64,000 nucleotides of DNA from Tetmemena sp. SeJ-2015 (Eukaryota; Ciliophora; Spirotrichea; Sporadotrichida; Oxytrichidae): positions 1-64,000 of the forward strand of contig JAJKFJ010021718.1 in the NCBI GenBank assembly GCA_027382625.1. Direction: 5' to 3'. Made by a program: the position numbers and the translations under genes. Below are positions 1-64,000 of the stretch, in pieces. The notes below the pieces were generated by a model, which saw nothing but the letters and a program-made list of their open reading frames with translations, was not told the origin of the DNA and did no database searches. Positions within the stretch are counted from its first letter, which is position 1, and every line of letters begins with the position of its first letter.

Positions 1-210
1 CCCCCCAATCCTATCGAACAGCTCTTCTCTTTTGTAAAGCTCACTTCGCTCACGAAAGATAGCTAAAAAATAAGAATTCTGCGTCAAATCTACAGAGAGA
101 ATTGTCTCACTGGGGGCCCGAGGTGCCAAAGAAATACTGCAAGCGATGTCAGCAAGCTGTGGGTGTCAGTTCAAAAGGGGCTCCAGACAATCAGGTTCGG
201 TTGGTAAACA
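1..210 (+). pseudogene. Tc1/IS630-type transposase, C-terminal fragment
   Basis: From base 1 (frame 1, TAA read as Gln) the translation begins PPNPIEQLFSFVKL, which matches the block around the last catalytic acidic residue of Tc1/mariner/IS630 DDE transposases (the NPIE..W/F..K region). The frame stays open to about base 210 with further Lys/Arg-rich sequence. Everything upstream, including the first two catalytic Asp residues, lies outside the window, so only the tail is seen. An alternative ATG frame at 102-290 gives an uninformative Cys-containing peptide and is probably a shadow. Either an intact element cut by the window edge or a relic; the two cannot be told apart here. Confidence 0.4.
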
Positions 211-1348
211 GAGGTCAGTTTTTGAAATCAGAAGCGGAAATTCACAATCAGGGGCTTCCCTTGCATTGTCATTATTTTTTAAATTATTAACTATTCTAAA
301 TTTTACCTTTTGAGTCATTATTCTACCCAATCGCCAAAATTCTACCGACGGTCGTGTTTTTAGCTATCTTATTTTAAAATTATTACAAAAAATTTTTAAA
401 AGTGCAAATTAAAAATCGAGAAAGCATTTATAGCCAGCGATCCGATTTAAAATTTTACAATGTCAATTTGAAATATTATCCCCATTTTAACAAGTCATTA
501 TTTAGTGCCATTTTTTCTACCAGGAGTATAATTTTAGCAAACTCTATCTAAACTATCTATTCATCTAAAACTACCCAGAGGGTGGATTTTCAGTACGGGC
601 CCAGAATTGCCCGAATCTGTTGAGACTTTTTGACCTTTTTGATTCTGTATTTAATTTTGCTTCACCCCTGATTTTAAAATAATTTTTTTTAAAAAAACCT
701 TTAAATATACGCCATTATATTTTTATAGGGGTTTTAAATTTTTGGCAAACGTTAAAGGCAAACATTTTTCGAGTAGATGCCTTTTAAAAGAAAAAAAGAT
801 GTTGATGCTTTTGTTATGACCAAAAACCCTTTCTCTACATCCTTATTTCAAACTATTTTTACTAATCAAAATACTAAGAAAAAGGCCGCCCCAAATTTAA
901 TACTCTTTTCCCAATTCATTTAAAACCCAGAGTTTTATTTTAATTTTTATTTATATTTTAAACCTCATAATTTAAACTTTTCAAAGTAGTTGCATTGCAA
1001 ATTTTGATCTCAATAACAAAAAAAAAGATTTTTTTCAAAAAATGCAAAATGATATGAAAGTAGTGCTTTTTTATAAAATTTTAGAAATAGCAGTATAGTT
1101 GTAGTAAAATAATTTCTGGTTATAAATTGATTAAGAACATTAAAGCTTTGATAAGGAAAATAAATTTTTTAAAAATTTTTAAAATTTAAAATATTTGGGG
1201 AAAGTGGAAAATTTTTAAAAAAAAAATAAAAAAAATAAAAAAAATAAAAAAAATAAATAAAAAAAAAAATAAAAAATTTTACATAAAAAAAAAATAATCA
1301 GATTCCAATCTCAAACAATAGAGATCAGACAAATTATACAGCTCATAA
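211..1348. other. AT-rich spacer
   Basis: No convincing coding sequence under either genetic code. An A-rich run with repeated AAAATAAA units lies at about 1,215-1,290. Probably germline-limited DNA. Confidence 0.5.
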
Positions 1349-1378
1349 TACTATTAAATATGTCTTGCAGAAGACGAT
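1349..1378 (+). repeat. left terminal inverted repeat, 30 bp
   Basis: Core TGTCTTGCAGAAGACGAT; exact reverse complement of 1,808-1,837. The CTTGCAGAAG centre is itself partly palindromic. Confidence 0.85.
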
Positions 1379-1807
1379 TAAGTTAAGTGAATTAGCGGAT
1401 ATTTAATATATATTTTGATTTGTTATCTAGTATAATCATACCTCTACCGGCCCCTCTTAAAATGGGGACTCAATCCTCAAGAGCCGCTCTCCTCCAAGCC
1501 CCGTTCTTAGCCGTAGGCATATGCCGGGGGTCACTACCCCTCGCCACAAGAGGATCGGGGGTTGCCACTCACTGCACAGGGCAATGGGGAATTTTAAATT
1601 ATACTATGGGAGGGGGGGGATTCTCATACTTGAGACTCTTGCCCCCCTTAAAATCTCGGGTAAATAATCGGTTCTAAAAAGGTGTTGGACCTAGTTTTGC
1701 TGATTTTGCCTCTCTTTTCTGTTGCTGTTTTTATTTTTATTTAATTATTATTATTATTCCCACTTTTTCTAAACTCCATCTTTTTCGTCTTCCTCATCGT
1801 CATCATC

Positions 1808-1837
1808 ATCGTCTTCTGCAAGACATATTTAATAGTA
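1808..1837 (-). repeat. right terminal inverted repeat, 30 bp
   Basis: Core ATCGTCTTCTGCAAGACA; exact partner of 1,349-1,378. Confidence 0.85.
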
Positions 1838-3555
1838 GGAATCATATAATAATCAGGTTTCTCCCTATTTTTGTCATATACTTTCAATCCTCCTAATAAC
1901 TTATCATCTTTAGAACAAAAATGGACTCTGTCAAATGAAGTTAGTAAATAGCTAAGTCATAAATTAATTATTTAAATTTTATAATGGAATTAATGGCCTT
2001 ATAGTGCAGAAATAATAAGGCTGTTTAATTTGATTTAACACCGCCACCTTAAAATCTTCGAGAATAGTTACATAAATTCCTATGAAAAAACCTTGTATAC
2101 ATTCTTTGAGCTCTAAAAATAGATTTTTATAGGCACAATATCCAATTTAGTGTTGGATGACCTACTATATTTTAGACACTCCACAATTTTTAGGTGGCAA
2201 AATCAAGTAATGTTAAGTAATTTAAGCTAATGTCTTAAACTAAACTGCTCTTTCTTACATAAAAAATTTAGTATTCAACAGTATACCTTTTCATATCTCC
2301 TCACCCATATTCCATTTTCTATTTTAACCCTGAAGATTAGTAATTGACATGATATTCTTGGAGGAAAATCAGAACAGATTAAATTGCAGGTTTGTTGTTT
2401 TTACACAGCTTAGGGTTCACAAAAACCTTCAATTAAAATACACTAGATTACAAACTCCATGATTATTAAGTAAGAAAATCTTCAGTTAGGTTCCAGCTTA
2501 CTTTACACAATTTTTTTACCTTTAAATCTAGACGTCTAATTCCATGCCAAATTTGTTTCACCATGCTTTTAATTTAGTTTTTAAGTAAAATAATTTCCTC
2601 ATAAATTCTATGAAAGATCAAATAGTAAAATAAAGCATTAGAAGACCTCTAATTTCTTGAATAATTCAAGATAAAAAAAACCTTTAGACTATTGCCAAAG
2701 AGATGCTCAACTTTAAAACTGATAAGTAGATATACCTCATTTAAAGATTCTATAAACTTATATATTAATAAGTTAGCTCAGTTAAATCAAATTAAAGTTC
2801 GAGAATAATTTAAGGTTTTATACTCGAATACCAAAGTAAATGCAGTTAAATAAGTAAAAGAATTAAGGCTTTTGAAAATATAAGCCTTTAAAATTTTAAA
2901 GTAAATTTTTTTGACTATCTAAATCTTCATAAATATCTATACTTTTTTTAAAATAAAATTACTATTTTTTGAATTTAAATTATTTACTTTTTATAGGAGA
3001 GTTCTGCTTCAAATTATTAGCTGATAAATTCATAAAGCTAATCAAACTTTAATTTCTATTGAAAGTATTATTTATTACTAATTTCAAGTACTTTTTGATT
3101 CCTTTACTAAAAAAAATAGTAAATTTGAATGACTATTTTATAAGCTATATATCGAAAGATTAATAAGAAATTTTACCTTAAAATATATTGCATCTTTACC
3201 TTTTTTACTTAAACTATCTTAGTATGAATTTTATATAATTAAAATTTAAAGGGCGAATTATTTTAATCGAATTACATAAAAAATCTTGGTAGAATAAAAT
3301 TTAGCAATAATTTATATTATGATTAATCGCTCTGAGGTCTTTGATATTTATTAGAGGTTAGTATAGTCTTGCTAACTTTATTCAGATTTTCTGGGATAGA
3401 AAATATATTGTTTAAATTATTTCAAATTCTTTATATTTTACACCTCAATTTAGATTGATAGATATTAAATTAATTATCAAGATTCTTACCACTACACAAT
3501 CTAAATAAAATGTCATATCTATCTCAGGAAATCACATAGAGTGGAAAATTTAAAA
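1838..3555. other. AT-rich spacer without visible genes
   Basis: No extended reading frame with coding-like composition was seen on either strand. It ends at the first zinc-finger segment. Confidence 0.5.
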
Positions 3556-3589
3556 AACTCCAAGCGATTCCACTGCGATTTCTAGGAGT
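3556..3589 (+). CDS. scrambled zinc-finger gene, segment 4
   Basis: A 34-nt coding segment starting at pointer AACT (3,556-3,559) and ending at pointer GAGT (3,586-3,589). Read AAC TCC AAG CGA..., it gives NSKRFHCDFQE, the Cys-side half of a C2H2 finger. The TAG inside is Gln. The start pointer matches AACT at the end of the 17.7-kb segment (17,740-17,743), which would join RRHN to SKRF as a finger linker. The end pointer matches GAGT at 3,624. Joining at GAGT gives C-x4-C-x12-H-x4-H exactly. Pointers of 4 bp are weak alone, but frame and finger spacing both agree. Confidence 0.6.
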
Positions 3590-3623
3590 CTACCTTTAAT
3601 AATTACAGCAGATTTATATTTAT

Positions 3624-3713
3624 GAGTGCAAGAAATCTTTTGCGAGGAGAAATAGGCTTGAGCTACACAGACGTACTAAGCACAACAATGAATGTCTCCT
3701 GAAATGTCCAGTC
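3624..3713 (+). CDS. scrambled zinc-finger gene, segment 5
   Basis: Thirty codons in one frame, ECKKSFARRNRLELHRRTKH followed by NNECLLKCPV. This is the second half of one C2H2 finger and the start of the next. The last 14 bases, TGAAATGTCCAGTC (3,700-3,713), recur as the reverse complement at 8,177-8,190. There the finger continues on the minus strand as DGCLKVFAEK. Immediately after 3,713 the sequence becomes AT-rich and non-coding. The short insert between segments 4 and 5 (3,586-3,627) is a conventional IES. Confidence 0.75.
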
Positions 3714-3783
3714 ATCTCTTTAATACATTTTAGTTTGCTGAGAAGGGGAATTTAAAGGTTCACTTAAAATTTTGGCTTAAATG

Positions 3784-3911
3784 AGTAAGATTTAATTTAC
3801 TTAAGGACTCACACTGGCTAGAAACCTTTCAAATGCGAGTTTTGCGAGAGCACATTCGCTTCAATAGGAAATTGTCGTGATCATGAGCGAAGACACGTTC
3901 AAACTCGGTGA
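3784..3911 (+). CDS. scrambled zinc-finger gene, segment 7
   Basis: Reads QDLIYLRTHTGQKPFKCEFC and then ESTFASIGNCRDHERRHVQTR: a finger linker (THTGQKPF) and a complete C-x2-C-x12-H-x3-H finger. The TAG in TGQKP is Gln. It begins at pointer AGTAA (3,784-3,788), shared with the 3' end of the inverted segment at 8.1 kb (8,144-8,148 as TTACT). In the joined finger the first zinc-binding His would fall at LIY|L and is not seen, so one codon may be lost or the junction may differ by a few bases. An in-frame TGA follows at about 3,912; whether the gene ends there or continues elsewhere is unknown. Confidence 0.65.
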
Positions 3912-6742
3912 GTAACAAGTTTTATTAATTTATTCTTCAATTATTTCACTCAAGCCAGCACCTGATTATGAATGCCTAAAAGTATTAAAAATTAATTTTT
4001 ATTTTAAAAAGGTCTGCAATAAATATCTATGTCTTCTTTAATTTAATCTCAAATACTCTGTCACCAAGATTTTTGTAAATAAATTAATCCAATTTAAATT
4101 AAATAATTTCTTTGAATTTAAAGTAATCTGGATGATTGATAATTTATTATAACTTTTCTTAATAGCTGGTTTGTATTAAAAAGAAAAATTAAATTAACAT
4201 TAATATAAACCTATATCCTTAGTAATTAAAGTGTGAAATTTCCTCTGGTATAATATTTTTGCACTTAGAATATTACTTGGTTTTAGAGTTTCTAGCATCG
4301 AAATCTCCTATCCTAATGGAAGCAGAACAACTCATGCTAAATTTCAATAAATTATCGCGTTAGCTCCACATCGATCGAAGAAGCTCATAAAACACAAAAA
4401 TTTTCAACTCTTCATAGCTGCATTTCATTAAATATATTCTCATTCTCAATTTCTTATCTGCTTTTTTTAATATTATGAAATGTATCATCTATTCATTTAC
4501 TAAACGTTTTAATATGAAAACTGAAGATTTACTTCATTTATGAGGTCCACTTTAATTTTCAAATATGGAAATTTTCCTAGCTGATAAATTAATTTGATCT
4601 TTATAATATAGAAAGTAATATGAATTTTAATGGTATTTTAAAATTATTATTTATAAAAATATATTTAATAAATTTTTAAAACCAAGACAATTGAGTGGAT
4701 TAGATTTTAACTTTCCTTGAAGTTTATTCTTAGTGAGAGACTCTGAGAGTTTTCTGTATATAAACTCAAATCTCAAAACCATCCCTCACTTTTATCTTTA
4801 AAGGCATCTCAAATTTAATTTAACTCTAAATGGTTTTAATTTTTAAACTTTAAAGTTATTAAATCCGTAATTTTTAACAAAGAAAAAATAGTTGATTCAT
4901 AAAAATTTTAAAATTATATAAAATAGAATGAAATAATAAAATCTTTAATCTATATGAATCATCAATATTTTAAATGTTATGACCATATATTATGAAGAAA
5001 ATTTTTATACAATTTTAACATGAAATACCTTTATTTTAATGTAAATTTAAATTTCATAGCCCTATTCTAGATTAAATTAATTTAGATTTTATTATTTAAG
5101 CTTGGGGTTTAATTTATTCAGAAATTTTAATTTTAAGCATTTTTTAATCCAATAATTTTAATGTCAATATAATTGGAATTATTTTAATTGATTGTAGCTC
5201 ATACAATGCACAAATTTTTGATTAGAAAAGACTCAAACGTTTGCTTCCCAAATTATGTGGAAAATTGATAAATAGGCTTTTTCTTTCTCATCTAAGTAAC
5301 CATTATTTATTTTTGAGAAATTCTCAAAATATTTTTTATAGACTAAGAATGAATTAGTGAGTTTTACTATACTTCAGTTATCATTGTTTAATTCAGAGCG
5401 AATTAGAAGTTTTTCCTTCAAACATGGAAAGTATTATTTTAATTAAATAAAAGATTTTCCATTTATTCAAGAATGCCAGTGTTGTTGATAAGACAAATAG
5501 TTGGCATAAAATAGTTTGAAAAAAATGTTGAAAGTTTTATGTTAGGTGCCTAACTGCTGTAAGTATTAAAATAAAGGATTCGCGTCACATTTTATCGTCT
5601 GAAACTAGAATCTTATTTCAATGTCGATATCGGCAGTAGAAATTTTATTTCTTTCATTTAGATATTTTAGAGCATAAAATTTTTTAATATGAATTTCTAA
5701 ATGAAAATAAATACTACAAGAATATAATTTCTAATTTTATTCTGAATAAATGACTTTGAACTTCAGTGTTTTTTTTTTATATTTCTACTTGATAACTGCG
5801 ATGAAAATTTGAGATAAAATTACAATGCTATCTTAAATTAATCATTAAATTGCACTTATTATAAGAGCTTAAATCATTAGTTTAATAATTAAGTTAGTGA
5901 GAGTGTTTCAGTTTCACCATTAGATTACTCGCTTAAAATATTTTTAATTGCAAAATATTTTATTTATTTTTTCTATCACTAACTCAAGAAGTTTTATCTT
6001 AAACTTTCACAGTCCAAAACATGACTCATTTTAAATTATTTATTAAATCATTTTTATTGTACTAATTTTTATAAATTTATATTAACATCCTTAAATTATT
6101 TAATTATTTTGATTGAACCTTTTTTATATCCTTATTGGATTGATGAGAGAATGACTTATAAAACAAAATTTTAAATAATTTATTTTAATATAAAAATATC
6201 AAATTTAAATGTAAGATTTTATCGAGATAGTATATATTACGCATACTCAAGGTCTTTGGTTTTGCCTGTTTTTTAATTTATCATTAGTCATTAACAAATA
6301 AACAACAAATCTTTTGAATTAATTGGTATACTAAAAATAAGATTGGCAGAAGCCAATTTATTTGAATTTTTCCTATTTTTGTTATGGATCCGGATCAATC
6401 TCAGATTATAAAATACATTATGAAAGATATTGATGATGTGCTTTTAAATTTAAAAGATAACATCCCTATTCTTTATTATAAGTAAGAATAAATCTGTTCT
6501 CTATTCGATTTATTTATTAAAAAAAATAAAAATTAGTAAATTTTAAGACGAATGAAAAATTTAAAAACTAATTTTGATGCAAATGGCGCTTATTTAAAAA
6601 TTTATTTAATAATTGATGCTTAGATTAAATATCTTGAGCTGATAAAAGATGGAAGCCTAAAATGAACTCTGGGAATATTTTATAAATTTATTGAATTTTT
6701 AGTATTTTTTTAATATATAAAAATTAACTCTTCGTGGTAGTA
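3912..6742. other. AT-rich germline spacer
   Basis: Mostly A/T tracts. One slightly coding-like frame is listed separately at 4,316. No RNA genes or repeats were recognised. Confidence 0.4.
4316..4543 (+). CDS. possible short coding segment, unknown
   Basis: With TAA/TAG as Gln, an ATG-led frame runs 76 codons to TGA and begins MEAEQLMLNFNKLSRQLH. The first 30 codons have balanced composition; the rest is AT-rich and may be non-coding. It could be an MDS of an unidentified gene or chance. No family recognised. Confidence 0.2.
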
Positions 6743-7235
6743 TTAAATTAGAAAGTTAAAATTCAGGACGCACACAACTGGCACTAGGCACCAGTACCCT
6801 TTCCCTGAAGGCTTTCTAGTTTGGTGCTCCATTGGCTGGTGAGTGAGTACTAAAAAGAGGCAAGGGATAATGGCAGCTGAAGCCCTAAGGTGGTTGTAGC
6901 AGCTAAATGGAGTAAAATCGAAGGTGAATGGTCTCCCACTCATCCTCCTCATCCTGTAATCGTGGAGAGACGAGATCTATGGGCAAACACTCAGTCATGC
7001 AGCTGGACAGCGAAGCCGGACGCTAAGGAGCAGCGACTTGCTCTAAGACGGATGCTACCTGATTTTTTTTATCCTTCTAGGTTTTTTGGACGGTTCACAG
7101 AAGCCGGGGGGTTCTGCTAAGAGTGTGAGGTGGCGGGGGTGCCTCGTGATTAATATCCCTATTCGGCTGGTAAGCGACGACGTCAAGGCGTTGGCAGTGA
7201 CGTATTAGCTTATCTTATTAATGCCGGGGCCCTTT
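6743..7235. other. GC-richer island, possible degenerate mobile element or ncRNA
   Basis: About 490 bp markedly richer in G+C than both flanks, with abrupt edges. Frames on both strands contain short ORFs (6,743-6,952 minus, 6,890-7,120 plus) but none shows a recognisable motif, and they overlap each other. No terminal inverted repeats were found by eye. Origin unknown. Confidence 0.35.
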
Positions 7236-8143
7236 AATTCCCCTAATTATTTTCATAACTCTTCGTGTTGAAAGCCAAGCATTTAAGTTGCAAAAATCAA
7301 GCTACTTATTGATTATTTGAATAAAGATTATTTTTATATTTAACTATGAAGAAAGAAATTATACTGTAGACCTAAATACTTATTTTTTGTTAAAAGAGAC
7401 TTTGTTGAAAAGCTGTCCATAAAGCTTTATATTTTACCTTTTTATTTAGAATATTATTACTTCATTTTCTTCGCATTCTTAATTAAATTGAGAGATTTTG
7501 GCTGAAATGTTCAAGCATGATTCCGCAATTCACTTTACAATTTTAAATTATACTGTAATTATTTTTTAGATGATCAGTTTTTATTCTTCATTATTTAATT
7601 CTTCATAATTATAAATTATATATGATTTTCTAATTCAATTTATTTAATATTGTTCTGCTCGACCTTTATGATTATTCGCCTAATTTAAATATATTTAAAT
7701 ATCTAAATTTAATAGTTGATAAACTAAAGTGAAATCAAGAAACTTAGAGTTATGTTATTCATTATTCTTAAAATGTGATTTTATTATTTTAATTATAAAA
7801 TCATGATAATATTAAACTTTTATGCCTGATACTCCATTTAATTGTTGGAATTTTATTGAATGATCATTTCTGAAATTTTTGGGGAAAAATCATCATCATG
7901 GATGGATGATGATTCCATGAGATATTTTTTCATGTGAGTGGTTTGTCCTAAACTTTTTGAGTTTATCCTGTCGTTTACTAGGGTGCATTTTAAATTTGTC
8001 AGCATTTAAGACTAGTTAAGGAGGAAATATAAAATCAATTAATATTTCCAAAATACTTAACTTTATTTTTAAGATGCTTGACAAGTTGGTAATTCCTGTA
8101 GTACATCAGGTGGCATACAAATAATTTCCACACAAAAGATTTA
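7236..8143. other. AT-rich spacer
   Basis: Nothing supportable. A small perfect hairpin motif (CATCATCATGGATGGATGATGATT) lies at about 7,890. Confidence 0.4.
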
Positions 8144-8190
8144 TTACTTCTCAGCGAACACTTTTAAGCAGCCATCGACTGGACATTTCA
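8144..8190 (-). CDS. scrambled zinc-finger gene, segment 6 (inverted)
   Basis: On the minus strand this 47-bp stretch reads ...KCPVDGCLKVFAEKQ, the Cys-x4-Cys side of a C2H2 finger. Its 5' end (8,177-8,190) is the exact 14-bp pointer TGAAATGTCCAGTC also found at the end of segment 5 (3,700-3,713). Its 3' end carries AGTAA, shared with the start of segment 7 (3,784-3,788). Both joins keep the frame. It is flanked by AT-rich non-coding DNA on both sides. Its orientation is opposite to all other segments, so the gene must be rebuilt by inversion. Confidence 0.72.
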
Positions 8191-8682
8191 TCCAATATAA
8201 ATTTATAATTTTATCAATATTGTAGAAAAGAGATCTTATGCATATTACTTGAAAAATGCTTTATGATATCTACATCTTTTCATATTTTATAATAACAATT
8301 TTGCACAAAAAGATAAAAATAATCAATTATATATTGTGGTTTTATATTTGTTTTTGAAAAATTCTTTTGTTTATTATCTGATAAAATTTTGGATTTTTGC
8401 TTGAAACATCCTTATCTATTTGAAATTCAATTTCAAAAATTTGATAGTAATGTACGATTTAAAATTTAAAATAATGAATATTATTAACTTAAAAGGAGGA
8501 AATTTGAGGGGCTAAACTTTATATAAATTTAAGAAGCTCAATTAATAGTTTGAATAATATTTTACACTCTTCTTCCTGAAAATAATTTTATTGATTTTTT
8601 GGATGGGATAAAAAATGAATGGGATTATATCCTAACTCTGTCTAATAATCCAAATCTAACATCTCACATTATGTGCTTATAA

Positions 8683-9652
8683 TATTATGTTTTCAGCTTT
8701 GTTTTTTAAAATTTTAAACTGATGGAGTGACTTTTGACCTACGTTAACGGAGAGCAGGCTGAGTTTCCTGATGGAGCGTTCCTGATATAGTGGCCGTTTT
8801 TTTAAAAGTTCTATATTCTCGCCGAAATTTAATTGAAAAACCGAATTTTAATAAAATAATTAAAAAACATCTCTAAACTTTTAAATTTACCGGATTCGTT
8901 TATTGGTTTATTTTTAAATTAAGGCGTACCATCTCTACGACCGCACCTGAATTCCTAATCCCTAATCCCCCCCCGCTAAACTTGGGAAAATCAGGTCCAC
9001 CAGGTGCCACCGCGGTCCAACATGTACGATCTCGCCTCTGAGCCCCAACAGTATCAGGAAGCCGGAGTGGGGATCCATGGCCAGTGAGGAGTGCCCCCAG
9101 GGGGGAGGGTTCGAACCCTGCCGGTGACCTCTTGAACCGTCCCTCACTGCTCTTTGCCGCTCTACTCATCCTTACCAAGTCCTCACTGTAAACACCGCTC
9201 ACACAGCAACCGCGTCTCTTGGTCACCGGCGGTTCGAACCCTCACCCCTGGGGGCACTCCTCCCCGGGCCATGGATCAAGCTCCGCCCTGATACTGTTGG
9301 CGCTCAACAAGCTACTTACCTGGCGGTCCCCTGGTGGACCTGATCTCTAAGTTAGGGGTGGTGGATTAGGGATTAGGGGAATTCAGGTGCGGTCGTAGAA
9401 TGGGTACGCCTTAATTTAAACCAAATAAACCAATAAACGAATCCGGTAAATTTAAAAGTTTAGAGATGTTCTTAATTATTTTATTAAAATTCGGTTTTTC
9501 AATTAAATTTCGGCGAGAATATAGAACTTTTAAAAAACGGCCACTATATCAGGAACGCTCCATCAGGAAACTCAGCCTGCTCTCCGTTAACGTAGGTCAA
9601 AAGTCACTCCTTTCAGTTTAAAATTTTAAAAAACAAAGCTGAAAACATAATA
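8683..9652. mobile_element. 970-bp foldback element with GC-rich core
   Basis: The left arm (8,683-9,129) and right arm (9,222-9,652) are near-perfect reverse complements with small indels. The loop is about 92 nt (9,130-9,221). The outer arms are AT-rich and well matched; the inner arms are GC-rich and more diverged. Each arm contains GGTTCGAACC (9,108-9,117 and 9,232-9,241), which matches the RNA polymerase III B-box consensus. No transposase is encoded; minus-strand frames here look like translated repeat DNA. A foldback or MITE-type element with a tRNA/SINE-like core is the best reading. Confidence 0.7.
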
Positions 9653-11934
9653 CTCTTATATAATAATTTATCACTTCCAAAAATATAATTAAAGTAAAAG
9701 AAGAAAATTTAATCAAAGCTAAAAATTGTCCTTTAATATTTTCTAAAAACTTAAGTATAATAAATTAGATTTTTAGAGATACAAAATAATAAAAGCTGGA
9801 GGACATGATAAGAGATTAAGATTCGATTAATGGTGTCTTAGTTAGAAATTAAAATGAAAATTTTCATTTCTTAATATTTAGTTTGCTAATTGATGAATTC
9901 TGTCTTTAATTTTGGGATTTAAAGTGTAAAATCAGTCTAAAATAATATAGTTAAAGTTTAATTTAAAGTTTGCGATTGTTTAAATATGTGTGAGGATCTA
10001 AAGTTATTAAATTTAAACCCATATATATTGAATCATTAAGAAACTTAGACATCAAAATAAATTTAGAGAGAGGTTTTTTCCCCTAATATATTGTTTATTA
10101 CTAAATTATAAAATTTAAAATTGCTTTTTTGTTTAAAAAAGATCTGAATTAGATCGTCTTAAAACTCAAGGATTAAATCTCTTAAACTATTTATTCTCTA
10201 TTACTAATGAATAAATTAAATTTCAAGAGTTTCCATTGTCTATAACCTAGCAGATATAATATTTTAAAATATAATTTAATAATATTTTGTATTTTAAATT
10301 AACGATAATCTTTTGTATTCGAGAGTAGTCATTATAAAAATTTGAATTTTTTTAATATTTTTTGGTAAGATCATTTACATCATCTACATCAGATATAAAT
10401 TAAAATTTTGATGTTTAAAATAGTAGTAGTATCAGATGCCATAACTCTCTGGTGAGAGGCGCAATCAACTTAATTATTTTTTAATACATTATATCAATTC
10501 ATAAAATATGAATGATCTTTGTAACTTGAGTATCTATAGAAACGCTTCAGATTTTTAATTGAAGGCTCCACAGGAATATGAATTTTCAAGCTTGAAGTAG
10601 AATTCTATAGGTTTTAGTAACTTAAAATTAAGAAATTCAAATTATCTTGATTTTAGTGATGATTGGATTCTCTACAATATAGAAAGAAAATAGATTAATC
10701 ATCATGATTTTGCTATCTTTATTATTTCTAGTTTTTTAAAGAAGACCCTTCTTAATTTCAATTATTACAAAAATAACGTTTTGAAGATACTTTATAATAA
10801 TTTAATCATTATTAGACTTACATTTAAAAATAGATAGAATAATAATAATAACGGTATATGTGAAAATCGTTATGAGATCTGAATTGTATGGAGCAAGCAT
10901 TTCTAAATTCAAAATAGGAATATTAATCTTAGCTTGTGAAAGATTATTAAAAATATTTTATAATTCACCAAAGGGTTTATTGTCATCTAGCATCATCTAA
11001 TTTTAGGATTTAATAAGTAAAAAATACTATTAGAATGTAGATGAGAGATCATGTCCTTGAGTTTTTTGAATGTCCCCAGCTTGAAAATTGAAATGTAATC
11101 TAATGTTCCTACTGGCTAAATTACTATTGCTAAATATTAATTGATAAATTTAAGGTAAATTATTATGGATTATAATAAAATTTCAAATTTGGGATTTATA
11201 ACCCCATTTGCTTTAAAAAAAATTTTTTTATTGGAATTAGACTCAGAGATTTGCCGGCAATTACATTATATTGAGTGAGGAGGGATTCTAAGGTTCTTCT
11301 AATTTGATAGTCCAATTGAAATTGTTATTAACATAACATGTAATAAAATGAAGCGAGGATTATTTGAACCTCATGCCTGAACACTTCTAGTTTCCAGATC
11401 GTAGCTTTGCATTCTCTAAAAAATTAGTTATCACTCTCTTCAGAATGATTGCCTAAAGGAGTTGTGATTGCGTTTTTAATCGCTATAGGTGATAGAATCA
11501 GCAAAAATGTGGTAGGACCTAACATTTCTCAAGTAAAAAGTTGAATTAGAGCCCGATCACTAGCAATTTAAACATCATAATTTTGAATGTAAGCATTACA
11601 TCGTGAATACCTTCATGAGGAATTTTATCCGCCTCTCAGTCTAGTCAGTTGATCAAGTTTTTATTAGAGTAAAAGCTAAAGCAGGACTCAGTATATCAAA
11701 GTACATTTTTTAACCATATCTACTCCAAAAGTGCAGTAAGAAGGGTTAATATATAGTATTAGCAGTGACAAATTAGAGAGACACTTCTGCATAAGAGTTT
11801 TTTCTCATGTTTTTTATTATTTAATTTATACCTAAGCGGTTATTATATCCACATAAAACTAAAATTCCTAAGTTTTATTATCAAATTCTTTATAAACTAA
11901 AAGTTATTATGTAATATTCAGACTTTTATTTAGT
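9653..11934. other. AT-rich spacer
   Basis: No gene, RNA or repeat could be supported. Confidence 0.4.
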
Positions 11935-12095
11935 TGATTATTCAAAGCGTGCAGTTCTGATGCAGGATTTATAAATGATAAAATAAATGCAGTTGTTGTT
12001 TAAGATGATTTTTAGATCGTTGCTGCTTAAGTAGGCTACTTAGAGTTTGGCTAATTTGTTTGCAGAAGTTCTGATATCGATGTCTACTAACTCAG
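11935..12095 (-). CDS. possible MDS encoding Gln/Thr/Ser-rich segment
   Basis: With TAA/TAG as Gln the minus strand reads LSQQTSISELLQTNQPNSKQ followed by PTQAATIQKSSQTTT and stays open without TGA. The composition resembles the low-complexity tail of a transcription factor. It could therefore belong to the scrambled zinc-finger gene, but no pointer to that gene was found. AT content rises toward the lower coordinates, so the true edge is uncertain. Confidence 0.3.
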
Positions 12096-15000
12096 CTGGA
12101 AGGAATCACTCAATAAAATACGAAGAAAATTATCAAAGTTTTGTGTATTTTTATTCACTACCGTCTTTAAAGATATTCATCTTCGAGCTCAGAGGATAAT
12201 TCATTTCATATAAAAATATATATTTTTAGAGGTGAAGTGCGCACCATTTTAAGGATCCCTTCTTCAAGTGAGGTCTAGGGATCCCTTCTTTTAAAGATGC
12301 TTGAAAATTTCATTTAAATGTGGCAGACATTAAATTTAAATTTAAAAAATAAATAAGTTTTTTTTAAATTTTTAATTCATTGGTAAGGCCCAAAAAAATT
12401 TTTTTTATAAAAAAAGGTGTTAGAAAATCAAATTAAAAAGGATTATTTTGTCTTAGTGAGACATTCATCCAGAATTTAAAGGGGTTCTAATACTTTATTA
12501 TTAAAAAAGGAGCACAAATATTTTATTATATTTAAAGAACCCCTTTATTTAGGAAGACTAGGTATTCAGTATCTTTAGTTAGATGCCTTTATTAAATCAC
12601 AACCGAATATTTAAAAACATTCCAATATTAAATTATGATAAAATAAATTAGAGATGAGATACTTTCTTTTTTTAAAATAACAAAAATTGAGGGTGGAATT
12701 AATTTTAGAGTATATAAAGGTATCTTTAAATAATAATTAAATTAAGATTTTTGGAGTATGATTATTTTATAAAATTAAACTCGTGAGATAGATATGAGAG
12801 TCATTGTTTGTAGAATCTTTAGTTGGGCTTTGTAAGGGAGAGCAATCTTTGAGACTTTACAACCCTGTAGGTTTCTCTTTTAATTACATCACCAGTGCGT
12901 GTGGTAAGAACATAATTTATCAATCTTTGCATAATTTATTTAAAAATATATTTTTAAGTACAATTTGGTCAAGTATTTATTTTTAAGTTGGATTTATAAT
13001 TTATCGAAAATAAATTACCCCCTTTAATTTTCACATAAAAAGTAAAAGAAAGCAATAAAATAATTTGAATGGAAATAATGAGCTAAAATAAAAAACTAAA
13101 AAGACTTTTAAAATGTTTAAGCTATTATATTTTACCTAATGAATGTTTAAGCTCTGAATCTCTTATGCTATTTAAAATATTGATAAATAAGATTTGTGAG
13201 CAAATGAGAAATTGATTTGAGTAACTTATATTTGAAAAAGATATGCTTTTTCTCTCTCTCAATTAGATGTAAATGAAATAAAAGGTGTCTTAACTATCCT
13301 TTATATTTAGAGATTAAAGGACAGTTTAAAACTTAAAGAAGTAGGTGAGGCTTACTCATCCTGTTCTGATGATCTTTAGTCCGCTATTGAACTTTTGTCC
13401 AATCTAATTTAAGTTTTGCAAAAATTTTTAATTCTTATAAAAAATTAAATTGTGTAAAACTCAGATTTAAGCAGCCCCTTATAATTAAAAATCATTAAAA
13501 AATTGGTACTATAATTTAAGCGATTAAATTAATTAAAATTTCTAAACTGAATAGTGCCATATAAATATTTCTTTTGTTTTAGAAATGAAACAAAAAAGCT
13601 TTAGATTATATTTAAGAATCCCAATTTAAAAAAAACTGAAAAAATAAAAAGGAAAATGGAAAGGAAATTTTAAATTTTTTAAAGATATAAGGGTTTTTAA
13701 ATTAATTTGTTTAAGATTATTTAAGTTAACTGCCTTTTTTATTGACTCTTGGGGGAGGTTTTGATAAAGTTTTGAAAACTAGAAGGTGACACATTAAATT
13801 TGAGTTGTTAATTGATAAAATTGCTTGTTAAATTTTATTATCTTAATGCCTTCTCTCCATTTCTTCTCTAATTAATTCTTTTTAGCATAAACTCAACCCT
13901 TATCTTCGTTCCCTTTACTATCCCAAAACCTACTGAAAGCTAAAAGAACGAGAAGGGCTAATCCTGGTATCAATCTCACAATAAGATAACAAAGGAAACT
14001 CGAGCTATTATCAATTTAAATACTCAAATTTTTTTAAAAAAAAAAATTTCTTTAAAAATTAAAAAATTTAGAAAAAAAAAATTTTTAAAATTAAAAGGAA
14101 AAAATTTTTAATTTTTTAAAGTTTTTAAAAAAATTTTAAAATTTAGTAAAATTTTTAAAATTTTTCAATTAATTTAACGTCCAAATTTTTTAAAATTAAA
14201 TTTTTGGAAAATTTTTGGTTAAAATAACTTTTTTGTTTTGGTTTTTTTTTTCAATCCCCCTTTGGGGTTTAATAGTAGGCACATTTTTTAAACTTAAAAA
14301 AACCCAAAATTTTAAAATTTTTATTCCAAAAAATTTTTTTAAAAAACCTTAATTTTTTAAAAAAATTAAAAATTTTATTTTGTTGGGGTTAAAAATTTAA
14401 CCTTTAAAAATTTTAAATTTTTAAGACCAAAGGGAATTCCAAAAAATTGAAAGTTTTTTTTTTGAAATTTTTATTATGCTAATTGTTTGTATTTTCTCAT
14501 TTTGAAATATAATGTGAAGCTAACCAAAGATGGCGTTGTTTTTGTCTGGTTAGTTTCAAGGTCTGGTGTGTGCTTGCTAGTTGATACATGAGTAAATTAT
14601 CAATACGAAGATCTCTATGTCTCTCTTGCTTTTAAAAATATTTACTGATCTCTAAACAAGGGAAATCACACTCACAACAACAATCTCCAATATATTTATC
14701 GGCTTATTTTGTTAACTGCCAGCTATTTATAATATGGCAAGATTACCAATGTTTAGTAAAAAAATAAAAAATTAACATTAATTATTACACTACTTTAACA
14801 GCGGAAAATTAATCCTAAGAGATTTAATGAAAAGAAGTTGATAAGTATGATCACCTACTTATCCACAATTAATTTTAGAAAATTTTTTTCCAAAATGAGG
14901 GTTTGAAGTGATATTTCTTTTTCCGAAAATGGTGCATTTATTAATTCCACTTACCGAGTTCGAAGGGTAAAGGGTGCGAAATTAAATTTTTACCCTCCTT

Positions 15001-16945
15001 TTTAAAAGAAAAAAATTTTTATTTAAGGAAAGAAAAAATTTTTTACTAATTTATAATTTTTTAAAAAATAATTTTCCCAAATTTAAAAAGAAACTTTTTT
15101 TAAAAAAAAAATTGGGTTCCTTTACCGGATTTGCATTAAGATTTTCTTTTCCTTATTTTTAAAAATTTTAAGCAAAATTTTCAAATAATCAATTACCTGA
15201 TGTATTTCTACCCCAATAATATTTAATTTAAAGAAGTTAAGAAATGCATTTAAATTAATATAACTATTTAATAAGATAGTGATTTTATAGTTAAAAAATT
15301 TATTTATTAAGCTGCATGTGGAAAGAAATCATTTTACAATTTAATTTTTACTTAGCCAAACAATTTTTTTTTGGAAAGAAGATGAGCTTAATATAAGGTT
15401 AACGTAATTTTTATCAGACACTATCGAGACCTTATTGATTCAAACTAGCCTTATTCTCAAATCATGGTTTAAATAACTTAGCAAAAATCATCTATTTTTA
15501 GTCGCCCAAAATAAACTCAAGCATTTTTCTCTTCATTTTAAACAATAAAATATTTTCTTCTTTATTTTAATGAAGATGCTGTTGTCTTCCCCCAACCCCA
15601 TCACAAGTATTTAAAATAAAAGCTCCAGATCTAAATAAAAAAATAAATTAGATGCTTCAACTTTATAACTATTCAAAAATAATTAAAGAAACTTTCTCTC
15701 ATTAATTTTAATCTTTAAAGAATTTAAATTAACTAAAAAATTTAATTGCATTAATCCTAACCAATTAGAAACTTAACAACAATAATTGTGAGTCAGTCGC
15801 ATAAATTAAAATATTATTTTAAGTGATTTAATATATAAAAGAGAATAGAGATATTAAAACTTAATTCATTTTAGGATTAAATTTAATTTTAATTTTCTTT
15901 ACTTAATAGAACATAAAAATTATTTAATTTTAAATCTATTTTTTTATGCTCAATACTTTTTATTAATTTTTGAGAAAAAAGTTCTCCCAAAATTGTAAAT
16001 ATCCCTACCTGAACTAAATAAGTTAATTAAATATTTTTTTAATATACTTAAAAAATTCAATTTTTAAAATTAATTTTTTATTTTAAATTTTTTACTAATT
16101 TGTTTTCTATTTAAATTATTTTTCAAGTCTGAAGAGAGAGTTAAATGAGAGTTGAGGAAATTAAGTAGATACGCAAAAGAAGTAGCAGCAACTCTTGGAG
16201 CTAAATTTTATTCTTGTTATTTACTAACTGAATCTTAGACTTCGCCTTTCTCTTCAGTTTTTGAAAAATGCTAAAATATAATAAAAGTCTTTAGGAGTGA
16301 AGCATAATAATTAATACAGTCTTAAAATAGACAAAGCCTAATTAATATATTTAAATTTAAATAACTTATAGATTTATTTCTAAAAAAAAATGATTCTTTT
16401 ATTTAATTAAAACATAAATAGAAAGGAATAAGCACTTACAATAGATTTATTGGAGTTTACTCTTCCATTCATAATAGCAGGCGTAAATTTAATAATTTTA
16501 ATTAATAAAATTTAAATCCTACTGTCAAAAAATTAATTGGTCATTCATTACCATTCTTTAAAATATACTTCTATTAACTTGTCTATTTTAAATTTACTAT
16601 CCGTAATTTATGTTAATTGATAAATTAGGTGGTTGGGGTTGGCTATTAGAGAATCAATTCATTAATTTACGCTCTACTGATTCAAGACAAAACTTAAATA
16701 AGTCCATGAAAAACATATCAATAGAATAATTATAGATCATTAACATTCATACTGTTTTAATTAGTTTTGATCTGCCTATTTTTATATCCCCTTTTCGATT
16801 CGTAATTCCTTTAATTTATTTATAAAGGCGTACCTAGCGTCGATTGAGGGCTCATTAAGAGATCTAACTGCTTCCAATTCTATTAATCGAGAGCGATTTA
16901 ATAAAGCAACCACAGCTAAACTCACAGATAACTTATTTAATAATT
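12096..16945. other. AT-rich spacer with homopolymer-dense block
   Basis: Bases about 13,990-14,470 are an extreme A/T run region (repeated AAATTTTT-like blocks). Similar texture lies at 14,990-15,180. No coding sequence was recognised. The short ORF at 12,804-12,986 has no motif and AT-driven composition. Confidence 0.4.
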
Positions 16946-17264
16946 ATGTATCAACCTGCTCCTGCAAATATCTCGATTAGCTAGAAGGCCGCACCTGACA
17001 CTGATATTTTCCTTGGAAAATCCTCCTTGTCTCCCCACTACTAAAATTAGTTACAGTTATAATAATCTGAGGATCCTAGTATGGAAACTAGCAATAGAGC
17101 GAGATAGAAAGGCTCCTTGTCTCTTCTTTCAGAAGAAGAGGAAGAGGAGGATATGAGCTCTAAAGGTTGGGTCGCAACTTGACGCCAGGGAAGCTCCTTT
17201 CAGTCATAAAAAATTCAAGTGCGACATAAATAATTGCAAAAAGTCATTTGCCAGACAAAATCTA
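16946..17264 (+). CDS. scrambled zinc-finger gene, segment 1 (N terminus)
   Basis: The ATG at 16,946 opens MYQPAPANISISQKAAPDTD and continues through Gln-rich and acidic (LLSEEEEEEDMSS) sequence, all with TAG/TAA as Gln. After a one-base slip near 17,165 the frame continues REAPFSHKKFKCDINNCKKSFARQ, the first half of a C2H2 finger (C-x4-C). The start is chosen because upstream DNA is AT-rich and the frame begins cleanly at this ATG. A signal peptide is absent, fitting a nuclear DNA-binding protein. The exact right edge is not fixed: coding sense is lost after the codons for FARQ (about 17,264). Confidence 0.6.
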
Positions 17265-17589
17265 ATTCTTTTATTTTCTAAAATGGTTTTTTTAAACATA
17301 TTAAATGAAATGCATAATTATTTGCTTTTTTAAATTTTAAAGGAATTTTTTTCTTTTTTTTTTCTTTCATCATTAGAACAATAAGAGTTATTTTTGACAA
17401 AGTGGGATTTTTTCCTTTTTTTCTATGATTTGACTTTCTGATTTTTTAGAATAAATATAATGTTTAAATCGTTTGACTATTCACCAGCAAGATAAGCATT
17501 CAAAATAAATGCAATACTGCTGCACTTTTGAAGAATATAAAGATTTTATGAGTAATCAATTATCATTGTTTTATTTATAGATATGAGAG

Positions 17590-17644
17590 AAGGGAAATTT
17601 GCAAGTTCATTAAAGGATTCATTCTGGAAACAAGCCCTACAAAT
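17590..17644 (+). CDS. scrambled zinc-finger gene, segment 2
   Basis: Reads GNLQVHQRIHSGNKPYK, the His half of a C2H2 finger plus the HSGNKPY linker. Placed after segment 1 it gives C-x4-C-x12-H-x3-H (FARQ-GNLQVH...). The join between 1 and 2 has no clear pointer and may contain a base error. It ends at pointer AAAT (17,641-17,644), shared with 17,674-17,677. Confidence 0.55.
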
Positions 17645-17673
17645 TAAACTCATAAACATATTAATTCATATAT

Positions 17674-17743
17674 AAATGTCAATATTGTTCTAAAACTTTC
17701 TCGTCTAGTGGAAATTGCAATGACCATCAGAGACGCCATAACT
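17674..17743 (+). CDS. scrambled zinc-finger gene, segment 3
   Basis: From pointer AAAT the frame continues the previous finger linker as KCQYCSKTFSSSGNCNDH followed by QRRHN: a complete C-x2-C-x12-H-x3-H finger. It ends at AACT (17,740-17,743), the pointer leading to segment 4 at 3,556, 14 kb away on the same strand. The 33-bp insert between segments 2 and 3 is an ordinary IES. Confidence 0.65.
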
Positions 17744-20700
17744 AACAAATTTAAATTCCTTTTTAAAATAAAAAACAAAAGTAAGTCATCTTTAGAGCTT
17801 ATGCTTCTATTATAAAGTCAGAGAGCTGACTATAGGCGTCGCCTTCAGACTAATTTAATTTTTGAGGAAAATATATAAAGTCCTCTTCTACTTTATCAGA
17901 AAACCAACCCATCTCCCTCTCATATATTATCCCCAAAATTAATCAATATTTAATTGATTCTTTACATTAATTTAAAAATTATCCATTTTTTCTTTATGTT
18001 TTTAAATAAAGCTAATTTGCCATTTTAAGTTTTCATTAATTATTTAATTAGATTTATTAGTCATTTTAATTTCTATTATAGATTAATGTCATCCATTTTT
18101 GAATTAATCCTTCAGACAAAAAATATTACATCTGTCTCATTATTTTTTTTAAATTAAAATTTGAATCTATTTCAAGTTATGGTTTATGAATAATATTTAC
18201 TCCTTCTGATTTGTGAGCTTTGAATTTAAATAACCTTATAAAATTTAAATTGAAAATATGCTATAATTATTTATAAGGTTTGAATATTTAATTTTATGAA
18301 TGGACTGTCCTTAACTGGATATTATCCACTTTTATATTCTTTGTCTTCCTCTAAAACTGAGCTTAAAATAAAATTTTGTATGCATGCTTTGTGGAATTGT
18401 GTGAGAATATTGAAAGCGGTTGGTACTGGCAGTGAAGGAGTTAATGAGAGAAATTACTGTATATAAATGAAAACTTATAACTCGAGTCAGGGCTCCTAGC
18501 ATCTTCGATCATGAAACCCTCAAATCCTCAGACTAAATAACTATGCACTTCTAATAAAATAATAAAAAAATAATAAATCCCACTCGTTTAAACTTTAAAT
18601 TTAATAAACTTGTGTTTAATTAATGTTTTACATTTTTTATTTCAAAAAGGGGTTAGGTATATAATGTAATGATGATTAAATTAAAGCAAGATTATTAACG
18701 GTATTTTTAAAATACTTTAATTCTATATTAATATGACCAAAGATAAAGTTTAAATATTAATAGAGACTATGCTATATCTGACATAGAGTTTTCATAACAT
18801 TGAGGAGGGAAAATGATTATATAATGCATAAAGCTATGAACTAAAGTAGTAAATAATGTGAACTAAAATTTATGCAGATTATATTCCTTTCCTTTGTAAA
18901 ATTAAAGAAAATTATATTAAAATGCTACAAATAACAAACTAGAATTTAAAAATCAATGATTATACTTTTCAAGATTAATTTTTAACAAATTATATATTCT
19001 ATGCTACTTTTTTGATCACGAGATTTATATTTATATTCAATTAAAGTTTAATGTTTTGAAAAGAAAGAGATTAAAAATGTAAACTTGCTTCACAATTGAG
19101 AGATGTATATATGCTTGCCGATCTCAAATTAAGCTGCAGTAATTTTACGCCTTTCTCAAAGATTATACAAGCAAATACTTTATTTTTGTAAATGTAAAAT
19201 GTAATTTAAAATTGAGAGTACATAAATTAATTTATTTAATTGCGATTTACTCATTTAAAAAAGCTAAAATAATTCAAGTATAAGATAGATCTAAGCTCAT
19301 ACTATTCTCAAAAATTATTTCCTAGATCAAATATTAAAAAAATGAAACAAATCAAAAGTAAAAAAAATCAATTCTCAAAAAATTTATGATGAGTAAATGA
19401 TTTTAATAGGAAAATGAAATTTGTGACAAAGAAAAGTTAAAGTTATTCTAAATTAAGATGATAATTTAAAAGAAAATCGAACTAAATTGAAAGTTTAATT
19501 AAAGTTTATTAAATTAAAGACAGAAAGGAGTAAATCTCAGATTTAAATAATTATTTTATCATGCAAATAGAGCATAAGATTTTAATTTCATTAAAATTCT
19601 ATTTCTTATGTTAAGAGACATAAGTTTATTAAAGGATATTTTAAAAGATCAAAACCTTTAATTGTTCGAATAATTGAAATTACTCTAAAATAGCCTTAAA
19701 AAAATAAAAATAAGGTTTATCTAATAAACTGAAGATTCTTTAAAGTCATTGCTATATATAACGAATCTTTTATTTTTAATAAATTTAAAATTATTAAAAG
19801 ATCTCTTCATCTGTTAGGGCGAGAGGGTTTGTTGCAAAAGTTTTGAAATACTCCTGTAAATCAAATTGGGAGCTACCTCTTTTTTAGATTTTGGCCTTTA
19901 ACTCAGGAGTATAAAATGAAAATTAATTTTAAAAGGCAGTATGGTTTGACATACTAATACTTGATTTTTAAGCACTTTGGATTTATTTTGATGGGCTTGA
20001 GTATATTTTAGAGTTTCTTGATCTTGGATTGATTCGTGATGATTATATTAAGTAAAGAACTTTTATTTACTTAGGGGGCTTTAAAAAGGTTGGTTTGAGG
20101 AGTCAGTTACTTTGCTTTTTTATTTTAAGTTTCTGTCAGAATTTTTTTGATCTTCAGTTTAAATTTAATGAATAATTAAGTTTAGGTCATGCTCAGCTTC
20201 AATTAAATCCCTTGATGCTTTGAGTTTTCTTACTACTAAAGATTACAGTTGTTATCATTATAAGAAAATAAGTTAAATTCTTCCTTAGTTGAAAAATAAA
20301 TACTTTCAATTTTATGTCAAATTAAAATTTACTACTTTAATGTTTCACCACCTAGTATCTTCTGTAGTACTCTTGCTCGCAAATTGAAGCCAAATTTATT
20401 TTTTTCCCTTCTCCCCAAAGACTTTATTGCAGCCTTCAAAAGTGCAAAAATAGTAAAATTTTTTTTATTTTAATGAATGTTAATTTTAAATTTTTAATCA
20501 TTCTGATAAAAAAACTAGTGGGAGTGAATTGGAAAAGGTGATCGTTAATTTTCGATCGAATATCCTTTGAGGCTAGGGCTGCTAGGATAACCCATATCTC
20601 CTCTCCCTTTACAATTATTTAAAATAAAAACTATTTTTTAATGCCTTTTTGATACCTCTCCTCTTATATAAAACATTTCAACTTATCTTTCAAAATAAAA

Positions 20701-22768
20701 ACATTTGATAATATATTTTTGATCTTGATCTGTGAAAGCTTCAGCCTATTTAAAAAATTTTAATTTCATTCATTGTTTTTATAAAATGATTATATTTCTT
20801 TAAATATAAGTTTTGACTAGTAAATAAATTTACATATTTTTTTTACTTACATCAGCCTCATCCTCATCAATTGAAAATTTTAATTTTTAAAAAGATTTTT
20901 TAAATTTTTAAAATTTTAATTTAAAAATAATTTTTAAGGGGATTTTAATTTTTAAATAAAAGCTATTTTATTTTGTAAATTGGTTGGGTAGCAAGGATTT
21001 AGTAATTTAACTGTTAATAATCTTTGGAGCCCAAATTTTTTTTGCTGGAGTTTAAAAAAAATTTTATTAAGGGAGGTTATTTTTGATTATTGGAGGAGGT
21101 TTATCGCTTTTTTATTTTAATGGGAAAATTTTTTATTAAAAAATTAGGGTTTTTACGTAAAATTAATTTAATAGGGGAAGCTCCTTCTTTTTTAGAAGGC
21201 CTCAAATTAATTATTTTAACCTTTTTTCTATCGGTTAAATCATTTTTGCTAATTTTTTTTTAAAAAAAATTTAAATGTTTTATTAAGAGCCATAATTTTC
21301 ATATTTACGAATGAAAAATGGGTTAAAATTTAAATTGGTTTTTTGAATTAAATAGGTTTTGTTGGAAAATTCCTTTGATTTTTGAAAAAATTGAAAAAAT
21401 AGAATTTTGGGAGTTTCCATCTTTGGTTAAAATTTCCTTTTTAAATAAAAAATTTTAAAAGGGGCGAAAAAAAAATTTTTTTTTTAATTTTTTTAAAAAA
21501 ATAATTTATTTAAAAGAAGGAACTTTCATCTTTTCCATGACTTGTTATGGATTTTAAGACAGAGAACAGCAGTTGAATTATTGATTTTATGAGCTCCTCA
21601 GATTCGAGTTTAACTTAAGAGAGAAATATAAAATGAATTAATTTGAGTTTTAAGTGCTTGGGACCCCACTAAGAATAGCCTATAGAGAGTGCTATTGATG
21701 AGGGTTTAATTAATTAGTATTTTACTCAAAACCATATTTGCTATAATCTATAGTTGGGGTATTTTTAAGACAACTTTGTTATTCAAATAAGAAATGCCCA
21801 CACACACATAAATATAATGAAATAATAATTATTATTGCTGAGCAAGATCATGTTTGATTTATAAATCAATTCCAAATTTAGTCTCAAAATCCTATAGGAT
21901 TGAAGCTAAATACTCATTATAACTCATAAATATCATAATCAAGGTTTAAAGTAAAAGGAAACCATTTATTTTTGATAAAATAAGAATTCATTTTAAACAG
22001 TATTGCAGGTGAAAGCAGTTTCAGAGGAAATAAATGAATCAGCTCTCGAAGAAAAATATAACTAGAGATTAATTAGAGTCTAAGTTTAAGACTTTATAAA
22101 AATGAAAAATTATTACTTAATTATAAGAATTCCCTAATTCAAATAAAATATAAGGGGTATTTCTTTCGATTTATTAATCATCCTGTAGCTAAAGGAGGTC
22201 TTGATTTTGTATCTATTCTGAGGGTAAAATATTTAGTATTCCGTCTTTTTTAATTGTCTCAAATAGATTACTATCTTTATAGAGTATATTTAATTAAAAT
22301 TTTTAATTAGAGTTGCTGACTATTATTAAAAAAAAATGTTATTTACAAACTTATGGATAACAAAATTTAGTCAAGTTTGCTCCTCTCCTCGTTTTCAGTA
22401 CTTAAAACATAATTGTAAAATTTACTGTTGCTTTTATAGTAACAATCCTGATTTCTTGATGGCTAATTAGCACTATCCACTAACTATAACAAAAAGAAAT
22501 AGAAAGCTAAAACATTATAGAATATTTAATTTTGAATAAGGGGTACTTTTCTCAAGTAGGGTGCTTCGGCTCTATTACAGATTGATTTGCGTACTGTCTT
22601 AATACATTGACTACAACAAATAAAGTTGCCCCTCTTCCTGATCGCACTTCTTTAATTAGGGCTTATTATAGTTTCGCACTTAGTTTACTAAATAAATTTA
22701 AGACGAGTTTACGTTGGCTTGGCTCATAATTTACTCATAGATGAAGTGACTATCGCCATTTAAGGGTT
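17744..22768. other. AT-rich spacer
   Basis: Largely non-coding. Bases about 20,880-21,520 are a second homopolymer-dense A/T block. A short coding-like stretch at 22,009-22,075 (plus; KAVSEEINESALEEKYNQ) could be an isolated MDS but has no visible pointer partner. Confidence 0.4.
18380..18514 (+). CDS. possible short coding segment
   Basis: Forty-four codons and TGA from ATG 18,380, reading MHALWNCVRILKAVGTGSEG and later NSSQGSQHLRS. Composition is better than the flanks and it uses TAA and TAG as Gln. It could be a C-terminal MDS of the scrambled zinc-finger gene, which has no assigned 3' end, but no pointer supports this. Confidence 0.22.
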
Positions 22769-22915
22769 TCAGCTCTTCGGCAGGCAGTAACTCTGCAGAA
22801 AAGCAAGACACTGGTTTCCCAGAGAAATCCAAAGCTTGCTCATTTACTGTGAAAATGGATGAATTTAGTGTATTGAGTTTGGCTTTGATCAAGTCTCCAT
22901 TTTATTTTTGCTAGG
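22769..22915 (+). CDS. possible coding segment, unknown
   Basis: An open plus-strand frame reads FSSSAGSNSAEKQDTGFPEK and onward with balanced composition, then decays into AT-rich sequence. Another frame through the same bases is also open. No family recognised. It lies next to the duplicated minus-strand block. Confidence 0.25.
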
Positions 22916-22984
22916 CTTTATAAATCGCTTTTTAGATTCTCTTTATTTAACTAGACTTAAAACAAATTCATAGTCTATAAATGA

Positions 22985-23820
22985 ATGTGCGTTATGATAA
23001 AGTCTCTTGTTGTTTTATTTGAGGAGAGTCTTGAGGTAAAGTTTAGGCTAACCCATGTTACGCCTTTTTTACGAAACTTTATGGGTCCTAGCCCTAATGC
23101 TTTCGAGCGATATGTTTCACCACCTATAATCATATTGCTCACATAGCGAACAGCTGTAAGGCCTATATCAGAATTATCAAATTAAAGCTATTCGATGAAT
23201 GGTATTAGCAAGTGTGATAAAATGGATAAATGAAAGAATTCAAATTTCTTAGTGTTATGAAAGTATCGGCTAATTTCGCCAAATATATTCTTCCATTTAA
23301 ATTTAATCTAAAAAACTTAAATTGCAAAATTAACAGATATATAAAGCTTAATAAATTCTAAGCGACTAGATGAGCTTCGCAATATAATTTTACTTTATTT
23401 TAATGTCGTAGAGTGATACCCTAATTCTATAAAGTCTAGTAGAGAATAGGTTTTAAGCTCTAATTCTTTGGCTTGCTGAGTGTTACGTTAATAAACAGTT
23501 AACACTATTGCAGTAATTGATACAAAGGCTCTTGAGAGAAAAATCAGTTTACCTTCAAAATTAGTCAATAATTTAAAGTTTTTATGATAACGAATTTTTA
23601 GTGACTTGCACCTTATCTGTTCTCAAAAGTAATCTGAGCCAAATATTTAGCAATAGCAAACTTAATCTAGGTAAAATATGAATTTCAATTTTCAAATAAA
23701 AGGCCTTTCATTTAGAAACACAAATAGTTATTATTTTAAAACAAATTTGCAATACTATATTGATAAAAGTCAAGCTCAAATTAAGAGCTAGATAATATAG
23801 AAAGATCCATTCAAACCAAC
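22985..23820 (-). CDS. helical-repeat-like protein fragment, copy 1
   Basis: Minus-strand coding-like sequence in several frames. It starts at ATG 23,820 (MDLSILSSSQFELDFYQYS) and ends with a long clean stretch at 23,290-22,985. That stretch contains LSHLLIPFIEQLQFDNSDIG and LTAVRYVSNMIIGGETYRSK. The Leu-rich, Ser/Asn-punctuated pattern resembles ARM/HEAT repeats, but no specific family was recognised. Frame changes between blocks probably mark IESs or base errors. The whole block recurs about 900 bp to the right. Confidence 0.4.
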
Positions 23821-24760
23821 TCCATCTTACATCTCTAATCTAAAATTAGACTTAATTCATTATAAAATTTTTTATTTATTCGAGGAAAGGCCCCCCCCAA
23901 AGTCTCTTGTTGTTTTATTTGAGGAGAGTCTTGAGGTAAAGTTTAGGCTAACCCATGTTACGCCTTTTTTACGAAACTTTATGGGTCCTAGCCCTAATGC
24001 TTTCGAGCGATATGTTTCACCACCTATATATACATATTGCTCACATAGCGAACAGCTGTAAGGCCTATATCAGAATAAAACAAATTAAATGTTTATGAAT
24101 GGTATTAGCAAGTGTGATAAAATGGATAAATGAAAGAATTCAAATTTCTAAGTGTTATGAAAGTATCGGCTAATTTCGCCAAATATATTCTTCCATTTAA
24201 ATTTAATCTAAAAAAACTTAAATTGCAAATTTTAAAGTATAAAAAAGTTAATAAATTCTAAAAATAATTTTTTTTTTTTAAAAGTCGTTGAGTGATAGCC
24301 TTATTCTGTTAAGTCTAATAGAGACTTGGCTTTCATGAGTCTTAGTATTAGATCCTTATCAGGTTTTCCCTGAATGTTTAGCTTGTTGGAAATAAATATT
24401 TAACACTTCTGCAGTAATTGATACAAAGGCTCTTGAGAGAAAAACTAGTTTGACCTCCAAAATTATGACTAATTTAAAGTTTTTTATGATAACGAATTTT
24501 TTAGAGACTTGCACCTCTATCTTTTTCCCATTAGTAATCTGAGCCAAATATTTATCAAATAACAAACTTACTCGAGGTTAAAATATGAATTTCAATTTAT
24601 ATTAATTAAAAGCCTTTCATTTAGAAGCACTCATAGCTTTATTATTTTAAAACAAATTTGCAATACTATTCGTGATAAAAGTCAAGCTCAAATTAAGAGC
24701 TAGATTATATAGAAAGAATCCATTCAAACCAACTCCATCTTCGCATCTCTAATTTCTAAA
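22999..24760. repeat. tandem duplication, two units of about 900 bp
   Basis: The sequence beginning AAAGTCTCTTGTTGTTTTAT occurs at 22,999 and again at 23,899, an offset of exactly 900. It is near identical for about 125 bp and then similar with indels to about 23,870 and 24,760. A run of eight C immediately precedes the second unit (23,891-23,898). Confidence 0.75.
23885..24723 (-). pseudogene. helical-repeat-like protein fragment, copy 2 (diverged)
   Basis: A second copy of the preceding block with many small indels. The equivalent ATG is at 24,723, but the frame breaks within a dozen codons. The stretch corresponding to LTAVRYVSNM is frameshifted by an extra TATA-type insertion near 24,028. 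One part (24,565-24,359) keeps an open frame (KYLAQITNGKKIEVQVSKKF) where copy 1 is broken. Either a diverged germline duplication of MDSs or a poorly resolved assembly repeat. Confidence 0.4.
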
Positions 24761-26525
24761 ATTAGACATCTAGTATCTCATTAAGATTTTTCTAAAATTT
24801 CTTATATTTATTTGAAGCAAATTTTATAAAAGATTTTTCTTAAAATTGAATTTGGCAGCACCCAAGAATAATTTGCCATACAATTTTTATAATCAGTAAA
24901 GAAACTCCCTTGCTAATATTTTTTCATTAGACAAGCTTTGTAATTTTTATGCGTTGGAAGTAAAGAGTGTAGTGAAAATAATGTAAAAGGGCCCTAGTCT
25001 ACCTTTACGTATTATTATTTCAAAGAATTTCACTTTAATCCACATTTATTGATATATCCTTACATAGGATAATAGTACGATTTACTAACTAGTACTGTAA
25101 TAAGTGCTGGTTTTTAAATTGATTATTAATTCCATTCCAAAAATTTTACTTTACATTACTTTACTTAACTTTATTGATATATCAGTTTTTCATTATATAC
25201 TGTGAAGCTTCATGGAACTTTGAAATAAATTGGTTTTCTTGTATTTTGGAATCGAAGTCAATTTATTTTTAGCAATAAGTAATTTAAGATGAATGATTTG
25301 ATTGAATTTGAGAACTTGATGGTGAGCGCCCAAACTTGGATATTTTGGGCTTAACCCTCCTTTACCGAAGCTTGGTCTACCGCAATAATTTTTGAATAGG
25401 AGTTTCCTTCATAAATTTTCATTGGATTTTAAAAGTTTATAAGTTTATTTTTATTTTGTTATTATAAATTACTCCTAGTGCATAAATGAAGAGCTTGAAA
25501 ATATTAGGTCTGTGGAGAAAAGTAAATTAAACATCATCTTGGCCTTGAAGCCTGGAATGCATCTGCCTTGAATTCAAAAATATGGAATCTTTGAAGCTGA
25601 ATGAAACTCCATAATTATTATGAGCCATTTAAAGTGGCACTTAAACTTCTTCATTGATTTATTAAAGTAGAAATGGTTTAGTTAGGTAGATACATAGTAA
25701 ATAGGTAGCGTGGTATGGAATAAGAGGAGGAGGAGGACTGGTGGGAAAGCTCGGTTACCTCAAAGGAATTTAAAGTTTCTTCCAGCACACAATACACAGA
25801 TTTTCTCTCTAAAAATTTTGCCCAAAATATTTAACTACCACTTATATCTTTATTTATATTAAATTGATTGTTTATGCTGATTAATGGGCTCTTTCTCTAG
25901 AATAAAACAGAGTTTTGCAATTTTCACTCTTCTTTGTAGGCAAGAAGTGCATAATTAAGAAAATTAGAGTCGCATTTCATTGATTAAAAGCAATGAAAAT
26001 CTAAAATAAAAAAAGAGAAAACTTTTGTAAAATATTAAATCTTTGAAGACGTTGGTTTGCATATCTTATCAGTTTTTAATATAGGAAAGGATTGAAAGAA
26101 AAATAACCGGCGTGCTTTTAAATAACATTAATTCAAATGAGATTTGAATATATTGAAAGCAGTCAATTTAAATCCATAAAAGTAGGCAAAAGGAAAGCCA
26201 TCTTTTAATCAACTCAATATCACAAACTAAAATATTCTCATTTAAATAAAAGACTTCAGGGAGTATAGGCAACTTTTAAAACTAGCAAAGACAAAGTATG
26301 AAATTGAAGAACTTCAGATTAAAAATAATTTTCCCTTTTCATCCTCCCATTTAACTATATAAATTTTCTATAAGGATTTCATTATATTAAACTCAAATTT
26401 TTAAACAAAAAATTATCACGACCTTTTACATTTAATGACGTATTTGCCAAGGCTTGCTTATTTTTCGCTTTCTGGAATGCTTTATTCCCATTGAGAGAGT
26501 TCAACTTTTAAAAAAAATTACTAAT
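24761..26525. other. AT-rich spacer with one coding-like stretch
   Basis: Mostly non-coding. At about 25,481-25,571 (plus) a frame reads NEELENIRSVEKSKLNIILA followed by LKPGMHLP and TGA. This could be a 3' MDS of an unseen gene. A purine-rich GGAGGAGGAGGA run lies at about 25,722. Confidence 0.3.
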
Positions 26526-28226
26526 TCATAAATCTTCCTTGATAACAGTGCTTCCGAAAACAGCACCATCTTTATACTGTAAATCATCAGTCACTCTCTT
26601 AAACCATTGTTGCTTTACCTCTGGAGTAAGAGACGCTAACCAACGATAAAGAACAAAGGAAGTAATGTTCTTATCGTTCCATCTGAAATCGTATGCATCA
26701 AATGATGGATTCTATCCGGTCAGTTTATCATCATTTTTAATTCTTATTAAATTATTAAATGCAATCAGTGTTCCATATACAACCATCCAACTTCTAGCTG
26801 GCATTCATTTTCTTGATCAAGAATGTTAATCAAACAATCATATTTTTTTATTGCAGCAAAGATTTTTCCTGGAAGTTCCCCTCCTAAACATTCGTAAAGA
26901 ACTGTAGGTTTGGTTTCTGCGCAAACCTCCTTGAGTCTGTCAAAGAAGTCGGGGCTTTCCTGATTTAGTACGTATTTGGCATTAAATTATTCCTTAAGTT
27001 CTTAAACTGCTTCATCTTTTCTGACAATCCATAATGATTTTTAAAGTGTGATTATGAATGGAGAATTTATTAAATGTTAACTGTTTCTACACCCTCAATT
27101 TGGCATAACTTGATGAGTTGTTTGGCTAATTAAGAAGAAGCGGCTAGAATTACGACAGCCTAGGCACCTTTAGTTTTTGCAAAGTCTAGCAAGCCGCAAG
27201 TAGTGAATGGATTTACATAAGTGTTAGCAGCTTTTACTGGGTCGAAGTCAGGTTTTTCAAACACAACCAGAGAGGAAGCATCCTTAACTGCGTATCTACT
27301 CCAGGCTCCCGCATTGAATGCCACTAGTTTACCTTTCAGTTGAGATTCATCCACGTTTTCACCTACTTCAATAACAACTCCACAGCCATCTGATCCCATC
27401 ACAAAGCCACAATTAAATCCCAAAACCTTTCTTAGAAAAATTATAAGAATGGGCTTTAATAAATCTTAAGCAAATAAATTTTTTTTCAAAACTAGACTGG
27501 CGATAAGATGTCAAAAGTATCAGTTAACTTTAATTGGATCTTGCTAAGAGAATATAATAATCTGAAATTCAGAGTGTGAAAGACTAATAATTCAATCATT
27601 TATAAATTTCATAAAATTATAACCAATAGTTAAGGTAAATGATATGCTTTTAAAAAAATAATTATAATTTCAATCAACTCCTTCTGAGCAAAATAAATTT
27701 TTTATAAAATTTTTATTATAAAAAAGTCTATATCTCTAAACAATTGCTCTGAAGTGAGGACTGGCAAATTATGCTTAAAAACTTACAAAAAATCAAAAGC
27801 TTAAGTTTTATTCTCATTTTAATAAGGTATATAAAGTCTCTCAAAGTAATTAAAGCCCATTTATTCACAAATTCATCAATAAAAAAGCTAAAAGGAATAT
27901 TGATTCACTTTAAAATTAATCATCAGAATTAACAAATTTCATTTAAATTTAACATCTTGAGAAAAAATTATTGTATCAGTTTTGGTGTTTTTAATGCATT
28001 ATTTAATTATAATATAATTTGAGCCTTCTACCTTGTTTTTGGAGTACATAATTCTGTCGTATGGATTGATGGTGGAGTAACTGACTTCAATAAGCACTTG
28101 GCCAGGCCCAGGAGTAGGAACTGGTAAATCAGTTAACAGTTAATATTGTCCATCCTTTAAGGTGACTTGCTCTTGCGGTAGTCTAGCAGATTAAATAAAT
28201 CAACAATTAGTTTTGAGAGATTCCAT
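26526..28226 (-). CDS. MDR-family zinc-type dehydrogenase / quinone or enoyl reductase
   Basis: A soluble NAD(P)H-dependent oxidoreductase of the medium-chain dehydrogenase/reductase family. After removing three inserts the minus strand reads MESARLPQEQVTL..., then PVPTPGPGQVLIEVSYSTIN (the family N-terminal GroES-like motif), VMGSDGCGVVIEVGENV (the GxDGxGxV block), NPFTTCGLLDFAKTKGAQAV (start of the Rossmann fold) and a C-terminal FGSTVIKEDL before TGA. Four or more in-frame TAA/TAG fall at Gln positions. Zinc ligands of classical alcohol dehydrogenases are not evident, so a quinone-oxidoreductase/enoyl-reductase role is more likely. One unexplained frame slip at about 26,790-26,810, before VVYGTLIAFNN. 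Length is typical of the family (about 330 aa). Three IESs with pointers AATCT, AAGGT and ATT interrupt it. Confidence 0.8.
27026..27075 (-). other. IES in MDR gene, pointer ATT, 47 bp
   Basis: ATT copies at 27,073-27,075 and 27,026-27,028 (minus). Excision joins AAC ATT GTC AGA (NIVR) in the Rossmann domain. A 3-bp pointer is short, but frame and homology agree. Confidence 0.6.
27425..28034 (-). other. IES in MDR gene, pointer AAGGT, about 605 bp
   Basis: AAGGT copies at 28,030-28,034 and 27,425-27,429 (minus strand). Excision joins AAC AAG GTT TTG GGA, giving NKVLGFNCGF across the conserved region. The insert is strongly AT-rich and has TGA stops. A GT-AG intron reading would give the wrong frame. 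Confidence 0.8.
28188..28222 (-). other. IES in MDR gene, pointer AATCT
   Basis: Direct repeats AATCT (minus strand) at 28,218-28,222 and 28,188-28,192. The insert between them carries an in-frame TGA. Excision gives ATG GAA TCT GCT AGA, restoring the frame from the start codon. Confidence 0.7.
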
Positions 28227-28419
28227 ATTTGACCAAATCTTTCTTCTTGATAAAAGTTTAATGTGCAAAGATATATTTATAATTTAGCAGTTCTCGAAAT
28301 ACAAATCAATCTCACTCTTCTTCACTAATACTTATTTTCAATAATAATTTTGTCTAGGTTAATATGATAATAATCCCTTATTTATAAAATAATATTAATT
28401 ATAATTAGCAAGACTAATA

Positions 28420-29739
28420 ATGAGTGGGAGAACAAACTTGGCTTTTGTAAAGAAGGTGCCTGACTTTATTCAAAAACTGGGTCTAAATAATTAAGATCTT
28501 AAGACTTTCCAGGAGCGAAACGACCATAAACTAGAGCACAAGTAGAAAGTCAACTAACAAGTTAATATATTATGTAAATTACAATTTAATAACCAACTAA
28601 AAGGATTACATGACTGCGGATGAAGCTAAGCTAGCGCAGTAAAAGGAAGAATACGACTTTGAAAATGCGCAAATAGAGGACTTGGGTAACTTTATTCTTA
28701 AAGCTGATTAGAACCTCAAGTCCGATCAACAAACAGCATTTATTTATCTCTAATAGAATGTCCGAAGAAGCAGGAGTTGGAGGAGGAGAGGAGGATATTG
28801 AAGGCGGCGAAGAGCAATAAGATAAACTTCTCTCAATTTTAAAGAAGAGAATTGCTAAGTTAGATGAAAAGTTGCAAGCCAAACCTTAAACCGATGCATC
28901 TATTTCAGATCATAGTTAATTAAAGTATTTAAAAGAAACATTGCCAAATTAATATAGAAGTTCAATAAATATATCACAATTTAAGAATATAAAACTTTAT
29001 AAATATTAAAAGAGTGAAGGCACTTCAAAATTATAGTCGCTCTCTCTATATTAACTATATTAAAGCATACGAGCTCATCTGTTGGTATAATGAATCCCTG
29101 CTGAGAAAATATATGTAGATTGTTAAATATTTCTACTATTAAAAATGATTTAAAGGTTAATTTAGAGTAGCAAAGAACTATTCAACTTTGTATGGAAAGA
29201 ATTATTGATAATTTAATATTCATCTGCAAAAAGAGTTCATAATCTATATAGCATTTTATTAATTGCATAGATCAAGGATAAGTATTGAAAAGGTAAAAAA
29301 TATCTGAAATTGGGGGTGAAACATTAGGAGTAAATGATGAAGAGCAAAAAGACGATGAACAGAATGAATAACCCAAACGAGCTGTATTTATTAAGAAGAG
29401 AGATAGAAAGACTAATTAAAAAGAAAGCTAGACTGCTGGCTCAGAAATAAATAAAACTACCATTCAAAAATAAATAAAGGCAGTTAATTCAAGTATTCAC
29501 AATTTAAAAGATATTTCTTAAACAAATTAGCTAATGTTTCTGTGATACAGTAATTAAAGAGAGATTAATTCTACTAAATAATTATTTAAAGTTAAATTAA
29601 TGTCTTCTAATGTTTATTTATAAAAAAAGATTTATCTAAATTACAGTAAAGTTTAAATTCCACGCAAAATTGAATTTGAAATCTCAATAATAAGGCTCCT
29701 AAGGTAAATAATTTACTATCCTTTGAGGACGATATATGA
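28420..29739 (+). CDS. KIAA1143/DUF4604-like protein, five MDSs
   Basis: Start ATG 28,420, stop TGA 29,737-29,739. Removing four inserts at pointers CAACTAA, GTCCGA, ATCT and CAAT gives 648 nt (215 aa) in one frame with no leftover bases. The N terminus MSGRTNLAFVKKVPDFIQKL resembles the (S)YV.P..P.FL..L motif that opens human KIAA1143. An acidic middle (GGEEDIEGGEE) leads to PKRAVFIKKRDRK, like the VVVLKK block. The C terminus NNLLSFEDDI parallels the SSLLSFDNEDE tail. Function of the family is unknown, probably nuclear. The 170-bp gap to the next gene suggests tight packing. The family call is by eye and moderate; the MDS structure is strong. Confidence 0.65.
28551..28600 (+). other. IES, pointer CAACTAA, 43 bp
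   Basis: Seven-bp pointer at 28,551-28,557 and 28,594-28,600. The join reads AAA GTC AAC TAA AAG GAT TAC (KVNQKDY). Confidence 0.8.
28720..28765 (+). other. IES, pointer GTCCGA, 40 bp
   Basis: Six-bp pointer at 28,720-28,725 and 28,760-28,765. The join reads CTC AAG TCC GAA GAA GCA. Without excision the frame is wrong by one. Confidence 0.8.
28898..29305 (+). other. IES, pointer ATCT, 404 bp
   Basis: ATCT at 28,898-28,901 and 29,302-29,305. Excision joins ACC GAT GCA TCT GAA ATT GGG. The insert is AT-rich with a TGA at about 29,083. Confidence 0.7.
29500..29688 (+). other. IES, pointer CAAT, 185 bp
   Basis: CAAT at 29,500-29,503 and 29,685-29,688. Excision joins ATT CAC AAT AAT AAG, leading into the conserved LLSFEDDI tail. 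Confidence 0.7.
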
Positions 29740-29908
29740 AATTTTCTTTAAAGTTTTATTTGATTTCTTTAACTGCATTCAACATTAAAAAGAGCTTTAA
29801 AAGAAAAATAGGTTTGATTCATGAAGATGAAATACCTAAACATAAATTAATTAATAACGCCTATTACAACTTGGGTTAGATTATTTGTAATTTTAATTGA
29901 GAAATAAA

Positions 29909-32569
29909 ATGTCGCTAAGCTAGCACATGAGAGCTCTGAAAACTGCCTCAGTCCAGTAGCGCTCCAAGAGTAATAAATTTTTCACTCCAACTGTTGCTAA
30001 CTCTTCTTCCATCTACTCTGAGTTGAAAAAGTCTTTTGCGACTCCTATCTCCACCTCAAAATAAGGTAATATTGTGGAAGATAATTATTTTTTCAACCAA
30101 TTAAATTTATTGATTGTTATCCAATAAATTAGCAACTCATCTGAAATTGTTTTTTTATTTTAAGGATTAAAACGATTAATAAATTAAGTATATACAGGAA
30201 TAAATAAATTCATTAAAATTATTTTCTCTTAAAATATTTTAAATACTGATCGATAGTGAAAGATTTATAGATTAAAACTTGCACCAAAACACGACAGTGA
30301 TAGCCCCCTTTTATCGTCCAGCATCATCTCATATCAAGTCATAAACCAATATCAAGCCACTGCATTTAAACAGCTAAAATTAAAATACAAGGATAGAAGT
30401 GGAGTATTAGTAGCAGAACTAAAGGTACCAACCTCGCTCCTCAACTATGAATCACTCAAATCTCACTAAGAACAATTAACAATTTGACTATGGAGTACTA
30501 TCTTAGAGCTCTCTCTAGCAAGTAAAGATCAATAACCCGAAAGGCGAAGTTCACCCCATTTTTATGAGTGCAAACGGCACTTGTCTCGCTCAACGAGAGT
30601 CAACAGCTCATGAGTTAAGCAGAAGATAAAAAAATGCTTTGAATCCAACTTACACTTAAGCAAGGGCCCAAATCATTCAAGAAGAAGTCTCTTAGAATAT
30701 AATCAACTCCTTACTCAATAAAAATGGGATCAAGCAAAATTTTAATCCTAAGCTTAATAACTTAATTAGTGGAGGGAATAGCGCTGGCATAGATAAAGAC
30801 TTATTAAGAGACTTCGTTACCAATATTGTTCTTCAAGAGACTTAAAAAGCATTTTAAGAGCAGAGACTGCAAAATTAAAACGATATTTCTCGCTTAGAAG
30901 CTTAGATACTGCAAATTGTTTCTGCAGATACAACTGCTTTGAAATTGCAGTAATTGAGTAAGCAAAAAGAAAAATAATCCAAGACATTTAAACTAACATC
31001 CAATATTTCATAGACACAAAGGAATTCTAATTACAATGATGATAGTAATTAAAGAGTGCAATAAGCCTATGGCAATCAGACGAGCAATTCCAGTAATTTT
31101 TATAAGACCAGCTATCAAAGTGGATTTTAAACAGCTTACAAGTAAGACAGTAAGTGGCTTGATGACTACCTACCTGGCAAAAGTGAGGCCACTAGTTTGC
31201 ATTTTAAAGACTTCCAAGTTCATCCAACTCTCAAATCAGCCTTAAAGGATCATCATCAGAATCAGCTCAAGAGTTTTCTAGGTTTCCAAATAGAACAGTA
31301 AAATAAGTTTCAAGCATTTAAATACTTGTTATCATCATTAATTAAAATTAGAGAATGGGACATGAGCTATATCAAGACAAGGAATATGCTCAGTCTGTTA
31401 AATAAAAGAGGATTGAATATGGTGCTTAAGAATAATCAGCATTGCTAAAAAGAAAGAGATTATTTTCTCAGTCTGCACAGGAGGTCAGGAAATAACATCA
31501 AAATAAGATTAAGTAAATGCAACAAGAAAAAGATAAAGAATGGACAGAAGGACAGATATTTATGATAAATCATGTCAATCAAATATTTTCAAAGACTTTT
31601 TCATTTTTTCCTTCGTCTTTATATTGACTGAAGGATAAAAGTTGTAAATAAAAAAGCAAGGTGAATATGAAAACTAGGCAATCTTGAAAGAGTAAATGAA
31701 ATAGGCTAAATTCAATGCCTATAACTAAGTTAATTTAAGAGCTAAATATAAGTCGTTTTACATTAAATGAATAGAAAGAGAGAGTTTCTGATGTTGATTA
31801 TGGAGAGTAATTTATTAGCTCTATTGGCTTTAAAGGAGGAAAGCAAGAACTCATTAAATCCAGTACAATCGAATCCACTCTAAACAACTAGCTGACTAAG
31901 GGTGAGGTTGCTCCAAGAAGTTCATTCTTGCACAAACTCTAACTCAAAAAAGGATATGGTACTGGAAAAAACCCAAAAACTATGACTCCACTTAACCCTT
32001 CCAAAGGAACTTACTTTGACTAATTTTATAATCGCTAACCTCATCAAGCTTATGAAATGGGAGCCAAAGCAGAAACAAGAATAAGGCCAATGGCTTAAAA
32101 GCTAGAGCAAGATGCTTAGATGAAGATTTAAGAAGAGAATCATTTAATTCATTTAAACTGGATTAATTTATTCCATTAAAATGATATCAAATTTAATTAT
32201 TTTCCATTATCTTTGAATTATTTTACTAATAATTTCCTAATGAATCAAAGGATAGAGAAGCAAAAGAACCAATTATTCGTTGCTGAGCTTTAAAAAGATT
32301 TCAAACAAAGATAGGATAGGAAAAATGCAGAAGCTCAAGTCTAAACCAATTAAAGAAAGCAAATGACAGAGGTTGTCTAAAACTTGAAAAATGAGAAAAT
32401 GGCAAGCCAACAAATTCAGAAGACTCAAGAATATCAAGCAATACAGCATTACTAAGATACTGAGATTTAGTAACTTAAAAGAAGGTAGCAACTAATTCAA
32501 AATTAGAATGAAGTGGCTAGAATGATAGAAAATCAAAATCAAAGGAGACTAGTAGAATCTTTATAATGA
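29909..32569 (+). CDS. Gln-rich coiled-coil protein, unknown function
   Basis: ATG 29,909 (MSLSQHMRALKTASVQQ) to TAA-TGA at 32,567-32,569. A 205-nt GT-AG insert (30,066-30,270) is treated as an intron because frame and splice sites fit. Three pointer-flanked IESs follow. The middle is low-complexity (NSNYNDDSNQRVQQAYGNQ). The C-terminal third is a long charged coiled coil (QLFVAELQKDFKQRQDRKNA, then MTEVVQNLKNEKMASQQ). A one-base slip near 31,715 separates two open frames. Gln is coded mostly by TAA/TAG. No domain was recognised; a cytoskeletal or ciliary scaffold is possible but only a guess. Confidence 0.65.
31270..31353 (+). other. IES, pointer AGAG, 80 bp
   Basis: AGAG at 31,270-31,273 and 31,350-31,353. 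Excision joins CTC AAG AGA ATG GGA CAT (LKRMGH). Confidence 0.65.
31547..31635 (+). other. IES, pointer GAAGGA, 83 bp
   Basis: GAAGGA at 31,547-31,552 and 31,630-31,635. Excision joins TGG ACA GAA GGA TAA AAG (WTEGQK). Confidence 0.8.
32137..32247 (+). other. IES, pointer GAATCA, 105 bp
   Basis: GAATCA at 32,137-32,142 and 32,242-32,247. Excision joins GAG AAT CAA AGG (ENQR) inside the coiled coil. The insert happens to be open in frame but is AT-rich and hydrophobic. Confidence 0.75.
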
Positions 32570-32860
32570 TTTCTTAATGAATTATTTTTTGAGATTTTAA
32601 GGAATCTCTCATTTAAATAATAACTTTAATAAAATAAGTAAATTATAATCATATTAAATTTAAATAAATGTGTTCAAAACTTTAATTCTTTTGAGTGTTT
32701 ATTACTTTTCAAGCATTTAAACTATTTATGCCCCAATTTATAAAAGCTTGTTAAAAATCTATCTTAATTTTCCTGTACGAAACTTCGATTTCTAAATATA
32801 CATTTTGCGTAATCGTTTTAAATTAAAAAAAAACTTAATTGTACATGATCGTGAATTTTT
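32570..32860. other. intergenic, AT-rich
   Basis: 3' flank of the coiled-coil gene and 5' flank of the next. Nothing further seen. Confidence 0.5.
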
Positions 32861-35259
32861 AATGTTCATCATAATCATTTGTGAGACAATTTTGGTATAT
32901 AGTTAAGTTTAAGCTCATCTTGAGAGTTAGAAAAACTAGCAGCATCCAATAGATTTAAAACAAACATAAGAGGAAGAGAAATCATCAACTCCTTTAAAAA
33001 GGATTCAATTAGACAGTGTCTTCAGAGATTTCGTTGTAGTGAAGCCATTTGATAGAGCCAAAGGCCTTTATAAAGATCAAAATGCGTTTTCTAGATACTC
33101 TCGCTCATTCAATATTGATCTCTAGCCCAAGTAATATACTTTAAACCAGCTTAATATTATCCTAGAATAATTTTTTCAAAATCGTTTTCAGTGAATGAAC
33201 TAATTAGAAGCGGTGTCAATAATTATGTTGAGTTCTAATCTGTCGGAGAAAACTTCTTCTTTGACTAGAATCCTTCAAAAATTCCCAAGACTGCTAATCT
33301 TTACACTAAATAATATTATATGACTTTTCTTATATTTTTAATTGAATGCGGAAAGCCCACTGATTGGTGAATTTGCTAAGATTAAATGCATATCTTTAAA
33401 TTAAAGATCCCTTTTACAAAGTCAGAGGTATTTTCATCCGGATTGCTCTCTTTTAAAGAGAAGAGGCAGCTAGTAAAGGTGATGGAAGCCTGCTTAGCTG
33501 GCTATGATAAAATAGCTTAGAGAGTTTTGACATAGGCTGAGGTCAACTCAACTCATATTTTCGAAAAAGAGATAGACCTAAATGCAGAGGAAAAGAAAGC
33601 CATTCTAGAGACCAAAGATAAACCTATCAAGCACTTTTTAGATTCCATGGGCATTGAAAAGAAAATGCAAGACATCCTTCTTTATGCAATTGGAAATGTA
33701 AATGAGAATCAGTATTTGGGGGAGGGAACTCAAAGACTTGAGAAGATTACAACCTTTTAGTTCTTTGAACGCATTCAGAAGTACTTGAGATCTATAGGTT
33801 ATTATGGCGACTCTCCCTTCATGGTTTGTGTTTACGGATCAAGTGAATTCTCGCAGGCTTTCTCTAGAATAGGTAAGCTTAATTACAGTAGTGATAAATT
33901 ACTTAGGAGCCCTACATCACAATCTATGCATCGTAAATGTTATAAACTATTAATTTATTGTACAATTATAATGATGATTTGAGACTTGGAGATTTGATAT
34001 TTGAAGACGAGGAAGAACAAAAAGAGGAAGAAGTCAAAACAGAAGAAAATATTAAATCCAGTAAATTCATTATTCTTTTTATAAGTTAAATATGAGTGCA
34101 AAGAGACAGTAGCTTCAAGGAGTCTAAATAGGTTTCAGTAAAATTATTTGGTTTCTTAATAACTTATATAGATGAAACTCCTTTAAAGGTCAGAAAAGGA
34201 GCGATAGTGGGTCCGGAATATTAAAAGTGGTTGCTTCAAAAGTCTGGGATAGAGCAATTACCTCAAAGAAAAGTTTAAAATTTCAATATATCTATCTTTA
34301 TAGATATGTTTAGGCATCTATAATGCGATTGACTATTATTACAAGAACTCCTTTGCTAAAATCCGAAGACTCTATTGCTACTTACTTGATTCCTCCCTAG
34401 ACTTTCCCTTTTTAAAACACTCATGCCATCAGAGTATTCTAGTTTAATAATTTCACTTATGCTACTCCGAAAAATCATTACCTTATCATGGCATCGACTG
34501 TTATAGACCCTCCAGTTTACGCTGCCGACTAAAATGCTTAATCAGAGTATACTAATTATCTCAATACCTAGAGAGATATTTTCAGGAAATTCCTCAACAA
34601 ATTCTATGATTTTACTTGGGAAAATACAGAAGAAAATTATGCCACTGAAGCAGTTCTTAAGCCTACTTCTGAAGAGGAAAAAGAAAACTTAGATTCTGAA
34701 ACTACAGAAGAAAACAAGTAGCAAAATTAAGGCTAAGAAGAAGATGGAGACATTCTATTTGCAACATTGTACGTGCAAGACTACAGGCAAGAATTGGATT
34801 AGGATATTTAAAAACGATTCACTAATTTAAAGTTCCTAAAGGACACTCCTTTCGACTCCGATATCGACCCTGCTTTTGTAAGTTTCTATCCCCTTAAATT
34901 CTTGTATAGCATGAAGCCGTAGAGATGTACAACAAATAGTTGAAACTGGGAGATAAGGTTCGTTTCTTAAAGCGATCAGATGCAGAAGAGGAGATGTATG
35001 CAGAGATGAATCAAGATGAATATGGGGACGAAAGTGAGGATGATAACATCATTGAAGACTTACAGAAGAATATGGTCAATCAACAAAGTCAAAATAATCC
35101 AGCAGATTAAGCAACCGCAGAGTAGCAAATGCTATTTATTGTGATTTAAGACATTTTATTTTGTGTAAAGAGCAAACTGCCGAGTAAGCGCAAATTGCAG
35201 CTGAAAAGAAGGAGGAAGATAATTTGCTAGATGATCTTTTAGATGATTTAATAAAGTGA
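32861..35259 (+). CDS. Rab escort protein / GDI-like, N-terminal part missing
   Basis: REPs present Rab GTPases to geranylgeranyl transferase II; the related GDIs recycle prenylated Rabs. Visible blocks in order are: FNIDL (conserved in REPs), ELIRSGVNNYVEF (like LLIKSNVSRYAEF), KIPFTKSEVFSSGLLSFKEK, YLRSIGYYGDSPFMVCVYGS (like the GRYGNTPFLFPLYG block), KGAIVGPEYQKW, DILFATLYVQDY, and a highly acidic tail NLLDDLLDDLIK. The N-terminal GxGxxES dinucleotide-binding motif and YYGG segment of the family are not found upstream. In-frame ATG 32,861 is only the upstream limit. One intron (34,878-34,909, 32 nt) and at least four IESs. Frame slips remain near 33,190, 33,900 and 34,150. Confidence 0.75.
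33277..33405 (+). other. IES in REP gene, pointer AAA, 126 bp
   Basis: AAA at 33,277-33,279 and 33,403-33,405. Excision gives CCT TCA AAG ATC CCT TTT ACA (PSKIPFT), matching family spacing. The pointer is short and low-complexity, so the exact edge is uncertain. Confidence 0.5.
34062..34091 (+). other. IES in REP gene, pointer TAAAT, 25 bp
   Basis: TAAAT at 34,062-34,066 and 34,087-34,091. Excision gives TCC AGT AAA TAT GAG TGC. Confidence 0.65.
34273..34312 (+). other. IES in REP gene, pointer GTTTA, 35 bp
   Basis: GTTTA at 34,273-34,277 and 34,308-34,312. Excision gives AGA AAA GTT TAG GCA TCT (RKVQAS). Confidence 0.7.
35124..35175 (+). other. IES in REP gene, pointer AGCAA, 47 bp
   Basis: AGCAA at 35,124-35,128 and 35,171-35,175. 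Excision gives GAG TAG CAA ACT GCC GAG (EQQTAE), leading to the acidic C terminus. Confidence 0.75.
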
Positions 35260-36096
35260 AGGGATGAGCAAAACTTAATTTCTTTAGGTATTCACTTTAA
35301 TTTAAAGCAAGATGAATTTAAAAAGGAAAAATATGGAATTCTAGGTAAATAAATGGTAAAGTGATGAGTGATTGTGTAATTGTGTTGTGGAAAAGCCTAT
35401 ATATTTTCATGATATACTTTAAATAATTTAGCTTTTTAGTTTGACTTACATTTTCTTAAATTGATTTTTAACAAGGGGCCGAGCAGAGAGTAGATTTAAT
35501 AATTTTGAATAATGATTTAGTATTAATATAAAATAATTTATTAAAGAGAACAAATGAGTGCTGTGGCTTCTTATGTAAGTAATTTGAAGAAGAATATATT
35601 TCAATGAATTAGCTATTTGTTGTTCGAGTTCATTCAATGAATTTAAAGTCCTAATAAGTTTACTATTCTGTGAAGAAAACTAAATTTAATGGAAAGGGAT
35701 TCTCTTAATTTATTTATAACCCAGAGTTTAAGTGATTAGAATTTTAAATAACTTTTAAATGGAATGGCTTAAATCAGTGATTAAGTCTGTAAAATTTATG
35801 ATTTATTGATACGTTATATAGAATTATATTTTAGTAATAAACAATTGCGACCTTGTTAGTTGAATACAAAGCTTCTCAGTTAATACTACACAAGTTAAAA
35901 AATTTTTGCTTGTAGAGCGCTCGTGAATTCTTCAGCTGATCTAAAATTATTTAAAGTAAAAATCATTTGTAATATTATTGACCACCTTATAAATTGTAGT
36001 TCGAGGGGCATGCTATAGACATAAATTGACTCCATATTAAAAATTTTAAACCAATCTAGATTTTAATAAAATTGTGGATTATAAATGTAGAGCTAG
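35260..36096. other. AT-rich intergenic region
   Basis: No coding-like frame beyond short AT-driven ORFs. It separates the REP gene from the next gene. Confidence 0.5.
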
Positions 36097-37680
36097 ATGT
36101 TTCAGTCTAAGGTGAGGCAGGAAACAATCAACAATAAGGGAAGCAATCTTCTTTCAGGCAGCGAAGACAATAAGTAAGTATACATTCATCTATTCAAATT
36201 CATTTATCTGATTTGAAATTCCTGGATGATATCAGGATTAACTGAACTACTATAGTGAATTTATGAAGATGGAGAAAATCATAGAGTAAATTGAAAAGGA
36301 AAAGCATCAGAAAGAGAAAGAAAGAAAGCAAATCACCACAGCCGCACAGCAAAAGTCAAAACTAAGAAGGGCGCAGAAACTGGATGAAAGTGTTCTCAGG
36401 GATATGATGGTTAATTCAAGTGGAAATATCTCAAGGTAAGTAAAAATAGCATCATTATTTTCTGTAGCGAGAAAGAGCCTGAAGAAGATAATTTAAATTC
36501 TTCACAGTCACAAAAAGAGGATATCTATACGTAAAAAAAATAGCATAATTTTTCTAAATTTAATAAGAGGGAGAAGAGTATGACGATGAAGAATATTCCT
36601 ACTACGATGAGGAAGGAGGATAGTGACGAGGAAGAAGAAAAAGCTCAAAGTAGAGTTAAATTTTCTCCACACACAAGGGATCTCGATACACCCACTGCAG
36701 GTTTTACAATAAAGCCTCTAGTTATCAGGCAGTCCATTTTGCATGAACCAAATAGCGCCAAACTTAGAGATAACAAGCGTATCTCTCACCTCACTTTGCA
36801 ACAGCCAAGGAGAGTCTCAATACTACTGCAGCCTAGACCCTCAATCCAACTTAAACCCATCACAGTTTCGCTATATTGTTTAAACTTCTAGGTCCAATAT
36901 CTTTCCAAGAAAACGAAGAGCAACTTTATGCATTGACCTCTCAAAACACGATGAGCCATTCTAAAAGAAAGGAAGTAGAAACTAAAGAGTCAGCTCAAAT
37001 TGGAGATGCAAACATGATTGTCTCTCCAAATTCAAAAAAATACTCTCAGTCCACTTTTTCACAAAATCGGTCACCTCCTAACTCCAAATTTAAAGTCAAA
37101 ATCTCTGAATAGAAGATAGACTTTGAACAAGAACCTCAGTTAAACAACTAAAATGCATAGGAAAAAGCAGGAGAAGAAGAATCGAAATAGCAAATTTAAA
37201 TTCTAAATATCATTTAAATAGATAAAAAGGAAAAAGACAAAGAGGAAAAGTTTGTTTGGCACGCAACTAAAGAGAAGGAAGACTATGGCTGTCAAAAAAT
37301 AAACTCAGAAGTTGATTGAAGACGAGGAAGATGGTTAAAATCAGGATAATGGAGAGATTAAATAAAATGAACCCTTTAATCATTTCCCTATACAACTAAG
37401 CATTAATAAAATAAGTGAGTTGACTTAACTTGAATATAAACAATAAAATGCATTTATATATAAATTTTGAAGGAGGAATAATACCAAAAAACGAATAAAC
37501 GTTTATGAACCAAAGTGCAAATGATAAGAGCTTAATCCAAAAGATTGGGAAACAAAAGAATCAGGATGGAGATGAAGACGATGATGATAAATATTCTCAT
37601 AGATTTAGTGATTTAAGGGTTTAACAACTTTCATTATAAAATTTTTTTAAAGATATAAGCATCTAAAAACTTTAATTAAT
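36097..37680 (+). CDS. low-complexity charged protein, unknown (possibly 5' part of the channel gene)
   Basis: ATG 36,097 opens MFQSKVRQETINNKGSNLLS. Introns at 36,178-36,235 and 36,436-36,467 keep the frame (the second splice gives SGNISSEKEPEED). After these come a Lys/Glu coiled coil (EKHQKEKERKQI) and Ser/Pro/basic stretches (RISHLTLQQPRRVSILLQPR). Three later frame blocks (36,876-37,320; 37,270-37,470; 37,470-37,700) probably represent separate MDSs whose pointers I did not resolve. No domain was recognised. Because the next clear domain on the strand is the SK channel at 41.6 kb, this may encode a long cytosolic N terminus of it, or a separate gene. Confidence 0.45.
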
Positions 37681-38124
37681 TTAGTTTTTTGAGTAAAAAG
37701 AAGAATTTAAATACTTTATAGCTCTCTCACTATTACATCACTTATTCTTATATTGGAAGATTCTCCCAAATTGGACAAGCAAAAAAAAATTTTTTAAATG
37801 GAGAAGAAAAAAAATAGAAAAAAAAAAATTAACTCAATCTTTAAAAACAAGATTAGTATAGCTTACATTTTATAAAATTACTTCTTAGTTATAAGTTAAA
37901 ATAAGAATAATCTAGACCTATTTATTAAAGTATAATATTAAAATACATTAAAAAAAATTTAAATAAATAAATAATTTTTAAATTTAAAAAAATATTAAAG
38001 CATTTAATTAATATATGGCAGAGAGAGTAAATAGTTTTTTATAAATAGTTTTAAAAGATTTAATTTGATTAGGATATCCATTTCTCAGATAGGTGATTAA
38101 TCTTTCAGGATTCCCTTGACTATT

Positions 38125-41100
38125 ATGGATCCAACACCAGAAATCCAAAACTCAGATAAAACTCAAAACTTTTAAAAGGTTGACAATACTCTTGGTGATT
38201 TTATTATTATAAACAAAGCATCCCTCATTTGTTTATATTGCTTTTGATCCTAGGCAACTGCTTTTATTGTAGAAGTTTTAAGAAGAGGATTAAACTCATT
38301 CCAAGACCCCTTATTTCAACAAGTATGATGGACTTTCCACCAACAGAAACAAAAAGGATAAACTTATTAAGGGATTTCATGGAAGTGGATTCAATTTCAT
38401 TCTAGACCATTAAATTTATCTATTTTTACTTTAAACCAGCTCGAGAAAATGAAAATTGGAAATAACTAGTAACTAGATTAACCAGGACGCTAATAATTTG
38501 AGGATAAGTCTAAAGCAGAAGACATCTTGATATAGCAAGATAAACTCTTTTAATCATGTAATCACAAGATTCTTTAGTTTTAAAAGTTTAGCGAAAAGTT
38601 TCTAGCAACTAGCAATAACAATGTCGATCTGAATGGGTATGAGCATGATGAAGAGGACTTTCGCAAGAACCTTACTAAAACTTTAAGCAACACTTCCACT
38701 TTGAATTTACCGCTTTAAACTGCTCAAAGCTTTATCGCCAAGCCTTAACCCTTCCGTTCCTAAGTTAAAAAGGCATCTTTTTATCACAAAATTATGTGCC
38801 GTTATATAATCTTCATCATTGGAAAGCGTAGAGAGAAAGAATAGTAATAACTCAAATGATTCTAGCAGCATTGCAAAAAGTTCTCCCTCAAGTACTCACA
38901 GCCCTAATAACAACTTACAGCCTTCAAATTAGAAAGGTAGGAACAGAATCGATTCATAGAAGCTCAAAGAAAAGATAAAAAAGCAAAGTCAAAAAGCTTT
39001 AAGGAATAAATCTGCAAAATTCAGAGGACAAAAGAAAAGGTTCAGTGAGATCAGTTAAAGAGCACTGCTCATCAATTAAAAATAGAGCACCAATGAGTTT
39101 ATTCTTTTATAAATGTATATTCTCTGTTTTAGTTTAAAGACGGGCAACAATAGAAAATTGGTTAGAAAATTAATTTGAGATTGGGGTAAGATGCAAATTA
39201 ACAGACTCTTGGTGAGGCTATATACATAAGAGAGTATGAAAACATCTTATCTAGTGGTAGTGGCACGTTAGGTTAAAAGTATAGTGACTTTAGCGTAATT
39301 AAAACCGACTCAAAAGAAGAAAAAGAAGGTCAAATCATTCTAGATAAAAATTAAGACAAAAAGGATAAGAGAGATTTTTAATTAGTCATTAATTTAAAAG
39401 GACTAGTAAAGGTATAACCTCATATAAGCAAATCAAAGTAGAAATCTAGAGGATAAAGTTTCTTAGGAGGGGAGCTTGCTTATAATCCCGATGAAAAGCA
39501 GAAGCTTTGATGAAGTATACCATCACATGCCTACTCGTACCAAGGATAGACCAAGAAGAGAAAGCGCAAGGAACATCAATTTAGTGGTAGAGAGACTGTC
39601 GGTGAAGCCAGCTAATTAGAGACACACAACTGACATCGACAAAATAGTTCATCTTCAATTGAGGAAAGAGCATTCCAGCCAGATATGATAAAAGCTCTTT
39701 AGTTCAAAGTTGACTATCTCACTCCCTATTCCATTCTTTCCAACTAAATTAATAACTCTCAAATCAACCAAAAACAGAATAGAAATGAGTAAGAGACCAA
39801 GTCTTTAGCTATTCAAAGCTAGAATACTTTCCTCTAAAGCTCCAGTTAGTTCTAGAGCAGTATAAGTGGATAGCCTTCTCTTATCAATAAGTAGGAAAGT
39901 ATCACCAAGTTTAAATGTGATTTTATATAGTTGTAAAAATTATGAGTGTTTTTAAAGTAAAACAATGCAATATCTAAAGAAAGCAACCACCTTGAAGTTC
40001 AACAGAATAGATAAGGGCAAAATAAATCTAAAAATAAGAGATTAAATCTTTCCCATTAAGTATTAAGGACAAAGGATAAATAGATAATTCAAAAGAGTGA
40101 CTTAAATTCACTTTGTGATGAGTTATTTAATACGTTTATATATTTTTTAAAGTCAGAATAGGAGATTAGGTCATCTGATGAATCTTAGAATGACTCCAAT
40201 TTTAAGGGTGAAAATTACTCAGATGAGCTTGACCTAATAAAAAGAAAAGACAGTAAATAGAAGAGAAGCATATTGATTTGATTATAAATATTTTATAAGA
40301 TAAAATTAGTTTAATTAATACTATTAAAGTGAAAATGAAATTCAAGACTAACTATGAGATGGAGTAGCAAATTGAACACCAAAAGAAGCAAGCACAGTCC
40401 AATATCTTAAGAGAAAACAGTGATCGCTCTATCATCCAAAAAGCAAATTATTTATCAATTATATTCTCTTAATGAACAATATTAAATGTATCATGAAATA
40501 CTTTTAATGAACATTGAAATCGTATCAGGAGGAGACTACTCTGAAATAATAACCAGACGCAGAAAAAAGAAAAAAGGAAAGAAAAAGAAGCGAATGTCCC
40601 CTGATACAATTGGGAAAGTTATCCAGACAGGCAGCGGAGGAAATTTGACAACTAATGCAGCCTATTCTAAGTAGATTTCTCAATTTAAATAGTAAAGTTC
40701 CACTTTTATAATGTTGAATTTGGGAAAATAGCTAGACACGCTACTGCAGTAACACAAGGTGGAGTGAAAGAGCCAGCAACTATAGATTATTAAATAAGTT
40801 AATGCATTGTTATTTGAAGAAGAGAATACGATAGATGATTTTTCAGATGGCGAATCTAGTAGTCTAGATAGAAGAAAGAAACTAATGCACTTAGATGGCC
40901 TAGGAGGGAGTGAGAGGATACTTCATGCTAAAAGGAAGAGTGTGTGGAAGATAGACTAGATAAAGAGAGAAGCCAAGAAAATTAAGAAGCAAGCAATGCT
41001 GGTCAAAACACACTCCTTAAATATTCTATTTAACTCCTAAGAGAGTAAGGCGGGCAGAGCATTATCTAAGTAAGCCAATAGAGCTCACGAGAGTGGCACT

Positions 41101-41463
41101 CTCCATCATGAATATTAGTTTCATATTCAGTTGTCATAATTCTGTAATGAAACAGAGACTATCATCAATGAGGATCATTCACCATCTGTGAATGGAAACA
41201 ATACATCAACAGAGAAAAGAGTTGTCCTCAGAAGGAAGCAGGACCTTTCTCTGTCGCATAACTTCTTGAGGCAGCACCCCTCGTAAAGTTTTCATAAAAA
41301 TCAAGATAACGACAGCAATCATGACATTAACTAATCTCAGAGAAATCAAAGCGATTTAAGTAGTCTCGGAATAGAGGAAGAGAAACAGACCACAGTCTAT
41401 AAACTCACCACTACTAGGTATCTAGGAATGCTCATCCATAAATCAATCTTAAGTATAAATTAT
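38125..41463 (+). CDS. Gln/Asn/Ser-rich coding sequence, unknown
   Basis: Long stretches without TGA but full of TAA/TAG (Gln). Examples are 38,390-38,860 (GRQQFEDKSKAEDILIQQDK), 38,819-39,175 (SSPSSTHSPNNNLQPSNQ), 39,580-39,950, and 40,486-41,450 with a basic run (RRKKKKGKKKKR) and IEEENTIDDFSDGESSSLD-like acidic parts. Several frames follow one another, as expected for MDSs separated by small IESs plus occasional base errors. No conserved domain is visible. Prion-like and phospho-site-rich composition suggests disordered cytosolic regions of one or more large proteins. Confidence 0.4.
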
Positions 41464-41639
41464 TAACACTTAAAAAATGTATTTTAAATAGATCATTAAT
41501 TTTGAAAGTAGTTAATAATTTTAAAGTAAAGAATTTACATGATTTGAAAAATTTAGATTAAGAATCAATATTTAAGCTTTAATTTATATATTATGTAAGC
41601 TCATAAAGAATCTTTTAATATATCCCTTACCTCATTTTA

Positions 41640-43300
41640 AACTCGAAATAATATTTCTAATTTTAGTCTGAGGTTTCCTGGTCTCATTCACAAGCACATG
41701 ATTTACTAGATTACGAGCACGTGAGAATGGTAGTCAACGTCCTCAGGCTTTCATTTCTGCATCATTGTGTTCATTAGCTATCTCGTAGGTTATAAGAATT
41801 ACCTCCAAGCGAAATTAGCAAGACACAGAAATTTACTTCCTAACGATATGATTCTAATCTTCAACAGCAAAGAACTTCCTATGTTTGCTTTGGAGTTTTT
41901 CATCAGTATCGTGCATTTGCCTCCTCTGGTGGATGATTTGATATTTCGAGAGACTAGAATGTGGATGATGTTGGCTTTACTTTCATATTCTTTGCCTTCT
42001 TCGTCTACTTTAGACTATTAAGTTGCTTGGAGTTACTGCACCACTTTTCTCCCCTCAATACTAATAAGGACGCTTCGTGGGATCTCTCTCTAAGACTCAA
42101 ATTACAACCTCATTTCTAGTTAAGGCCTGGCTAAAAACTTACCGATCAGTTTCTTCCTTCTTAATCACATTCTTATTATATTACGTAAGTAAATTTGATT
42201 TGTCATGCCTACTTGATATATCAGATTGAGAGAATTATTTTCCGACAGACTGCTTTGCAGGAAACAGGGCAGATATGGAATGACCTTTAGAAATTGCCTA
42301 TGGTTTTGTATCATTTCTTTTGTGACATTTAAGTTGAATTACTTATCCAACGACTTTAGTGGACGTAGCATGTAAATACTGTATAATTATATGGTGGAAT
42401 GATATCTCAGCACAATTATGGGTTTATAGTGAGTTCTAGGTGCAGCTCAGCAATGAAGAAGAGCATGTCTTTAAATTCATCAAGACTAGAAAGAAGGAGC
42501 AAAGAAGAAAATCCATAGCTGCAAAACTTGTTCAGCTCTTGCTTCAAATGAAAGTCTACGTCAAAAGAACTAGTCAAAGGCAATATCAGATGGAAGAAAA
42601 CCCCACGAGTTGTTGCCATAAGGAATCAGCTATATATGACTGTTGAAATATGGAAAGAGATTAACCATGAGTTATTTGTGACCTATCGCAGAGATAACCT
42701 AAACATGGCAGAGATGGATCATATGAAGAATATTATCATCCATATTATTAAGTGAATATAGAGGAGATGCTCTCTGGAATAGTTATAAAAGGAGCAACTA
42801 TTTGGGAATAAATAAAAAATGAAAAGCTTCAAAGGAAAATGAATGTAGAGAAAAGTTTCATCCGATCTAAAATGGAACTTGCTAAAATTTAAAACGAAAT
42901 GTCGAGATAAAACAGTAGAATTAATAGCAAATCTGTTGGAAACCTATCTGTACAATATCTAAAGTTCAAGACGCAGCGTATGGCTTCTCTTAATCTTTCC
43001 AAATAATATGCGAAAGATCTGGAGAGCTTCCGAGGTTTCGCTAAGAGTGCTAATTGGGGTGGAGGTTTAAAAGGCAGTATGCATAGCAGGAAGAACTCTA
43101 ATGAAATATTACTTTCTCAGTCCTCAAACATCAACAAAACACTCTAGAGAGGGACGACCAAGAAACTTGATACTCCAGTTCCCATGATAAACGTAACCAA
43201 ACTAGACAAATCCTTACAGAAAAAGCACGCTCTAAGTATGCTGCAATCTCCTGTAAATCCCTACCAAACTCCTAAGCCAGGATAAACAAACTTATCTTGA
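41640..43300 (+). CDS. SK-type calcium-activated potassium channel (calmodulin-gated)
   Basis: Membrane core plus calmodulin-binding region. S1/S2-like FHFCIIVFISYLVGYKNYL is followed by MFALEFFISIVHLPPLVDD (the S2-S3 ..IHPPP block of SK channels). Next come an S3-S4 segment DDVGFTFIFFAFFVYFRLL, the S4-S5 region GSLSKTQITTSFLVKAWLKT (like GALNRINFNTRFVMKTLM), a 40-nt intron (42,185-42,224), the pore helix CLWFCIISFVT, and then VQLSNEEEHVFKFIKTRKKE, matching the calmodulin-binding start LELTKAEKHVHNFM. After it comes a C-terminal coiled coil ending QTPKPGQTNLS before TGA 43,298-43,300. A GYGD selectivity filter is not visible. Single-base slips occur near 42,013, 42,290 and 42,600. Confidence 0.75.
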
Positions 43301-46160
43301 CAAACAGAAAATTAAAACTCAAGATCACAAGTACCCTAAAACTGAGATAGAATAAGGAGAAGATTAGGAAGTTAGACTTAGCTTTTAATACTTATAAATG
43401 GTAAAAATTTGATAAATCTTAGAGCTTAGCAGAGAATAACTACGAGTATATTGAATCTGAAATATTTACTGACTCAGAAATATCCAACCAACAGCCCTCG
43501 TCTCCAGGGGTACCTAGCCAGTTAGTAAGACAGTCTACAAACAAAATAAAGAAGTATGAAAATTCAACAGCATAGTCTAAGTCCAATGAGAGGAATAAAT
43601 ACTCTGCAAATATAGCAGCGGTAAATGGAAATAACAACATGAATAGTGTTCTCTATTTAAAATTGCACTTTCATAATTTACCTATCTCTAGCTTAACCTG
43701 AAAATTCAGGAAGTTCAAAGATAGCAAGAAATGAGTAATTCTGAAATAGCAAAGGGAGTGTTGAAAAGCGAAAGATCCTCTTTGATAAAGCGAACAAAGA
43801 CAGTAGCTCCAGGAATTAGCACTAACAAAGGCTTTTAAAACTTGCAAAGCCATTCCTCAGGTGGTACCTCAGGTACTGGACTAGATTTGATGCTGCTTCA
43901 ATAGATAAACAGATAGAGCTCGAGCATCATAAATAGAGACTTTGTTATTGAAGAGGATTTCGAAGAGGACCTCACAACCCCTATGTCTAGGAATCCGGAT
44001 TAGAAGCAAGACTTCTCTGACGCTTTCAATTACCAGAGCACAAAGCAAAACTAGAACTATACTGACAACTAATCTCTTTATATAGTTTTGGGTAATGAGT
44101 TTATGAATCTCAGTTTTAAGACTCAGAGTATCTTCAGCAGCAGAAGCTTCTATATAATTCAAATAGCAGCGCTAAAGACAAAGTTTCCAAGAGCAAATCT
44201 CTCAGAAGCAGGGTGAAGTTTAGTGAGGAGATGCCTTAGACGTTTCCATCTAGCTTTTAAAGACAAACCACTCAGAAAAGGTCTTCTCCGCAAATCTTAA
44301 AGTCCAATCTACCATCTTCATTCATGAGATAACTTACGAAGAAAGGATTAACCACATAAGACGGCGCCTATAACTTGAATGACTTGTCCTATTATAAGAG
44401 CGAGAAATCTCTTATTGATGCAATCAATGATCTGAAGTATCAAATTTACTCTACTATTCTTTTAACTTTATTATAAAGTTTGAGAAGGTGAGAGATTAGA
44501 ACTCTAAGCTTTAATTTGAAAAGAACTTCCCCAAGGAAGCTTAGCAATTAGAGTTGGACCTTCAAAGATAAAATACTAAGAAAAGTGTAATCAGTCAGGC
44601 AAGTTAAAAAAGGATGGGATCAAGAAATAAAAGGAGTAGATTAGACTATCTCAAAAGAAATTTAGAAATAGAAAAGAGAATTGAAACTACTAAATACTAC
44701 TTCAAATGCAATATATATTATATAGTGGATTATGTATGTTCAAAGGAAAGAATAAAAGATAAGAAGATGCCAAGAGAGCAAGATCATAGCCTTCTCTTGA
44801 AAGAGAACATCAGGCAACTCATATATTTGACTCTGATTCCTCTTCGCTGTATGGAAGTGACACTTAATCTCCTGATCCTTATCTCTATTTTATTTGCTAA
44901 TTTTTAAAAAAATTATTTTGGAGTATATTTCGAGAGAAGCATGATGAAGAAATCAAAACCACAAGTAAAAGAATCTCACACAAACTTAAGAGAGCAAATG
45001 AAAAATAGGGAAATAAAAATAGATAAGTTAAGAACTCTCAAATAATTTTCCTCTTCTAAATAAAAATAGTCAATCCAAAATGCAAATCAAGACAGTCAAT
45101 CCATCTTAAAAATATTTATTTGTAAATTTTCCTCTAAGATTAAATCCCCTGGCAAAGTCGCAAATTAGAGTAGTACTCTAAATTCAATGGATAAAGATGA
45201 GAGCCGATTTAGCCTGAGGAAACGATCCATCAATCTGAAAATTCAAATACCAGACAAAAAATAAATACAGCAAGATAATTAGTAATTCAACAGCTAAAAC
45301 TAACTTTAACCACAAAATCAATAATATCTTCTCTAACCTAACTAAGTGGGTTCTTTTAAATTTAGATATTTTTTTATTTAGAGTTAAAATATTCTGGAAG
45401 TAACTTATATCAGCAAGCTCTATAATAGCCTGGTATAGAGAGACAACTCACTAACAGCTCTAATAAGTGGGTTCAAGGTTAGAATTAGATGTCTATGTAG
45501 TTCCTGAGTCCTAACTAAAATTTAGTCTTCAATGGGGCTGGAGGTTAAACCCTCTATGGCAATGGATACTTCTCGATTGCACAGAATAACTATTACACTA
45601 AATATTATGTATGATGTTAAGTTAAGAACCTTTAGTCATAGTTTGGAGGAAAATCTCCTATAAAGTTTAGGAAGTAGAACACCGCATTCAGTGAATAAAG
45701 CGCAAATGAGATTCAAAAAATGTTGGAGCCGATTGGGAGAGGAGATGGCAGCTAGAAAAACTTAATTTAATTGATTCAGTAATCCTAACAAATGCAACAA
45801 CAATTAAATCAGCTAAACCCAATCATGTATCAATAAAGAGCTTATAACGATTATGAATTACTCAAACCAGATAATGGCTTGGAAACTTAAGTTCCAGGAT
45901 ACAATTTCAGCAGTCTTTAATTTCTTGACAATCAGATTTTAGCGCAGAAAATTCTTTTCAATGACAATTCGTTAATACATCTGCTATTTTTTCCCTAAAA
46001 ATATTTGCACAATTTATAGAGGAATAAGAGGACTCTAGTTGAGCTATCATAATCAGATGGTTAAAAGTCATTGCTAAGTTATTCACAAAATATTCATACA
46101 AATAAATAAATGGATTAAATATGTCAGTTAACATACTTTTAGCTAAAAAACGTAAACTGT
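43301..46160 (+). CDS. Gln/Asn/Ser-rich coding sequence, unknown
   Basis: Multiple long TGA-free frames with many TAA/TAG codons. Examples are 43,400-43,680 (SEISNQQPSSPGVPSQLVRQ), 43,690-44,160, 44,140-44,460 (KFSEEMPQTFPSSFQRQTTQ), 44,614-45,110 and 45,590-46,210 (QQSQQMQQQLNQLNPIMYQQ). No domain was recognised. It may be a further tail of the channel gene via a frame change at 43,300 or an independent gene. It faces the minus-strand dynein-like gene, whose stop is at 46,174, so the true 3' end should lie before about 46,160. Confidence 0.4.
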
Positions 46161-46173
46161 AATTGTATATATT

Positions 46174-49100
46174 TCATTTTTGGTTTTGATTTGGAGACGT
46201 CAAGTATTAGGATGAGTTGAATATCTGATTGTTCAATGGCTTATGAACATTCTTCCTTTATGAATTGCTTTAGCTGTTTTAAACGGATTCTTTATCAGGT
46301 GAGTCAGGAATTTCCTCATTTTGCATTATAAGATCATCATTCCGAGTTTAATACGCATGGTCATCAGTGGATTAAAACCTCCTATTTAAACTCTTGTTAT
46401 TGATTGGCCTTGCTGGTCTCTTCATTGCTATTCTTTCTCCAACTCTATCAATTCTCAAAGCATCCAGAGGGTTAGGAAGACTGTCATTTTATATTTTAAT
46501 TTAAGTAAAATAAATTATACTTTTAGAATGTTAAGGATAGCTATTAATTCAAATAAAACATTCTCTTGTTTAAGAAATGAAGATAGATGTTTAAAATATA
46601 TGTTTAAAAATAAATAGTCATCATGATGATCTTGATTATCTTTGATTGTATTCTTTGGAAGATCATTGAACATTTCAATACTCTCTCCACTCTTTATATT
46701 CAAACCTTAAAATTCTTGGATACCAGAAGCTGGCAAATTTATCTACTACTCTATAGATTTAGTATTACTTCCTTCAAGTGTAAGATCACTCTCTCTTTGG
46801 CTGGGAACTAGACCTGGTCCTTTAGTTCTAATCTCTTAGCTTCCAACAAATCGAGCAAACTACTTTCTCTTGCTAGCTGCATTTACAGAGGGGGTCTTTA
46901 AGTTTTGCATTCCAGTGATATTGTGAGAAGAGAAATTATCTTGGGCGTTATGATTAGAAGATGGAGTCTGCAGAGTATTGCTGCTGCTATTATTCAAGCT
47001 GAGTTAACTTGATTAGCTAGCTTGATTCCTCAAAAGATTTCTCTTAATTGCTTCTGTGTTTACAACAGGTTGGAGAGAGAACTTTTAAGGCCTACTTTCA
47101 TAGCAAATGTTCTCCTTCCATCGAGAGCAGTTCCATTCTTGGGCATTCTAAGTAGATTTGAAAGGGGATCAAGAGGATTGCTTGCGTTATTCAATGAGCC
47201 TGAATTCTCTGCTCCTTGGTTGTTCTTGATTGGTGAGACACTGAGAGATGCTCTAAACTTTTGGAAGTAGTCATCATCAATTAAACTTATGCCAATTTAT
47301 GCTGATTAGCTTTAGTGAGCTGGCCTCTTTCTAATTTTGCAAGTCTTTGTTCTATGAATCATTGGTCTACATGTGTATGTCTATTTCTCGATTGCCTTGC
47401 AGATAAGTCTTCCCTTAGATGATCTAGGGCGTGTGGTGGATTGTCTCCCAAACTTGCGAGGGGCTTAGGATATTCCCTAGGGATTAGGCTGATAATAGCT
47501 TTGCTTAACAGCAGTCGATGGATTATTCTCAGAACTCAGTTTGAAATCAAAATGGTTGCTATTGATTATTCTAAGAATTCCCTGAGCTATTTCAACAACC
47601 TTAAGTAAATCTGCTTGAGCTCTATCATTAAAGTGAGTTGAATGGTGCTAATGTTCATTTTTAAATTATTCGGTGTTAGTTAGTGGTGTCTATATCAAAT
47701 TTGCTCGATTAACTAGAGCATTATTCAATATAATAAAGGAATAAAAATTATATCTAAATTAGACATAAATTTTTAAGATAAATTCAAATTTTAAGAGTAA
47801 AGATATTTTATAGCTAGTAAAAAATATGTTTAGATTTAGCTAAAATAAAATTCTTTAACTAGATCTTCTATTCCATTCCCTAGCTCTCTGAGAGACTTAT
47901 TTTTTAAGTTTTTAAGCTCATCTCTACTTTGCTCTTTATCTTTAACTTATTCCGAATTGTCAGAACTAAATGAAGTATTCCTTAACTTCTTTTTCTTAGT
48001 TTATTGTTCCTCTTATTGGTCTATGAACTTGTTTTATTGTTGCTTTTGATTTTTCCTGGCTCTCATTAAATTCTTTCTTGCTTTCTACTTTTCACTATCT
48101 TGAAGTCTTAGAAGCTCTTAAAGTTGTGTTACCTTCTCCTCTACATCTGATGCTTCTAGTATAGATTGAACCAATTTTATTGTGCTTTTTGCTTTGGCAG
48201 TCTCATTTTTATTTTTCTCTATTTGCTGATTGCTTATTCTACTCTAGCCATATCTTTTGAAATGCAGCTTGCAGATTCTTAATTGTTCTCGCTAGATAAG
48301 TTTAAGTCTGAAGATATACTTAGGACTCGTTCTTGGCTAGAAATTCTCCCGATTGAGTTTAATTATTCTTGTTCAAACCTGATAGTAGTGCGCTCAGAGT
48401 TGCTACCTCCAGTTTCTTTCTATCTTTCTCTTCTCCCTTTTTATTCCTGCGAGCTGCAGCTGCTGCAGCCAATTCACTCTTTATTTTCCTATCTTCTCTC
48501 AAATCCACTCCCCATTCTCTGAGGAATCTATCTTCATTATAAACTTGGCCAATTACTTGCAAGAAACTCCTAGTTTATTTCCAACCAGAGATTAGCTCTT
48601 AGTTGATGGTAGTTCCCCTTAATGAATTAGGATCTGAATTAGGCATGCTGCCAATAATATCACTTAACTCTTGGGCAGAATAAGTCTTATCTCTGAGAGG
48701 GAAGTGATAACTTTACTTGTGCTGGCTATCTGTGATCTATATCGTATTCAAGGGTGTTGGAGAGTGAATAGAGTTGAATGTGTTCACATACAGAGTCTTG
48801 AACATTGATCTTATGGAGCCTGCTGAGTCATACCTCATCAGTGTAGCCTCATCAAGTGAAGAGAGTTGCGACTCTAGTTGATTCAGCAAGAATATGCTCT
48901 GCTGCTCATTATTCGAGAATAGACATTTAAACGTCACATCCATTGACTGCTCTATCAAATTGCTAAAAGTTGTCATGCTCATCAACTTATGTCTATTTAG
49001 GAAATAGCTTGGAGACTACTTTTAAGCATTCTTTTTCAAAAGTTGAAGAGAGCAAATGAAGTTGAGAATAAATTTGGTCCTCGTCTGGTTCTTCTCATAA

Positions 49101-52100
49101 TCTCTCATATGATCTCTTAAGAGCTTCCCATACTTCTCACCAACTAATACAACCTAAGATTGAGGGAAGTTTATTTTTTTTAAGCATCTATTAACAATTT
49201 TAAATAAGCATGAAATTTACTTATTTAAGTAATAAATATCATGCATAAACAAAAATTAAGTTCCATTTAAACTTGTTAAAATAGCTATTCTCGTTTTTAA
49301 TTTAAAATATGAATATGCAAATAAAATAGAAATAATTATTTACAGCAATACATTTTGTAGATGTGCTAAAGTAGTTGATTTTAAACCACTCCTGATTGTA
49401 TGTTACTCTGCCTATTTTAAGGAGACAATAAGCCTAATCCATTAATTATTTCCACTAGGTGTTGATGCCTCATTAAATCCAGGGATAATTGTTCTCCTTA
49501 TTAAGCCTTATTGATGAAATAAAAATTATTAGATAGAATTTTTAGTAATTAAGAGGTTTATAAGTAAAAATAATTGCAAAATTAAAATGAACTTTAAATA
49601 TCTCGTAATTAATTGTAAAATCCTTTATATCAATAGTTGAAAGTCTATTATATATTGCTTTGGAACGATGGAGGCTAAAGATTGATAGGTTAGGATCCAA
49701 ATGTTAGAGGCACCTAGCTTTAAGATGAATTCGAATTAATTTTAACTTAAGCCACCTCTTCTTGATACATTCTCTCCATAAAGCCTTTAATGTTAGAGGG
49801 ACTATTTAAGAATACAATTTAGCTGTTCAGTATAAGGTGTTAAAGAGAACTCTGTTTTGAAATCTTCTTTGGCTCATAAAGTTTGGTATGGTCAGAATTT
49901 GGCAGCTTATAACTTAGAAATATTTTAATTTTGTTCATTTTGTCAGGTTAGTAAGTTTACTGTACAAATTTAGCCTACTGCTATTGCTTGCTCTTTTTCT
50001 CTTCTTCTATTTATTGCTTCAACTTCCCTCTATCTAGCACTTTAACTGAAAGCTACTGCTATCTCACTTAGCTAGATTAAAGCTTAGTTGCTTGATGCTT
50101 ATATGTCAAACTGTTCTTGAGTGCGTTTGACAGCCTTCTCAAAAGCTAAGGTTCGGAACTACCTTCATCTTAATTACGCACATCATAGCCTTTCTTTATT
50201 TACTTTGAGTCTTCTTTTATTCCAAGTCTCTTATTATATCTCCTCTCTTTATTTTCTTCTGCTCTCTTAACTCTTTCCTCTTACCTTTTCTGCCTCTCAA
50301 GTTACAATTCTTTCTCTCTCTTTTAGTCTCGCATTTCCTCAATCTACTTGATTCGACTGTGCAATCTAAACTCATACTTCCTCTAAAGTCTTATCTCCTC
50401 ATCTTTTGTAGTCAGCTCCATAATTATTTAGGTCAGCATTTGCTACTCTTACTGATTGAGTTCGTTTATATTTTCAATAAACAGGATCTATAAGAAAGTT
50501 AAGTAAAGAGGAGAGAATTCTTACTTTATTCTCTTGAGCCAGCAGTTAAGGATTTTGAATGATGTTTTCCATAGTCAAGAAGCTGTTGAAATTACCAGAG
50601 CTGTAATTACGTTGCTAATTTTTATGAGACTTCATTCTCAAAGCAGTTGACTGTAACCCAGTAAATGAGGCTTGACTATAGGCTGAGTTTCCACCTTTTT
50701 AAGATGAAGGGCTTTACAGATTTGCTTATCTTAATTTGTTATTCGGAGACATTTAAGACTTATCAACTAGGAGTGCTTACTAAGAATCTGCTAATAGTTT
50801 TTAATTTCCTTAAATTGTGCCTTCTCTCCTCTTGGGGCTGTTACTTTATGATATTTATGAAGCTGGTTTTTTATTTCTTTGTTCTTGCTATTAACTCTCT
50901 TTAGCTTAATTAATCATCATAAGTTGGTAGTTTATGGATTGGAGACTCTGTGAAAATTCGAAGTGTAGAACACCTTTAAGCCTCTGAATATCTACCTACT
51001 TTTGTAGATAGGGAAGATGAGTAGTTGAAGTTCTTTTTTAGGGCATGGATTACCTTGATTGATCCTCATGATTTTGAGGTACACTATGCTGTGAAACACT
51101 TTTCTCACTTGCTCTGAAATATGCTCCAGTAGGTTATTGAACTGGTACTTAAATGGAGCTTGAATTCACTTCAGGAGAAGAGAATTGTAGCTTTTGATGC
51201 TCCTGTTTTGCTTGCATTTTCGAAGTTAAATAAGCTTCGAGGAAACCCTTAGCATCAAAGGATAGGATTTCTTATTGATGCTATTGTCCTATTGAGGTGA
51301 TGAATTTAGAGGGAGAGAAGGACTAATGTTCATAAAATAGCATCACTGGCTGATTCTTCAACTTTTGACTTTATTTCAATGAGGGATTTGATGGCTGGAT
51401 CAGCATGTTAAGAGTTTCAAAAATGTCCACATCCTTAATTAGAGATTGATCTAGTATTGATGAGATCATGGAACTAGCTGCTTTGGCGAAACCCTCCGGC
51501 TTTAAGCAGTAAATTACCATCAGCTTTTCCATCGGCTTAAGATATGTGTTCCAATCTCCTAATAAAAATAATATTTGTCCTGGAAACTCAAAATCTTGGA
51601 CTTTATCTTCTGTGCTGTAGATATGATTTAATCCAAGTAAGAAAGTGCTCCACTTTTTCTGATCATCATTTATGGCCTTAATTAGGCCTTAGTAAGACTG
51701 AGGGAAGGCTTGAACTAGCTTAAGAAGCATTTCCCAATTTTACTTTTAAATGAACCAGGGCTTTTCATTCTTGAGTTATTGCATTTAGGCTTTGGTGGTC
51801 AAATTTTGAATAAGATGGACGCTGATAAGTTACTACATGTTAAATGAGGACGAAAGTGAACCTAATATTCCTGCAGCCTGAGTTGGTGGTTTCGATTTAT
51901 CAAATTAGCTTGGAGATGATACTTATGCCTACTTAGTAAAGGGACTAGCTTTTGTATTTTTTAAAATACCAGCCATGAAGTTTGAGGCAGGCTAACTTTA
52001 TTAGCTCTAGGTATTGGGCTTCGACTATTCAAGGTACATCTGTTATTGCTGTTAAACGATATCTATCATAGCTTGATGCTGCTGCATAACATGCTTTTAG

Positions 52101-55100
52101 AGCCTGAGTATTTTACTGCCGAGTCCTATTAAAATTTGCTTGCTTTCAGCTTTTGATTATAGATTGCCTTGCCTTCTGTAGTTTTTCCTAAAACATTAGC
52201 TTTAAGACTCCACCTTCATCATCATTCTTTTTGGATAAATGTCCATTAGAATTTTAATCAATCCAAGCATTCAACTCATCTGACAACTGCTTATCTTAAT
52301 TATGTTTGAGCTAAAGCAAATCTATTGATTCACTTATTATACCGTTTTACTTAAGATAGTCTATCAGTTCATATTATTCTATAAACTTAGAGTGTCTAGT
52401 ATAGAGAGGAGGAGTCCATATTTTTATAAAAACAGAGTGATTATTGATTAACTTGAGGGAGCTAACAATCCTTTAAATCTCTAGTTAATCTAAAGAGAGG
52501 GAGTGAGTCTATCTTCTTTTCTTAAGAGAACTATTCAAAGAAGGAGCATCTATAGAGAGTGCTATTTCAAAATTATATCTTACTTCTCAACAAAAAGCTC
52601 AATTGCCTCGCAAGTCCTTCTCTTCTTTCATCGTAAACTAAATTAGAATAGAGCTCTATTGATAGAGTAAAATTAAAAAGCTAAAGATGCTCTAAACTCA
52701 GGGATTATTAGACCCTCTAAATAAGCTTTCGAATGATCATGCTTTTCATCTCTTTTTCCTAAATACATATTCGGTTATACATCTATGATGGTTTTTAACT
52801 TACATTTGAACAGAGAGACTAACTTTGAATTATAGATTGCTTGAGAACTTTAATGAAATGAAGCATGTTATACTCATATAAGTTTCCAATGGACCTGCTT
52901 AATTTCTTTAAAGAGAAGTATACTAGCTTTGTAGTTGCGAATAAATCCTGATAATCAAGAGGGTTAAATTTCTGTTTAATAACAGGAGAGTCCAAGATAT
53001 TGGATTAATCAGACGAATTAAACCCATTCTCAGCAAACTCATTGTTTTATTAGATAAGCAAAAGCCTAAAATCTTGACTTTCAGGTTGCAGATCTTTGCT
53101 TTTCTATTCCTAAATTTTAGCATTCCTTCCTGTCTAAAACCTTGATTTAACTTTTCCATTAACTTAATGGTTCTCCTGTTTAGCTTCATTTAAGGGCGTT
53201 TCTTCCTCCTCAATCTTTTCTTTAGAATCTTCCTCAATTAAGCTAAATGAATGACTCATCTGACTTTCTTCATCTGCCCTCTTTGTCTGCTTTAGTTCGG
53301 TATTCAATATTTTTTAGCCATCTTGAGATTATTTTTCGGAAGTGTTGCCTGACAGCTAGATTTAAGGCTTTATTAAACGGGAATACGTGTTTGAAAAATT
53401 TCCTTTGATTATATTACTGCTACTAGTTCTGCTTCCTTTTGAACTTTTTAAGCCATCGTTTATGTTTGTTGATGATCTCTTTAAAAGTTGATTCTATCCC
53501 TCTGGAGATTTTGAGCTAGGTCTCTCAACACCCTCCCTACGATTAAAGCCTCTGAATTTATCATCCTCTTCCTTGACAGATATCCTCTTAGATAGGTTTG
53601 GAGAGAGAGAACTTTACTTTCTGTACTATTTAGAAGGATCAGTGTTTTTCAGTTCAAACTATTCTATTCTGTTATATTTTGAATTAGCCTTGAGATCTAA
53701 ATTTTCTACAGAACTTTCAAACTCTTCGGATTGGCTCTCCAGATCCTCATCACCTAAACTCTGATCCAAATTTTGTTCTTCATCTGTATCTAGCAACGAT
53801 CCTTGCTCATTTTCCTCTTATCTGCCTTTTAAATTATCTTGATTTTAAGTCTCAGCCTTGAAAGCTTAATGAATCCTGAGTCTCTATATTTCCTTCCATG
53901 TAAGTCTGATGAATTTTTTCTCTTACTCTTCATTATTTAAGCTGAGATTAGGGTTCCAATCTGATAAAATGAATTTGATGATCTTTCTCCTTTCATATTT
54001 CTACTTGATTGCTTTTTCGTAGAGTAGGCTGTTAGTTCTCTTTTAATGCTAGTAAAATTCACTGTCTGTGTATTTTCTTATTATGTTAAGGAGATAGAGA
54101 CGAGTTAAATTGCTGTTTAAACTTTGCAAAAACTGGACACCTGAGTTTTATCCTTGAAAAATATTTTCCAAATCTTCCCCTACTGAGGTTACCTTTCTTT
54201 TGAGTAGCTGCTAAAATAAAGTAGGAGTATTCTATTTCTCAGGAGACTTTTGTTGCTATTTGCTAGGGCTTTGCTATGCATTAGGATTTTTAATATGGAA
54301 GAGTGTTTAATAAAATTCGACAATATTATAACTTTCTTGATATATTAAAGCAACCTAACAACAGTTAAAACAGAAAATTATTCTTCCTTATTCGACGCAT
54401 TAGTATTTTTATTAGTTACATAAATGGTCATTTACATTTAGATGATAAGATGAAAGATAGTAACCAAAAATATAATCCTCATCTTAATTATGCTATAACT
54501 TAATTTATCTAACCCTGAGCTTATTCTAATAACATCAAGATTCAATCTATAAATGATTCATCTTCTTTAATTTAATTTAACTTAAATGTTAATTTAATTA
54601 CCCTTTAATTCTTAATAATGCTACTTTCCGAAGGAGGAGTTAAATCGAAGCTGAAAAAGTTAAGTTTCTAAAGTATAGAAGCATCAATTTGATGAATTGA
54701 TGATCGCTTGGTGTAAAACAGAAATATTCTAAATTTGGGATGCATGAACAGTATCTCCTGAGGAGTAGCTTTAAGCTAATTATTAAAGTCATTGCTATAA
54801 GTTCCTTCATTCCCATTTTAATACATGGTCTTAAAACTCAAAGGATCGCCCTAATGTCTCGCAGCATGCTTGAAACGGTTATAGAACCAAGTTATAAGTG
54901 GCTCTATCATTCTTAGTGAGGAGTTATCCAAGTCTTTTAAAATCAGGGTCCAGCCATTTTGAATACACTTCTTTGCTCTCTTAGGCAAGTTAGACAAGCT
55001 TATATGCTCATAAGTGCTTCCAGCTCCTCCCTTATTGTTTGCTTAATCCTGTGGCGACTTAGTCATATGATTCTTATAGAGTATGATTGCCATTTATTAG

Positions 55101-58100
55101 GTATCATTCTTAATTAATAATTATTCATTTCATAAATCGGTGGCTCTCAAATGGAGTCCCAGTCGACCAGGTAGTCCAAGAAGCGCAAGTTCGAAGAATT
55201 TGATCCTACTCAGTCCTCCTCTCTAGCCTTCCCCGATCATAATCACCACATTCCGGACATGAACCTGATACCCGTGCTGGAGAGCCGGCTGCCTCAGATT
55301 AAAACTAAAGTCATACGCAAATCTAGCTCAGTGAAGCTGAGGGTACGTCAATCCATCACTTATGAGCAGCAGCTCTCCGCCATCTATCTCCACTTTGGAA
55401 CACTCCATTCAGATGCGAATCCGCGCCTCACCTACCCGCAGGTCGCAAGTATACTTTGGCTTGCGCGTTGGGGCAGTCAATATGATAGTCTAGCGCTGGC
55501 GCAAGAATGGCTTTATCGTTATTGTGAACAGGTTCAGGCGAGGCAAGGGGCGGTTACTATCTCCAGACACCGAACATCGCATAACCTCACTCAAGGCACT
55601 GCACGAGACGGCTCATCTGAGCTTGGTACAGCGCTGCCACTACCTCCACCACCGTTATGACATTCCTCTCATCTCAACATTTGGTCTACGTAAAATCTAT
55701 CTCCGCAATGGAGTTCGCTCCAGATCGTCTGGGTATTCGTATCGCCGCAAGGAGGATAAGGAGCAGGAGGCACAACGCAACCAACAAGAATTCTCGAAGC
55801 GCCTCGCACGCTGGATTCTTGAGGGGCGGCATGTGGTGTGCCTTGACGAATCGACATTCAACGCTTGGCAGTCGCCGAAGCGCAGCTGGCTCAAGGAGCG
55901 GATGAAGGTCCAGATACCCAGCACCAGGGGCAAGTCACTTACAGTAATCGGAGCAATCAGCGAGGCAGGGGGCTCCTCCACAGTAAGATTCTTGCGTCCA
56001 GCAACAACCTCCTCCACTTCATCGATTTCTTTCATGAGCTCGCTCCTCGACAGAGGCCTGGCTCCATCCTTCAAATGGACAATCTCTCTATCAATAGGAG
56101 CTCCAAGGTCTGAGACGCCATTCCAGCGAGTTGGCAGCTAGAATACTTCCCTCCTTACAGCTGTGCCCTCCGATCGAGCGCCTCTGGGCAATACTCAAGC
56201 AAGAATGGCGCCGTCTCACTGTTACTCAGCTAGTGCAGGCCAACCAAGCTTCCCCACCCGAGCACATACTTTAAGATGCAATTTAAAGAATTAACACTTT
56301 ATAAATTAAAGCTATCTCACGCTCGCACTTTCGCACTCTCCTCTCGTCATTGAGAGGCCACTCAGTCTGAGTTCACTGTTGCTGTCTACTCTTGATTGGA
56401 GTCTTCTGCTTACTTTCCTGGCCATTGAGAGGCTGTGGATCTTGCATCTACTTCTCCGCTGTCCTGGCCTTGGCTAGAGCCCTCTCTTCCATGACCACCA
56501 TCTCTCGCTCGATCTACTTCTCGATTCTGTGTCTCGCTTCCTTGAGCTACATCTATCTCTGAGTGGCCTTGCCCTTGATTAGCAAACTTCAGCCGAAGTG
56601 TCTTGCCAGATTTTGTCGAATAAGGCAGGCCTTCTAAGAAGGAAGGAGCTATCTCCACAGTACGATATGCATTAACCTAGGCCTACCTGCGAGGAGCAAC
56701 GTAGTCCTTAGAGAATATATCTTCCTTGGGAGAAAATGTGGACAGTATGGCGAGAATCCATCATCAGATTCTTTTCCATTCTCTCTGCCATGGCTTGATG
56801 TTTCTTCACCAGCACTTCCAATGTCGGAGGGGAGGGACACGGAAGCAATCTAATTTCTCTAAATCTTGGGCACCAGGCAGTTCCGTTGATTACACTCAGA
56901 ATGTATTCTTCAGTGACGATTTTCGACTTGAATGAGGGCAAATAATACTGGTTCCGAAGTGCAGCTTCGTATAGATCTGACTTGGACTTTATGACCTTCG
57001 CCAAATGGTCGACTGAGGACTTTGACTCCACTATTAATAAAGAGAATATATATATAAATAATAAGGGAAGATAAACCCGCATATGTAAGTCCATCTTCAA
57101 TTTCATTTATTCCATTTCCGCAATTGACAATGATCATACTCTATTAGTAAGACTTGAAGATGCTTAAAATTTAGCCTATAAATAAAGCGTAATATATTTA
57201 GCCAAAAGCTAATCATTGATGAGTATCCGGTAAATTACCATTTGCCTTCCATCATTCAGTACCTTAAATCGATCTAAGCTGTTCTTGAAAAATTTGAATC
57301 CTACTTCTACGGGATCGTAGATAACAGGCACCGGAACTATGGTCTTCTAAACTTGTTTGAATTGATTTAGAGCCATCATTAGAGATAGTTCTTAGGGTAG
57401 AGAATTTAATGATTTGCAGAGTTAAAGATTGACACTATATCCAAATAAGAATCTTTTCAAAGTTAAAAGTTCCAAGCTGGGATTCTCCTATTTATCTAAA
57501 TTGTTCTTCCTTTTAAATTTTCTATCTTGATTTTAAGGAGATCCTCCTTCCTTCGAAATAGGTGAGGTTGGCACATAGAATTCACTTTCTGGTTCGAGTA
57601 AGACTTTTAGTTGATGCTTATTGCACTCAAAAATTGCAAGATTTACCAAAACCCTTTTCACAGAATGAGGAAATCTTAAGATTACATTAGTCATCAAACT
57701 TAAAAACAAAGCCTCACCCCAGAGGAAAGATTCATCTACTATGGGCTCTTTGAGAGCTACAGGTTAAAGTTAATTCACCAGCTCTGAGAGTTTGTCCTTC
57801 ATGTATTACAATCCATTTTAGTAATGCTGCTCAGTTCTTATCTTGTCCCTTAAAAGACTAATCCTTAAGTTAAGTTCGGCTTCTTATTTTGATAGTGAGA
57901 TCTTTTGAATAGATTACTCCTAATTTGACCTGACTTTCTCTGTTAGCCTACTATTATAGTCCTCAAAAGCCATTTACGATAATTCGCATTCTGCTTGAAA
58001 CAGTATTAGCTATTCAGATCCCTTTTAAGAGCAAAGCTGCAAAAGCTCTTAAAGGAAAAATCCAAACAGTTTTGCAAACTTCGGTGTCTGCTTTAAGTAC

Positions 58101-61100
58101 TAGAAATTACAATTTAGCGGCTCTATCTTTTCAAGGAGGGCTTTGCAGTTTTTAGTAGCCAGATATTCAAAGTTTTCGACTTTAAACTCCATCAAGTCGA
58201 TTTGCAGTTTTTCTGGTTTATCATAAATAGTAGTGAACTGCTTTAATAGCTATGCCTCATCATATTTAGTGTTTTTTCGTTTGAGCACATATTTGAGCAC
58301 GAAGACTACAGTTGTAAAGTTCTTATTTAGATTTCTCTTGACTGTTTTTTAAACTCATAATTTCAATAAAATATGAAAACAAATATCATCGTATTCATTC
58401 GCAATCTTATCCAAACTTTTAATAAGTTACAGTCTTAAATCTTCTATCTTGCCGCACTTTAATTGATATTCCTTGAGGCCTTCATTGTGGATAGCTCTCC
58501 TCTATTGATCTGCAAGTTTGATTTCATAGAGTATTTCCATCTTTTCTCTTTCATATCCTCTTTACCAACTGTCAATATGGTCTATCTTAACTCTTAAAGA
58601 TTATCGATCGCTATTATTTAAATTATAAGAAGGAGCATATTTTAGGAAATTAAAATGCTAAAATCTTGATTAAATTTTGTAAAGTACTATTTCATTTCAA
58701 GGAAATGTGGGTTTAGTATTAAAAAATGTTACTAATTTTATAATTTTATTTAAATTAAAAATTACACTTAAAGCATCAACATTTAAAAAAATATCAGCTG
58801 TGAGTTTTTAATTAAATTGATCGCTATGAAGCTATCCGAATTCTGTATTAAGCTTTCCTTGAATAAACCATATTTAATTTTTAAATTATTCTAGTTTAGT
58901 ATGGATAAATTTATAATTAGTCTTCTTTTGGGTTAAGTCATTAATGATCTTTAGCTTGGTCAATAATTAGGCAAGCACATCTCGCTCTTTCTATGTTTTC
59001 TTGTAATACAACTTCACTATTTACCTCTGTAGTGTTATGATCGAAAACACTATTTGCTGTTGAGGCTAGTGATTCGAGCAGAGTAAGGATTACAGGGCAT
59101 AGTTCAAAGGTTTAGATTATTCTGATGCTAAATTCGCAACTGTTTATTTGAAGAGGACTATCTTTTCAAAAAAGGATTGGATGGCCTTGAAAGAGGAATC
59201 TATATACTAAGAAGTTTTGCTATTCTACAGATTGCTAGAAGAAATTTATTCCTAAGCGAATGAGAACATCTCTTTGAAGAACATTGTCTTTGGAAGGATT
59301 ACAGGTTTAAGCTAACTTGCAATTAACTCTTTCTATCTTAAGCCTGAACTTAAAAGTTAATCCTTCTGTTCTTTATTCGGCTGCTAAAGTAAGACTACTT
59401 ATTTCTCTGATAAATTTATCAATCCTTCTCTAGTGTTAGCTATGTTATTAGGATAACCCTTGCCTTCATGTTATGAAAATGAAATTAAAATTAAAAATTG
59501 TATAGAGCAATTTAAATATTATGTTGATCAAAGTAATTCCTAGATGATAAGATATCATTCTTAGTATGATTTAGAGACTGTTCAATCTTAATTTACTAAC
59601 TCTATTTTTTTCACTATTTTATGCTTAAGCTATAAGCTCCTAGCTCTTCAAATTCTGCTATGACTAATAGAGTGAGATGATATCCTACTGATTAAAGAGC
59701 GAGTTGAGTTGCATGACTTGTGAGAACTTGAGTATTTGCGAATACCTTTGCATGAGTAACTCCATATAATTCACGCTCTTTCTTAAATGACTATAGCCTA
59801 TGTTCACCAAGCCTCTTTAGTCATTAGTGATAAAGACGAATCTTATGTTATCTCTTAACCTACTTATTATAAGGTATTCCACTTAATCCTCAGTCAGCTC
59901 TTGCATCTTGAAGCCACTTGTCCCTACTTAAATTGCCTCTGCTAATCCCATGCCTGCTACAGTTCTCTATCGCTGAAAACTTTAAGTCTTCAATGGGTTC
60001 GAGTGCCGCCTTCCATCTAGGTTCGGGTTTAACATCTATAAACCTGAATCCCTTCTATTAGAAGATTCTTGCTGAGAGACTTTAGCTGCTTCTTAAGATA
60101 GAATGTTAGCATTGGCCTGGCGCTAAGCTATTTCGGAGGCTAATTCTAAAGTGTACCACCTGTAAGTAAAGTACCAGGTGGGAATAAGTTATCACCTTAG
60201 GTTGCTAAATTCTGTCCCGGTTATATCTAAGAACTTATGTTTACATTTTTCCTTGCAGAAGGTGGTATCACATTCAAACTATGCTCTTCGTTTAAGAATC
60301 TCTGATCATTTAGCTTTTGTGGTATTTTCAAAGCTGAATTAACCTGCTTGTTCGAGGTTTAACCTTTTTGAGCTATCGATTGCTACTGTATTTTATCTTG
60401 TTGAAGCTGCTGTTCTTCTAGCTATTACTGCAACTTTAGTTGATGCTTTTGCGCCTGCTAGTCCCTAAGTTTGCGACTGTATTTCTTCATGTCTCTCGTA
60501 TTTATTAACTACTAGTTTCTATGGCCTCCTACTATGGAACTCACCAAGGAGAGAATTTCATTCAAGTTCTTCATATAGATCTCATCATCACTTGAAGATT
60601 ATTAGCCATGCGCATCTTCAAGCAGATATTGATCGAACAAGAAAGTGACTACTGCGTTTTGATTTCTGAGGATGGCTTAAACGCAGATACGCTTGAAGTT
60701 TTCATAAAACTCCTTCATGTCTAACTATTTCTTGGAAGCTTTAAACATCAGTGAGGGTAAGTGAAGAGACCGGGCTGCTTGATTCACACAGTAGCGAACT
60801 AAACTCTAAGGCATAGGCTACTACGCAAGTTAGATACTTGCATAAATAAATGATTTTAAAGAATATTTATGACAAACAAACATATAATTTAGCTTGCATT
60901 TTAGATAAGAATATTGCCTTGCTAAATAAATTATAATGTATGGTTTGCGCCTCATTTTGAGATCTTTCCCTTTTGTGAATAGTTTCAAAAGCATCTTAAC
61001 TGTTTTCATAGCCAAGGCCTGTATTGATGATTAAGTTCTTTGTGTATTTTGCAACTGAAATAGGAATGTCAGCTGCAGTGTCAACTTTATTAAGCAATCC

Positions 61101-61200
61101 AGCTACTTAGGTGGTAGAGTTTGGATCTCCTGAGCTGTAAATTCCGCTATCTAGCCACCCTGTCTTCTATTCTGCCTCTTCAATTCATATTCCAGATACT
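46174..61200 (-). CDS. divergent dynein heavy chain-like motor protein (AAA4 to C terminus)
   Basis: Minus strand, TAA/TAG as Gln. In order: SLVRYCVNQAARSLHL and MKEFYENFKRICVQAILRNQ then YMKNLNEILSLV near 60.8-60.5 kb (AAA4-like EFREDLK..LEDINNIL region); long coiled coils and the ELVNQLQPVALKEP block at 59.4-57.7 kb (stalk to AAA5); IYDPVEVGFKFFKNSLDRFK at 57.3 kb (like LIDPQ.QANKWIKN); NGWTLILKDLDNSSLRMIEP and HPKFRIFLFYTK at 54.9 kb (AAA5); NLYEYNMLHFIKVLKQSI at 52.9 kb (like NPMYQFSL.WFI..F); GDWNTYLKPMEKLMVIYCLK at 51.6 kb (like W...L.PFQKLLLLRCLRPD); PNSDPNSLRGTTINQELI at 48.6 kb. Walker A is not seen in the AAA4-like block. Intron 50,488-50,524 (37 nt). The tail and AAA1-3 are absent. 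The part below about 48.2 kb is low-complexity and could be another gene. Confidence 0.65.
54290..54617 (-). other. IES in dynein-like gene, pointer TATTAA, 322 bp
   Basis: Minus-strand TATTAA at 54,612-54,617 and 54,290-54,295. Excision joins AGC ATT ATT AAA AAT CCT AAT GCA (SIIKNPNA) and puts the AAA5 block in frame with a 1.5-kb open frame downstream. Confidence 0.7.
55151..56290 (+). CDS. Tc1/IS630-like DDE transposase, frameshifted
   Basis: ATG 55,151 (MESQSTRQSKKRKFEEFDP, with TAG as Gln) leads to an N-terminal helix-turn-helix-like part (YPQVASILWLARWGSQYDSL). After a frame change near 55,525 comes the catalytic core: first Asp in VVCLDESTFNAW, second in LQMDNLSINRSS, and the final acidic residue in PIERLWAILKQEWRR, preceded by YFPPYS. 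The D-D-E spacing and PPYS...PIE..W are hallmarks of Tc1/mariner/IS630 enzymes. Ciliate germline elements of this superfamily (TBE, Tec) lie in DNA removed at development. Frame changes at about 55,525, 55,970, 56,115 and 56,175 mean the copy is broken or poorly sequenced. GC content exceeds that of the host genes. Confidence 0.75.
56340..57137 (-). CDS. second transposon ORF, spliced, unknown function
   Basis: Minus strand, from ATG 57,137: MIIVNCGNGINEIEDGLTYA. An intron with GT-AG ends (57,031-57,076, 46 nt) is inferred because it joins to VESKSSVDHLAKVIKSKSDL in frame. The sequence then reads RNQYYLPSFKSKIVTEEYIL and ERMEKNLMMDSRHTVHIF. A frame change near 56,700 leads to PSFLEGLPYSTKSGKTLRLK and a hydrophilic Arg/Glu/Ser-rich tail. 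It lies convergent to the transposase, as accessory ORFs do in TBE-type elements, which carry additional ORFs besides the transposase. No family recognised by motif. Confidence 0.5.
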
Positions 61201-61398
61201 ACAGACAATAATTATTTATAAAAAATTAATCAGGATAAAAATCTTTTGCGGATGGAAAATTAATATAAATTCAGATTATAATTTAATATTTTCAATAAAG
61301 GAAGGAAAATGCAAAAAGCAACTTGGTTTGCAAGAAATTATACTCACAGAGCTTAGATGTCTAAGAGTTTAAGCAATCTATTTGCATAGAAGACTAAT

Positions 61399-63624
61399 AT
61401 GAATAAGAGCAACTCAATATTTGGAACTAATCAACTTTAATTTTCCAAGCAATCTAGCAAAATAGACTTTACTCAACATCAAATGATAACAAAAATGTTT
61501 TTGCATCACCATCTGATCCTCAAAACAAAAATACTTTTTAAATAAAGATTCTATAACAGTTCTAAATTACTTTATTCACTTAATCTCATTTCTGGAATTT
61601 ATTGATAGAAGGGAATTCCAGTTTTTTCCCTAAAAAACTTTACATCCTAATAATTGATGAAATTTATATATCTTATTTCAATACATTTTTAAACAAAGAG
61701 CAGCAAGAGAGTCAAAATCTGAATGATTTCGAAGCTTAGGAAAGTTCTTATTTTGATGAACTAAAAGTAGAAAACCCTGATAGTCTTGATGCTCTCACTA
61801 AGAATCTTTCAATTCAACTCATCCGAGTAATTTCACTCCTAAATAATTGAATTTTGTAGACTAACAGTTCAGATGAGTGTCTGACTATTTTTGAGACTGA
61901 TTATCTGCGCAAGCGTTTATATGAAAAAGGTTCTGCTTAAATTCATGGAGAGGAGCTGTGTCTAATATTCTACTTCTTCTTCAAGCACATTAGCAAGCTT
62001 TAATTTGAGGAGGGAGTCAAACTATTGAATGAGGATTTGAGATTCAAAACTCTTTTGCAAATGCTTTTTGAGAGACTTAGTACTATGGAACAAGAGTAAA
62101 ATTAATTAATTTTTTAGAACTTAGATAGTTTAATTTTAAGTGTGAGTTTATTTGATGACAACTGTGTGGGCCCTTGGAATAGGCGTGAGTGGGTATGGCA
62201 TGGAAATAAACGAGGAGCATAAGTTGCACTTGCTTACTCTATTCAAAGAAAAATAGTTTAGTGAGTATCAAATTCCTTAAATCCCCACATTCGTATTCTC
62301 ACTCAGCTGCTTCTTCAGACCTGAAGAAATTAATGAACTAGTCACAGAAGTTGTAGAAAAAATATCCGAGTAGTATTGTAAGTATAAAGGAGTTTAATGA
62401 CAAAATTTAGTGGATCAAATGCTTGATAGAATGGATATACTCAATGCAAGCGTTTTGCTAATGGCATGGGGAAGAGCATTTCTCGACAATAAGGAAATGA
62501 TCGACAGAGTTTTTATTAAATTATGTTTTAAATGAAAGTTGCCAAAGATATCATCCTGAAGCACAAGGAGAAAATATTTTACGAAGCAGAGGCTGGCTCA
62601 GAAATAGTCAAATTTTATATTGAAATAATATTTTTATATGTATGTCAACATCATGTAAGATATAAACAATTGTAGCAAAGTATTATAGAATAGGACTGAG
62701 TGACTTAGGTTACCGCAATGAGCAGCTGTTTGATATAATGCATTCATATGTGCTGAAGTAAATGCCCAACTTATCTCTAGTGCAGTTATGTACTGTCATT
62801 CAATCGGCAGCAACCCTCTTCCCAGAGAAGCTGAGCTATTTCAGAGACTATGCACCTGAGTTGCACGAGAGATTAGAGATAGCTTATAGAAACAGCGATA
62901 TAAAAGGAAACAGTGTAGAAGGAGCAAATGAGTAGTTGAGGAGACTTCAAGATCCTACTCACTTGATTGAATATGTGCCCGACATTACAACTTATTGCAA
63001 CCTTTGGCTTGCTATTACTTGCTTTGGAGTCAAGTCTAATATCACCATATCAGAGGATGATGTTCTCGGAAGATAGAATTAGAAAGTTGATTCGTAAAAT
63101 GAAAGCAAACCAAAGTTAATTTTCATATTTTTAACCAGATGAAGAATCTGTTCTAAAGCAAAATCAGGCAACTGGCTATGTTAGGCTAATCACAAAAGAC
63201 CTGATAAAGATCTTCAATGGAAACATGCTATGGAGAAACACAGACTTAAACATCCACGAAGCAACGAATATCTCTGTGGCCATTGCTTCACTTAAATTGA
63301 AGACAGCTAATTTCATTGCTGATGTTGGAGATATAATCAGAGCAAACGTCAAGGAGGCAAGCGGAATGGATTTGATAAATCTTGCTAAGAGTACATATTA
63401 CATGCGCGAATTTGAACATACCAGAGACACATATTTTACATTTGTGTTTTTTTTTTAATAGAGACCTCTATGCTATCGTGCATGCTCAGTGTGTGACTAG
63501 ATATAATTTGAGGAAGCTTAAGGAACATGAAAAGAAGGCACTCGAAATAGTTTTTAGCTAGCATGCCATTTTCTCTGAGTCTCCTTTTACGAAAGTCTCA
63601 GTCCAAAGACCTTCCAAAAATTGA
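61399..63624 (+). CDS. alpha-solenoid protein, FASTK/OPR-like (possible organellar RNA-binding)
   Basis: ATG 61,399 (MNKSNSIFGTNQLQFSKQSS). The body shows repeated helical pairs typical of FASTK/OPR-type proteins: LLQMLFERLSTMEQE, TTVWALGIGVSGYGMEI, PTFVFSLSCFFRPEEINELV, LNASVLLMAWGRAFLDNKEM, LSLVQLCTVIQSAATLFPEK, MDLINLAKSTYYMREFEHTR. An intron of 33 nt (62,378-62,410) removes an in-frame TGA. IESs at 63,108 and 63,423. TGA at 63,622-63,624 is one possible end; another open frame continues past it (PKIEEYLPKTQYYGLKLIKL), so the 3' end is uncertain. Likely role, by family analogy only, is mitochondrial RNA metabolism. Confidence 0.5.
63108..63137 (+). other. IES, pointer AACCA, 25 bp
   Basis: AACCA at 63,108-63,112 and 63,133-63,137. 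Excision joins AGC AAA CCA GAT GAA GAA (SKPDEE). Confidence 0.75.
63423..63465 (+). other. IES, pointer AGAGAC, 37 bp
   Basis: AGAGAC at 63,423-63,428 and 63,460-63,465. Excision joins CAT ACC AGA GAC CTC TAT GCT (HTRDLYA). Unexcised, the frame runs into TTT repeats and TAA TAG. Confidence 0.8.
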
Positions 63625-64000
63625 AGAATATCTTCCTAAAACTTAGTATTATGGACTTAAATTAATTAAACTTTTGCACATTCACCTATCACCCTTCATA
63701 GACATGAAGAATATATCCTAATTAATTTTCAGGAGTTATAATCATTCAAAAAAAAATTTATTCACTTGAAATTATCTCTCATTACTCTTCATTTAAAATT
63801 TATTTGGTCTGATATTTTCTGTTAAAATTTAAGCTACTAATTCTAAAACTAACTAATTTATTATCCTCTAATTAATAATTTAATAATTTACAGAAGATGA
63901 TCTTTATCAACATTTAGGAGAGTTACTTACCTTGCAAATTTAATTAAATGAGCAGCATATAACATTTTTTTTACTTGCAAATTTGAATGGAATCTTTTTC
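63625..64000. other. 3' flank, AT-rich
   Basis: May still contain 3' coding segments of the solenoid gene to about 63,760; beyond that only AT-rich sequence is seen. Confidence 0.4.

Follow-up and report, generated by a model that had tools for sequence, protein, structure and literature searches.

Two related zinc-finger genes with a common, partly inverted arrangement of coding pieces in probable germline DNA of Tetmemena

The window, a stretch of 64,000 nucleotides from a contig of Tetmemena sp. SeJ-2015, very probably holds two related C2H2 zinc-finger genes, A and B, laid out in one common scrambled pattern with pieces on both strands. The genetic code (TAA and TAG read as glutamine) and the gene architecture fit a spirotrich ciliate, and the window is likely to be germline (micronuclear) DNA; the C4A4 telomere repeat was not found within it, with up to two mismatches allowed. 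In both genes the coding pieces depart from the protein in order, orientation or both, S3 and S6 lying on the opposite strand, and the pieces and the words that they share can be read directly from the DNA. Scrambled genes of ciliates are a known kind, and A and B are a new example of it, not a new phenomenon.

Gene A spans 3.5–8.2 kb, with S1, S2, S4 and S5 on the plus strand and S3, S6 and S7 about 4.4 kb away on the minus strand. S1 (3,529–3,589, plus strand), conserved in seven A loci, carries the linker between fingers 2 and 3 and the start of finger 3 and ends in GAGT (3,586–3,589); its 5′ limit and the N-terminus are provisional, and coding-like conservation runs upstream of 3,556 to about 3,529. 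S2 (3,624–3,713, plus strand) encodes finger 3, beginning with GAGT (3,624–3,627) and ending with TGAAATGTCCAGTC (3,700–3,713); the GAGT join had been predicted to keep the frame, and does. The inverted S3 (8,147–8,190, minus strand), bounded by TGAAATGTCCAGTC (8,190–8,177) and GCTGAGAAG (8,155–8,147), encodes the first half of finger 4, and S4 (3,737–3,767, plus strand), bounded by GCTGAGAAG (3,737–3,745) and ACTTAA (3,762–3,767), the second half. A stretch of 37 bp including one ACTTAA copy (3,762–3,798, plus strand) is predicted to be excised; its aligned flanks are approximately 690–730 bp apart in contigs C1331, C381, C549 and C3290. S5 (3,799–3,976, plus strand) comprises the end of finger 4 and finger 5, a predicted intron donor GTGAGT at 3,908, and the weak pointer ATGCC (3,972–3,976). 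S6 (YYRNYQLVKHLK; 8,067–8,116, minus strand, inverted), with pointers ATGCC (8,116–8,112) and TTAAAA (8,072–8,067), contains a predicted intron acceptor, TACTACAG, ending at 8,096, and S7 (7,896–7,993, minus strand, inverted), entered through TTAAAA (7,993–7,988), is the likely C-terminal tail, the TGA at 7,898–7,896 on the minus strand being the likely 3′ end of the gene. The original prediction had included neither the excised stretch nor the minus-strand segments 8,116–8,067 and 7,993–7,896.

Joined in this order, gene A is open from S1 over all seven pieces, giving 140 residues to the TGA with TAA and TAG as glutamine and the predicted intron removed. That intron would begin at 3,908 and end at 8,096, with the S5/S6 junction inside it; its donor, as GTRAGT, was present in 7/7 A sequences. 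Two contiguous proteins from other organisms have the finger order of joined A: P0001 (122 aa, from a metagenome; 68% identical to A over 93 residues) and P0003 (259 aa, eukprot:403336326; 52% over 99 residues), which we take to be an Oxytricha protein and which, unlike gene A, starts with finger 4 and includes a complete sixth finger. The position of S6 was taken from P0003, whose counterpart of S6 follows finger 5, and placement of S6 before finger 3 was accordingly dropped. Direct joining of S5 to the tail via AATGC kept the frame but left the most conserved minus-strand block unused, and was rejected. A short intron at 3,908–3,954 was dropped, since with it the frame meets a TGA shortly beyond the S5/S6 junction, and since C3290 and C3329 lack its aligned acceptor; so too was an N-terminus at the ATG at 3,319, from which the frame opens into S1 in the window but which is followed by frame-changing indels in other copies.

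Joins at strand switches used words of 14, 9, 13 and 11 bp, compared with 4–6 bp at the remaining joins, where chance matches are common. The exact 14-bp inverted match, predicted to lie where the protein homology switches strand, was confirmed, the switch falling in finger 4. Of all exact inverted matches between the gene A clusters, TGAAATGTCCAGTC has the greatest length, one reached in 1/500 shuffle pairs. With one mismatch allowed it occurred only twice in the window (two reached in 0/100 shuffles), and a search of the assembly (146 Mb, 5,213 contigs) recovered four occurrences, namely the two in the window and their counterparts on contig C4928. The 9-bp word of gene A and the 13- and 11-bp words of gene B each had one copy per strand within positions 1–21,000. 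The S5–S6 pointers were short, ATGCC in gene A (of which C381 shares only GCC) and AATTT in gene B (AATAT in C4654).

Gene B is 54% identical to gene A and encodes the same fingers. Its S1 (17,202–17,262, plus strand; 5′ limit provisional) holds the start of finger 3 and the pointer AAATC (17,258–17,262), and S2 (17,466–17,533, plus strand) the remainder, between AAATC (17,466–17,470) and TGCACTTTTGAAG (17,521–17,533). The inverted S3 at 20.4 kb (20,403–20,446, minus strand), also present on C4654 and C4697, encodes the first half of finger 4 (CTFEGCNKVFGEKG) and is joined at the finger 4 strand switches through the 13-bp TGCACTTTTGAAG (20,446–20,434) and the 11-bp GAGAAGGGAAA (20,413–20,403). 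S4 (17,587–17,644, plus strand), the second half of finger 4, begins with GAGAAGGGAAA (17,587–17,597) and ends with AAAT (17,641–17,644). S5 (17,674–17,752, plus strand), finger 5, begins with AAAT (17,674–17,677) and ends in a weak candidate pointer, AATTT (17,748–17,752). The inverted S6 (CEQEYYRRYQVVKH; 20,335–20,385, minus strand) is homologous to gene A S6, and its downstream limit is provisional. The six pieces and five joins gave an open frame of 108 residues (TAA and TAG as glutamine) scoring 54.1 bits against Pfam PF00096 (cut-off 25.2), and a protein search with gene B returned two matches of at most 46% identity. A length of 13 bp was reached by 16/500 shuffles, and gene B has a further, AT-rich 13-bp match that joins nothing. 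An intron starting from GTAAGT near 17,780 was dropped, as C4697 has a 2-bp deletion upstream. The order and orientation of S1–S6 are, by direct observation, those of gene A; gene B thus has gene A's map with an inverted segment of its own, so that the two-cluster map is present twice with unrelated pointers.

The map also recurred, again by direct observation, in other A loci. The gene A clusters lay on opposite strands in 6/6 germline loci that had both, one of them a near-identical copy of the window, with spacing that varied among the six contigs, and the gene B clusters did so in 3/3 copies. The S2–S3 pointer differed between A loci, yet matched exactly within the locus in 4/6: TGAAATG.. 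stands at either side of the join in the window and in C4928, as TGATATG.. does in C381 and in C3290, while the words of C549 and C3329 were one base apart, with 12 and 11 bp shared, respectively. The S3–S4 word slid between GCTGAGAAG, GCTGAG and TTTGCTGA among A loci. In C2552, a relative from the same family (236,119–236,418; fingers 2–5; approximately 49–53% identical to A, 49% over 102 residues) has its fingers contiguous in the germline, and is therefore unscrambled there.

It is unlikely that these pieces are remnants that are never joined, whether inverted duplications or decayed zinc-finger pseudogenes. Such an origin would sit well with the many near copies, with the TGA that C3290 carries within S1, with the lack of third-position bias in S3 (changes at codon positions 1/2/3 of 2/4/3 or 2/4/2) and S7 (8/8/9 and 9/8/9), and with the fact that none of 13 matches to the joined query in this assembly was a joined copy. 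However, the frames are open over seven pieces in A and six in B, words match at the strand switches of both genes, the zinc ligands were retained in all S3 versions read, and joined A copies, compared in ten pairs, had dN/dS values of 0.11–0.56, mostly near 0.2 (≤0.38 in 9/10; window–C3329, 0.56).

The original prediction of a scrambled C2H2 gene in which one segment is inverted is strongly supported, but a single gene of seven segments over 14 kb, running from 17.2–17.7 kb into 3.6–3.9 kb with one inverted segment, is very improbable. Its linking words are present and keep the frame: AAAT within the 17-kb pieces, AACT from 17,740 to 3,556, and AGTAA from 8,144 to 3,784. The AAAT join stands, but as part of gene B. 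AACT occurs 122 times on the plus strand of 1–21,000 and, at the position of 3,556, is replaced by AATT in C1331, C381, C549 and C3290 (it is kept in C3329 and C4928), so that link was not borne out. AGTAA would cost the finger its first zinc-ligand histidine and is not at that place in C381, C549, C3290 or C3329; we replace it with the 9-bp GCTGAGAAG join (8,155–8,147 to 3,737–3,745), which, with the 37-bp excision between ACTTAA repeats, gives a canonical finger, C-x4-C-x12-H-x3-H. The GCTGAGAAG-based join scored 35.6 bits against zf-C2H2 (PF00096), versus 24.4 for the AGTAA join, although PF13894 slightly favoured the shorter AGTAA join (29.3 versus 27.6). Fingers 3–5 are encoded by the 3.6-kb and again by the 17-kb pieces, and the latter, the proposed segments 1–3, pair with a separate inverted segment at 20.4 kb; the two sets are therefore two paralogous genes, not successive parts of one. 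That the inversion is an artefact of assembly, a thought prompted by C549 and C3329, which look like mosaics of other copies, is hardly credible when the A clusters are inverted on six contigs at differing spacings and the B clusters on three.

In the two genes, the coding pieces of each are split into a plus-strand and a minus-strand cluster a few kb apart, and recombination during development, at short words common to successive pieces, would yield the unscrambled gene. Gene A would be assembled as S1-GAGT-S2-TGAAATGTCCAGTC-S3 (inverted)-GCTGAGAAG-S4-ACTTAA-S5-ATGCC-S6 (inverted)-TTAAAA-S7 (inverted), and gene B from S1–S6 in the same order and orientation via other pointers. The pieces of A and B would be joined in the macronucleus, and the predicted product is a nucleic-acid-binding C2H2 protein.

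Taken jointly, the data allow a fuller reading, which we offer tentatively as somewhat short of probable: the inverted map is old, was frozen before A and B split and was inherited by all descendant loci, its pointers having changed wholly, and gene A has an intron in its RNA that runs over a DNA junction. On this reading the pointers could be replaced under a kept map through the two copies changing together within a locus and sliding, and the gene A transcript could be correctly spliced only after DNA unscrambling. The map would predate the A/B duplication; a tree of 11 rows was mostly poorly resolved and placed B with another gene (L057), apart from A, and the age of the map therefore rests on parsimony.

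The DNA polymerase alpha gene of stichotrichs is scrambled, with inverted pieces and coding pieces on both strands. That gene also has introns (PMC1805493). Gene A is similar in having coding pieces on both strands and introns together with excised DNA within one gene, but is much smaller, and its intron is predicted to span a DNA junction. Scrambled MDS/IES genes of spirotrichs (Oxytricha, Tetmemena, Euplotes woodruffi; PMC9797194) show out-of-order and inverted pieces, pointer pairs at successive ends, pointers longer at strand switches than at simple excisions, odd–even alternation and many paralogs; A and B share all of these, the alternation being between two clusters. The duplication-and-decay model (PMC9797194) predicts, at any rate for young cases, that excised stretches resemble pieces in the opposite cluster, whereas those of A and B had no detectable similarity to them: in six comparisons of an excised stretch with the piece it replaces, none went beyond shuffles at 5% (best 17/200). 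The lengths of the two agreed in gene A (23 and 21 nt) and disagreed in gene B (53 and 20 nt).

Though scrambled genes are known, the way in which a scramble persists or alters is hard to observe. This one genome contains several near copies of a scrambled locus, a distant neighbour that has their map but unrelated pointers, and a relative that is not scrambled, a set that permits direct tests of whether pointer copies co-evolve, how far a pointer slides, and whether the map of a scrambled gene is ever lost.

The 14-bp inverted link of the original prediction, TGAAATGTCCAGTC, connecting 3,700–3,713 (+) to 8,190–8,177 (−) in gene A, held up: 14 bp was reached in only 1/500 shuffled cluster pairs, and the word occurs four times in the assembly searched (146 Mb, 5,213 contigs; the window is C2793:1–64,000), twice in the window and twice in contig C4928, which is probably the other allele of the window locus (98.9% identity to window 1,716–8,686, 6,981-position alignment). 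The return to the + strand had been placed at AGTAA, but that link leaves the finger without its first His. A canonical C-x4-C-x12-H-x3-H finger 4, CPVDGCLKVFAEKGNLKVHLRTH, is obtained instead by joining at GCTGAGAAG, which closes inverted piece S3 at 8,155–8,147 (−) and recurs at 3,737–3,745, and by a predicted downstream excision bounded by ACTTAA copies at 3,762 and 3,799. Aligned flanks of the ACTTAA site lie 26–27 bp apart in the window and ~690–730 bp apart in C1331, C381, C549 and C3290, variation to be expected were the DNA there eliminated.

The + strand cluster of gene A (S1, S2, S4 and S5) was present at seven loci, and reading the sequence located the − strand cluster (S3, S6 and S7) at six of these, on the opposite strand in 6/6 and 3.5–12 kb away; C1331 ends too soon to show its presence or absence. 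The two sides of the S2–S3 word match over 14/14 bp within each of four loci (TGAAATG.. in the window and C4928, TGATATG.. in C381 and C3290), and differ by one base in C549 and C3329, with 12 and 11 bp in common, respectively. The S3–S4 word slides in position among loci (GCTGAGAAG, GCTGAG or TTTGCTGA). C549 and C3329 have near-identical − clusters whereas their + clusters resemble different copies (L024–L027), and from sequence they look like mosaics; gene conversion, recombination and chimeric assembly are candidate causes. Further blocks at window 10,300–12,940, some of them carrying short open stretches that close with TGA (around 11,050), are common to C381, C3290 and partly C549 and C1331 (65–82% identity), possibly pieces of another gene co-duplicated with gene A. 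Between the gene A clusters, about 6,765–7,240, lies a stretch GC-richer by eye, with no block among matches to five more distant loci, possibly an insertion.

In P0003, a contiguous protein of another organism, YYRNYQLVKH immediately follows the finger GNCKDHERRH. Its gene A counterpart is S6, 8,116–8,067 (−), whose 25-nt coding part shows ≤3 changes in the four other copies compared. A splice donor (GTGAGT/GTAAGT) follows finger 5 in 7/7 A sequences, and TACTACAG of S6 keeps the frame if used as acceptor; we prefer a predicted intron spanning the S5/S6 junction, which would remove YY, residues coded in P0003. In C381, this donor is adjoined by an insert (15,163–15,280, L023) that resembles a short mobile repeat and has 85% identity to window 25,055–25,172. 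S6 joins S7 via TTAAAA, and S7 ends at TGA 7,898–7,896 (−); its inclusion is supported by length and frame, not codon bias. Joined frames of five A copies gave dN/dS of 0.11–0.56 over 10 pairs, ≤0.38 in nine (C4928, being near-identical, and C1331, for want of S3, were excluded; the C3290 frame begins at its ATG, an upstream TGA being present). In S1, S2 and S6, and weakly in S5, changes favoured third positions; no such lean was found in S3 or S7.

The 17-kb pieces, originally taken as first segments of one gene, code once more for fingers 3 and 5 and for the second half of finger 4, and are assigned here to a paralogue, gene B. Its absent finger-4 start was located at 20,446 (−) by scanning the first 22 kb in all six frames, and the words of its inverted piece, TGCACTTTTGAAG and GAGAAGGGAAA, have + copies at 17,521–17,533 and 17,587–17,597. 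Shuffled gene B clusters reached 13 bp in 16/500 cases, and the clusters also contain one AT-rich 13-bp match with no join. Five joins yield a single open frame of 108 residues, 54% identical to the gene A product over 104 residues. The arrangement is alike in C4654 and C4697, which, being 96–97% identical in the inverted part, are a check on assembly, not on evolution.

With the gene B arrangement found alongside that of gene A, a common map emerges: S1 to S6 follow one order and orientation in both genes, and pointers, the short words repeated at ends of successive pieces, differ. Simple excision sites also lie at different places. Those of gene A fall in finger 3, ahead of its second Cys, and within the His region of finger 4; those of gene B fall in finger 3, about eight residues beyond A's, and at finger 5's first Cys. 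Fingers 3–5 are contiguous and unscrambled at C2552:236,119–236,418, with finger 2 at the start of the open frame; the tree including this relative is poorly resolved, fitting either gain of scrambling in the A/B ancestor or loss in C2552. Another C2H2 stretch, C2793:94,692–94,874 (L057), outside the window, shows 44% identity to gene A across residues 38–100. In both genes TGA is read as the stop and TAA/TAG specify Gln, a code used by many ciliates; from this code and the scrambled genes we infer that the DNA is ciliate germline. Elsewhere in the window, a 485-residue open frame at 55,341–56,795 (+), within a GC-richer stretch (0.41 at 54–58 kb), matched DDE_3 (20.3 bits) and HTH_32 (22 bits) weakly, each under its cut-off, and is possibly a Tc1/mariner-type transposase.

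As outlined in PMC9797194, spirotrich pointer pairs mark successive pieces, one copy being retained in the somatic gene, and scrambled pointers are generally longer. A and B pieces would likewise be joined at pointer pairs, leaving one copy in the somatic gene. In agreement with the statement on length, A (14, 9 bp) and B (13, 11 bp) have long words at strand switches and short words (4–6 bp) at simple excisions; the S5–S6 strand switch departs from this pattern with 5 bp. The duplication-and-decay model, as that source presents it, would account for two inverted clusters, each with complementary pieces correctly ordered; the residual similarity expected under it, at least for young cases, was found in none of six comparisons. 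That A and B would form a pair of scrambled genes, of a kind already known, is well supported, and their copies make a set unusually good for the study of how a scramble is maintained.
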